Shown: one piece after another, positions 1-64,000 of the stretch
Numbering within the stretch: position 1 is the first letter of the stretch
Layout of the letters: each line of letters starts with the position of its first letter
Assembly (NCBI RefSeq): GCF_021018895.1
Contig: NC_079384.1
Location: 894,640 to 958,639 of the forward strand
Length of the DNA stretch: 64,000 nt
Direction of reading: 5' to 3'
DNA from: Seriola aureovittata
Taxonomy: Eukaryota; Chordata; Actinopteri; Carangiformes; Carangidae
The notes under the pieces: model-generated
The model's database searches: none
What the model was told of the DNA's origin: nothing
Seen by the model: the letters and a program-made list of their open reading frames with translations, nothing else
Program-made: the position numbers and the translations under genes

Positions 1-39
1 AAACAATTAGTGACACAATGAACATTCCCGCCGTTTATA

Positions 40-376
40 TCGGTGTCGGTTTGACACCGGAAGCGGCGTGGATAAGTTTTATTCTATTCTTTTCTATTTT
101 ACACTAGAAACAGAGGAGGCCATTCATTCATTCCCACAGCGGAGTCCACTGTTTTGTTTCTGTGTCGGTGGATGACCTCCATTCCGGATTGACCAATCAC
201 ACGAATGTAGGTTACGCTCGCACATGCGCAGAAGCAGCAGAGTAATTTGTTGATACCCTGCTTTGGTAGTATTCATTTAGTCGTTGCTATTTCAAAGCCA
301 ATTTTATCCTCAGCGTATGGGTCTGTATTTGCATTGGCAGCACAGTTAACTAGAAGATTATCTATATGAAGGGCTG
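40..376 (+). promoter_or_regulatory. mbtd1: mbtd1 promoter and 5'UTR, probably CpG-rich and TATA-less
   Basis: This stretch precedes the first mbtd1 exon. Visible motifs are an ETS-type CCGGAAG at 57-63, a second inverted ETS core (TTCCGG) near 182-187, a CCAAT box at 193-197 and an NRF1-like CACATGCGCA at 221-230. There is no convincing TATA box. ETS, NRF1 and CCAAT together are typical of housekeeping and bidirectional promoters. In human the neighbour on this side is UTP18 in divergent orientation, so a shared promoter is plausible, but no utp18 coding sequence lies in the window. The transcription start is not determined; it probably lies between about 230 and 340. Confidence 0.45.
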
Positions 377-11113
<10,737 letters not shown>

Positions 11114-11661
11114 GATCACAAGGTCGGGAAAGAGCAGGACACAACCGGGACTGGACACACCTCTGGATAAACCTCAGCAAGCATCAGGAAGGTGGAGGGT
11201 CGAAACTCGCCTCAAATCACACTCGTAGACCAACACCGCGGGCCTTCTATGGAGTCAGCACAGGAGACGGCGATGAAGAGGAGAAGGGGGTCGGGTTCGT
11301 GCTTGTGAAAATCCTGACGGGAACATTCCTCTGGACAGTCTTCTAACCTTGTAGCTGTGTGCGCTTGTCATCACCTGATCCAGAGGTCGGAGCAGCACCC
11401 CGGGTCGCAGATATTTGGGCATTTTCTTTTCGTACCACCCTCGGGTGACGCAACATCGGCTTTCTCTCCTCTCCTGTCTGGAACATCCAACCAGACCAGA
11501 CGTGTTCGGATGGATAAAAAAAAAAACAAACAAAAAAAAAAAACAACAACCCTTTTTCCACAGAAATGGGGCGTCAACAGAAGCCCGTCCTGCCTTTGCC
11601 ACAATCTGGGCCACGCACAGAGACCTGTAGAAACTGTGAGAACCATTTATTGAGCCAGGTC

Positions 11662-12250
<589 letters not shown>

Positions 12251-12932
12251 AGAGTCACCCACTGAACGGCCTGAGATGAGGGAGGCTGGCAGACAGGAGC
12301 AGAGTTGTGTATATTTTGATTATTTTCATATTGCCAGGTGGACTTTTACTTTGTTGAAAGTACTTGAAGTTTTTCTTTTTTTTTTCTTTTTTTTTTGTAA
12401 TGATGAGTCGTTTTTGTCTTTATGTACTTATTTTCACATTTACATTTTTGGTGGCTGTGTGGGAAACGTAATGTGCATTGTTTAACAGAGGTGATTATAT
12501 TTATATAGTACGTGAAGACCTATTCAGATAGAATTAACAGAGTATAGATCAAGGATTGTGATTTGAAGAGAGATCCTAGTACTACGCTGCTCAGCGTTAC
12601 AGACACTGTGCTCCTTCCAATATTGGCACGAAGATTTCCACAGCTGCATCTATTTCTGATTCAAACATTACAGAAGCAAAATCTGATTAAAGGTCAAATT
12701 ATCATTTCAGATTTCAGTCACCACCTGGTTTACATGACGTAAAACTTCCACTGGGACTGCAACAATAATATTAGCATTATTGTTTTTTTTAATTCTTGAT
12801 TAATCCTTTGGAAAACAGTAACAAACAGTCTTCAGGTGTTTTGCTTTCTTCCACTTCAAAAGTATTCAGTTTACAATGATATAAATCAGAGACCAGTGAC
12901 TCATTTGGCGTTTTGAAATGATTAATAATTTG

Positions 12933-13168
12933 TTAAAGCTCCATACTTTCTTCTTCTTCTGTGTTTTATTTGAAGTGTTGATCCACCAGAAGATATAAAA
13001 CCATCTCAGTGTAGTTTTACATCTCCTCTCTCAGGCTTCTCTCTGCAGCTCTAGTAACAACAGGTCTGTGAGCCAATCAGAAGAGAGGAGGCTCTGAGCC
13101 TCTCTTCTGATTGGCTCACTGTTTTCTGACTGATCCAATAAAAATATAGCAGATTTCAGGTAAAAACA
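12933..13168 (-). mobile_element. MITE-like element copy B, truncated
   Basis: Reverse-oriented partial copy of the same family, beginning at TTAAAGCTCC (12,933) and losing similarity shortly after the ATTTCAGGTAAAAAC segment. It lies in the region downstream of the mbtd1 stop, so it may be part of the 3'UTR. Its AATAAA at about 13,137 is element-derived. Confidence 0.75.
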
Positions 13169-15057
13169 AATCCACATAAAAGCTGCATGTGAAACATTTA
13201 GGAGTGAATTGTTGTTTTTGAGACAACTGTAAGGGGAAATTTAAAAACATTTTCTCTGTCATAAATTTTACATATTACATTGATTGGATGGAAAATTGAA
13301 ATGGTAAAATTTTAGAGATAATATATTGTACGCAGTTGTTGCAGACGCTCATCCTTATCATTGTTTATTACGTACAGAAATCCTTATTCACATTCCATCG
13401 GGCTTTCATTAAGAGTCTACAGTCTGTAGATATTATTGTCCTTCAGCTACATAGAGTAAAAAATCTGTTTTCTATTATAACCAGTTTTATATCCACATTT
13501 TTCACCGTCCTCAAAACTGTGACCTTTACACAACTTTACCCTCCACAGTCCAGCTGGTAAACCTGCCTGTGGGTTATAATAGATTACACACCTTAATCAA
13601 ACGATCTAATCTAACGTCGGGCAGCTTTGATAGCTTCACCTGGAGCTTTAGGGACCTATCGCAGTAACAGAAATCCCTCAGTACCACTAACTGCGTATTA
13701 GTAACTGCTGTATCAAAAACTTAGCAAAAAAACGCTCTTGCAGAAATATGTATTTTGTGATTTTGGATTTAATGTTGAACAGAAATGATGAAGCTGTGGA
13801 GACGAAAAGCTTTTTCCATTTAAAATAAAAAATAATAATAAAGAAATCACCTTGGTTTTAAAGAAATGCTAACACCTTAGCATAGTTTGCCTGTAAGTGA
13901 GCAGCAGGATGTGTTGTATAAAAGAGAAACCTTACTGGTATGATAGGGTGATTCCCACTGTCCAACCATACAATATGTACTTTGACCTTTACAGTTTGGA
14001 TGTAGCTGTTGGAAGGGAGGAAGCCGACACAACTGACCCACCCTGCAGCACATTAAAATGCTGTGGGTGTCGGCGGAGGCATCGCTCTCCGACTGTCAAA
14101 GGTCACACTACAGCAGTGATTCATATTGTAGATACAGGTGTTTCTGGACAAACACTCAGAGTTCTACCTGGAACTCTTCATTTATGTGGAGTCTGGGGTG
14201 TGCCACCAGAATAATTATAAATCTATTCAGTGCAAAGTCGTAAAAAAATTATAAATTGATTGATTAATATGTAATAAAACAACAAAAAACAATTAAAGCA
14301 TTAAGTTAATTAATATTTCTATTTCCTTATTGTCTAAAAATTCATAATTAATAATTGAATATTAAAATGAGCTCTTATTGCCTCTGAATAAGTAAGTGGA
14401 ATAACAAAAAGTAAAATCCTTTTGAAAAATAATTTTGTAATTCCATTTTAAAATTTAATTTCTGAAATATTGGAAAGGAAAAAGATTTGTTTAAATGAAT
14501 AAATTTAATGTTTTTTTTATTTTACTTTTCGAATGGTTTAAATGTAAGTTCAATTAATTGGTTTATAGCTCGTCAAAATGTATGACTTTATTAATTAAAT
14601 TTGATTAAACACTGAGAATGTGGCACACTGGAGACTCCATACAGCAGCATGTGTAGCATCAAACCTTGGTTTCTGTCATTGAAAACGTGAGGTCGTCGTG
14701 TTAAGAGAACAGCAGGAGAATCTGCCTCGCTTTAACAGTCACATCATCAACAAACTCTGTTTGTCCAAATGCGAAAAAGAATATGTTGAATATTTTATTA
14801 GAGTAATATGCAAAACATATTAGTTTTTTTCTTTTTTCTTTTTTTTTTGTTGTTGTTTTTCTTTTTTATTGCTTAGGTTGTTCTCATGTCAGAGCCATAT
14901 GTATGCAAGCTAGTGTATGATTCACCTGAGCCACAGAATAACAGGTTTGTCATTAATAATGAAACATGAACAATGCACTGCTTTTCCAATAGTCTGAGGG
15001 CAGCATTCACTTAAGATGACAGGATCTAAAAGTGGCATAAATACATAGATTCTTTAC

Positions 15058-15090
<33 letters not shown>

Positions 15091-16852
15091 ACTATATTCA
15101 TGACTATGATGGTATGGAGTAACGAATCCTGATTAGTCAGATATTCCATGCTCGGCCGTGGAGATGACAAGACTCCTTCTCTTTCATTCTTCTAAGAGCT
15201 AGATTTTTGCAGCTGTTTATCTACTACCTCCTGATGCTAGCCACGTTTAGCTATAAGTGTGTGAAATAGACTGTGGCCGTGTGTTAGCATATGCAAATGA
15301 AAATGATTAACCTAAAAAAATGATCCACTTGAAGACTAGACACCAAACATGGAAGAATTTTATCACAGCACATGAGGTAGTCTTCTAATTTGAATGATAT
15401 GCAATAGTAATAGATCCAATACTATTTTGCTATGTTGAATAAAATTTATGGCACCCGCAAATGTTATGATCACTACATTAATATAATGAACATATGAGAT
15501 AATTTAACAAAATGCTATTGTATAACTGTGGTTTTTTTGAGAGCAAGGGTTCATAAACAGAAACTCACTGTATGGCCAAAGGCGATGTTGAAACGAAGAG
15601 CAGATTTAAAAACTTCTCAGTGACGGTAAAAGATCCATCATTTCTCTTCCTACCAGTAAGGTTCATGATTCAATTCTCAGGAAGTTTGTTTTTCTTTTTG
15701 GTCGTAAAGGTTGTAACTACAAGTCTGAATCAGCTGGGTGTGAAAAGTTCAAAGTGTCTTCATTATGTGCATCTGTTCTATGGAAGCAAACAAGTGCCAG
15801 AAGAACAAGAATCTTTTGAGCAACTGAGAAATTCAACCACAACAGAATATTTAACTTACATACCACGGAATGTGTAGCATTGAAATGTTTTACTCTGAAA
15901 ACCAACTGACTGAATTTGTGTCTTTTAAATTTGAAGTGGTGCAATTAACTCATACTTTTTATTTTGTTGTTGATCAATTAATTACTTATTGCATGATTTT
16001 TATGATTTAGATAGAAAATTCGCATCCAAGTGAATCTAAATCCTGAATCTTGTGCACACAAATTCTTAGTTTAAACAAGATACATTTTTAAAAAATTATT
16101 TTTTTATTATCTGAAACAAGAAGATTATTTGTGCACAAGTTAACCCCCCCCCAAAAAAAAAAAAACAAAAGAAAGAAAAGAAAAGAAAAAAGGCAGATCA
16201 GAAACCACTATGTCCAAATAAAAAAAATATATATAAAAAAAATTATTTTGGCATTTTGGCCCTTCGGGGATACAGTATAATTTAATTTTTGCAACTTGAA
16301 AATTGTTTTTAGAATATTTGGCACTTGAATTTTGCTTTTTGTTTTTTGGACAAAAACTAATTTTGAAATTGCACCATTGAAGAAAATAATTCAAATCACA
16401 GAAATTCAAATAGAGGATTTCCAGAGTTAAATATTTCAGTACTATAAATGAAATGGCATTTAAATTTCAATGATAACTATTGACTAGTGGCTAAATTTCA
16501 CAATAATAGATTCAATCGTTTATAAGACTCTAATTATTATGTTACTTGTTTGCTTCTGTTCTATTGAAACAACAAAGGTCTTATCTCAATTCTCAATTAC
16601 CATTTCATGTACTGTTCTCCATGTTCTGTTGCAGTCTTCATGTTCAATTCAACATTTACGTGATGACAAAAAAATCACAGGGATGTTTGTTGCCGTTTTG
16701 GTTCAATCTGCTTTTTGTAGCTTCTTGTTTTCCTTTTTATTTCTTAACATGATGTGAGATTTATTTCTTCGAATTTCTATTTTGATTTATCTCCTGATCA
16801 GATTGAAAATGAAGCTCAGCTGAAAACGCTGAGCGTCTAAGACCAAATGAGC

Positions 16853-16858
16853 AATAAA
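16853..16858 (+). terminator. mbtd1: Candidate poly(A) signal AATAAA
   Basis: AATAAA within GAGCAATAAAAGACATTGTC, followed by a T/G-containing stretch. A small perfect stem (GCTCAGC-TGAAAAC-GCTGAGC) lies just upstream at about 16,814-16,834. It is one of several possible mbtd1 3' ends. Confidence 0.25.
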
Positions 16859-18382
16859 AGACATTGTCTCACAATCATTTGAAGCAGACGAGGTTCAATC
16901 TCAGATCTGTGGAGGGAGTTATTTTCCACTGACGTTGGAGGGCAGGATGAAGCATTAAAGTACTTCTTGACAAAACTGCATTAATAGCTTAGTACAAAAA
17001 ATAAAAAAAGACTGTTCTATGGACTAACTGCTGCTACCCTTCCCCAGATTCTCCCAAAATAATCAAATGCACAATCAGTACTGTTTTGGATCTTCTGTTT
17101 CTCACTTTTCCTTGTAGATATAAAACTTTCTTGTTTCACATTGATCCCCAAATCTATAAATGGAACACGTTTGACCTCTATCCATGGGTACCTGTGTATT
17201 TGAAGTGTTTGGTCATCAAGTAGCTGGAGATGGAAGCAATGTTGGATCGTTTTGACTTGGGATTGGGTACACTGATCAACTGAATGCATGTACAACAGAA
17301 CGAACGCATTGTACCGATGTTGTGCTGAGCTTGTTTTGTTTTTCTTTCTTGTGACCATCATTGGTTGGTCTTCAGTCTGTCTGTGTTTTTTCCCTCCTCC
17401 GCTGTAAACAGGTAAAAGGTATGGAAGCTCATTTCCAGTGAGATGTTGGGGACAATAGAAATGAAAATTAAAGACTGAATGAGAATTTAACCAAGATTAT
17501 GAGATACAAAGTAATTTATTTTAGCTTACTAAAGCAACAGTAGTGTAGTTTGTAAAAAATAGTTATTGTATAATTTCGACTTCCTCACAATTTAGCATCT
17601 GACTTTTGGCTTGGCACATAATTTGACCAAGTATTTTATAATACTAGTGTACTACCATTTCAAAAATTAAAAAAAAATTTAACTATCATTTTAAATCCCA
17701 ACTCACTTCAAGAATTCTGGTTTTGATATACGTCATAGTTTTGATTTACATTATTTTTTATCTAATAATTTTGGTTCACTAACTCCAGATTTTGGCATAT
17801 TTCATAACTGACTTCAATTTGAACTTATCTCATAATTTTGATTCACCATGAGTCATTTTATCTTTATCGGCATTACTTTTCATCAAGTGCGTTTTTCTTT
17901 CCCTGGTGGTGATGAGCTTCCATACCGGACAGTTCTTCTGCACCTGAACTGGTTCTGCCAGATGTGATGCAGTGATGATGATGATGATGATGATGATGAT
18001 GGGGAGCAGCAGGCTGGAGTCTAATTTTTTTTTTTCTTGGATACTAACACGGGTCTTTTGTATGTGATAGTCCCCCCTAATTATATTAAACCATTATATT
18101 GTGGTGCTATATATATTTGATAAAAATTACTTAATGTATTGGAATTACTATTGTCTGAAAATACTTGTGAATTGAGAGGGTTATGGTGCAAAATTTATTT
18201 TTGGATACAAATAAAAAAAAAAAAATCTATGTTAATAGTTATAAATCTATTGATATTAACACTGACCCTTGAGGTACATTATTAGATTGCAGTTTAAAGT
18301 TTGTACATCTTTTTGATAGTGTATACTAGTTTCCTTTCATATGGTAAATTTGTGCTGTGATCAAGCTTTGATAGACTTTGTA

Positions 18383-18388
18383 AATAAA
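18383..18388 (+). terminator. mbtd1: Candidate poly(A) signal AATAAA
   Basis: AATAAA in TTTGTAAATAAAGCCAAATG, followed by TTGGTTGTAATGG, a GT-rich stretch of the kind found downstream of cleavage sites. Whether the mbtd1 transcript reaches this far is unknown. Confidence 0.3.
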
Positions 18389-18514
18389 GCCAAATGTTTG
18401 GATCATAATATTGGTTGTAATGGACGGCTTCTTTGTTTACAAGCGTTGCAAACTGTTTTCGCATGGCTGTGAAAGTTTATCTGGTGATTTTTGTAAGATC
18501 TGACTTTTACACTG

Positions 18515-18520
18515 AATAAA
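18515..18520 (+). terminator. mbtd1: Candidate distal poly(A) signal at the satellite edge
   Basis: AATAAA in ACACTGAATAAAAAGGCTT, followed within about 25 bp by CTGTCTAATCATTTTGTTTC, which is U/GU-rich. It is the best-formed signal in the region. The satellite begins only about 70 bp further on, so readthrough would enter the array directly. Confidence 0.4.
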
Positions 18521-18589
18521 AAGGCTTATGACTACAAACACTGTCTAATCATTTTGTTTCAGCACTTGATTTGTGCGAGGTCACTTTTG

Positions 18590-21500
18590 CACATGCCTTA
18601 CTATACAATGACATTTTAATGTCTTACTATACGTGGACTTTTCATGCCTTATAATACTATGACTTTTGATGCCTTACTACACAATGATGTTTTATGACTT
18701 TTTATGCCTTACCTTACTATGATGTTTTTATGCCTGACTATACTATGTAGTTTTTATGACTTTTTATGCCTCAGTATACTATGATGTTTTTATGCCTTTC
18801 TATACCTATGACTTTTTTGACTTTTTATGTCTGACTATACTTTGACGTTTTTATGACTTTTTATGCCTTACTATATTTTGATGTTTTTTTTACTTTTATG
18901 CCTTACTATGCTATGACATTTTTATGCCTTTCTATAATATGATGTTTTTATGACTTTTTATGCCTTACCTTACTATGATGTTTTTATGCCTGACTATACT
19001 ATGTAGTTTTTATGTCTTTTTATGCCTCAGTATACAATGATGTTTTTATGCCTTTCTATACCTATGACTTTTTTGACTTTTTATGTCTGACTATACTTTG
19101 ACGTTTTTATGACTTTTTATGGCTTACTATACTATGATTATTTTATGCCTTACTATACTAAGAAGTTTTTATGACTTTTTATGCCTTACTATATTTTGAT
19201 GTTTTTTTTTACTTTTATGCCTTACTATGCTATGATGTTTTTATGCCTTACTATACTAAGAAGTTTTTATGACTTTTTATGCCTTACTATACTATGATTT
19301 TTTATGCCTTACTATACTATGACGTTTTTTTGGCTTATTATACTATGATATTTTTATGACTTTTTATGCCTTACTATACTATGATTTTTTATGCCTTGCT
19401 ATATTAAAAAGTTTTTATGACTTTTTATGCCTTACTATATTTTGATGTTTTTTTTACTTTTATGCCTTACTATACTATGACTTTTTTTTGCCTTATTATA
19501 CTATGAAGTTTTTATGACTTTTTATGCCTTACTATATTTTGATGTTTTTTTTACTTTTATGCCTTACTATACTATGACGTTTTTTTTGCCTTATTATACT
19601 ATGAAGTTTTTATGACTTTTTATGCCTTACTATATTTTGATGTTTTTTTTACTTTTATGCCTTACTATACTATGACGTTTTTTTTTGCCTTATTATACTA
19701 TGAAGTTTTTATGAATTTTTATGTCTTACTATACTATGACGTTTTTTTTTGCCTTACAATACAATGATGTTTTTATGACTTTTTATGCCTTACTATATTA
19801 TGATATTTTTATGACTTACGGTACTATGATTTTTTCTTTACTTTTATGCCTTACTATACTATGATATTTTATGCCTTACTATACTATGACGTTTTTTTGG
19901 CTTATTATACTATGATATTTTTATGACTTTTTATGCCTTACTATACTATGATTTTTTATGCCTTGCTATATTAAAAAGTTTTTATGACTTTTTATGCCTT
20001 ACTATATTTTGATGTTTTTTTTACTTTTATGCCTTACTATACTATGACTTTTTTTTGCCTTATTATACTATGAAGTTTTTATGACTTTTTATGCCTTACT
20101 ATATTTTGATGTTTTTTTTACTTTTATGCCTTACTATACTATGACGTTTTTTTTGCCTTATTATACTATGAAGTTTTTATGACTTTTTATGCCTTACTAT
20201 ATTTTGATGTTTTTTTTACTTTTATGCCTTACTATATTTTGATGTTTTTTTTGCCTTATTATACTATGAAGTTTTTATGAATTTTTATGCCTTACTATAT
20301 TTTGATGTTTTTTTTACTTTTATGCCTTACTATACTATGACGTTTTTTTTGCCTTACTATACTAAGAAGTTTTTATGACTTTTTATGCCTTACTATATTT
20401 TGATGTTTTTTTTACTTTTATGCCTTACTATGCTATGATGTTTTTATGCCTTACTATACTAAGAAGTTTTTATGACTTTTTATGCCTTACTATACTATGA
20501 TTTTTTATGCCTTACTATACTATGACTTTTTTTTGCCTTATTATACTATGATATTTTTATGACTTTTTATGCCTTACTATACTATGATTTTTTTATGCCT
20601 TGCTATATTAAAAAGTTTTTATGACTTTTTATGCCTTACTATATTTTGATGTTTTTTTTACTTTTATGCCTTACTATACTATGACTTTTTTTTGCCTTAT
20701 TATACTATGAAGTTTTTATGACTTTTTATGCCTTACTATATTTTGATGTTTTTTTTACTTTTATGCCTTACTATACTATGACGTTTTTTTTGCCTTATTA
20801 TACTATGAAGTTTTTATGACTTTTTATGCCTTACTATATTTTGATGTTTTTTTTACTTTTATGCCTTACTATACTATGACGTTTTTTTTGCCTTATTATA
20901 CTATGAAGTTTTTATGAATTTTTATGTCTTACTATACTATGACGTTTTTTTTTGCCTTACAATACAATGATGTTTTTATGACTTTTTATGCCTTACTATA
21001 TTATGATATTTTATGACTTACGGTACTATGATTTTTTCTTTACTTTTATGCCTTACTATACTATGATATTTTATGCCTTACTATACTATGACGTTTTTTT
21101 GGCTTATTATACTATGATATTTTTATGACTTTTTATGCCTTACTATACTATGATTTTTTTATGCCTTGCTATATTAAAAAGTTTTTATGACTTTTTATGC
21201 CTTACTATATTTTGATGTTTTTTTTACTTTTATGCCTTACTATACTATGACTTTTTTTTGCCTTATTATACTATGAAGTTTTTATGACTTTTTATGCCTT
21301 ACTATATTTTGATGTTTTTTTTACTTTTATGCCTTACTATACTATGACGTTTTTTTTGCCTTATTATACTATGAAGTTTTTATGACTTTTTATGCCTTAC
21401 TATATTTTGATGTTTTTTTTACTTTTATGCCTTACTATATTTTGATGTTTTTTTTGCCTTATTATACTATGAAGTTTTTATGAATTTTTATGCCTTACTA

Positions 21501-22645
21501 TATTTTGATGTTTTTTTTACTTTTATGCCTTACTATACTATGACGTTTTTTTTGCCTTATTATACTATGAAGTTTTTATGAATTTTTATGCCTTACTATA
21601 TTTTGATGTTTTTTTTACTTTTATGCCTTACTATACTATGACGTTTTTTTTGCCTTATTATACTATGAAGTTTTTATGAATTTTTATGTCTTACTATACT
21701 ATGACGTTTTTTTTGCCTTTATTATACTATGACCTTTTTATGACTTTTTATGTCTTACTATACTATGACGTTTTTTTTTGCCTTACAATACAATGATGTT
21801 TTTATGACTTTTTATGCCTTACTATATTATGATATTTTATGACTTACGGTACTATGATTTTTTCTTTACTTTTATGCCTTACTATATTATGACGTTTTTT
21901 TGCCTTATTATACTATGATATTTTTATGACTTTTTATGCCTTACTATACTATGATTTTTTATGCCTTATTATAGTAACAAGTTTTTATGACTTTTTATGC
22001 CTTACTATATTTTGATGTTTCTTTTTACTTTTATGCCTTACTATGCTATGATGTTTTTATGCCTTACTATACTATGACGTTTTTTTGCCTTATTATACTA
22101 TGATGTTTTTATGACTTTTTATACCTTACTATACTATGAGGTCTTTTTGCCTTATTATAATATGATGTTTTTATGACTTTTTATGCCTTACTATACTATG
22201 ACCTTTTTATGCCTTACTATGTTATAATATTTTATGACTTTTTAGTTCTTATTATACTATGACTTTTTATGCCTAACTATGTTATGATATTTTTATGACT
22301 TTTAATACCTTACTATACTATGACCTTTTTATGCCTTACTATATTAAGAAGTTTTTATGACTTTTTAGGCCTTACTATACTATGACGTTTTAGGCCTTAC
22401 TATACTATGAATTTTTATGCTTCACTATAATATGATGTTTTTATGACTTTTCATGACTTACTATACTATCACTTTTTATGCTTTACTATACTATGACTCT
22501 TTATGCCTTACTATACTAAAACGTTTTTATGACTTTTTGAGGTCTTACTTTACTATGACTTTTTATGCCTTACTGAAATGTGACGTTTTTATGAGTTTGT
22601 GTGATTTACTATACTATGACGTTTTTATGGCTTTTAATACCTTAC
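18590..22645 (+). repeat. Satellite left arm, poly(T)-rich variant subfamily
   Basis: Here the T-rich strand is the + strand (TATGCCTTACTATACTATGA). The units are more divergent and include a private variant with TATATTTTGATG followed by eight T. Three sub-units form a regular composite of about 97-98 bp (for example starts at 19,426, 19,523 and 19,621). Blocks of about 1.2 kb and 0.83 kb are repeated, marked by GACTTACGGTACTATG at 19,813, 21,015 and 21,841. Confidence 0.95.
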
Positions 22646-25600
22646 TATACTATGTATAGTAAGGCATAAAAAGTCATAAAAAGTCATAGTATAGTAAGGC
22701 ATAAAAAGGCATAAAAAGTCATAGTAAAGTAAGACCTCAAAAAGTCATAAAAACGTCTTAGTATAGTAAGGCATAAAAGGTCATAGTATGGTGAGGCTCA
22801 AAATGTCATAAAAACGTCATAGTATAGTAAGGCATAAAAGGTCATAGTATGGTGAGGCTCAAAATGTCATAAAAACGTCATAGTATAGTAAGGCATAAAA
22901 AGTCATAGTATAGTAAGGCCTAAAAAGTCATAAAAAGGTCATTATATGGTAAGGCCTAAAAAGTCATAAAAACGTCATAGTATAGTAAGGCATAAAACGT
23001 AAAAAAGAAAATCATAGTATAGTAAGGCATTAAAAGTCATGAAAACATCATAGTATAGCAAGGCATAAAACGTCATATTATAGTAAGGTGTAAAAAGTCA
23101 TAAAAACGTCATAGTATAGTAAGCCTAAAACGTAAACAAAAGCATCATAGTATAGTAAGGCATTAAAAGTCATGAAAACATCATAATATAGCAAGGCATG
23201 AAAACATCATAGTATAGTAAGGCATAAAAAGTCATAAAAACATCATAGTATAGTGAGGCATAAAAGTCATAGTATAGTAAGGTATAAAAAGTTATAAAAA
23301 CATCATAGTATAGTAAGGTATTAAAAGTCATAAAAACATCATAGTATAGTAAGGCATGAAAATTCATACAAACGTCATAGTATAGCAAGGCATAAAAAGA
23401 CATAGTAAAGTAAGACCTTAAAAAGTCATAAAAACGTCATAGTATAGTAAGGCATAAAAAGTCATAAAAACGTCATAGTATAGTAAGGCATAAAAAGTCA
23501 TAGTATAGTAAGACATAAAAAGTCATAAAAACGTCATAGTATAGTAAGGCATAAAAACGTCATAATATAGTAAGGAATAAAAAATCATAAAAACGTCATA
23601 GTATAGTAAGGCATAAAAAGTCATAAAAACTTCATAGTATAGTGATGCTTAAAAAGTCATAGTATAGTAAGGCATGAAAAGTCATAAAAAAGTCATAGTA
23701 AAGCAAGACATAAAAAGACATAGTAAAGTAAGACCTCAAAAAGTCATAAAAACGTCATAGTATAGTAAGACATAAAAAAGTCATAAAAAAGTCATAAAAA
23801 AGTCATAAAAAAGTCATAAAAAAGTCATAGTATAGTAAGGCATAAAAAGTCATAGTATAGTAAGACATAAAAAAGTCATAAAAACGTCATAGTATAGTGA
23901 GGCTTAAAAAGTCATAGTAAAGTAAGGCATGAAAAGTCATAAAAACGTCATAGTATAGTGAGGCTTAAAAAGTCATAGTATAGTAAGGCATGAAAAGTCA
24001 TAAAAAAGTCATAGTAAAGCAAGACATAAAAAAGTCATAGTAAAGTAAGACCTCAAAAAGTCATAAAAACGTCATAGTATAGTAAGGCATAAAAAGTCAT
24101 AAAAACGTCATAGTATAGTAAGGCATAAAAAGTCATAGTATAGTAAGACATAAAAAGTCATAAAAACGTCATAGTATAGTGAGGCTTAAAAAGTCATAGT
24201 AAAGTAAGGCATGAAAATTCATAAAAACGTCATAGTATAGTAAGGCATGAAAAGTCATAAAAACTTCATAGTATAGTAAGGCATAAAAACGTCATAATAT
24301 AGTAAGGAATAAAAAATCATAAAAACGTCATAGTATAGTAAGGCATAAAAAGTCATAAAAACTTCATAGTATAGTAAGGCATGAAAAGTCATAAAAACGT
24401 CATAGTATAGTGAGGCTTAAAAAGTCATAGTATAGTAAGGCATGAAAAGTCATAAAAAAGTCATAGTAAAGCAAGACATAAAAAGACATAGTAAAGTAAG
24501 ACCTCAAAAATTCATAAAAACGTCATAGTACAGTAAGGCATAAAAAGTCACAGTATAGTAAGGTATAAAAAGTTATAAAAACATCATAGTATAATGAGGC
24601 CTAAAACGTCATAAAAACGTCATAGTATAGTAAGGCATGAAAAGTCATAAAAAAGTCATAGTATAGCAAGGCATAAAAACACATAGTAACGTAAGACCTT
24701 AAAAAGTCATAAAAGCGTCATAGTATAGTAAGGCATAAAAACGTCATAATATAATAAGGCCTAAAAAGTCATAAAAACGTCATAGTATAGTGAGGCATAA
24801 AAAGTCATAAAATCGTCATAGTATAGGAAGGCATGAAAAGTCATAAAAAAGTCATAGTATAGCAAGGCATAAAAAGACATAGTAAAGTTAGACCTTAAAA
24901 AGTCATAAAAACCTCATAGTATAGTAAGACATGAAAAGTCATAAAAAAGTCATATTATAGTAAGGCCTAAAACGTCATAGTACAGTAAGGCATAAAAAGT
25001 CATAACAACGTCATAGTATAGTAAGGCATAAAAAGTCATAAAAACGTCATAGTATAGTAAGGCATGAAAAGTCATAAAAACCTCATAGTATAGTGAGGCT
25101 TAAAAAGTGATAGTATAGTAAGACATAAAAAGTCATAAAAACGTCATAGTATAGTAAGGCATGAAAAGTCATAAAAAAGTCATAGTATAGCAAGACATAA
25201 AAAGACATAGTAAAGCAAGACCTTAAAAAGTCATAAAAACGTCATAGTATAGTAAGGCATAAAAAGTCATAAAATCGTCATAGTATAGTAAGGCATGAAA
25301 AGTCATAAAAAAGTCATAGTATAGCAAGGCATAAAAAGACATAGTAAAGTAAGACCTTAAAAAGTCATAAAAACGTCATAGTATAGAAAGGCTTAAAAAG
25401 TCATAAAAACGTCATAGTATATTAAGGCATAAAAAGTCATAGTATAGTAAGGTATTAAAAGTCATAAAAACATCATAACATAGTAAGGCCTAAAACGTCA
25501 TAAAAACGTCATAGGATAGTAAGGCATGAAAAGTCATAAAAAAGTCATAGTATAGCATGGCATTAAAACGTCATAATATAGTAAGGCATGAAAAGTCATA

Positions 25601-28600
25601 AAAAAGTCATAATATAGTAAGGCCAAAAACGTCATAGTACAGTAAGGCATAAAAAGTCATAAAAACGTCATAGTATAGTAAGGCATGAAAATTGATAAAA
25701 ACGTCATAGTATGGTAAGGAATAAAACGTAAAAAAGAAAATCATAGTATAGTAAGGCATTAAAAGTCATGAAAACATCATAGTATAGCAAGGCATAAAAC
25801 GTCATATTATAGTAAGGTGTAAAAAGTCATAAAAACGTCATAGTATAGTAAGCCTAAAACGTAAACAAAAGCATCATAGTATAGTAAGGCATTAAAAGTC
25901 ATGAAAACATCATAATATAGCAAGGCATGAAAACATCATAGTATAGTAAGGCATAAAAAGTCATAAAAACATCATAGTATAGTGAGGCATAAAAGTCATA
26001 GTATAGTAAGGTATAAAAAGTTATAAAAACATCATAGTATAGTAAGGTATTAAAAGTCATAAAAACATCATAGTATAGTAAGGCATGAAAATTCATACAA
26101 ACGTCATAGTATAGCAAGGCATAAAAAGACATAGTAAAGTAAGACCTTAAAAAGTCATAAAAACGTCATAGTATAGTAAGGCATAAAAAGTCATAAAAAC
26201 GTCATAGTATAGTAAGGCATAAAAAGTCATAGTATAGTAAGACATAAAAAAGTCATAAAAACGTCATAGTATAGTAAGGCATAAAAACGTCATAATATAG
26301 TAAGGCATAAAAAGTCATAAAAAAGTCATAAAAACGTCATAGTATAGTAAGGCATAAAAAGTCATAAAAACTTCATAGTATAGTGATGCTTAAAAAGTCA
26401 TAGTATAGTAAGGCATGAAAATTCATACAAACGTCATAGTAAAGCAAGACATAAAAAGACATAGTAAAGTAAGACCTCAAAAAGTCATAAAAACGTCATA
26501 GTATAGTAAGGCATAAAAAGTCATAAAAACGTCATAGTATAGTAAGGCATAAAAAGTCATAGTATAGTAAGGCATAAAAAGTCATAAAAACGTCATAGTA
26601 TAGTAAGGCATAAAAAGTCATAGTATAGTAAGACATAAAAAGTCATAAAAACGTCATAGTATAGTGAGGCTTAAAAAGTCATAGTAAAGTAAGGCATGAA
26701 AAGTCATAAAAACGTCATAGTATAGTGAGGCTTAAAAAGTCATAGTATAGTAAGGCATGAAAAGTCATAAAAAAGTCATAGTAAAGCAAGACATAAAAAG
26801 ACATAGTAAAGTAAGACCTCAAAAAGTCATAAAAACGTCATAGTATAGTAAGGCATAAAAAGTCATAAAAACGTCATAGTATAGTAAGGCATAAAAAGTC
26901 ATAGTATAGTAAGACATAAAAAGTCATAAAAACGTCATAGTATAGTGAGGCTTAAAAAGTCATAGTAAAGTAAGGCATGAAAATTCATAAAAACGTCATA
27001 GTATAGTAAGGCATGAAAAGTCATAAAAACTTCATAGTATAGTAAGGCATAAAAAGTCATACAAACGTCATAGTATAGTAAGGCATGAAAATTCATAAAA
27101 ACGTCATAGTATAGTAAGGCATAAAAACGTCATAATATAGTAAGGAATAAAAAATCATAAAAACGTCATAGTATAGTAAGGCATAAAAAGTCATAAAAAC
27201 TTCATAGTATAGTAAGGCATGAAAAGTCATAAAAACGTCATAGTATAGTGAGGCTTAAAAAGTCATAGTATAGTAAGGCATGAAAAGTCATAAAAAAGTC
27301 ATAAAAAAGTCATAGTAAAGCAAGACATAAAAAGACATAGTAAAGTAAGACCTCAAAAATTCATAAAAACGTCATAGTACAGTAAGGCATAAAAAGTCAC
27401 AGTATAATGAGGCCTAAAACGTCATAAAAAAGTCATAAAAAAGTCATAGTATAGTAAGGCATGAAAAGTCATAAAAAAGTCATAAAAGCGTCATAGTATA
27501 GCAAGGCATAAAAACACATAGTAACGTAAGACCTTAAAAAGTCATAAAAGCGTCATAGTATAGTAAGGCATAAAAACGTCATAATATAATAAGGCCTAAA
27601 AAGTCATAAAAACGTCATAGTATAGTGAGGCATAAAAAGTCATAAAATCGTCATAGTATAGGAAGGCATGAAAAGTCATAAAAAAGTCATAGTATAGCAA
27701 GGCATAAAAAGACATAGTAAAGTTAGACCTTAAAAAGTCATAAAAACCTCATAGTATAGTAAGACATGAAAAGTCATAAAAAAGTCATATTATAGTAAGG
27801 CCTAAAACGTCATAGTACAGTAAGGCATAAAAAGTCATAACAACGTCATAGTATAGTAAGGCATAAAAAGTCATAAAAACGTCATAGTATAGTAAGGCAT
27901 GAAAAGTCATAAAAACCTCATAGTATAGTGAGGCTTAAAAAGTGATAGTATAGTAAGACATAAAAAGTCATAAAAACGTCATAGTATAGTAAGGCATGAA
28001 AAGTCATAAAAAAGTCATAGTATAGCAAGACATAAAAAGACATAGTAAAGTAAGACCTTAAAAAGTCATAAAAACGTCATAGTATAGAAAGGCTTAAAAA
28101 GTCATAAAAACGTCATAGTATATTAAGGCATAAAAAGTCATAGTATAGTAAGGTATTAAAAGTCATAAAAACATCATAACATAGTAAGGCCTAAAACGTC
28201 ATAAAAACGTCATAGGATAGTAAGGCATGAAAAGTCATAAAAAAGTCATAGTATAGCATGGCATTAAAACGTCATAATATAGTAAGGCATGAAAAGTCAT
28301 AAAAAAGTCATAATATAGTAAGGACAAAAACGTCATAGTACAGTAAGGCATAAAAAGTCATAAAAACGTCATAGTATAGTAAGGCATGAAAATTGATAAA
28401 AACATCATAGTATAGTAAGGCATAAAAACGTCATAGTATGGTAAGGAATAAAAAATCATAAAAATGTCATAGTATAGTAAGGCATGAAAAGTCATAAAAA
28501 AGTCATAGTATAGTGAGTCATAAAAACGTCATAGTATAGTAAGGAATAAAAAATCATAAAAACGTCATATTATAGTAAAGCATAAAAAGTCACAAAAACG

Positions 28601-31600
28601 TCATAGTATAGTAAGGCATGAAAAGTCATAAAAAAGTCATAGTATAGTAAGGCATAAAAAGTCATAAAAACGTCATAGTATAGTAAGGCATGAAAATTCA
28701 TTAAAACGTCATAGTATAGTAAGGAATAAAAAATCATAAAAACGTCATAGTATAGTAAGGCCTAAAAAGTCATAAAAATGTCATAGTATAGTGAGGCTTA
28801 AAAAGTCATAGTATAGTAAGGCATGAAAAGTCATAAAAACGTCATAGTATAGTAAGGCATAAAAAGTCATAAAAACGTCATAGTATAGTAAGACATGAAA
28901 ATTCATAAAAACGTCATAGTATAGCAAGGCATAAAAAGACATAGTAAAGTAAGACCTTAAAAAGTCATAAAAACGTCATAGTATAGCAAGGCATAAAAAC
29001 GTCATAAAAAAGTCATAGTATAGTAAGGCCTAAAAAGTCATAAAAACGTCATAGTATAGTAAGGCTTAAAAAGTCATGAAAACGTCATAGTATATTAAGG
29101 CATAAAAAGTCATAGTATAGTAAGGTATTAAAAGTCATAAAAACATCATAATATAGTAAGGCCTAAAACGTCATAAAAACGTCATAGTATAGTAAGGCAT
29201 GAAAAGTCATAAAAAAGTCATAGTATAGCATGGCATAAAAAGACATAGTAAAATAAGACCTTAAAAAGTCATAAAAACGTCATAGTATAGCAAGGCACAA
29301 AAAGGCATAAAAACGTCATCATATAGTAAGGCCTAAAAAGTCATAAAAACGTCATAGTATTGTGAGGCTTAAAAAGTCATAAAAACGTCATGGTATAGTA
29401 AGGAATGAAAAGTCATAAAAAAGTCATAGTATAGCAAGGCATAAAAAGACATAGTAAAGTAAGATCTTAAAAAGTCATAAAAACGTCATAATATAGTAAA
29501 GCATAAAACGTCATAATATAGTAAGGCATAAAAAGTCATAAAAACGTCATAGTATAGTGAGGCTTAAAAAGTCATAGTACAGTAAGGCATAAAAAGTCAT
29601 AAAAACGTCATAGTATAGTAAGGCATGAAAATTCATAAAAACGTCATAGTATAGTAAGGCATAAAAACGTCATAGTATAGTAAGGAATAAATAATCATAA
29701 AAACGTCATAGTATAGTAAAGCATAAAAAGTCACAAAAACGTCATAGTATAGTAAGGCATGAAAAGTCATAAAAAAGTCATAGTATAGTAAGGCATAAAA
29801 AGTCATAAAAACGTCATAGTATAGTAAGGCATGAAAAGTCATAAAAAAGTCATAGTATAGTAAGGCATAAAAACGTCATAGTATAGCAAGGCATAAAAAG
29901 ACATAGTAAAGTAAGACCTTAAAAAGTCATAAAAACGTCATAGTATAGCAAGGCATAAAAAGTCATAAAAACGTCATAGTATAGTAAGGCATAAAAAGTC
30001 ATAGTATAGTAAGACATAAAAAGTCATAAAAACGTCATAGTATAGTGAGGCTTAAAAAGTCATAGTATAGTAAGGCATGAAAAGTCATAAAAAAGTCATA
30101 ATATAGTAAGGGTTAAAAACGTCATAGCACAGTAAGGCATAAAAAGTCATAAAAACGTCATAGTATAGTAAGGCATGAAAATTCATTAAAACTTCATAGT
30201 ATAGTAAGGAATAAAAAATCATAAAAACGTCATAGTATAGTAAGGCCTAAAAAGTCATAAAAATGTCATAGTATAGTGAGGCTTAAAAAGTCATAGTATA
30301 GTAAGGCATGAAAAGTCATAAAAACGTCATAGTATAGTAAGGCATAAAAAGTCACAAAAACGTCATAGTATAGTAAGGCATGAAAAGTCATAAAAACGTC
30401 ATAGTATAGTGAGGCTTAAAAAGTCATAGTATAGTAAGGCATGAAAAGTCATAAAAAAGTCATATTATAGTAAGGCCTAAAACGTCATAGTACAGTAAGG
30501 CATAAAAAGTCATAACAACGTCATAGTGTAGTAAGGCTTAAAAAGTCATAAAAACGTCATAGTATAGTAAGGCATAAAAAGTCATAAAAACGTCACAGTA
30601 TAGTAAGGAATGAAAAGTCATAAAAACGTCATAGTATAGTGAGGTTTAAAAAGTCATAGTATAGTAAGGCATGAAAAGTCATAAAAACTTCATAGTATAG
30701 TAAGGCATAAAAAGTCATACAAACGTCATAGTATAATAAGGCATGAAAATTCATAAAAACGTCATAGTATAGTAAGGCATAAAAACGTCATAATATAGTA
30801 AGGAATAAAAAATCATAAAAATGTCATAGTATAGTAAGGCATAAAAAGTCATAAAAACTTCATAGTATAGTAAGGCATGAAAAGTCATAGTATAGTAAGG
30901 CATGAAAAGTCATAAAAACGTCATAGTACAGTAAGGCATAAAAACTCACAGTATAGTAAGGTATAAAAAGTTATAAAAACATCATAGTATAATGAGGCCT
31001 AAAACGTCATAAAAACGTCATAGTATAGTAAGGCATGAAAAGTCATAAAAAAGTCATAGTATAGCAAGGCATAAAAACACATAGTAACGTAAGACCTTAA
31101 AAAGTCATAAAAGCGTCATAGTATAGTAAGGCATAAAAACGTCATAATATAATAAGGCCTAAAAAGTCCTAAAAACGTCATAGTATAGTGAGGCATAAAA
31201 AGTCATAAAATCGTCATAGTATAGTAAGGCATGAAAAGTCATAAAAAAGTCATAGTATAGCAAGGCATAAAAAGACATAGTAAAGTTGGACCTTAAAAAG
31301 TCATAAAAACCTCATAGTATAGTAAGACATGAAAAGTCATAAAAAAGTCATATTATAGTAAGGCCTAAAACGTCATAGTACAGTAAGGCATAAAAAGTCA
31401 TAACAACGTCATAGTATAGTAAGGCATAAAAAGTCATAAAAACGTCATAGTATAGTAAGGCATGAAAAGTCATAAAAACCTCATAGTATAGTAAGGCTTA
31501 AAAAGTCATAGTATAGTAAGACATAAAAAGTCATAAAAACGTCATAGTATAGTAAGGCATGAAAAGTCATAAAAAAGTCATAGTATAGCAAGATATAAAA

Positions 31601-34600
31601 AGACATAGTAAAGCAAGACCTTAAAAAGTCATAAAAACGTCATAGTATAGTAAGGCATAAAAAGTCATAAAATCGTCATAGTATAGTAAGGCATGAAAGT
31701 CATAAAAAAGTCATAGTATAGCAAGGCATAAAAAGACATAGTAAAGTAAGACCTTAAAAAGTCATAAAAACGTCATAGTATAGTAAGGCTTAAAAAGTCA
31801 TGAAAACGTCATAGTATATTAAGGCATAAAAAGTCATAGTATAGTAAGGTATTAAAAGTCATAAAAACATCATAATATAGTGAGGCCTAAAACGTCATAA
31901 AAACGTCATAGGATAGTAAGGCATAAAAAGTCATAAAAACGTCATAGTATAGCAAGGCATAAAAAGACATAGTAAAGTAAGACCTTAAAAAGTCATAAAA
32001 ACGTCATAGTATAGCAAGGCATAAAAAGTCATAAAAACGTCATAGTATAGTAAGGCATAAAAAGTCATAGTATAGTAAGACATAAAAAGTCATAAAAACG
32101 TCATAGTATAGTGAGGCTTAAAAAGTCATAATATAGTAAGGCATGAAAAGTCATAAAAAAGTCATAATATAGTAAGGCTTAAAAACGTCATAGCACAGTA
32201 AGGCATAAAAAGTCATAAAAACGTCATAGTATAGTAAGGCATGAAAATTCATTAAAACGTCATAGTATAGTAAGGAATAAAAAATCATAAAAACGTCATA
32301 GTATAGTAAGGCCTAAAAAGTCATAAAAATGTCATAGTATAGTGAGGCTTAAAAAGTCATAGTATAGTAAGGCATGAAAAGTCATAAAAACGTCATAGTA
32401 TAGTAAGGCATAAAAAGTCATAAAAACGTCATAGTATAGTAAGACATGAAAATTCATAAAAACGTCATAGTATAGCAAGGCATAAAAAGACATAGTAAAG
32501 TAAGACCTTAAAAAGTCATAAAAACGTCATAGTATAGCAAGGCATAAAAACGTCATAAAAACGTCATAGTATAGTGAGGTTTAAAACGTTATAGTACAGT
32601 AAGGCATAAAAAGTCATAAAAACGTCATAGTATAGTAAGGCATAAAAAGTCATAAAAACGTCATAGTATAGTAAGGCATAAAAACGTCGTAGTATAGTGA
32701 GGCTTAAAAAGTCATAGTATAGTAAGGCATGAAAAGTCATAAAAAAGTCATAGTAAAGTAAGACCTTAAAAAGTCATAAAAACGTCATAGTATAGTAAGA
32801 CATGAAAATTCATAAAAACGTCATAGTATAGCAAGGCATAAAAAGACATAGTAAAGTAAGACCTTAAAAAGTCATAAAAACGTCATAGTATAGAAAGACA
32901 TAAAAAGTCATAAAAACGTCATAGTATAGTAAGGCATGAAAAGTCAAAAAAACGTCATAATATAGTAAAGCATAAAAAGTCATAAAAACGTCATAATATA
33001 GTAAGGCATAAAAAGTCATAAAAACGTCATAGTATAGTGAGGCTAAAAAAGTCATAGTACAGTAAGGCATAAAAAGTCATAAAAACGTCATAGTATAGTA
33101 AGGCATGAAAATTCATAAAAACGTCATAGTATAGTAAGGCATAAAAAGTCATAAAAACGTAATAGTATAGTAAGGAATAAAAAATCATAAAAACGTCATA
33201 GTATAGTAAGGCATAAAAACGTCATAGTATAGTAAGGAATAAAAAATCATAAAAACGTCATAGTATAGTAAAGCATAAAAAGTCACAAAAACGTCATAGT
33301 ATAGTAAGGCATGAAAAGTCATAAAAAAGTCATAGTATAGTAAGGCATAAAAAGTCATAAAAACGTCATAGTATAGTAAGGCATGAAAAGTCATAAAAAA
33401 GTCATAGTATAGTAAGGCATGAAAACGTCATAGTATAGCAAGGCATAAAAAGACATAGTAAAGTAAGACCTTAAAAAGTCATAAAAACGTCATAGTATAG
33501 CAAGGCATAAAAAGTCATAAAAACGTCATAGTATAGTAAGGCATAAAAAGTCATAGTATAGTAAGACATAAAAAGTCATAAAAACGTCATAGTATAGTGA
33601 GGCTTAAAAAGTCATAGTATAGTAAGGCATGAAAAGTCATAAAAAAGTCATAATATAGTAAGGCTTAAAAACGTCATAGCACAGTAAGGCATAAAAAGTC
33701 ATAAAAACGTCATAGTATAGTAAGGCATGAAAATTCATTAAAACGTCATAGTATAGTAAGGCATAAAAAGTCCTAAAAACGTCATAGTATAGTAAGGCAT
33801 GAAAAGTCATAAAAACGTCATAGTATAGTGAGGCTTAAAAAGTAATAGTATAGTAAGGCATGAAAAGTCATAAAAAAGTCATATTATAGTAAGGCCTAAA
33901 ACGTCATAGTACAGTAAGGCATAAAAAGTCATAAAAACGTCATAGTATAGTGAGGCTTAAAAAGTCATAGTATAGTAAGGCATGAAAAGTCATAAAAACG
34001 TCATAGTATAGTAAGGCATAAAAAGTCATAAAAACGTCATAGTATAGTGAGGCTTAAAACGTCATAGTACAGTAAGGCATAAAAAGTCATAACAACGTCA
34101 TAGTATAGTAAGGCATAAAAAGTCATAAAAACGTCATAGTATAGTAAGGCATAAAAAGTCATAAAAACGTCATAGTATAGTAAGGAATGAAAAGTCATAA
34201 AAACGTCATAGTATAGTGAGGCTTAAAAAGTCATAGTATAGTAAGGCATGAAAAGTCATAAAAACGTCATAGTATAGTAAGGCATGAAAAGTCAAAAAAA
34301 CGTCATAATATAGTAAAGCCTAAAAAGTCATAAAAACGTCATAATATAGTAAGGCATAAAAAGTCATAAAAACGTCATAGTATAGTGAGGCTTAAAAAGT
34401 CATAGTACAGTAAGGCATAAAAAGTCATAAAAACGTCATAGTATAGTAAGGCATGAAAATTCATAAAAACGTCATAGTATAGTAAGGCATAAAAAGTCAT
34501 AAAAACGTCATAGTATAGTAAGGCATGAAAAGTCATAAAAAAGTCATAGTATAGTAAGGCATAAAAAGTCATAAAAACGTCATAGTATAGTAAGGCATGA

Positions 34601-37600
34601 AAAGTCATAGTATAGTAAGGCATAAAAACGTCATAGTATAGTAAGGCATAAAAACGTAATAGTATAGTAAGGAATAAAAAATCATAAAAACGTCATAGTA
34701 TAGTAAGGCATAAAAACGTCATAGTATAGTAAGGAATAAAAAATCATAAAAACGTCATAGTATAGTAAAGCATAAAAAGTCACAAAAACGTCATAGTATA
34801 GTAAGGCATGAAAAGTCATAAAAAAGTCATAGTATAGTAAGGCATGAAAAGTCATAAAAACGTCATAGTATAGTAAGGCATAAAAAGTCACAAAAACGTC
34901 ATAGTATAGTAAGGCATAAAAAGTCACAAAAACGTCATAGTATAGTAAGGCATAAAAAGTCATAAAAACGTCATAGTATAGTAAGGCATGAAAAGTCATA
35001 AAAAAGTCATAGTATAGTAAGGAATAAAAAATCATAAAAAGGTCATAGTATAGTAAGGCATAAAAAGTCACAAAAACGTCATAGTATAGTAAGGCATGAA
35101 AAGTCATAAAAAAGTCATAGTATAGTAAGGAATAAAAAATCATAAAAACGTCATAGTATAGTAAGGCATAAAAAGTCACAAAAACGTCATAGTATAGTAA
35201 GGCATAAAAAGTCATAAAAACGTCATAGTATAGTAAGGCATGAAAAGTCATAAAAAAGTCATAGTATAGTAAGGCATGAAAACGTCATAGTATAGCAAGG
35301 CATAAAAAGACATAGTAAAGTAAGACCTTAAAAAGTCATAAAAACGTCATAGTATAGCATGGAATAAAAAGTCATAAAAACGTCATAGTATAGTAAGGCA
35401 TAAAAAGTCATAGTATAGTAAGGAATGAAAAGTCATAAAAACGTCATAGTATAGTGAGGCTTAAAAAGTCATAGTATAGTAAGGCATGAAAAGTCATAAA
35501 AAAGTCATAGTAAAGTAAGACCTTAAAAAGTCATAAAAACGTCATAGTATAGTAAGACATGAAAATTCATAAAAACGTCATAGTATAGCAAGGCATAAAA
35601 AGACATAAAAACGTCATAGTATAGCAAGACATAAAAAGACATAGTAAAGTAAGACCTTAAAAAGTCATAAAAACGTCATAGTATAGCAAGGCATAAAAAG
35701 TCATAAAAACGTCATAGTATAGCAAGACATAAAAAGACATAGTAAAGTAAGACCTTAAAAAGTCATAAAAACGTCATAGTATAGTAAGGCATGAAAAGTG
35801 ATAAAAACGTCAGAGTATAGTAAGGCATAAAAAGTCATAAAATCGTCATTGTATAGTAAGGCATAAAAAGACACAGTATAGTAAGGTATAAAAAGTTATA
35901 AAAACATCATAGTATAGTAAGGTATTAAAAGTCATAAAAACATCATAGTATAATAAGGCCTAAAACGTCATAAAAACTTCATAGTATAGTAAGGCATGAA
36001 AAGTCATAAAAAAGTCATAGTATAGCAAGGCATAAAAAGACATAGTAAAGTAAGACCTTAAAAAGTCATAAAAACGTCATAGTATAGCAAGGCATAAAAA
36101 GTCATAAAAACGTCATAGTATTGTAAGGCATAAAAACGTCATAATATAGTAAGGCCTAAAAAGTCATAAAAACGTCATAGTATAGTGAGGCTTAAAAAGT
36201 CATAGTATAGTAAGGCATAAAAAGTCATAAAAAAGTCATAGTATAGTAAGGCATAAAAAGTCATAAAAACGTCATAGTATAGCAAGACATAAAAAGACAT
36301 AGTAAAGTAAGACCTTAAAAAGTCATAAAAACGTCATAGTATAGAGAGACATAAAAAGTCATAAAAACGTCATAGTATAGTAAGGCATGAAAAGTCATAA
36401 AAAAGTCATAGTATAGCAAGGCATAAAAACACATAGTAAAGTAAGACCTTAAAAAGTCATAAAAATGTCATAGTATAGTAAGGCATAAAAAGTCATAAAA
36501 ACGTCATACTATAGTAAGACATAAAAAGTCATAAAAACGTCATAGTATAGTAAGGCATGAAAAGTCATAAAAAAGTCATAGTATAGCAAGACATAAAAGA
36601 CATAGTAAAGTAAGACCTTAAAAAGTCATAAAAACGTCATAGTATAGTAAGGCATAAAAAGTCATAAAATCGTCATAGTATAGTAAGGCATAAAAAGACA
36701 CAGTATAGTAAGGTATAAAAAGTTATAAAAACATCATAGTATAGTAAGGCATAAAAAGTCATAAAAAAGTCATAGTATAGTAAGGCATAAAAAAGTCATA
36801 AAAAAGTCATAAAAAAGTCATAGTAAAGCAAGACATAAAAAGACATAGTAAAGTAAGACCTTAAAAAGTCATAAAAACGTCATAGTATAGAGAGACATAA
36901 AAAAGTCATAAAAACGTCATAGTATAGTAAGGCATGAAAAGTCATAAAAAAGTCATAGTATAGCAAGGCATAAAAACACATAGTAAAGTAAGACCTTAAA
37001 AAGTCATAAAAATGTCATAGTATAGTAAGGCATAAAAAGTCATAAAAACGTCATACTATAGTAAGACATAAAAAGTCATAAAAACGTCATAGTATAGTAA
37101 GCATGAAAAGTCATAAAAAAGTCATAGTATAGCAAGACATAAAAGACATAGTAAAGTAAGACCTTAAAAAGTCATAAAAACGTCATAGTATAGTAAGGCA
37201 TAAAAAGTCATAAAATCGTCATAGTATAGTAAGGCATAAAAAGACACAGTATAGTAAGGTATAAAAAGTTATAAAAACATCATAGTATAGTAAGGTATTA
37301 AAAGTCATAAAAACATCATAGTATAATAAGGCCTAAAACGTCATAAAAACTTCATAGTATAGTAAGGCATGAAAAGTCATAAAAAAGTCATAGTATAGCA
37401 AGGCATAAAAAGACATAGTAAAGTAAGACCTTAAAAAGTCCTAAAAACGTCATAGTATAGTAAGGCATAAAAAGTCAGTATAGTAAGGTATTAAAAGTCA
37501 TAAAAACATCATAGTATAGTGAGGCTTAAAAAGTCATAGTATAGTAAGGCATGAAAAGTCATAAAAAAGTCATATTATAGTAAGGCCTAAAACGTCATAG

Positions 37601-40600
37601 TACAGTAAGGAACAAAAAGTCATAACAACGTCATAGTGTAGTAAGGCTTAAAAAGTCATAAAAACGTCATAGTATAGTAAGGCATAAAAAGTCATAAAAA
37701 CGTCATAGTATAGTAAGGCATGAAAAGTCATAAAAACGTCATAGTATAGTAAGGCATAAAAACGTCATAAAAACGTCATAGTATAGTAAGGCATGAAAAG
37801 TCATAAAAACGTCATAGTATAGTGAGGCTTAAAACGTCATAGTACAGTAAGGCATAAAAAGTTATAACAACGTCATAGTATAGTAAGGCATAAAAAGTCA
37901 TAAAAACGTCATAGTATAGTAAGGCATGAAAAGTCATAAAAAAGTCATAGTATAGCAAGACATAAAAAGACATAGTAAAGTAAGACCTTAAAAAGTCATA
38001 AAAACGTCATAGTATAGTAAGGCATAAAAACGTCATAGTATAGTAAGGCCTAAAAAGTCATAAAAACGTCATAGTATAGTAAGGCATGAAAAGTCATAAA
38101 AAAGTCATAGTATAGCAAGGCATAAAAAGACATAGTAAAGTAAGACCTTAAAAAGTCATAAAAACGTCATAGTATAGTAAGGCATAAAAAGTCATAAAAA
38201 CGTCATAGTATAGTAAGGCATGAAAAGTGAGAAAAACGTCATAGTACAGTAAGGCATAAAAAGTCATAAAAACGTCATAGTATAGTAAGGCATAAAAAGT
38301 CATAAAATCGTCATAGTATAGTAAGGTATGAAAAGTCATAAAAAAGTCATAGTATAGCAAGGCATAAAAAGACATAGTAAAGTAAGACCTTAAAAAGTCA
38401 TAAAAATGTCATAGCATAGTAAGGCATAAAAAGTCAGTACAGTAAGGTATTAAAAGTCATAAAAACATCATAGTATAGTAAGGCATAAAAACGTCATAAA
38501 AAAGTCATAGTATAGCAAGGCATAAAAAGACATAGTAAAGGAAGACCTTAAAAAGTCATAACAACGTCATAGTATAGTAAGGCATAAAAAGTCATAATAT
38601 AGTAAGGCCCAAAAAGTCATAAAAACGTCATAGTATAGTGAGGCTTAAAAAGTCATAGTGTAGTAAGGCATGAAAAGTCATAAAAAAGTCATAGTATAGC
38701 AAGGCATAAAAAGCCATAGTACAGTAAGACCTTAAAAAGTCATAAAAACGTCATAGTATAGTAAGACATGAAAAGTCATAAAAAAGTCATATTATAGTAA
38801 GGCCTAAAACGTCATAGTACAGTAAGGCATAAAAAGTCATAACAACGTCATAGTATAGTAAGGCATGGAAAGTCATAAAAAAGTCATAGTATAGCAAGGC
38901 ATAAAAAGACATAGTAAAGTAAGACCTTAAAAAGTCATAAAAACGTCATAGTATAGTAAGGCATGAAAAGTCATAAAAACGTCATAGTATAGTAAGGCAT
39001 GAAAAGTCATAAAAACGTCATAGTATAGTGAGGCTTAAAAAGTCATAGTATAGTAAGGCATGAAAAGTCATAAAAAAGTCATAGTAAAGCAAGACATAAA
39101 AAGACATAGTATAGTAAGACCTTAAAAAGTCATAAAAACGTCATAGTATAGTAAGACATGAAAATTCATAAAAACGTCATAGTATAGCAAGGCATAAAAA
39201 GACATAGTAAAGTAAGACCTTAAAAAGTCATAAAAATGTCATAGTATAGTAAGGCATAAAAAGTCATAAAAACGTCATAGTATAGTAAGACATAAAAAGT
39301 CATAAAAACGTCATAGTATAGTAAGGCATGAAAAGTCATAAAAAAGTCATAGTATAGTAAGGCATAAAAAGTCATAAAATCGTCATAGTATAGTATGGCA
39401 TAAAAAGACACAGTATAGTAAGGTATAAAAAGTTATAAAAACATCATAGTATAGTAAGGTATTAAAAGTCATAAAAACATCATAGTATAACAAGGCCTAA
39501 AACGTCATAAAAACTTCATAGTATAGTAAGGCATGAAAAGTCATAAAAAAGTCATAGTATAGCAAGGCATAAAAAGACATAGTAAAGTAAGACCTTAAAA
39601 AGTCATAAAAACGTCATAGAATAGCAAGGCATAAAAAGTCATAAAAACGTCATAGTATAGTGAGGCTTAAAAAGTCATAGTATAGTAAGGCATAAAAAGT
39701 CATAAAAACGTCATAGTACAGTAAGGCATAAAAAGTCATAAAAACGTCATAGTATAGTGAGGCTTAAAAACGTCATAATATAGTAAGGCCTAAAAAGTCA
39801 TAAAAACGTCATAGTATAGTGAGGCTTAAAAAGTCATAAAAACGTCATAGTATAGTGAGGCTTAAAAACGTCATAATATAGTAAGGCCTAAAAAGTCATA
39901 AAAACGTCATAGTACAGTAAGGCATAAAAAGTCATAAAAACGTCATAGTATAGTAAGGAATGAAAAGTCATAAAAACGTCATAGTATAGTGAGGCTTAAA
40001 AAGTCATAGTATAGTAAGGCATGAAAAGTCATAAAAACGTCATAGTATAGTAAGGCATGAAAAGTCATAAAAACGTCATAGCTTAAAAAGTCATAGTATA
40101 GTAAGGTATGAAAAGTCATAAAAACGTCATAGTATAGTAAGGCATGAAAAGTCATAAAAACGTCATAGTATAGTAAGGCATGAAAAGTCATAAAAAAGTC
40201 ATATTATAGGAAGGCCTAAAACGTCATAGTATAGTAAGGCATAAAAAGTCATAAAAACGTCATAGTATAGTAAGGCATGAAAAGTCATAAAAACGTCACA
40301 GTATAGTGAGGCTTAAAAAGACACAGTATAGTAAGGCCTAAAACGTCATAAAAACTTCATAGTATAGTAAGGCATGAAAAGTCATAAAAAAGTCATAGTA
40401 TAGCAAGGCATAAAAAGACATAGTAAAGTAAGACCTTAAAAAGCCATAAAAACGTCATAGTACAGTGAGGCTTAAAAAGTCATAGTATAGTAAGGCATGA
40501 AAAGTCATAAAAAAGTCATAGTATAGTGAGGCTTAAAAAGTCATAGTATAGTAAGGCATGAAAAGTCATAAAAAAGTCATAATATAGTAAGGCTTAAAAA

Positions 40601-40949
40601 CGTCATAGCACAGTAAGGCATAAAAAGTCATAAAAACGTCATAGTATAGTAAGGAATAAAAAATCATAAAAACGTCATAGTATAGTAAGGCCTAAAAAGT
40701 CATAAAAACGTCATAGTATAGTGAGGCTTAAAAAGTCATAGTATAGTAAGGCATGAAAAATCATAAAAACGTCATAGTATAGTAAGGCATGAAAAGTCAT
40801 AAAAACGTCATAGTATAGTAAGGCATGAAAAGTCATAAAAACGTCATAGTATAGTAAGGCATGAAAAGTCATAAAAACGTCATAGTATAGTAAGGCATAA
40901 AAAGCCATAAAAAGGTCATAGTATAGTAAGGCATAAAAAGCCATAAAAA
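22646..40949 (-). repeat. Satellite central arm, inverted, about 18.3 kb
   Basis: Here the A-rich strand is the + strand. Units follow the 36-nt consensus more closely than in the left arm. Marker variants reveal segment duplications: an identical 77-codon open stretch at 23,170-23,403 and 25,899-26,132 (offset 2,729 bp); CATAGTAACGTAAGACC at 24,682, 27,517 and 31,080; and ATAGAGAGAC blocks at 36,341 and 36,887 (offset 546 bp). Confidence 0.95.
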
Positions 40950-40954
40950 CATCT

Positions 40955-41436
40955 AAGAAGTTTTTATGACTTTTTATGCCTTACTACATTTAGATGTTTT
41001 TTTTTACTTTTATACCTTACTATACCATTACGTTTTATGACTTTTTATGCCTTATTATACTATGATGTTTTTATGACTTTTTATGCCTTAATATACTATG
41101 ACCTTTTTATGACTTTTTATGCCTTACTATACTTTGACATTTTTTTTACTTTTATGGCTTACTATACAATGTCGTTTTATGTCCTACGGTACTATGATGT
41201 TTTTCTGACTTTTCATGCCTTACTACAATATGACGTTTTTGTGAGTTTGTGTGATTTACTATACTGACATTTTTATGACTTTTTATGCCTTACCATTCTA
41301 AGAAGTTTTTATGACTTTTTATGCCTTACTATACTATGACTTTGTATGCCTATAAAACATATTGATATTTTTGTGACTTTTATGTCTTACTATACTTTGA
41401 CGTTTTTATGACTTTTTATGTCTTACTATGCTATGC
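40955..41436 (+). repeat. Satellite right arm, short return to original orientation
   Basis: About 480 bp of units again in the T-rich orientation, with variants like those of the far-left arm (TTTTTTTTTACTTTTAT, CCTACGGTACTATG). This suggests that the left and right arms were once continuous. The array then ends at CTATGCTATGCTAACAATAA. Confidence 0.93.
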
Positions 41437-42845
41437 TAACAATAAAAACAGCTGTTTACTTGCAGTTCCCTCTTGTCTGTACTTTCACTTCCCTTCTGTG
41501 CCTCGGCCAATTGGGTTTGTCTGAGGAGGAACCTGTAGTTTGTCCAAGGCCCAATCGCAACATCCCTCCTAAAGCTTAATCCCTGAACCCTCACGGATTT
41601 AACCGATTGTGTGAAAGCAGATTTTGAATTCATCATGTCATCACAGGACAGACAACGTCAACGTTCATGCTCTGAATCACATTGAGCTGTGTTTACTCTG
41701 TCACATACTGTTTTCTTGTAATGCTAACATTAGCGTTAGTCTCTTTCATGCTTGTTAACTGTTCTGTTATGGTGGTTGTTTACCTCTTTTTTTTTTCTTT
41801 TTTTTTACACTTCTGGGCGTCCCGATAACCATGGTAACTCTGTGCTTAATGTCACAATGCTATGAACTTTGGGTAATTCCCTAAGGCAAAGTCTGGACTT
41901 ACAGAGCACATAATGGGCTCAAAATGTCTTTTGGAGATCCTCATGTCCTCGATGTTTTGACGGGAGAGTCCTGTGCAGGAACGCAGTGGGGGGGTGGTGG
42001 CCATTGGGACAGGATCCAAATGTTGATCATATAATCAAATAAATTGATGATTCCAGTGCAGCTCTTCTGGATGTTTTTTTGTCTGTGTATTATTCTGTTA
42101 AGTAACTATCTATAAATGAAGTTCTCCAACAGGTAGTGGAGTAATATAAAACACTTTATGTAATGTACAAGTACCTCAAACATGTACTGACCACAGTAAA
42201 TGTACTTGTTTTTTTCCCCCACCACAGCTTACCTCGTATTGATGATCTAACCACTGTACTTTGACATGGCCAAATATTTACTAATAATTAACATTAAATC
42301 ATACCATGGACTGGTATAAAAAACTGCAGTAAAACCACTGGAGCTAAAAATACTTGATCCAAACCATGAATAAAACCATCACCTCCTCATGGTTTGTCTG
42401 CCTTATAATTCATGTCTTGAGCAATGTGGCGTTTCTGACGTCACTGACCTTTGACCACCAAAATCAAAACCAAAAAGTCAGTTCATCCTGAAGTCCTAGT
42501 GAATGTTTGTGTCACACCATCCCTGACCAGGAGAGAATAATATCTCGCACTCACGTATGCAAAGGGAATATTATGGAAGTGACAAATCTGATTCTGTTCA
42601 TACCGACTGATCACTTCCTAGTCCCAGTTTACAAAGACTAAAGACAAGTTCACAGTTCACACCTGTCATTACTGATGATAAAGAGGCAGGTTCAGTGGAA
42701 AGATGGAGGTCACATCTTTAAAAAGACAAAGTCCCTCCACTACCAGCTCAGTGCAGAAACTGTCTAGGACAAAACAAGAGGGACCTGAACATGGATCCAA
42801 GATGGACATGAGTGACATTTTAAAAACAGAATGAGGCTTCAGTCT
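41437..42845. other. Intergenic spacer between satellite and nme 3' end
   Basis: Single-copy-looking sequence of mixed composition with short T runs. No exon, RNA gene or named repeat is seen. The AATAAA at about 41,440 follows the last satellite unit and may be fortuitous. Confidence 0.5.
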
Positions 42846-42869
42846 GACAGTGAGTTGTATTGTGTGCAT

Positions 42870-42875
42870 TTTATT
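42870..42875 (-). terminator. nme2: nme poly(A) signal
   Basis: TTTATT on this strand is AATAAA on the gene strand, within CTTTCCAATAAAATGCACAC. It sits about 315 bp past the stop codon, a normal short 3'UTR for this family. Cleavage would fall near 42,845-42,855. Confidence 0.6.
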
Positions 42876-43188
42876 GGAAAGCAGATCACCATTAAACAAA
42901 AACAGTCAAAGACAAGTTTCTAGTCATTAACTGTACATTGAGGAATGTTTCTAATGGGTAGGAATGAACATGAACTAGACGTGGACCTCCACAGAGGCCA
43001 GATGCCAGTACAGTATGAAGATGAGTTAGAGGGCAGAGGATGGGGGGGAATGTGACGACCACGGGGTGTGAAGAACCTGACGTCAGTCCTTCTCCCCTCT
43101 AGGCTACGGGCGAAAACAGGAAGTCTCAGGCAAAAGTTTGAGTTGTTTCCAACCGGTGATGGAGGACCGCTGCAGACGCTGGGGCCGC

Positions 43189-43380
43189 TCAGTAGAGCCA
43201 GCTGAAGGCACAGCTCGTGTAGCTGACCAGCTCCTCTTGTTTGAACCACAGGGAAATCTCCTTGTTGGCACTCTCCACTGAGTCACTGCCATGGATGATG
43301 TTCCTGTGGAGACAAACAGGAACAATGACAACAAGACCCACATTCAGTCTGAACTAACAAGTGGTAGTGTCTGCCTGCTG

Positions 43381-43419
<39 letters not shown>

Positions 43420-45220
43420 GGACTCACTTGCTAACGTCGATGCAGAAGTCTCCTCTGATGGTTCCAGGCTTGGACTCGGCAGGGTTGGTCTCGCCCAGCA
43501 TCACCCTGCCCGTCTTCACTGCACCCTTGCCTTCCCAAACCTGAGGACACAAGTGGGACAAGATGAAGACAGCACCTTCCCAGCAGCCTTTGCTGACAAA
43601 CTGTAGGCACTCATTTGCACAAGAGCCAATCAAGCAGAGCACGTTCCAGGCTTCATAACTCATCTCCAGGGTTTCATTTGGATTCAACAGCGCAGGTTCA
43701 TACAATCTGTCATGTGTCGTCTCTTACCATGGCAACCACTGGACCGGAGGTCATGTAGTTGATGAGGGTAGGGAAGAACGGTCTGTCCTTCAGGTCGATG
43801 TAGTGCTGCATGAGGAGGTCCTCAGAGGCCTGCAGCAGGGAGACAACACGTCAGTGTCATACACTTTGAGATCTGAATGATCTACGGCACCAGATGAGTC
43901 TGCGTCTGTCTTCACACATTATAACACTTTCCTAGATGCTGCTTTTACCTCGGCTGTAAACTGGGAAACTACTGCTGGACTCATGTCTCCACTGAATCAA
44001 GTCAACCTTGTTAAAGTATGAATCCATAACAACTTGCAGCCAAGTCAGTTCTTATTAACTGCAACATGATGGATTAAAGCTGCAGGTTGACAGTGACTTT
44101 ACAAGAGCCACAAGAAGCTGGAAAGACTACAACGATAGTCGCATTAAGAGCTGTGTATGTTCAGTGAGAGACATCCTCAGTTAAATGTTTGTTTGCCTTT
44201 GTTCACCTGAGCCTAAGGATGCACCAATCAGATCAGTGTGCAGCACAGATACTGATCTTATTAAGCAGATTGGACATCAGCCAGATGGACAGGGGGACAC
44301 ACACTCTTTGACCAAAGAAAAGAACAATGCCGTCAGTTCAGTTCTCAGCAGCTTCCCTGGTGTTTTTCCTCAACAAGCCCCTCCCTCATCCTCAGCTCCA
44401 CGTCCTGTTCACACGACAACCTCCCAACACAACCCACTCCAATGTTAAGACTCAAGTCACACGCTGAACAGCCAGAAATCCTGTAAGCAGATACCGACCC
44501 ATCGAACCTGAATCAGCACAACAATTCAGCTTTCTAAACAGAAGACTTAAAAACAATGTTTTTTTTGTCGTTTTAAAATCAGCAGAATGAATGCTTGAAA
44601 ATACGACATTCATCTGTACAGTCTAAATCTCTCCCACTTCCTGTGGACTCAGCTGATTCAGACACTTCCTGCTGCATCACCGACACCTGCAGTTCACGGG
44701 TGGGTCAATCTTCTCTTCAGTAAAAACAAAGGGGCTTTTTTTGCATCAAGATCCAGAAGATCATTTACACATAAATTCTTGCATAATGAAGGTTTATAAA
44801 TGAGCCACACGATCGTGGTGTTAAGTTAGGCAGCGTCTCTGTCACAGATCAGATGTTAGGGGGATCAGGAGACCTGGATCTTCGGTGCTGCTGATTGGTC
44901 GTGCCAACGGTCAGGAATAGACAAAGCAGGCTAATCAGCTCACCGGAGGTCTTAACTGTCACTCTGCACACTCAGAAGATCATCTACATAAACTGCAGCA
45001 GTAAAAATAAACACCGGCGACCATTATGAAAGCAGCTCATTTCAAACCCTGTGGCTAACGTGACATTAATATAAATCAACCGTTTACTCACATGGAGCAT
45101 CTTCAGGCCGACCAGTTTGAAGCCTTTGACCTCAAACCTCTTGATGATCTCTCCGATGATGCCCCTCTGCACGCCATCGGGCTTGATGGCAATGAAAGTG
45201 CGTTCCTTCATCTCGGCCAT
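43189..45220 (-). CDS. nme2: Nucleoside diphosphate kinase (NME1/NME2 class)
   Basis: Transfers the terminal phosphate from ATP to nucleoside diphosphates through a phospho-histidine. Family members are cytosolic and nuclear hexamers, and NME2 is also known as a transcriptional co-factor and histidine kinase. Coding exons on the minus strand are 45220-45092, 43829-43728, 43540-43428 and 43303-43189 (129, 102, 113, 115 nt), all with GT-AG borders. They give 152 residues, the family length. Seen residues: Lys13, Tyr53, Arg89, Thr95, Arg106, Asn116 and catalytic His119 in NIIHGSDS (each one above human numbering because of one extra N-terminal residue). The protein starts [16 protein letters not shown] and ends SWLY. 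The ATG at 45220 is the family start and has G at -3 and +4. Intron 3 holds a short (TG)n. Assignment to nme2 rather than nme1 rests on the tail-to-tail neighbour mbtd1. Confidence 0.94.
43386..43414. repeat. (TG)n microsatellite in nme intron 3
   Basis: A short (TG)n tract near the 5' splice site of the 124-bp intron between the third and fourth nme coding exons. Intronic CA/TG tracts can modulate splicing. Confidence 0.9.
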
Positions 45221-45306
45221 GACTCTGAAAACACAACAGAACAAACAAATGAAGAGACGTTAACCAAGTGAAACCAGCAGGAGGAGAAAAGCCCAGAGTC
45301 ACTCAC

Positions 45307-45368
45307 ACCACTGGTTTGCATTTGGCACAGTCGTCTGTGGGGCCGGCTGCCGAGGGCCCCGACCCCAT
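45307..45368 (-). CDS. nme2: Possible alternative nme first exon giving an N-terminal extension
   Basis: An ATG at 45368 opens 20 codons (MGSGPSAAGPTDDCAKCKPV) that end two bases short of a codon at a GTGAGT donor (45306-45301). The nme acceptor TTTTCAG|AGTC at 45224 then joins in frame, adding 22 residues before MAEMKE and giving 174 in all. A GC-box (GGGCGGGGC on the gene strand, about 45,460) lies upstream. Human NME1 is known to have an N-terminally extended isoform, so this is plausible, but the frame match could be chance (one in three). Confidence 0.35.
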
Positions 45369-45369
45369 T

Positions 45370-46967
45370 GCACAGAGAACGCATAGACGACACAGACCGG
45401 GTTAGTGTAGAGTCGACAGTGTGCCGACCTGAACCGCAGTGCTGTGACTTTGACTGACAGCCCCGCCCACACAGTAAAGACCTTTATCCCTGCACCGTTT
45501 CTACGGAGCCCGGGACAGAGACTCACCTGCCACAGTCTGATCAGGTTTCATGTGACTTAAGACATTCATGAGCTGGATTTCATCAGAAAAACTAAAATGT
45601 TAAAAGTACTATTTTACGAGTCTCTAATTTCCTAGTAATTTCCAGAAGATTCCAATTTGGAACCATTTGATTTGAGTAAAATAGTGTTCAATTAATTAAT
45701 TGTAATTAGATGCAAGTGTAACTTAGATTATTTCAGCTCTTTACTTTGTCAGTCAGAAATAAATTATATAAAAAAAAGGAGTTGGCATTTACAGTTTCAC
45801 ATTAAGAAACATTAAACAGGAAGTTGAATCTGTTTGAACTGTAGTAAATTATAAAAAGGCATTTTTCACTATTTCCTGTCATTTAATGAACTTAAATGGT
45901 TAACAGAACATAATTAGCAGATAAATTAAATGTAAGATTTATTGTGGTTTAAACTTCCTTAATTAGAATACAGACCAACGCCAAATCTAAAAATAAATAA
46001 AATTAAAACAATGAAATTGGTCTCATTTTTTCTGTGCAGCTATACACCTGTGTGAACCTTGGACAACCTCACATTAATGTTTAAGTTCTTCTACTGTATG
46101 CATCCCACTCCGAGGCTGCTCACGTGATTCCCACTCAGGAATAAAAAGCACCAGGCCAATGTAAAAATAAATTAACCCCGAGACCTACAGTCTAATATGG
46201 AAATAATCCTTAGAGAACGACACGCATGAAGAACCCTCCTACTAACAGAGGCATCAGGGTCCTAAACATTATATAATAGAGGGCACCTGATCCCAACACA
46301 GCCTGAGCCTGAATGAGACAAAGACTCTGGGTTTCAAACAATACAACATTTCCATTGTTACCATTAAACTCATGTTTTGACATTTCCCCTCTGCAGACAG
46401 AGGCAACAACTGCAGAAGGCTTTAGCTGCAGGCCAACACACCACTATTGTGCCAGCTTCAATGACCTTGCAGTGTAAGAACTGCCCACAGTGGACTCTGG
46501 CTGGTGTCGTGCATTATAAAAATGCAATATGCATTTCAAAATTAAGTCCCATATAATTAAAGAGTGCAGTGCAGCCCAATTCAAGACAGTTTTACTTCCG
46601 TATTCCCCTTTGCATTTAAAACTGCAAAAGCAATCAACACTATATTATCAATTCTTGAGAAAAACGAGAACGTGCAGTAACTGAAGTATTACAATCTGTC
46701 ATTACTGAGGTGAAGTGCAGTTGTGGGAGCCGTCTGTGGAGAGGTAGCTGGGCCGAGCTGCAGCACAGAGACACTTCAGTATCATGCAGGAAACGCTGCT
46801 GATGAGCCTCAGGTCTGTATAGGTGATGTGCAATTACACAGCAGCTTCATCGGCATCCTGCACGGCGTGTGACGACACGTACGCAACGTAAAGGGGGGCT
46901 TCAGCGCTGCTGGTGTAAATGGCGTTTGGTCTTCCGGCGGCTGCGCTCGGCCGCCGGTGTTAAGCCT

Positions 46968-47013
<46 letters not shown>

Positions 47014-47476
47014 GTGCTGGTTTCATGCTCCTTAGATAACAACTCATTACCAGAAACCGCTTCCTATGCTAATTGATTTAGCCCGCAGAGCTTTGAGGTG
47101 TCCCGGGAACTGTCAGACCAGGCCCGGGCCTTCACACACAGCCACATGGTCTTTTGTTCCCGGTGCTGCGGGAAAAAAAAAAAAAAAAAAAATCACTTCC
47201 GATGCAACATGTCGGGGCGGCGCCGCGGGAAAACGCTTCACTGCACCGACACCAATATTTAGGTTTTAAACGTACACCTTGAATTTAAAGTTTAACTGTC
47301 GTAGAAAACCAAGTTGCACTGAAGCTCCAGGAAGAAAAAACCGGCTAACACTAAAGAACCAGTGACCGCTGGCTTCAAACTGAGAGTGTAAACAAGAGTG
47401 TAAAGGAGCGGAGGAGGTGACTGTCTGTAAATATGGACGGTACGAGCGGCGTTAAAGATCAGTGACTCTTGATTAC
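45370..47476 (-). other. nme2: nme 5' intron, AT-rich, with a (CA)n
   Basis: No exon-like segment apart from the alternative exon described separately. A second strong donor, GGCAG|GTGAGTCTC on the gene strand (last exon base 45527), could mark another noncoding first exon. A (CA)n microsatellite lies at about 46,969-47,011 and a CpG-rich part starts near 46,860. Confidence 0.35.
47170..47191. repeat. Poly(A) tract within the CpG-rich promoter area
   Basis: A run of about 20 A following GGTGCTGCGGG and ending in TCACTTCC. It is upstream of nothing obvious on the + strand; a nucleosome-excluding element near the nme promoter is one reading. Confidence 0.7.
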
Positions 47477-47559
47477 CTTGCTCCGGCTCCGGTGGCAGAC
47501 AGCGGGTTCTCTGGTGAACGTGGAAGAAGACCTGCCAAGCCTGCGCAGCCGCGTTTTAT
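47477..47559 (-). promoter_or_regulatory. nme2: nme core promoter and noncoding first exon
   Basis: On the gene strand a TATA-like ATAAAA (47559-47554) is followed about 25-30 bp downstream by a pyrimidine-rich CTTCTTCC start region. A short GC-rich leader then ends at AAG|GTAATC (last exon base 47477). Splicing to the acceptor at 45224 would give the noncoding first exon typical of NME genes, with a 2.25-kb intron. The surroundings, about 47,060-47,640, are CpG-rich. The exact start site is inferred. Confidence 0.5.
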
Positions 47560-47699
47560 CTGTGAGGGCGGAGACAGAAGAACGGCAAGTCACCAGGGCC
47601 AAAAAATAAAAAGCGATTTGCACAGCAGTCACGTGACCAAGATCACCGCGCTGCAGCGAGCGGCGTTAAGATCAAATGGCAAAACAACCGAGGCTGAAA

Positions 47700-48980
47700 C
47701 ATGAAGCCAACACGGAAGTACCAAAAACTTTTCTTTATTTTTTTTTTATTAACAATCTTTATAACAGTCAAAAAAGCAAAAATCACATTCAGGATAAATG
47801 CAGAAACTATAGGAACAACTGAGCAGTAATAAGAATAGAAATAAAAGGCAGAGGAAAGAAAATGGAAGAATAAATAAAGAAGAAAAATAAAGAAAAAAAT
47901 AAACTTAATAAACAATTATGCATATATGCAAGTAAAAAAGTGCATGTATAAAATGTGTTTATGTAATATTTAATATGTTTATTTAATATTTAATTTTATG
48001 GTTAAAACAAACCAAGATCACAACTCAACGTGAGATTTCTTGTACGTGATGTGGGGATAGAAGTGATTCAAACATATCAGTTTCCTAACTAAGAGGTTTA
48101 TTTTGGCAGCATGTGAATAACTTTGATTCCTTCATGGTCTCTCCACATATGTTCTATGTTGTGATCAACTTGACCAACTTAACTCCTTTGTACAAAAGGT
48201 CAGATTTCCTTGATTTATATCCTTTCCAAATAACCCTCATGTCACTCAACCTGCAGCCAGCGTTCACCTGTTACAGACAAGAATGTGCCTTCAGTTCCCA
48301 GCGGGTGGGAAAACAGCATCAGAATTAAGTGAAAGTGTCAGAAATCAAATTGTCATTCTGAGCAAAAAGAGTTTTCTCAGCATCAAATCACGGGGCAGCG
48401 TTTACATGAAAAAATCCATGCACACATGTAGTGTATACACAGTTTATAGTGTCCCATATCCTCAGGCTATAACCTACAAACTGAAGCTTTTAAAATGATT
48501 ATTCTTTTATGGTATGAGCAACACACAAGTCATAAAGTCACCAGGCATTGCATAACATAAATGGACATAATCTTTACACGCCATGTGATATTGAGGCCAC
48601 TGAGAAGAATATCTCTTACCTAAGCACTAGCATTACCTCCTCACTCACTTAACCCAGTGTAGATTAATGGAGTTTTCTGAGCCCGACTCCCGAGCAGTGA
48701 GAAAATATGACGTGTGTCAGCCTTTACCAACCCTCTGAGATTGAATCTGCTTTGAAACATTGAGTTTCACAGTGTGCTTCCTCGGCTCGCTGCCACTGGC
48801 TTTAATGAACGCTGAGGCAGCAGCAGTGAGTGAGAGCCAGAGATACAGAGAGTGCTTCTTATTGGAGGCTCTGCTGCCTGTGATTAACTCTGATTATTAG
48901 AAGGTGGAAGACAAAGTGTGGAGGTTCAAAAAGCTGCTGGTTGACATCACTGAAAGAACTCCTTCAGTGAGATATATGCA
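47700..48980. other. Upstream flank of nme, AT-rich then mixed
   Basis: The 47,720-47,960 part is A-rich and begins CTTTTCTTTATTTTTTTTTT, like the reverse complement of a polyadenylated insert. 48,000-48,600 is single-copy-looking. 48,780-48,900 is a GC-richer non-repetitive segment that could be regulatory. No gene is recognised. Confidence 0.3.
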
Positions 48981-48995
48981 TGCACATACATGTGC

Positions 48996-49285
48996 GCTCT
49001 CTCTCTCTCTCTCTCTCTCTCTGCACACATATGCAGACATCTCAACCATCCATCCATAAAAGATAAAATATATTATATACATATACACTTCCCTTTCCTC
49101 TCCTCCTCTGTTTCCTCTCCTGTTTCCTTTCCTTTACCTGCCTTTCCTGTTTCCTCTCTGTTTCTTTTCCTTTCCTATTCTCCTTTCCTCTCCTCCTCTG
49201 TTTCCTCTCCTGGTTGGTTTCCTCTCCTCTCCTCTCCTCTCCTCTCCTCTCCTCTCCTCTCCTCAGTCTAACACTTCCTCCTTCC
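48996..49285. repeat. Polypyrimidine region: (CT)n then degenerate and perfect CTCCT pentamers
   Basis: (CT)n at about 48,996-49,022. After a short interval comes almost pure pyrimidine DNA (TTTCCTTTCC/CTCCTCTGTTTCC units) from about 49,087, ending in perfect CTCCT pentamers at about 49,220-49,264. Mirror-symmetric polypyrimidine tracts of this size can adopt triplex (H-DNA) structure. Confidence 0.9.
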
Positions 49286-49492
49286 TGCACCTCCAGCAGT
49301 GGATGCTCCCAGGAAACAAATGGAGAGTTAATCCCTCGACCTAATCTCCTGTGTTCTACTCCCAGTCCTATTTTTACCAGGGCTTAAGGCCAGGATTAAA
49401 CCATCTCTCTCTCTCCCACTCTGCCTTTACATGTGCTCTTTGGCAGGATCAAACTCCTGACTGTTAAGTGCTGTCCTCACCACTCCAGGTGC

Positions 49493-49509
49493 ATGTGTGT
49501 GTGTGTGTG

Positions 49510-49553
<44 letters not shown>

Positions 49554-49573
49554 GTGTGTGTGTGTGTGTGTTG
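49493..49573. repeat. (TG)n microsatellite
   Basis: Interrupted (TG)n with a CA interruption near 49,510 and a TT shift near 49,552. Confidence 0.95.
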
Positions 49574-50632
49574 TTGTTTTACTGCGACGGCCCCCTGGGG
49601 TGCGCAGCGTGGCACACTGACAGCGTGGCACGATTGGCATGGCGTCTGTGTTTTGTGATGCGCTCCTTCTTGTTGGGGGGGGAGTAGGGAGTTGGGGGGG
49701 GGTCGTAATACAAAGTCATTATTTTGCTTTTAGCTGCAGCTCTCTCGGCCTGTGAGAGGGGGAGGCTGATGTAAAATGATGTTGACACAAAAAGCTTTTC
49801 ATTGCCTCAGATTGTTTCAACAAAGAGCCAAATGAGGGTTTTCAGGTGTCATACTGTAGGTGCTCCCAACCTTTGGGCCAGGGGCCACTGGTGGGTTGCT
49901 TTTATTGCATTTGCAAAATAGCACAATTTTTATAATTAGAAATAAGAATAATGTTTTTAAAACAAAATGATATTTATGAACATGAAAACACCTTTCATTT
50001 CTGCACATATATTTTATTTATGAGCCAGTGTTATGATATCCCCATCGTACACTTGTTTCTGTCTCAGTCTGATCACGTGTTAAAAGATCACATCCATGCC
50101 AGAATCAAAATGGAGAGCTGGTTAACAGCAGGAAGAGTTAAAAGGAAAGAGAGTCAAGATTATCACTATAAATAAAAGATGCTGTGAGGAAGCATCATTT
50201 GGCCTCCACAATGTTACAGGGTCAGACGTGGGCCGCCGACCTTTATGAGTGAGAACCGCTGCTCTAAACCCCCCCTCACCCTGAAGACGGGTGCATGGAC
50301 GAGGCTGCACACATGCATGAACCTCGACACACATCTCCACACCTGCTGCCAGCTTCACCTGTCAGCCCACGACTGGAGGTGCAGAGTTACACCAGAGGTC
50401 AGTGACACAGATGAAGGAGTGTAATTCTGCTGGATCCACGTTTATGAAGCCTGTAGATCTCTGCAGCCCACAGGGGATTATAACACAGCTGAGAACCAGC
50501 GCTGCAATAAAACATGCAGCGCTTCAGGAGGCCATACGTACGACGAGCCCATACTGCCTCTGACTGTGTGAGTCCCCCCCCCATGAAGCACAAAGTTTTC
50601 TGATTTATGATATAAAGAATTTACAGATCTAA

Positions 50633-50645
50633 CCACACACACACA

Positions 50646-50701
<56 letters not shown>
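50633..50701. repeat. (CA)n microsatellite
   Basis: (AC)n with one ACAAAC interruption. It is followed 70 bp later by a (TG)n tract, so the pair forms an inverted repeat able to pair with itself. Confidence 0.95.
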
Positions 50702-50703
<2 letters not shown>

Positions 50704-50768
50704 CTCATCCCTTCTCTCACACCTGTGCTCATGACTCGACGCTGCAGAAAGCAGCTGAATAATTTATG

Positions 50769-50770
<2 letters not shown>

Positions 50771-50817
<47 letters not shown>

Positions 50818-50824
50818 TGTGTGT

Positions 50825-50861
<37 letters not shown>

Positions 50862-50873
50862 GTGTGTGTGTGT
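50771..50873. repeat. (TG)n microsatellite, inverted partner of the preceding (CA)n
   Basis: About 100 bp of TG with CT, AT and TT interruptions. Together with the CA tract at 50,633-50,701 it can form a stem with a loop of about 70 bp. Confidence 0.95.
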
Positions 50874-50879
50874 GAGGCC

Positions 50880-51764
50880 CAGAGTAAAACCATCTCTGAT
50901 TGTCAGAGCTGCGTTTCAGGATGAAAAGCTCTGAACTTTAACGCAGTCAGGGGGTCCACACAGGAAGGCAGGCCTGGGTCAGCCAATGGCAGCTCTCGCT
51001 TTTCAGCCACGCTAAAACAAGATGGCCACTTTGGCCTAGACTGAAATATCTCAACAATTAATCAAAGCTTCAGAGATTTGTGAGATGCTCATAAAGTGTG
51101 GTGAAATGTGGGGGTGGTATACTCAAGATAATATACTAAAAGGCTAATGTGCAATATGACAATGAGAATCAAAATAATTGACATTGACATTGTAGGTAAT
51201 GTACAGTAGGTCAGCATGCTACTGTTAGCATGAATAGCATGGCTGTAGTAACTCTCAGTCTTCTCAAAGTCACTTTATTCATGCAGTACAGTTTTATTAG
51301 TTAGTCCTCAACATCAAAGTCAGAGACTCGTCAGTATTTAACGACTCGATACGTGACCTCTGCTCATCTAATTAAAATGTTGTTAAATATTATCGCCTTA
51401 TGAAGTGGTCACCTTATAAAAGGGAGTCGTTGTAACTATGAAGAATAAGAACTATGAAAAAGTCAGATGAGCCCAACACTCCTGACGATGATGATGATGA
51501 TGTCAACATACGCTCTCCACCTGCATCATGACTCCCTGTACCATCAGTGTGGGATTATGTTTCTGAAAGATTATGGGGCCATCCATATAATCCTGGTATT
51601 AACTCCAGATGAAAAAACATATATATACATATATATTATCATTAATGCTTCATGCAGAATTTAAACTCTGTCTTGACTATCAAAGTGTAACACGTGATTC
51701 AGATTCACTGTCATCAGATCTCATCCCAGCTGAGCTGTGGTGCATATCTTAAGTTAGACTTGAT
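50880..51764. other. Non-coding stretch without recognised features
   Basis: Includes a YY1-like AAGATGGCC at about 51,021 and a short (GAT)n near 51,485. Otherwise AT-rich DNA with no exon signature. Confidence 0.4.
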
Positions 51765-52078
51765 TTAAAGCTCCTCCAGTGTAAAGGTCTGTGTCCATGT
51801 GTAGTGTGATTATAGATTATAGATCAGCTCTAGCTTCTATATTAATACTGTGAAAGTATCAAAGCCTCAGTCCACAGAGAAATGCACACAGCCTGTATTC
51901 AGAAACTGAGCCTTAAAACCAGCCGTCAGGACTTCTGGAACTTTGTGATGTCACAACAAAGCAGTCACCAAGCCCCGCCCACCTGGACCCACCATCCAAA
52001 CCTTGCAGGATTTGGTTTCTCTGAGTGTTTTTACCTGAAATCTGCTATATTTTTATTGGATCACTCAGAAAACAGTCA
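51765..52078 (+). mobile_element. MITE-like element copy C, truncated
   Basis: Starts with the intact terminus TTAAAGCTCCTCCAG at 51,765 and matches copies A and D up to GAAAACAGTCA near 52,078, where similarity stops abruptly. The right half, including the hairpin and the second terminus, is missing. A small internal duplication (TATAGATTATAGATC) marks this copy. Confidence 0.78.
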
Positions 52079-52780
52079 ACCCTTTAGAGGGTAAATGATT
52101 GGCCTTCATTTAAACCCAGGTGTGAGTCTGTCTAACAACGGTCACTTACAGATGTCAAACGGTTAAACTGTAGACTTTACTTCAGCATCATGGCGGCTAA
52201 AAACATCACAGACAGACAGAAACTGGAATAGTCACCAGACTCAGGACTCACAGATTCAGGGAATATATACATAATCTATATTATTAAATTTCTTTAATTA
52301 GAAGGTCACTGCAGGTCACTCAGGACCACACACACACTAGAGGGACTTCATTTTAATGATAAAGTCCCGTTTAGACTTAATAAAGATAATGTGAAGCTGC
52401 TGCCACACCCTGCCACAGCCAACATCAAAGCACATCAACGTAGAGAAAGCATCCGCAGTGTTATAGTTCCAATCACCCACCACCGGGGGGCAGTGTGGCA
52501 GCACACAGAGAGCTCCTGAGCCAGACCCCCTCCTCTCCTGTCGGGGAGAAAAACTGGAGCAATGAGGAGCTTTCAGCACATTCACTGCCTTGTGTTATGC
52601 TAACGAATTGTTGCAGTGTCAGATCCACCCTGAAATGAATTTTTGTCGCACTTCCTTTGAAAGTGAATTGACATTCAGGGAGGCTGCAGCCAGAGCGCTG
52701 TCGTCCCCTCTGCCTGCCTCTGATGTGCTGTTGCAGGTGGATTTCTGGCAACAGCTCCTGATAGCATGAAATAAAAAATG

Positions 52781-52799
52781 CCCCCCCCCCCCCCCCCCC
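52781..52799. repeat. Poly(C) tract, 19 C
   Basis: A homopolymer of 19 C followed by T6. Such tracts may form i-motif or G-quadruplex structures and are prone to sequencing length errors. Confidence 0.95.
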
Positions 52800-53129
52800 T
52801 TTTTTACCTCCCATTCACATCATGCTAACCCTGAGCAATTTCCAGTGATGAACCAAACACAGCCATGTGTAAGGAAGAAGAAGATGACAGGTGCACTACA
52901 CTAGGATTTACTGTAATAGGCAGACACTGTGAGCTCAGCTTCATCGTTTCAGCTTCACAGACGTATTTATTGCTGCAATTTTGCCCTTGACTCCACTAAT
53001 CTCTGCAGGCGAAGGCTGTAAACATTGTGCGAGCATATGTGTGTGTTTTGGGGCACTGGGCACAGGCCCGGGGGGCTCAAGAGTTCAGGTGGGTCAGGGG
53101 GCCCACGGGACAAAGAGACAGTTAACATC

Positions 53130-53520
53130 TATTGTTGGAGAGAAAACAGAATGACTGTAAAGAGATGCAAAATGATCGGAGAGTCAATAAAAGTACTAGA
53201 AAAAGACACAAAGGGACTACAAAGAGATGCAAAACAATTACAAGGAGATGCAAAATGGCCACAAAATAACTCCAGAGGGAGGCAAAATGATTGGGAAGTC
53301 AATAACATGACTACAAAAGAGACACAAAAAACAACCACAAAGAGACACAAAACAACTACAAGGAGATGCTAAAGGACTATTAAGAGATTCAAAACGACTC
53401 CATAGAGACACATAACAATTTTAAAGAGATTCAAAATGATTGCAGAGTCAATAAAATGACTATAAAGAGACACAAAGCAGTTACAAAGAAACACAAACTG
53501 ACTACAGAGACACTAAAAGT
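53130..53520. repeat. Degenerate minisatellite with ACAAAGAGACACAAAA-like unit
   Basis: Roughly 18-21-bp units (ACAAAGAGATGCAAAA, ACTACAAAGAGACACAAA and similar) repeated with many changes over about 390 bp. The unit resembles a tandem repeat common in fish genomes. The apparent Lys/Thr/Gln-rich open frame is a consequence of the repeat. Confidence 0.8.
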
Positions 53521-53877
53521 GAGTCTCTCTCAGACTTGCTCCTTTGTAAAAGGGGTGGGGGCTTTTTACGCGGCGTTGCCTGGGGCCCATTATCTCACAA
53601 TCAAACTCATAATCGTGGTTTCAGGTGGTGCCAGGTGGTGCCAGGTGAGGCTGCAGCTGCGCTGTTGTAGGAGTGAGAGAGCAGTAGGATATTACCTGTG
53701 AAGCTCCGGTGCAAGGCGGGTGGGGGTCTCACACTTCCTAGCAGCATCTTTATAATGTTGTTGTGACACTTTCAACAACTGGGGGGAAAAGTCCAAAGAC
53801 AAGTCTCTGAATCTTTTAAGCATCATCTGATACCACTAGAAACAAGTCTTTAAAGCTGCACTGTCTGACCAAGTGGA

Positions 53878-54085
53878 GACAGCAGAACCACAGACTGTAG
53901 ATAAAGAACCCACAGGTTTCTGAAGCTCAGAGTGAGCTGCTCCACCGTCGCCATCTTGGCAGTGTCTGACTACACCACTAACTCCCAGCTAATCCAAACA
54001 TGGTCAAAGAGGAGGGGCGTGGGTGGAGCCGAGACTTCGGTGCATGCTGGTTTGTGACAATTATATGCTCACCCACCTGTCACTC
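53878..54085 (+). repeat. Dispersed repeat copy 1 with YY1 motif
   Basis: Shares AACCACAGACTGTA and GAAGCTCAGAGTGAGCTGCT, CCACCGTCGCCATCTTGGCAG with the copy at 56,146-56,290. The GCCATCTTGG part matches the YY1 binding consensus. It continues into a GGGGCGTGGGTGGAGCC GC-box-like stretch. Element class unknown; only two copies are visible here. Confidence 0.65.
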
Positions 54086-54480
54086 AAAGAGGTGAGGAAA
54101 GTTTAAAAGGTGCTCAACAAATATAAAAAGTTTTTTTTTTTTTAAGTATAACATGGCGGATGTAGAGTGGATGTATATCTGTGAGCGGCTGTTCCTTCTC
54201 TGAGCGTACACGTGATCAATAATGTGATCACTCTTAGTGAGTAAGGTGGTACTTCAGAGCATGAAGTGCAACTCTTAGTGAATTTCTAACATTTCACAGT
54301 CATTTGATTGATTGTTGTGATGTAAATATTCATTAGTGCGTCTCTTAATAAAGGGTCTTCACATGTTTTCACCCACAGCCTCGTCTCATTTGCATCAACA
54401 GAGTTTTATCCTCTCAGGATTTATGAATCCTTCTGGTCAGACATGATGTTTTTCTCATCAAGCATCAGGATCATCAGTTG

Positions 54481-54525
54481 CACATTACAGCCCATTACAG
54501 CCCATTACAGCCCATTACAGCCTAC
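54481..54525. repeat. 10-bp tandem repeat (CCCATTACAG)
   Basis: Four and a half near-perfect copies in direct tandem. Confidence 0.9.
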
Positions 54526-54899
54526 AGTAGCTGCTGCATGAAGGTTACGTGACTATAGGCTGATCTTCCTTTCACACGTCCTTTGACATCACTTTCCTCA
54601 GTGCTGTCCTCAATTCACAGAAACGTGTGGGTGTGTAAGAAGGAACTTTTATTGCCCTCTTGATGCGTATGACCTTTGTATGTGATTGAATAGTGAATAA
54701 TGCAATTGTAACGATAAACCCTCTGTGTTTTGTAGTGCAGGTAGCAGAAGCAGTCAGTGAACGCAGCCCTGATAGGAACCCGTGGAGGGCCGTGTGCCGT
54801 GTTCACACCTATGATCATAAAAGTTAAATGGCTGTGTAGTTGTGAAAGCTTTATGTAAATTATGCATGCTGCTTACTGTAACTCAACTGTGCAGATGCA

Positions 54900-55435
54900 T
54901 CCACGCATTAACCCCCCCACCCCACCCCCCGCCCCTATGCAAGCACCAGCTACAACCCTACAATTTGTCAAGGACAGCAGAGGTTTCACCCGTGTGTCTC
55001 TGCTCCACAAACCCTGCCTTTGTCTTCATTAGGTCGCCCTGACAAGCTCCCACCAAGCCCCAAAGTGGGCTATTACCGGCTCCCAGCACCACGGGGCTCC
55101 ACGCTGGGCACGAATAGCTAAATCCAGTTTAGCAGCACTCCCGGCCACACGAGAGGCCAGAAGGTGGCTCGAGAGTTTAGTACAGTAGATGGTAAGATGA
55201 AGTTGTTAAGTTGTCTCATAAATGCCTTTTATACGCACCTATCCACACATCAGCTACTCCCTGTCCGCCTGTAACCACTTAAGATGTTCTCTGGCACCAG
55301 TAATGTGCCGAGGCCGGCCAATTTGGTGGCTGTCTTGTCGGGGGGAGGGGGGAAGGGTGGGTGGGGGGAGTGAGTTGATGTATAAAGAGGTTTCTCCAGC
55401 AGTGCATTCAGATCGCAAGGACAAAAGCTGCAGGA
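54900..55435. other. Non-repetitive GC-moderate block, candidate conserved non-coding element
   Basis: From about 54,940 to 55,180 and again 55,230-55,330 the sequence is complex, lacks open frames and lies next to simple repeats. It contains GGCTATTACCGGCTCCCAG and ATGTGCCGAGGCCGGCCAAT. Such islands are often regulatory. This is inferred from complexity only. Confidence 0.25.
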
Positions 55436-55438
55436 AGT

Positions 55439-55448
55439 ACACACACAC

Positions 55449-55485
<37 letters not shown>

Positions 55486-55597
55486 CACACACACACACAC
55501 ACAACACAACACACACACACACACACAACACACACACACACACACAACACAACACAACACACACACACACACACAACACACACACACACACGCACAC

Positions 55598-55634
<37 letters not shown>

Positions 55635-55659
55635 CACAACACAACACACACACACAACA

Positions 55660-55704
<45 letters not shown>

Positions 55705-55899
55705 CCACACACACACACACAACACTCACACACACAACACACACACACACACACAACACAACACAACACACACACACACACACAACACACACACACACAC
55801 GCACACAACACACACACACACACACACACACAACACACACACACACAACACACACACACACACAACACACACACACACACACAACACACACACACAACA

Positions 55900-55946
<47 letters not shown>

Positions 55947-55999
55947 CCACACACACACACACACACACACACAACACAACACAACACACACACACAACA

Positions 56000-56064
<65 letters not shown>
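55439..56064. repeat. 626-bp compound (CA)n / CAACA / CACTCA array
   Basis: CA repeats patterned by AACACAACACAAC and ACACTCACAC interruptions. The interruptions recur in order (for example about 55,540 and 55,752; about 55,630 and 55,971), so the array grew by duplication of blocks, not only by slippage. Confidence 0.97.
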
Positions 56065-56066
<2 letters not shown>

Positions 56067-56145
56067 TCACCCAGCGTCTTCTAAGGTTAATCTTCACAGA
56101 ACTGCACACTGAGTTTCTCCACCAGGCGCTCGAACCTCCTGGACT

Positions 56146-56290
56146 GTTGAAACCACAGACTGTACATGAAGACGGACGTAGCTTCGGCGGCGTCACCCAC
56201 AGATTTCTTCTTTGAAGCTCAGAGTGAGCTGCTCCACCGTCACCATCTTGGCAGGTGACTCCGCTGAACTCCCAGCACTGAGCTGTGGCG
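56146..56290 (+). repeat. Dispersed repeat copy 2 with YY1-like motif
   Basis: Related to 53,878-54,085, with an extra insertion of about 30 bp (GGACGTAGCTTCGGCGG) after the shared start. It retains CACCATCTTGGCAG. It directly follows the CA array. Confidence 0.6.
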
Positions 56291-56378
56291 TGAACCTCGG
56301 AGGTTGCTGCTTGGTTGAAACAAGTGTCAGGGAGGAAACGGTCCCCCATCTTTGTCTTCCAGGGGAGAAGGATGAGAT

Positions 56379-56391
56379 GGGGGGGGGGGGG
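56379..56391. repeat. Poly(G) tract, 13 G
   Basis: Homopolymer of 13 G. A poly(C) tract lies about 360 bp downstream, so the two are the same polarity pair read as G then C. Confidence 0.95.
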
Positions 56392-56442
56392 CACATAAAC
56401 CCAGAGTTAGCTCAGAGACGTTCTGGTCATGGCCCCCGGCTG

Positions 56443-56456
56443 CCAGCAGAGGGTGG
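56443..56456 (+). promoter_or_regulatory. CTCF-like motif
   Basis: CCAGCAGAGGGTGG matches the CTCF core consensus (CCASYAGRKGGCR) at all but one position (T in place of C). A ZNF143-type motif lies about 85 bp downstream. Confidence 0.4.
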
Positions 56457-56539
56457 AGTTGTACCACAAATGACAATCCTCATCATACTGGCTGCAAGAG
56501 AGGCCCCATGGCAGGCTTGTGCAGCAACACAATGGATCA

Positions 56540-56552
56540 TGGGAACTGTAGT
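56540..56552 (-). promoter_or_regulatory. ZNF143/THAP11-like motif
   Basis: TGGGAACTGTAGT is the reverse complement of ACTACAGTTCCCA, the core of the ACTACAnnTCCCA motif bound by ZNF143/THAP11. This motif also occurs inside some repeats, so activity is not assured. Confidence 0.4.
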
Positions 56553-56752
56553 CCATTTTTCAGGAGGTGCCCTCTATCATTCAGAGGCCTTGTCGCATCA
56601 AAATGCATCCATCCTCTGCCCCAGTGCTGAGAGAGGCAATCAGGTTTCAGACGCTCTATGCGATGCAGTCTTCAGTCTTCGCTGAACTACTCTGAAGTGA
56701 TGCTGTGTCCTACTCCTGTTTACATCCCTGAAGTGCCAGCCTATCTTTTTCA

Positions 56753-56774
56753 CCCCCCCCCCCCCCCCCCCCCC
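56753..56774. repeat. Poly(C) tract, 22 C
   Basis: Longest homopolymer in the window outside the poly(A) runs. Confidence 0.95.
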
Positions 56775-57421
56775 TGCATTGACCAAGCAACAGCGTCTGC
56801 AGAATCTAGTGTTGTGCATGTGTACTGACCGCAGATGTTTTTACTAATCCTGTTAGAGGAAACAACAACATTGTTCCATACTAAAGTGTTGTAGGGAAAT
56901 GGAGGTTATGCACATATCCAAGGTTCGTTGAGGGAGAGGAACGAGACACGAGTCCCTCACTGCCTTTAGTTAGAGGAGGAGAGACTGTGCAGAGTCTTTT
57001 GTAGTCGACAGGAAGGCGGGTACTCCCCTCCCTGCTACAGTCTCGTTGGTCTTTACAGGTGTTTTGAGAGACGTCTCACGAGGATACAATCCCCGCACTG
57101 GTGTGTTGTACCTTGTTTCTCCACCTCAGGGAACACTGGTTAAATGCACGACCTCCAGGTGTCCCTGACTCTTTCCCCAGGTAAACAATACTATTGTGAG
57201 AAGATACAGAGGAATGTGTTAGCTATTTAAAGTAAGACATCAGGATGTGGGTGAAAAGTTCAACATGTAACAACAGAAGATGTAAAACAGTCAAGTGATT
57301 TTCTCTGGTAATAAAATGCACGTGGGTGAATTTTTACTTCTTTTACTGCTATTCTATAATAAAATAATACTTTTTTTACTGAAGATTTTTACTGTGAGAC
57401 AATTATTGCAATACGTATGTT

Positions 57422-57912
57422 TTAAAGCTCCAGATTTTCTTCTTCTTCTGTCTTTTATTTGAAGTGGTGATCCATCAGAAGATATAAAAACCATCTCAGT
57501 GTAGTTTTACATCTCCTCTCTCAGGCTTCTCTCTGGAGCTCTAGTAACAACAGGTCGGTGAGCCAATCAGAAGAGAGGAGGCTCTGAGCCTCTCTTCTGA
57601 TTGGCTCACTGTTTTCTGAGTGATCCAATAAAAATACAGCAGATTTCAGGTAAAAACACTCAGAGAAACCAAATCCTGCAAGGTTTGGGTGGTGGGTCCA
57701 GGTGGGCGGGGCTTGGTGACTGCTTTGTTGTGACATCACAAAGTTCCAGAAGTCCTGACGGCTGGTTTTAAGGCTCAGTTTCTGAATACAGGCTGTGTGC
57801 ATTTCTCTGTGGACTGAGGCTTTGATACTTTCACAGTATTAATATAGAAGCTAGAGCTGATCTATAATCACACTACACATGGACACAGACCTTTACACTG
57901 GAGGAGCTTTAA
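57422..57912 (-). mobile_element. MITE-like element copy D, full length with terminal inverted repeats
   Basis: The only copy with both ends. The left end on this strand is TTAAAGCTCCAG and the right end CTGGAGGAGCTTTAA, forming terminal inverted repeats of roughly 10-15 bp. Length is 491 bp. Ends reading TTAA...TTAA would fit a TTAA target-site duplication of the piggyBac kind, but the TTAA could equally be part of the inverted repeat. The internal GAAGAGAGGAGGCTCTGAGC / CTCTTCTGATTGG palindrome is intact. No coding capacity for mobilisation is present, so it would be non-autonomous. Confidence 0.82.
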
Positions 57913-59740
57913 CATGTTCAAAATACTACAGATATTGTTTGTGATACTTTGATAAAGACTGACAGTCAAACAGAGAAATGTTTTGTATTTGTATATATTA
58001 GTATTTAACACACGAAATCAAATTGTTTTCATATCACCTGATTAAACAGTATAATTACACAAAACCTTTACATAACAACTATATTAATATATTTCTCTAA
58101 TACCACAGGACGCTCACAGAGAAATAAAAAATCTCCCTTAAAAATAAATATTATTTTATTATAGAACAGCAGTAAAAGTAGTAAAAATTCACCCACATGC
58201 ATTTTGTATCATTTCATTTTTATGGAGTGTCGTATATTCACAGCAACAATAAGACTTGGACTCCAAAGCTAAGCTTCATAAGTGAATAATTCATGTTTAA
58301 ATTATTTTGTGTCACAAGTTGTGAAAAGAAATCACAGAGTGGGATGTATAAAGTGTTTTATAGTAGCATAAATCTATAATTGGTGATAAATTATTACACC
58401 CACCCAGTAGTTCCTCTTTCACCCCTCACTTCACGTCATCTGGTGCAAGGACAACACAGTCTACTGGTGCACGGTGAACTGAGACTTCTAGTTTGACATT
58501 TACAAAAAATTAATCTTCTTATAGACTTTTCACTAATCCAGTGAGGTGGCGGACTGCACGTAGCATCCCGATGAGGTGATCGTCTGGTGAGGAAACACAG
58601 GGAAGAGCCGCTCAGAGACAACGCTACAACACGACCTCACGCTCCTTCAGGACGCCAAACTCTCCTGGTGACAGACACACTTCGTGTCCTGGAGCCTCGA
58701 GGAGTCTGGGATCCTCCGAATGAGTGATGTCGCCGAGGGGAAGTTGCGGTTGGCACCATATTCTGCCTCAAACTTCTCCCTGTACGTCTGGGGGCCGTAA
58801 GCAAGATGAGTTTGGGGGCCCCGCCATGGATTCATAGAACCAGCCGAAGTGTGCAATTACTGTATAAGCCTTATGCATTTTATGTGTTCCTCATCAACTT
58901 AATGGACTGCAGTTCTTTTACTGCTAATTAAATACACTGAAACACTCAAGGTAAATCTGACTGACTGCTGTTTTATCACGTTTTCATCATTTCAACATAA
59001 ATGATTTTTCTTCCATATATCTCTTATCAGTCATTAATAAATAGGTGATTGATCCGTCATTAACCCCCTCCCCCCCAAGCATCACTTCTAACTAGTTTTA
59101 CTCACTGTGGGCTCATTTTTCACTAAATATAAAGTTCTGTACCTCAAAGGAAACAGCACAACCATGGCTAGAAGTAGAGAGAGCTCAAAATGTCTTTTGT
59201 GCAGCATAACACATTTATTGTGCCATAAATCACTACAAATAAATAAAACTAAATATGTTTTTCTTTGATAATTTATATGAAAAAATCTAGGCTATAGATA
59301 CAACCTTGTTTCAAGTGCACTCAAGAAACATAATTTGAGGGCTCCACATGCTGGACACACTGAACTACTGACATGTTTATAACTGTAAAAACCAGGCGAC
59401 TTCAACTACATGTCATTCAGAGGAACCTGCATCAGTTCCTGTCTAATATCCGTCACAGTGCCACACCACACTTTCTGTACTTCTGTACATCCTTCTATTA
59501 TAATATATATATATAGATAAATGTATATATCTATATATGTACACATATATAAACGTGTGAGTGTATGTGTGTATTATAGAGATACAGTATGCTAAATGAT
59601 TAAATAGGTAGCACTTCTCACTCGTCCTCAGTTCGGCTAACAACTGTCTTCAGTCTATATTCAGTTTATGTCCTTTAAGTGTCGTGATAAATGTGTTTTA
59701 CAACTCAAACTTTTTATGTTTCGTGTGTCTCCCCTCCCCC
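57913..59740. other. Non-coding, AT-rich; one minus-strand stretch with weak coding appearance
   Basis: Mostly AT-rich DNA with a (TA)-rich part near 59,496-59,575. On the minus strand 58,856-58,440 reads through GPQTYREKFEAEYGANRNF and related frames without clear splice sites. It is not recognised and is more likely a relic or chance. An AATAAA on the minus strand near 59,210 has no gene attached. Confidence 0.25.
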
Positions 59741-59779
59741 ATCCATCCACGCTCTGCAGTTCGTAAACAAAGGCTGAAA

Positions 59780-59992
59780 ACTCTGTGGATTAGTGTGACG
59801 TGACTACGTGTCGGTCAGCTGACATTAACGTCATCACGGCTGCGCAGAGAAGCGTAGATTTATCTGTTTTTTAAATGATTTAGGTAAATCAAACCCTTTA
59901 TTTCTGGGAATTTCTTCTAAACATAAGACATGTAGACTCGAGCGATTTCGAGGAAAGTTGAAGCTTAAATTTTCTTCCGGGAGCGTACGTCA
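59780..59992 (+). promoter_or_regulatory. Promoter-like cluster of CRE and ETS motifs
   Basis: Within about 200 bp are GTGACGTGAC (CRE-like, about 59,797), TAACGTCATCA (about 59,827), CTGCGCAGAG (NRF1-like half-site), CTTCCGGG (ETS, about 59,984) and TACGTCAC (CRE, about 59,986-59,993). It directly precedes a short open frame with a start codon and a consensus splice donor. The combination is typical of a real transcription start and stands out from its AT-rich surroundings. Confidence 0.42.
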
Positions 59993-59995
59993 CTC

Positions 59996-60154
59996 ATGGT
60001 GAGTTCACGGAACATGGGGAATTTGAAAATCAGACGATTCTGTCAGTCTTTACAGCTCCTGCCTGTGATAAATGGTTTATTTTTGGCGATCCTCTTAATA
60101 AAGGTGGTTTTTTTTGGATCACGTGAACGGGCTTGGGGTTCAGGGCTTCATTGA
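59996..60154 (+). CDS. Possible 52-residue single-pass membrane microprotein
   Basis: The ATG at 59,996 opens 52 codons. After a basic N-terminus (MGNLKIRRFCQ) comes a strongly hydrophobic segment LLPVINGLFLAILLIKVVFF (residues 21-40), then a charged tail GSRERAWGSGLH and TGA. This is the layout of a small type II or tail-type membrane peptide. A promoter-like CRE/ETS cluster ends a few bases upstream, and AATAAA lies at 60,326. The ATG is immediately followed by GTGAGT, and CTTTACAG lies at 60,055. The 57-bp interval is a multiple of three, so with or without removal the frame stays open. No family is recognised. Open frames of this size also arise by chance, and a noncoding first exon is the main alternative. 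Confidence 0.3.
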   Translation: MVSSRNMGNLKIRRFCQSLQLLPVINGLFLAILLIKVVFFGSRERAWGSGLH

Positions 60155-61870
60155 TGAGCAGAGACTTTTCTCTAAGTCAATGAGGTTAATTTTCTTTAGG
60201 TTTGCCACAATCGCAATCATGTTATCCAAAACAAGAGAACACAACAGCCATAATTAGGCTGTTATTGAAAGTGAAGGATGCATCAGCCTTATTGAATGAT
60301 CGGTTTCATTATGAACATTTAAACCAATAAATCAACACTGCCTGCAAACCACATGCCTTCCTTTTCAAACTACTGTCACACAATCAGCTGTGCTTTAAGT
60401 GTATCAGTCATCTGAAGATGTAGTGCTCTTCAGACGGTGTGTTATAACCTCTTGTCTTGTAAAACTCAAGTGACAATCATCCGCTCCCGGAAAGAAAAAC
60501 ACAAATAGCCCCTTTAAATATTCTAATAAATCAATGACAGTGAGTTTTATTGCTAATAAAGAGTCACTGAACGTGTGTGGTGTTGGATTCTTGTGTTTTT
60601 CTGTCTAAATCATAAAATAATCAAATATCTCCTCTGACTCTCCTCTAGTTATACTATGGTTTCACACAAGCTGTGATGGGACTGATGAGCTGCTGGGGTA
60701 TTTGCTGACATGTTCCACCCTGTTCGTACAGTGACTTGACTTTGCTGTATTAACTTCCTCCTCTGGAGACTCAGACCTTTGTGTTTCTCCCTCTCCTTAC
60801 TCTCCTTGTCTCTTAGCTTTATCTCGACCTGTGAGCTTCTCCGCTTCCGGCCTGGATAGATAACAACATCACATCTTGCCCTCTCCTCAAATACCAATGA
60901 TCAGGGGAGATTTTTTTTGCATCTAATGTATCTCACATTAGATGTGGCGTCAGAATGAATCATCTGACTGGGATAACCCAGGCTGTGCAGAAACATCAGC
61001 GCACATGAGATATAGGTTTTGTGTTTGGCCTGCGAGAGATCGGGTATGACTGTCAGAAAGTGATAGAGGAGGAAGATAGGTGCGGTAAGAGAGATATCTG
61101 TCTGTACGCAGGAGATAGTGAGAGCTGTCACGCTCGCTCTGAGCTGTTCACATGAAGTAGACTAGATAATGACTGATACAGCAAACTCAGGCATGTCTCC
61201 AGAACAACAGAGGGGATGGTCTATTTGGCTCGGCATCCCCTGAAACCTGGTTTTCTTTGTATAAAACAGCAACTCAGAAACACTTACTCTCATTATGGGT
61301 GACGTTGTGCAGGAGGTCGACGTCCTCCTGGTGTAAGACAAATCACTGACCAGCTCTTCTTCAAAAATGATTATTTCTGTGTTGTCTTTTTGTTTTGCTC
61401 TATAATTTAGTTCTATTTAGCATGGAGCACTTCTCTTATTGCTGCGCTGTTCCTACAGGTTATAAATGTTACTCAATAGTAATTTTATAGGGACATTATT
61501 GTATTTTATGAGAGTTTTAAAAATCCTATTACACCTCTATGATTTTTAATGACAACGGCTGGATAATAGTTTGGGTAAAACAAGGCTTGTAAGACAAAAC
61601 ACGGCCCGGCTGAAGATCAAACATCAGCATAATGCTCCTCTAATAATCCAGAGTTTTTATTCAGACACATCAGGAACCTGCAGCTGTGCTTCTTTGGTTA
61701 GACAGCAGACACTGTCTCTCCCCTCACTTCAGCAGTGTGTTTGGTGACGGTGTTGAAGTCGACCAGTGGCTCAAAAAACGACTTCTGCAAAAATCTGTTT
61801 GTTCAACCACGATGATGCAGTTTTCACAGGCTTGTAATGAGCTTTATAATGAGCTGCATGACCTTGATGC
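60155..61870. other. Non-coding DNA without recognised genes
   Basis: Mixed AT-rich sequence. The AATAAA at 60,326-60,331 could end a short transcript from the 59.9-kb promoter-like cluster. No exon pairs with convincing frames were seen. Confidence 0.35.
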
Positions 61871-61875
61871 ACTGG

Positions 61876-61908
61876 AAGTGTGTGTGTGTGTGTGCGTGTG
61901 TGTGTGTG

Positions 61909-61941
<33 letters not shown>
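61876..61941. repeat. (TG)n microsatellite
   Basis: TG repeats with two CG interruptions. Confidence 0.95.
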
Positions 61942-61942
<1 letters not shown>

Positions 61943-62489
61943 GTAACAGTGATGCTGGTGGTGGATGGGGGCGACAGGTTGAGTGATGCTGTGCTGTAAA
62001 AGGAGATGTAGTGGAGGATAAAACAGACATTCCTTATGACTGTGAGAGCAGAACTGATGAATGCTTTAAGGCCGACATCCTCAGTAATAAAATCATCTCC
62101 CACTCACTTACACTGAGTTGTATTCGTTAGTGAGGTTACACATGTCGTGTTTCTCACAGCTCTGACGTGAAAACCTTTGACAGTCGGCAGCAGAACAGCT
62201 GCATGTACGAGCTAATATCTGATATACATCATCTCACCACACGACTGTGTCAGTTTGGTCAGTTCACAGTGCGTGACTCTAGTCTCTCTACACTCTGTTT
62301 ACAGGTTACTGAATGTTGGATTTATCTTCATTATTAATTCATTTCTGAAAAACGTCAGTTAAATGTTTCTGTCTCCACATGCAGCTGCTAAGATGGTTCA
62401 AAAATATATTAATGTTTTTTCATGTCTGTGTCAGACATTGAAACTATAGTGGGAAGGTGTGAGGACATCTGGTGGACGGGTGGAGTATG

Positions 62490-62595
62490 ACACTTCTGAA
62501 TATGCATATCCTTCCCCTGCATTCATATCAGTGAGTTCTCCTGCTCATAATTCCTGCAGCAGTATTCAGCCAGATGCAGCTATAGTTTATTAAAG

Positions 62596-62596
<1 letters not shown>
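62490..62596. other. Candidate conserved non-coding element
   Basis: A complex, AT-balanced block with octamer-like ATATGCATATCC and ATTCATATC, ending at a (CT)n tract. Regulatory character is inferred only from motif content and complexity. Confidence 0.2.

Positions 62597-62630
<34 letters not shown>
62597..62630. repeat. (CT)n microsatellite
   Basis: Perfect CT dinucleotides, about 17 units. Confidence 0.95.
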
Positions 62631-62635
<5 letters not shown>

Positions 62636-62779
62636 TTATTGCCTTGAAAACACTGATCTGCCTGTGAAATATGCAAACCTTAGATCTTTAATGACATTTT
62701 TTGTATCACGTGTTGTTCCCCGTATAGAAATGTAATATAACACATACATGTCCCTGTATCAACAGTGATGCTTCCATAT

Positions 62780-62900
62780 ATGTTACTGTTTTATTGCCTG
62801 CTGATGTTTTTGATTCTGTGTTGATTGTGTTTTCTTGGTGTAAAGTGGTTTGCTGTTTCTTTTTAAAATGTCCTTTATAAATAAATTTGATTTGATTTAT
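62780..62900 (+). mobile_element. Probable retroelement 3' tail
   Basis: The segment ends TTTATAAATAAATTTGATTTGATTTATT. A terminal (TTGAT)-like microsatellite after a TATAAATAAA motif is common at the 3' ends of fish LINE/SINE copies. Only the tail is present and the family is not assigned. Confidence 0.35.
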
Positions 62901-63440
62901 TATCACACATACACATCCCTTTATATATGAAGGTATAAGTTTATAACATATATGAAATACTCATGGTAAAATTTGTACACATATTAAAAATATGTGCATG
63001 ATGAATGTTTTTAGAAGGTATTACTTGTTGCAACCATATTTGTTAATGATATATGTTTAATTTATATATACAAGTTTATTAAAACATCATGCATATAAAA
63101 ACTATATGTTTACATGTTTTTCTTATTAATTTCTCATTAATTTTAAACATGTCTATCTTCCCATTCTGGGAAAGTGTCTCAGACTTTTGGACTCTACGGT
63201 TTATAATATCAACAGGTTTATATTAACATATGTCTACAATGTAGGCATACATATATAAACATACACATTTGTATTGGCTAGACAAATGTCAATTTCTAAT
63301 AGGTTCCACATATAATTTCTATACGTGTCTTTATTTTATATGTACATATATCACATCTGCATGGGACTTGTTTGTATGAAGCCATGTTTTGACCCCATCT
63401 TTTAAATTCTGTTGATGTGGGAAGTTCCCAGCACCAGCAT

Positions 63441-63441
63441 A

Positions 63442-63483
<42 letters not shown>

Positions 63484-63489
63484 TATGCA
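63441..63489. repeat. (TA)n microsatellite
   Basis: Alternating TA with flanking ATATATGTA and TACATATATATG, self-complementary and able to extrude as a hairpin. Confidence 0.95.
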
Positions 63490-63539
63490 TGTATATACTG
63501 TACTTGGCAGATCAACATGTATTCCTCCTTCTTCCTAAA

Positions 63540-63920
63540 TAAGTGAAGTGGAGGTGGGATATCAAGCAGAGAACATGATAACAGTGGTGTATATGAGGAT
63601 GGAGAGGAATGAAAGCAGTTACTATGTGACAGTGGGAGCAGCAGCAGCCAGGCAGCTCATTAGAGTGCAGGAGATCCCGTACACCAGGCAGGTGATGATA
63701 CACACAACTCTACGAGCGCCTGGCACTGGGATGGCGAGGAGGGCCTTGCATGATCACACAGTAAACGAAATGAAAGCGCACTGGAGTAGTTAGTATTCAT
63801 GGCAGTCTATGTCCTTGTAACGGCGTGGAATTTTGGTTTTATCTCATTGGAGGATCTCATCCATTATTTAGGATGCAGGCACAAACCAACAGACGCTCCT
63901 CAATAATTCCTGGGGAGCTC
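63540..63920. other. Non-repetitive block at window end, candidate conserved non-coding element
   Basis: About 380 bp of complex sequence without simple repeats, following the TA microsatellite. Open frames exist on both strands (up to 81 codons) but lack splice or start context. It could be regulatory or an exon of a gene beyond the window. Confidence 0.2.
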
Positions 63921-64000
63921 GACTGCCTCTGCTGCTCATTCTCTCTCTCTCTCACACTTTCTCTCCTCCTCTTCCCCTCCTTTTTTTATGACTGTTTTCT

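What the first reader, a model, noticed from the sequence alone, without database searches (positions are those of the whole stretch)
18590..41436. 22.8-kb satellite block inserted between two convergent, syntenic genes
The mbtd1 and nme genes keep their ancestral tail-to-tail order, yet their 3' ends are separated by a single-family tandem array that makes up more than a third of the window. Satellites of this size usually sit in heterochromatin. One between two housekeeping genes in a gene-dense interval is unusual and may act as a chromatin boundary, a transcription terminator zone or a fragile site.
Basis: partly seen in the sequence, partly recalled or inferred. Interest (0 to 1): 0.8.

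Follow-up and report, generated by a model that had tools for sequence, protein, structure and literature searches.

The report
Flipped minisatellite block between two genes
A 22.8-kb run of short repeated DNA lies between the tail ends of two genes; it is one of many such runs scattered over this genome, and its middle part is turned around and looks like a separately evolving run, so it is a neat example of a known kind of repeat and not a one-off structure.

Summary
The array is real: 18,592-41,435 (22,844 bp), one family of about 25- and 36-bp units, roughly 677 unit anchors, no N. mbtd1 (+) and an nme gene (-) face it tail to tail. Two corrections. First, it is not uniform: 4.1 kb forward, 18.3 kb reversed, 0.5 kb forward. 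Turning the middle back restores unit phase at both junctions (joint P 0.002); the right shoulder's closest relative is the left shoulder, not the middle beside it. Second, it is not a one-off: the listed rows give 60 clusters on 18 of 24 chromosome-sized contigs, 58 of 60 in one half of their chromosome. Gene tails facing arrays (7 of 8 recognised neighbours, one by eye, two being the window's own) are suggestive only; poly(A)-type signals at edges show no clear bias (8 of 14 towards, 6 of 14 away). Closest precedent seen: minisatellite expansion in recombining chromosome ends of frogs (PMC10794172, passages). Boundary, terminator and fragile-site roles are untested. Ordinary in kind; useful as a test of how orientation limits homogenisation.

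The parts
18592..22654 (+). left shoulder of the array, T-rich sense (CCTTACTATACTATGAC...), with private T-run variants and a 1203-bp higher repeat in its core
22655..40952 (-). reversed middle block, 18.3 kb, A-rich on the + strand (AAGGCATAAAAAGTCATAGTATAGT units)
40953..41435 (+). right shoulder of the array, T-rich sense, 483 bp
22640..22664 (.). junction 1: perfect 11-bp inverted repeat with 3-base loop at the orientation switch 22,654/22,655
   Evidence: sequence; phase test
40937..40970 (.). junction 2: orientation switch at 40,952/40,953
   Evidence: sequence; phase test
1881..11113 (+). mbtd1: FCS zinc finger (1881-2063) and MBT repeats (3555-8070); last exon and stop codon 11,111-11,113 assigned by eye
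   Evidence: Pfam, PDB; last exon has no Pfam match
18515..18520 (+). AATAAA, 77 bp before the left edge of the array; whether mbtd1 uses it is not shown
43189..45259 (-). nme (nucleoside diphosphate kinase) exons seen, stop codon 43,191-43,189; 3' end towards the array
   Evidence: Pfam, PDB
42870..42875 (-). AATAAA on the nme strand, about 1.4 kb from the right edge of the array

Best explanation
This is one locus of a dispersed AT-rich minisatellite-type family (25- and 36-bp units) that forms arrays between genes. Shown: place, unit structure, presence of the family on 18 chromosome-sized contigs, confinement of the listed clusters to one half of most chromosomes, higher identity within than between arrays, and a reversed middle block whose two ends fall back into unit phase when turned round. 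Inferred: arrays grow by unequal exchange or gene conversion and persist where they interrupt nothing, such as past gene 3' ends. Here an interior piece of an older forward array was inverted; since inverted neighbours are not homogenised by ordinary unequal exchange, that piece then turned over separately and grew (its size when it flipped is unknown), leaving the old array as two divergent shoulders. No host function is needed.
For: Re-inverted junctions: 2 and 0 mismatches of 32 to units elsewhere in the array; random joins do as well in 5.9% and 1.6% of 3,000, both together 0.23% of 3,000; joining the shoulders without the middle gives 7 mismatches. Right shoulder is closest to the left shoulder of 19 blocks (0.864; next 0.855), middle block 18th of 19. 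Identity within blocks 0.97 and 0.99, left against middle 0.87-0.90. All 19 blocks compared are more alike inside than to any other. Identical duplicated segments up to 561 bp; in the C14:23.28 array an identical 320-bp interruption occurs twice. 60 clusters, 58 in the majority half; null mean 42.3, maximum 53 of 200,000 simulations.
Against: Subfamily data do not by themselves demand inversion: the right end of the middle block, which would have adjoined the left shoulder, ranks the left shoulder last of 18, so extensive later turnover must be assumed. The R-to-L ranking rests on 483 bp and a margin of 0.009, untested for significance. Of the three arrays with switches, the forward block of C3:25.9 has its own reversed block as best match (0.936), against full independence. 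Cluster counts come from capped lists and clusters may be local copies of one another. Recombination rates were not measured.
Confidence: 0.6

Rival explanations
1. The middle block is a foreign array of the same family inserted backwards into an older local array (for example from extrachromosomal circular repeats), not an inverted piece of it.
For: The middle block is no closer to the left shoulder than arrays on other chromosomes are; for the left core it ranks 18 of 18, and its right end ranks the left shoulder 18 of 18.
Against: Unit phase restored at both junctions on turning round (joint P 0.0023) is not expected of a backward insertion; removing the block does not give a clean unit (7 mismatches).
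Confidence: 0.2
2. The orientation switches are assembly errors that join separate arrays.
For: Arrays of one family on many chromosomes invite wrong joins; the middle side of junction 2 shows no edge decay.
Against: No N; phase restored at both junctions; the first ~400 bp of the middle block at junction 1 decay as an array edge does (0.87, 0.91, 0.96, 0.97, then 1.0 in 100-bp steps); 3 of 16 loci read show switches.
Confidence: 0.15
3. The array is a functional element between the genes: chromatin boundary or transcription-termination zone.
For: It lies past convergent 3' ends here and at C7:5.7 Mb; 7 of 8 recognised neighbours present the 3' end. In the middle block the mbtd1 strand holds 19 AATAAA and 21 ATTAAA, the other strand none.
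Against: Poly(A)-type signals within 150 bp of 14 edges point towards the array at 8 and away at 6, no clear bias. The strand asymmetry follows from the A-rich unit. Survival only where harmless explains the placement.
Confidence: 0.04

Closest known systems
Minisatellite expansions in frog chromosome ends (Xenopus tropicalis, PMC10794172; passages seen)
   Same: Short-unit tandem arrays at many places, biased along chromosomes; expansion by unequal exchange proposed there
   Different: Frog arrays lie in terminal ~20-30 Mb with measured recombination and at least one derives from a SINE tail; here no recombination map, no source element found, and the unit is very AT-rich
Human subtelomeric VNTRs (PMC7608644; passages seen)
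   Same: Repeat units above 15 bp, excess towards chromosome ends
   Different: The human excess is for GC above 60%; here GC is about 23-30% and arrays are 16-23 kb where read to both ends
Euchromatic satellite DNA such as Drosophila 1.688 and Tribolium TCAST1 (review PMC5615363; passages seen)
   Same: One family in many places near genes, homogenised locally
   Different: Those families also have heterochromatic blocks and are often short in euchromatin; here large interstitial arrays, heterochromatic blocks not looked for
Inverted blocks inside human centromeric alpha-satellite arrays (recalled, no call)
   Same: A tandem array with a reversed internal block
   Different: Here a small array between genes

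Membership tests
Minisatellite / large VNTR | Tandem units of about 10-100 bp | tested here: met
   Main spacings 36 and 25 bp
Minisatellite / large VNTR | Length differs between individuals | not testable with these tools
   One genome held
Dispersed euchromatic satellite | One family as arrays at many interstitial, gene-flanked places | tested here: met
   60 clusters on 18 contigs from listed rows; genes recognised in 8 of 15 flanks read
Dispersed euchromatic satellite | Local homogenisation | tested here: met
   Within-block identity above best other block in 19 of 19 blocks
Centromeric / heterochromatic satellite | Large blocks at one site per chromosome | tested here: not met
   Several interstitial arrays per chromosome, up to 9 listed on C3
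Centromeric / heterochromatic satellite | H3K9me3 and dense methylation | tested here: inconclusive
   Only an indirect trace: CpG o/e 0.91 middle, 0.47 left, flanks 0.50 and 0.41; CG-site TG+CA 728 to CG 2136, control GG transitions 136 to 2657
Fold-back or other transposon with internal repeats | Shared terminal sequences at all copies | tested here: not met
   15 flanks of 9 loci share only short matches of 31-98 bp between loci; edges differ
Fold-back or other transposon with internal repeats | Opposite orientation of the two ends | tested here: not met
   Both ends of the window array are forward; same-way ends also in the other switching array read to both ends, C3:25.9

The most novel reading that the evidence does not exclude
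This family lodges past gene 3' ends, in spacers between convergent genes on one half of each chromosome, and orientation flips split arrays into blocks that stop exchanging sequence. It would then be a genome-wide natural experiment on which spacers tolerate 20 kb of repeats and on how orientation controls concerted evolution.
Probability: 0.2. Interest if true: 0.55.

Novelty: new member of a known kind. Interest (0 to 1): 0.35.

Why it matters
If right, large repeat arrays can be routine tenants of gene spacers in a compact vertebrate genome, and one family in at least 60 places, some with flipped blocks, gives a clean way to measure how inversion limits homogenisation between neighbouring copies. 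It also warns against reading function into one striking array.

Tried and rejected
Transposon or fold-back element: flanks share no common ends. Middle block as a clean insertion: phase not restored on removal. Poly(A)-type signals at array edges: 8 of 14 edges towards and 6 of 14 away within 150 bp, 10 and 8 within 400 bp (one search had misplaced two edges, C16:25.36 left and C3:29.99 right). Chromosome polarity from a TTAGGG-bearing satellite: on C1 and C3 it lies at the end opposite to the arrays (13 clusters), on C4 and C11 in the same half (3 clusters); C12, C20 and C23 have no listed cluster (for C1 alone, which lists the first 100 or so of 1843 matches). Unit in viral contigs: none. 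The 16-letter core TATAGTAAGGCATAAA in the 5.39 million papers held: none. Rfam on the window at gathering score: none. A-tract spacing: strongest periods about 12.2, 8.9 and 33 bp, not 10.5.

Neighbours counted: window mbtd1 and nme; C7:5.7 guanylate cyclase (left) and DEK_C gene (right); C21:0.67 left neutral ceramidase; C18:24.98 right WD40 gene (hPrp4 among the PDB matches, not the top one); C16:25.36 right an RS-rich ORF with no Pfam match, orientation by eye, its opposite strand also being open; these seven present the 3' end. Against: C5:23.7 left creatine-kinase-like, 5' side, at least 4 kb off. P 0.035; 0.0625 without the RS-rich ORF. Not counted: six flanks with no recognised gene (C3:29.99 L, C3:25.9 L and R, C21:1.44 R, C5:23.7 R, C16:25.36 L) and C3:29.99 R, only 1.4 kb seen.

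Full report
Observation. TRF gives overlapping arrays from 18,592 to 41,435, 22,844 bp or 35.7% of the window, without N. In its A-rich sense the unit is AAGGCATAAAAAGTCATAGTATAGT (25 bp), or the same with an 11-bp TAAAAACGTCA insert (36 bp). Unit anchors, matched with up to 3 substitutions, number 128, 537 and 12 in the left, middle and right blocks; main spacings are 36 and 25 bp. AT skew changes sign near 22.7 and 41 kb, and oriented k-mers give three blocks, refined by reading the sequence: forward 18,592-22,654, reversed 22,655-40,952, forward 40,953-41,435.

Neighbours. On + Pfam finds an FCS zinc finger and MBT repeats, and the best PDB sequence match is MBT domain-containing protein 1. 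On - three exons hit the NDK domain. Both genes point at the array. An AATAAA begins 77 bp before the left edge; one on the nme strand lies about 1.4 kb from the right edge. The mbtd1 stop codon, assigned by eye, is 7.4 kb before the array, so that this AATAAA is the used one is not shown. Human gene order is recalled, not tested.

The flip. With the middle block turned round, the two junctions match units elsewhere in the array with 2 and 0 mismatches of 32; random joins do as well in 5.9% and 1.6% of 3,000 trials, and both together in 0.23% of 3,000. Removing the middle and joining the shoulders gives 7 mismatches, typical of random joins. Junction 1 is a perfect 11-bp inverted repeat with a 3-base loop. 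The first 400 bp or so of the middle block at junction 1 are decayed (0.87, 0.91, 0.96, 0.97, then 1.0 in 100-bp steps), as at an array edge; its right end is not.

Separate evolution. Best-match identity is 0.97 and 0.99 within the left and middle blocks and 0.87-0.90 between them, no better than to the median other array (0.87 and 0.93). The right shoulder's best match among 19 blocks is the left shoulder (0.864; next 0.855), with the middle block 18th; this rests on 483 bp and was not tested for significance. Against the left core the middle ranks 18 of 18, against the left edge 11 of 18, and against the 0.75 kb next to junction 1 first by 0.001. The right end of the middle block, which simple inversion would place beside the left shoulder, ranks that shoulder 18 of 18, so inversion needs much later turnover. 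In the other two switching arrays, the blocks of C21:0.67 are about as alike as unrelated arrays, while the forward block of C3:25.9 is closest to its own reversed block (0.936). I read this as inversion followed by separate turnover, with backward insertion as the main rival.

Genome-wide. A 401-bp piece of the array has 231 scored matches (not all listed) and an exact 90-bp pattern 104 (51 and 53 by strand; the backwards control none), of which 100 are listed. The listed rows form 60 clusters on 18 of the 24 chromosome-sized contigs. Of 15 chromosomes with two or more clusters, 13 have them all in one half; C13 has 3 and 1, C14 1 and 1. In total 58 of 60 lie in the majority half, against a null mean of 42.3 and a maximum of 53 in 200,000 simulations. 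Clusters may be local copies of each other. Distance to the nearest end is shorter than uniform (KS P 0.005). Whether the favoured half is the one away from the centromere is not settled.

Other arrays. Of 16 loci read in part or whole, 13 run one way in the part seen and 3 (window, C21:0.67, C3:25.9) switch. Fifteen flanks of nine loci share no common ends, only matches of 31-98 bp. The C7 array (5.6966-5.7126 Mb) lies between a guanylate cyclase gene (+) and a DEK_C gene (-), again convergent. One-sided: neutral ceramidase (+) left of C21:0.67, a WD40 gene (-) right of C18:24.98 and an RS-rich ORF right of C16:25.36 (orientation by eye) present 3' ends; a creatine-kinase-like gene left of C5:23.7 presents its 5' side. 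That is 7 of 8, P 0.035; 6 of 7 without the by-eye case, P 0.0625; 5 of 6 without the window's own pair, P 0.11. Seven further flanks gave no gene. Poly(A)-type signals within 150 bp of 14 edges point towards the array at 8 and away at 6. Suggestive only; selection against arrays in promoters and introns would suffice.

Methylation trace. CpG o/e is 0.91 in the middle, 0.47 in the left shoulder, 0.59 in the right, 0.50 and 0.41 in the flanks. At the unit's CG site TG and CA number 728 to 2136 intact over the arrays read; the control GG shows 136 transitions to 2657 intact. Some germline methylation is likely; this is no chromatin measurement.

Comparison. Frog chromosome ends carry satellite and minisatellite expansions that go with high recombination (PMC10794172, passages); human GC-rich VNTRs are 21-fold enriched within 5 Mb of chromosome ends (PMC7608644, passages); euchromatic satellites with local homogenisation are reviewed in PMC5615363 (passages). 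The family fits this kind, with an AT-rich unit. Four topic searches, seen as listings only, showed no title on arrays of convergent-gene spacers; this is no proof of absence from print.

Verdict. A new member of a known kind, made more interesting by its flipped core.

Noticed in passing
window 4464-4940, 12933-13168, 51765-52081, 57418-57912: Copies of one short dispersed repeat, 95-97% identical, in both flanks and both orientations, with a short internal palindrome; probably a non-autonomous transposon (the shared ORF is).
   Followed up: no
window 11666-12246 and 55439-56064: Two long AC dinucleotide runs of about 0.6 kb on either side of the array, one just after the mbtd1 stop codon.
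   Followed up: no
L060 (C3:115050-115960): A satellite of about 0.86-0.91 kb bearing TTAGGG runs at one end of C3, C4, C11, C12, C20 and C23 among the matches listed; possibly centromeric or subtelomeric.
   Followed up: partly
L026 1340-1660 and 2670-3010 (C14:23.28 Mb): An identical 320-bp non-unit interruption present twice in one array, a sign of duplication of a larger segment.
   Followed up: no
window 18592-41435: Units carry GTCATAAAA- and GGCATAAAA-type words (353 and 270 in the array) that resemble posterior Hox/Cdx binding sites as I recall them; no binding test was possible.
   Followed up: no
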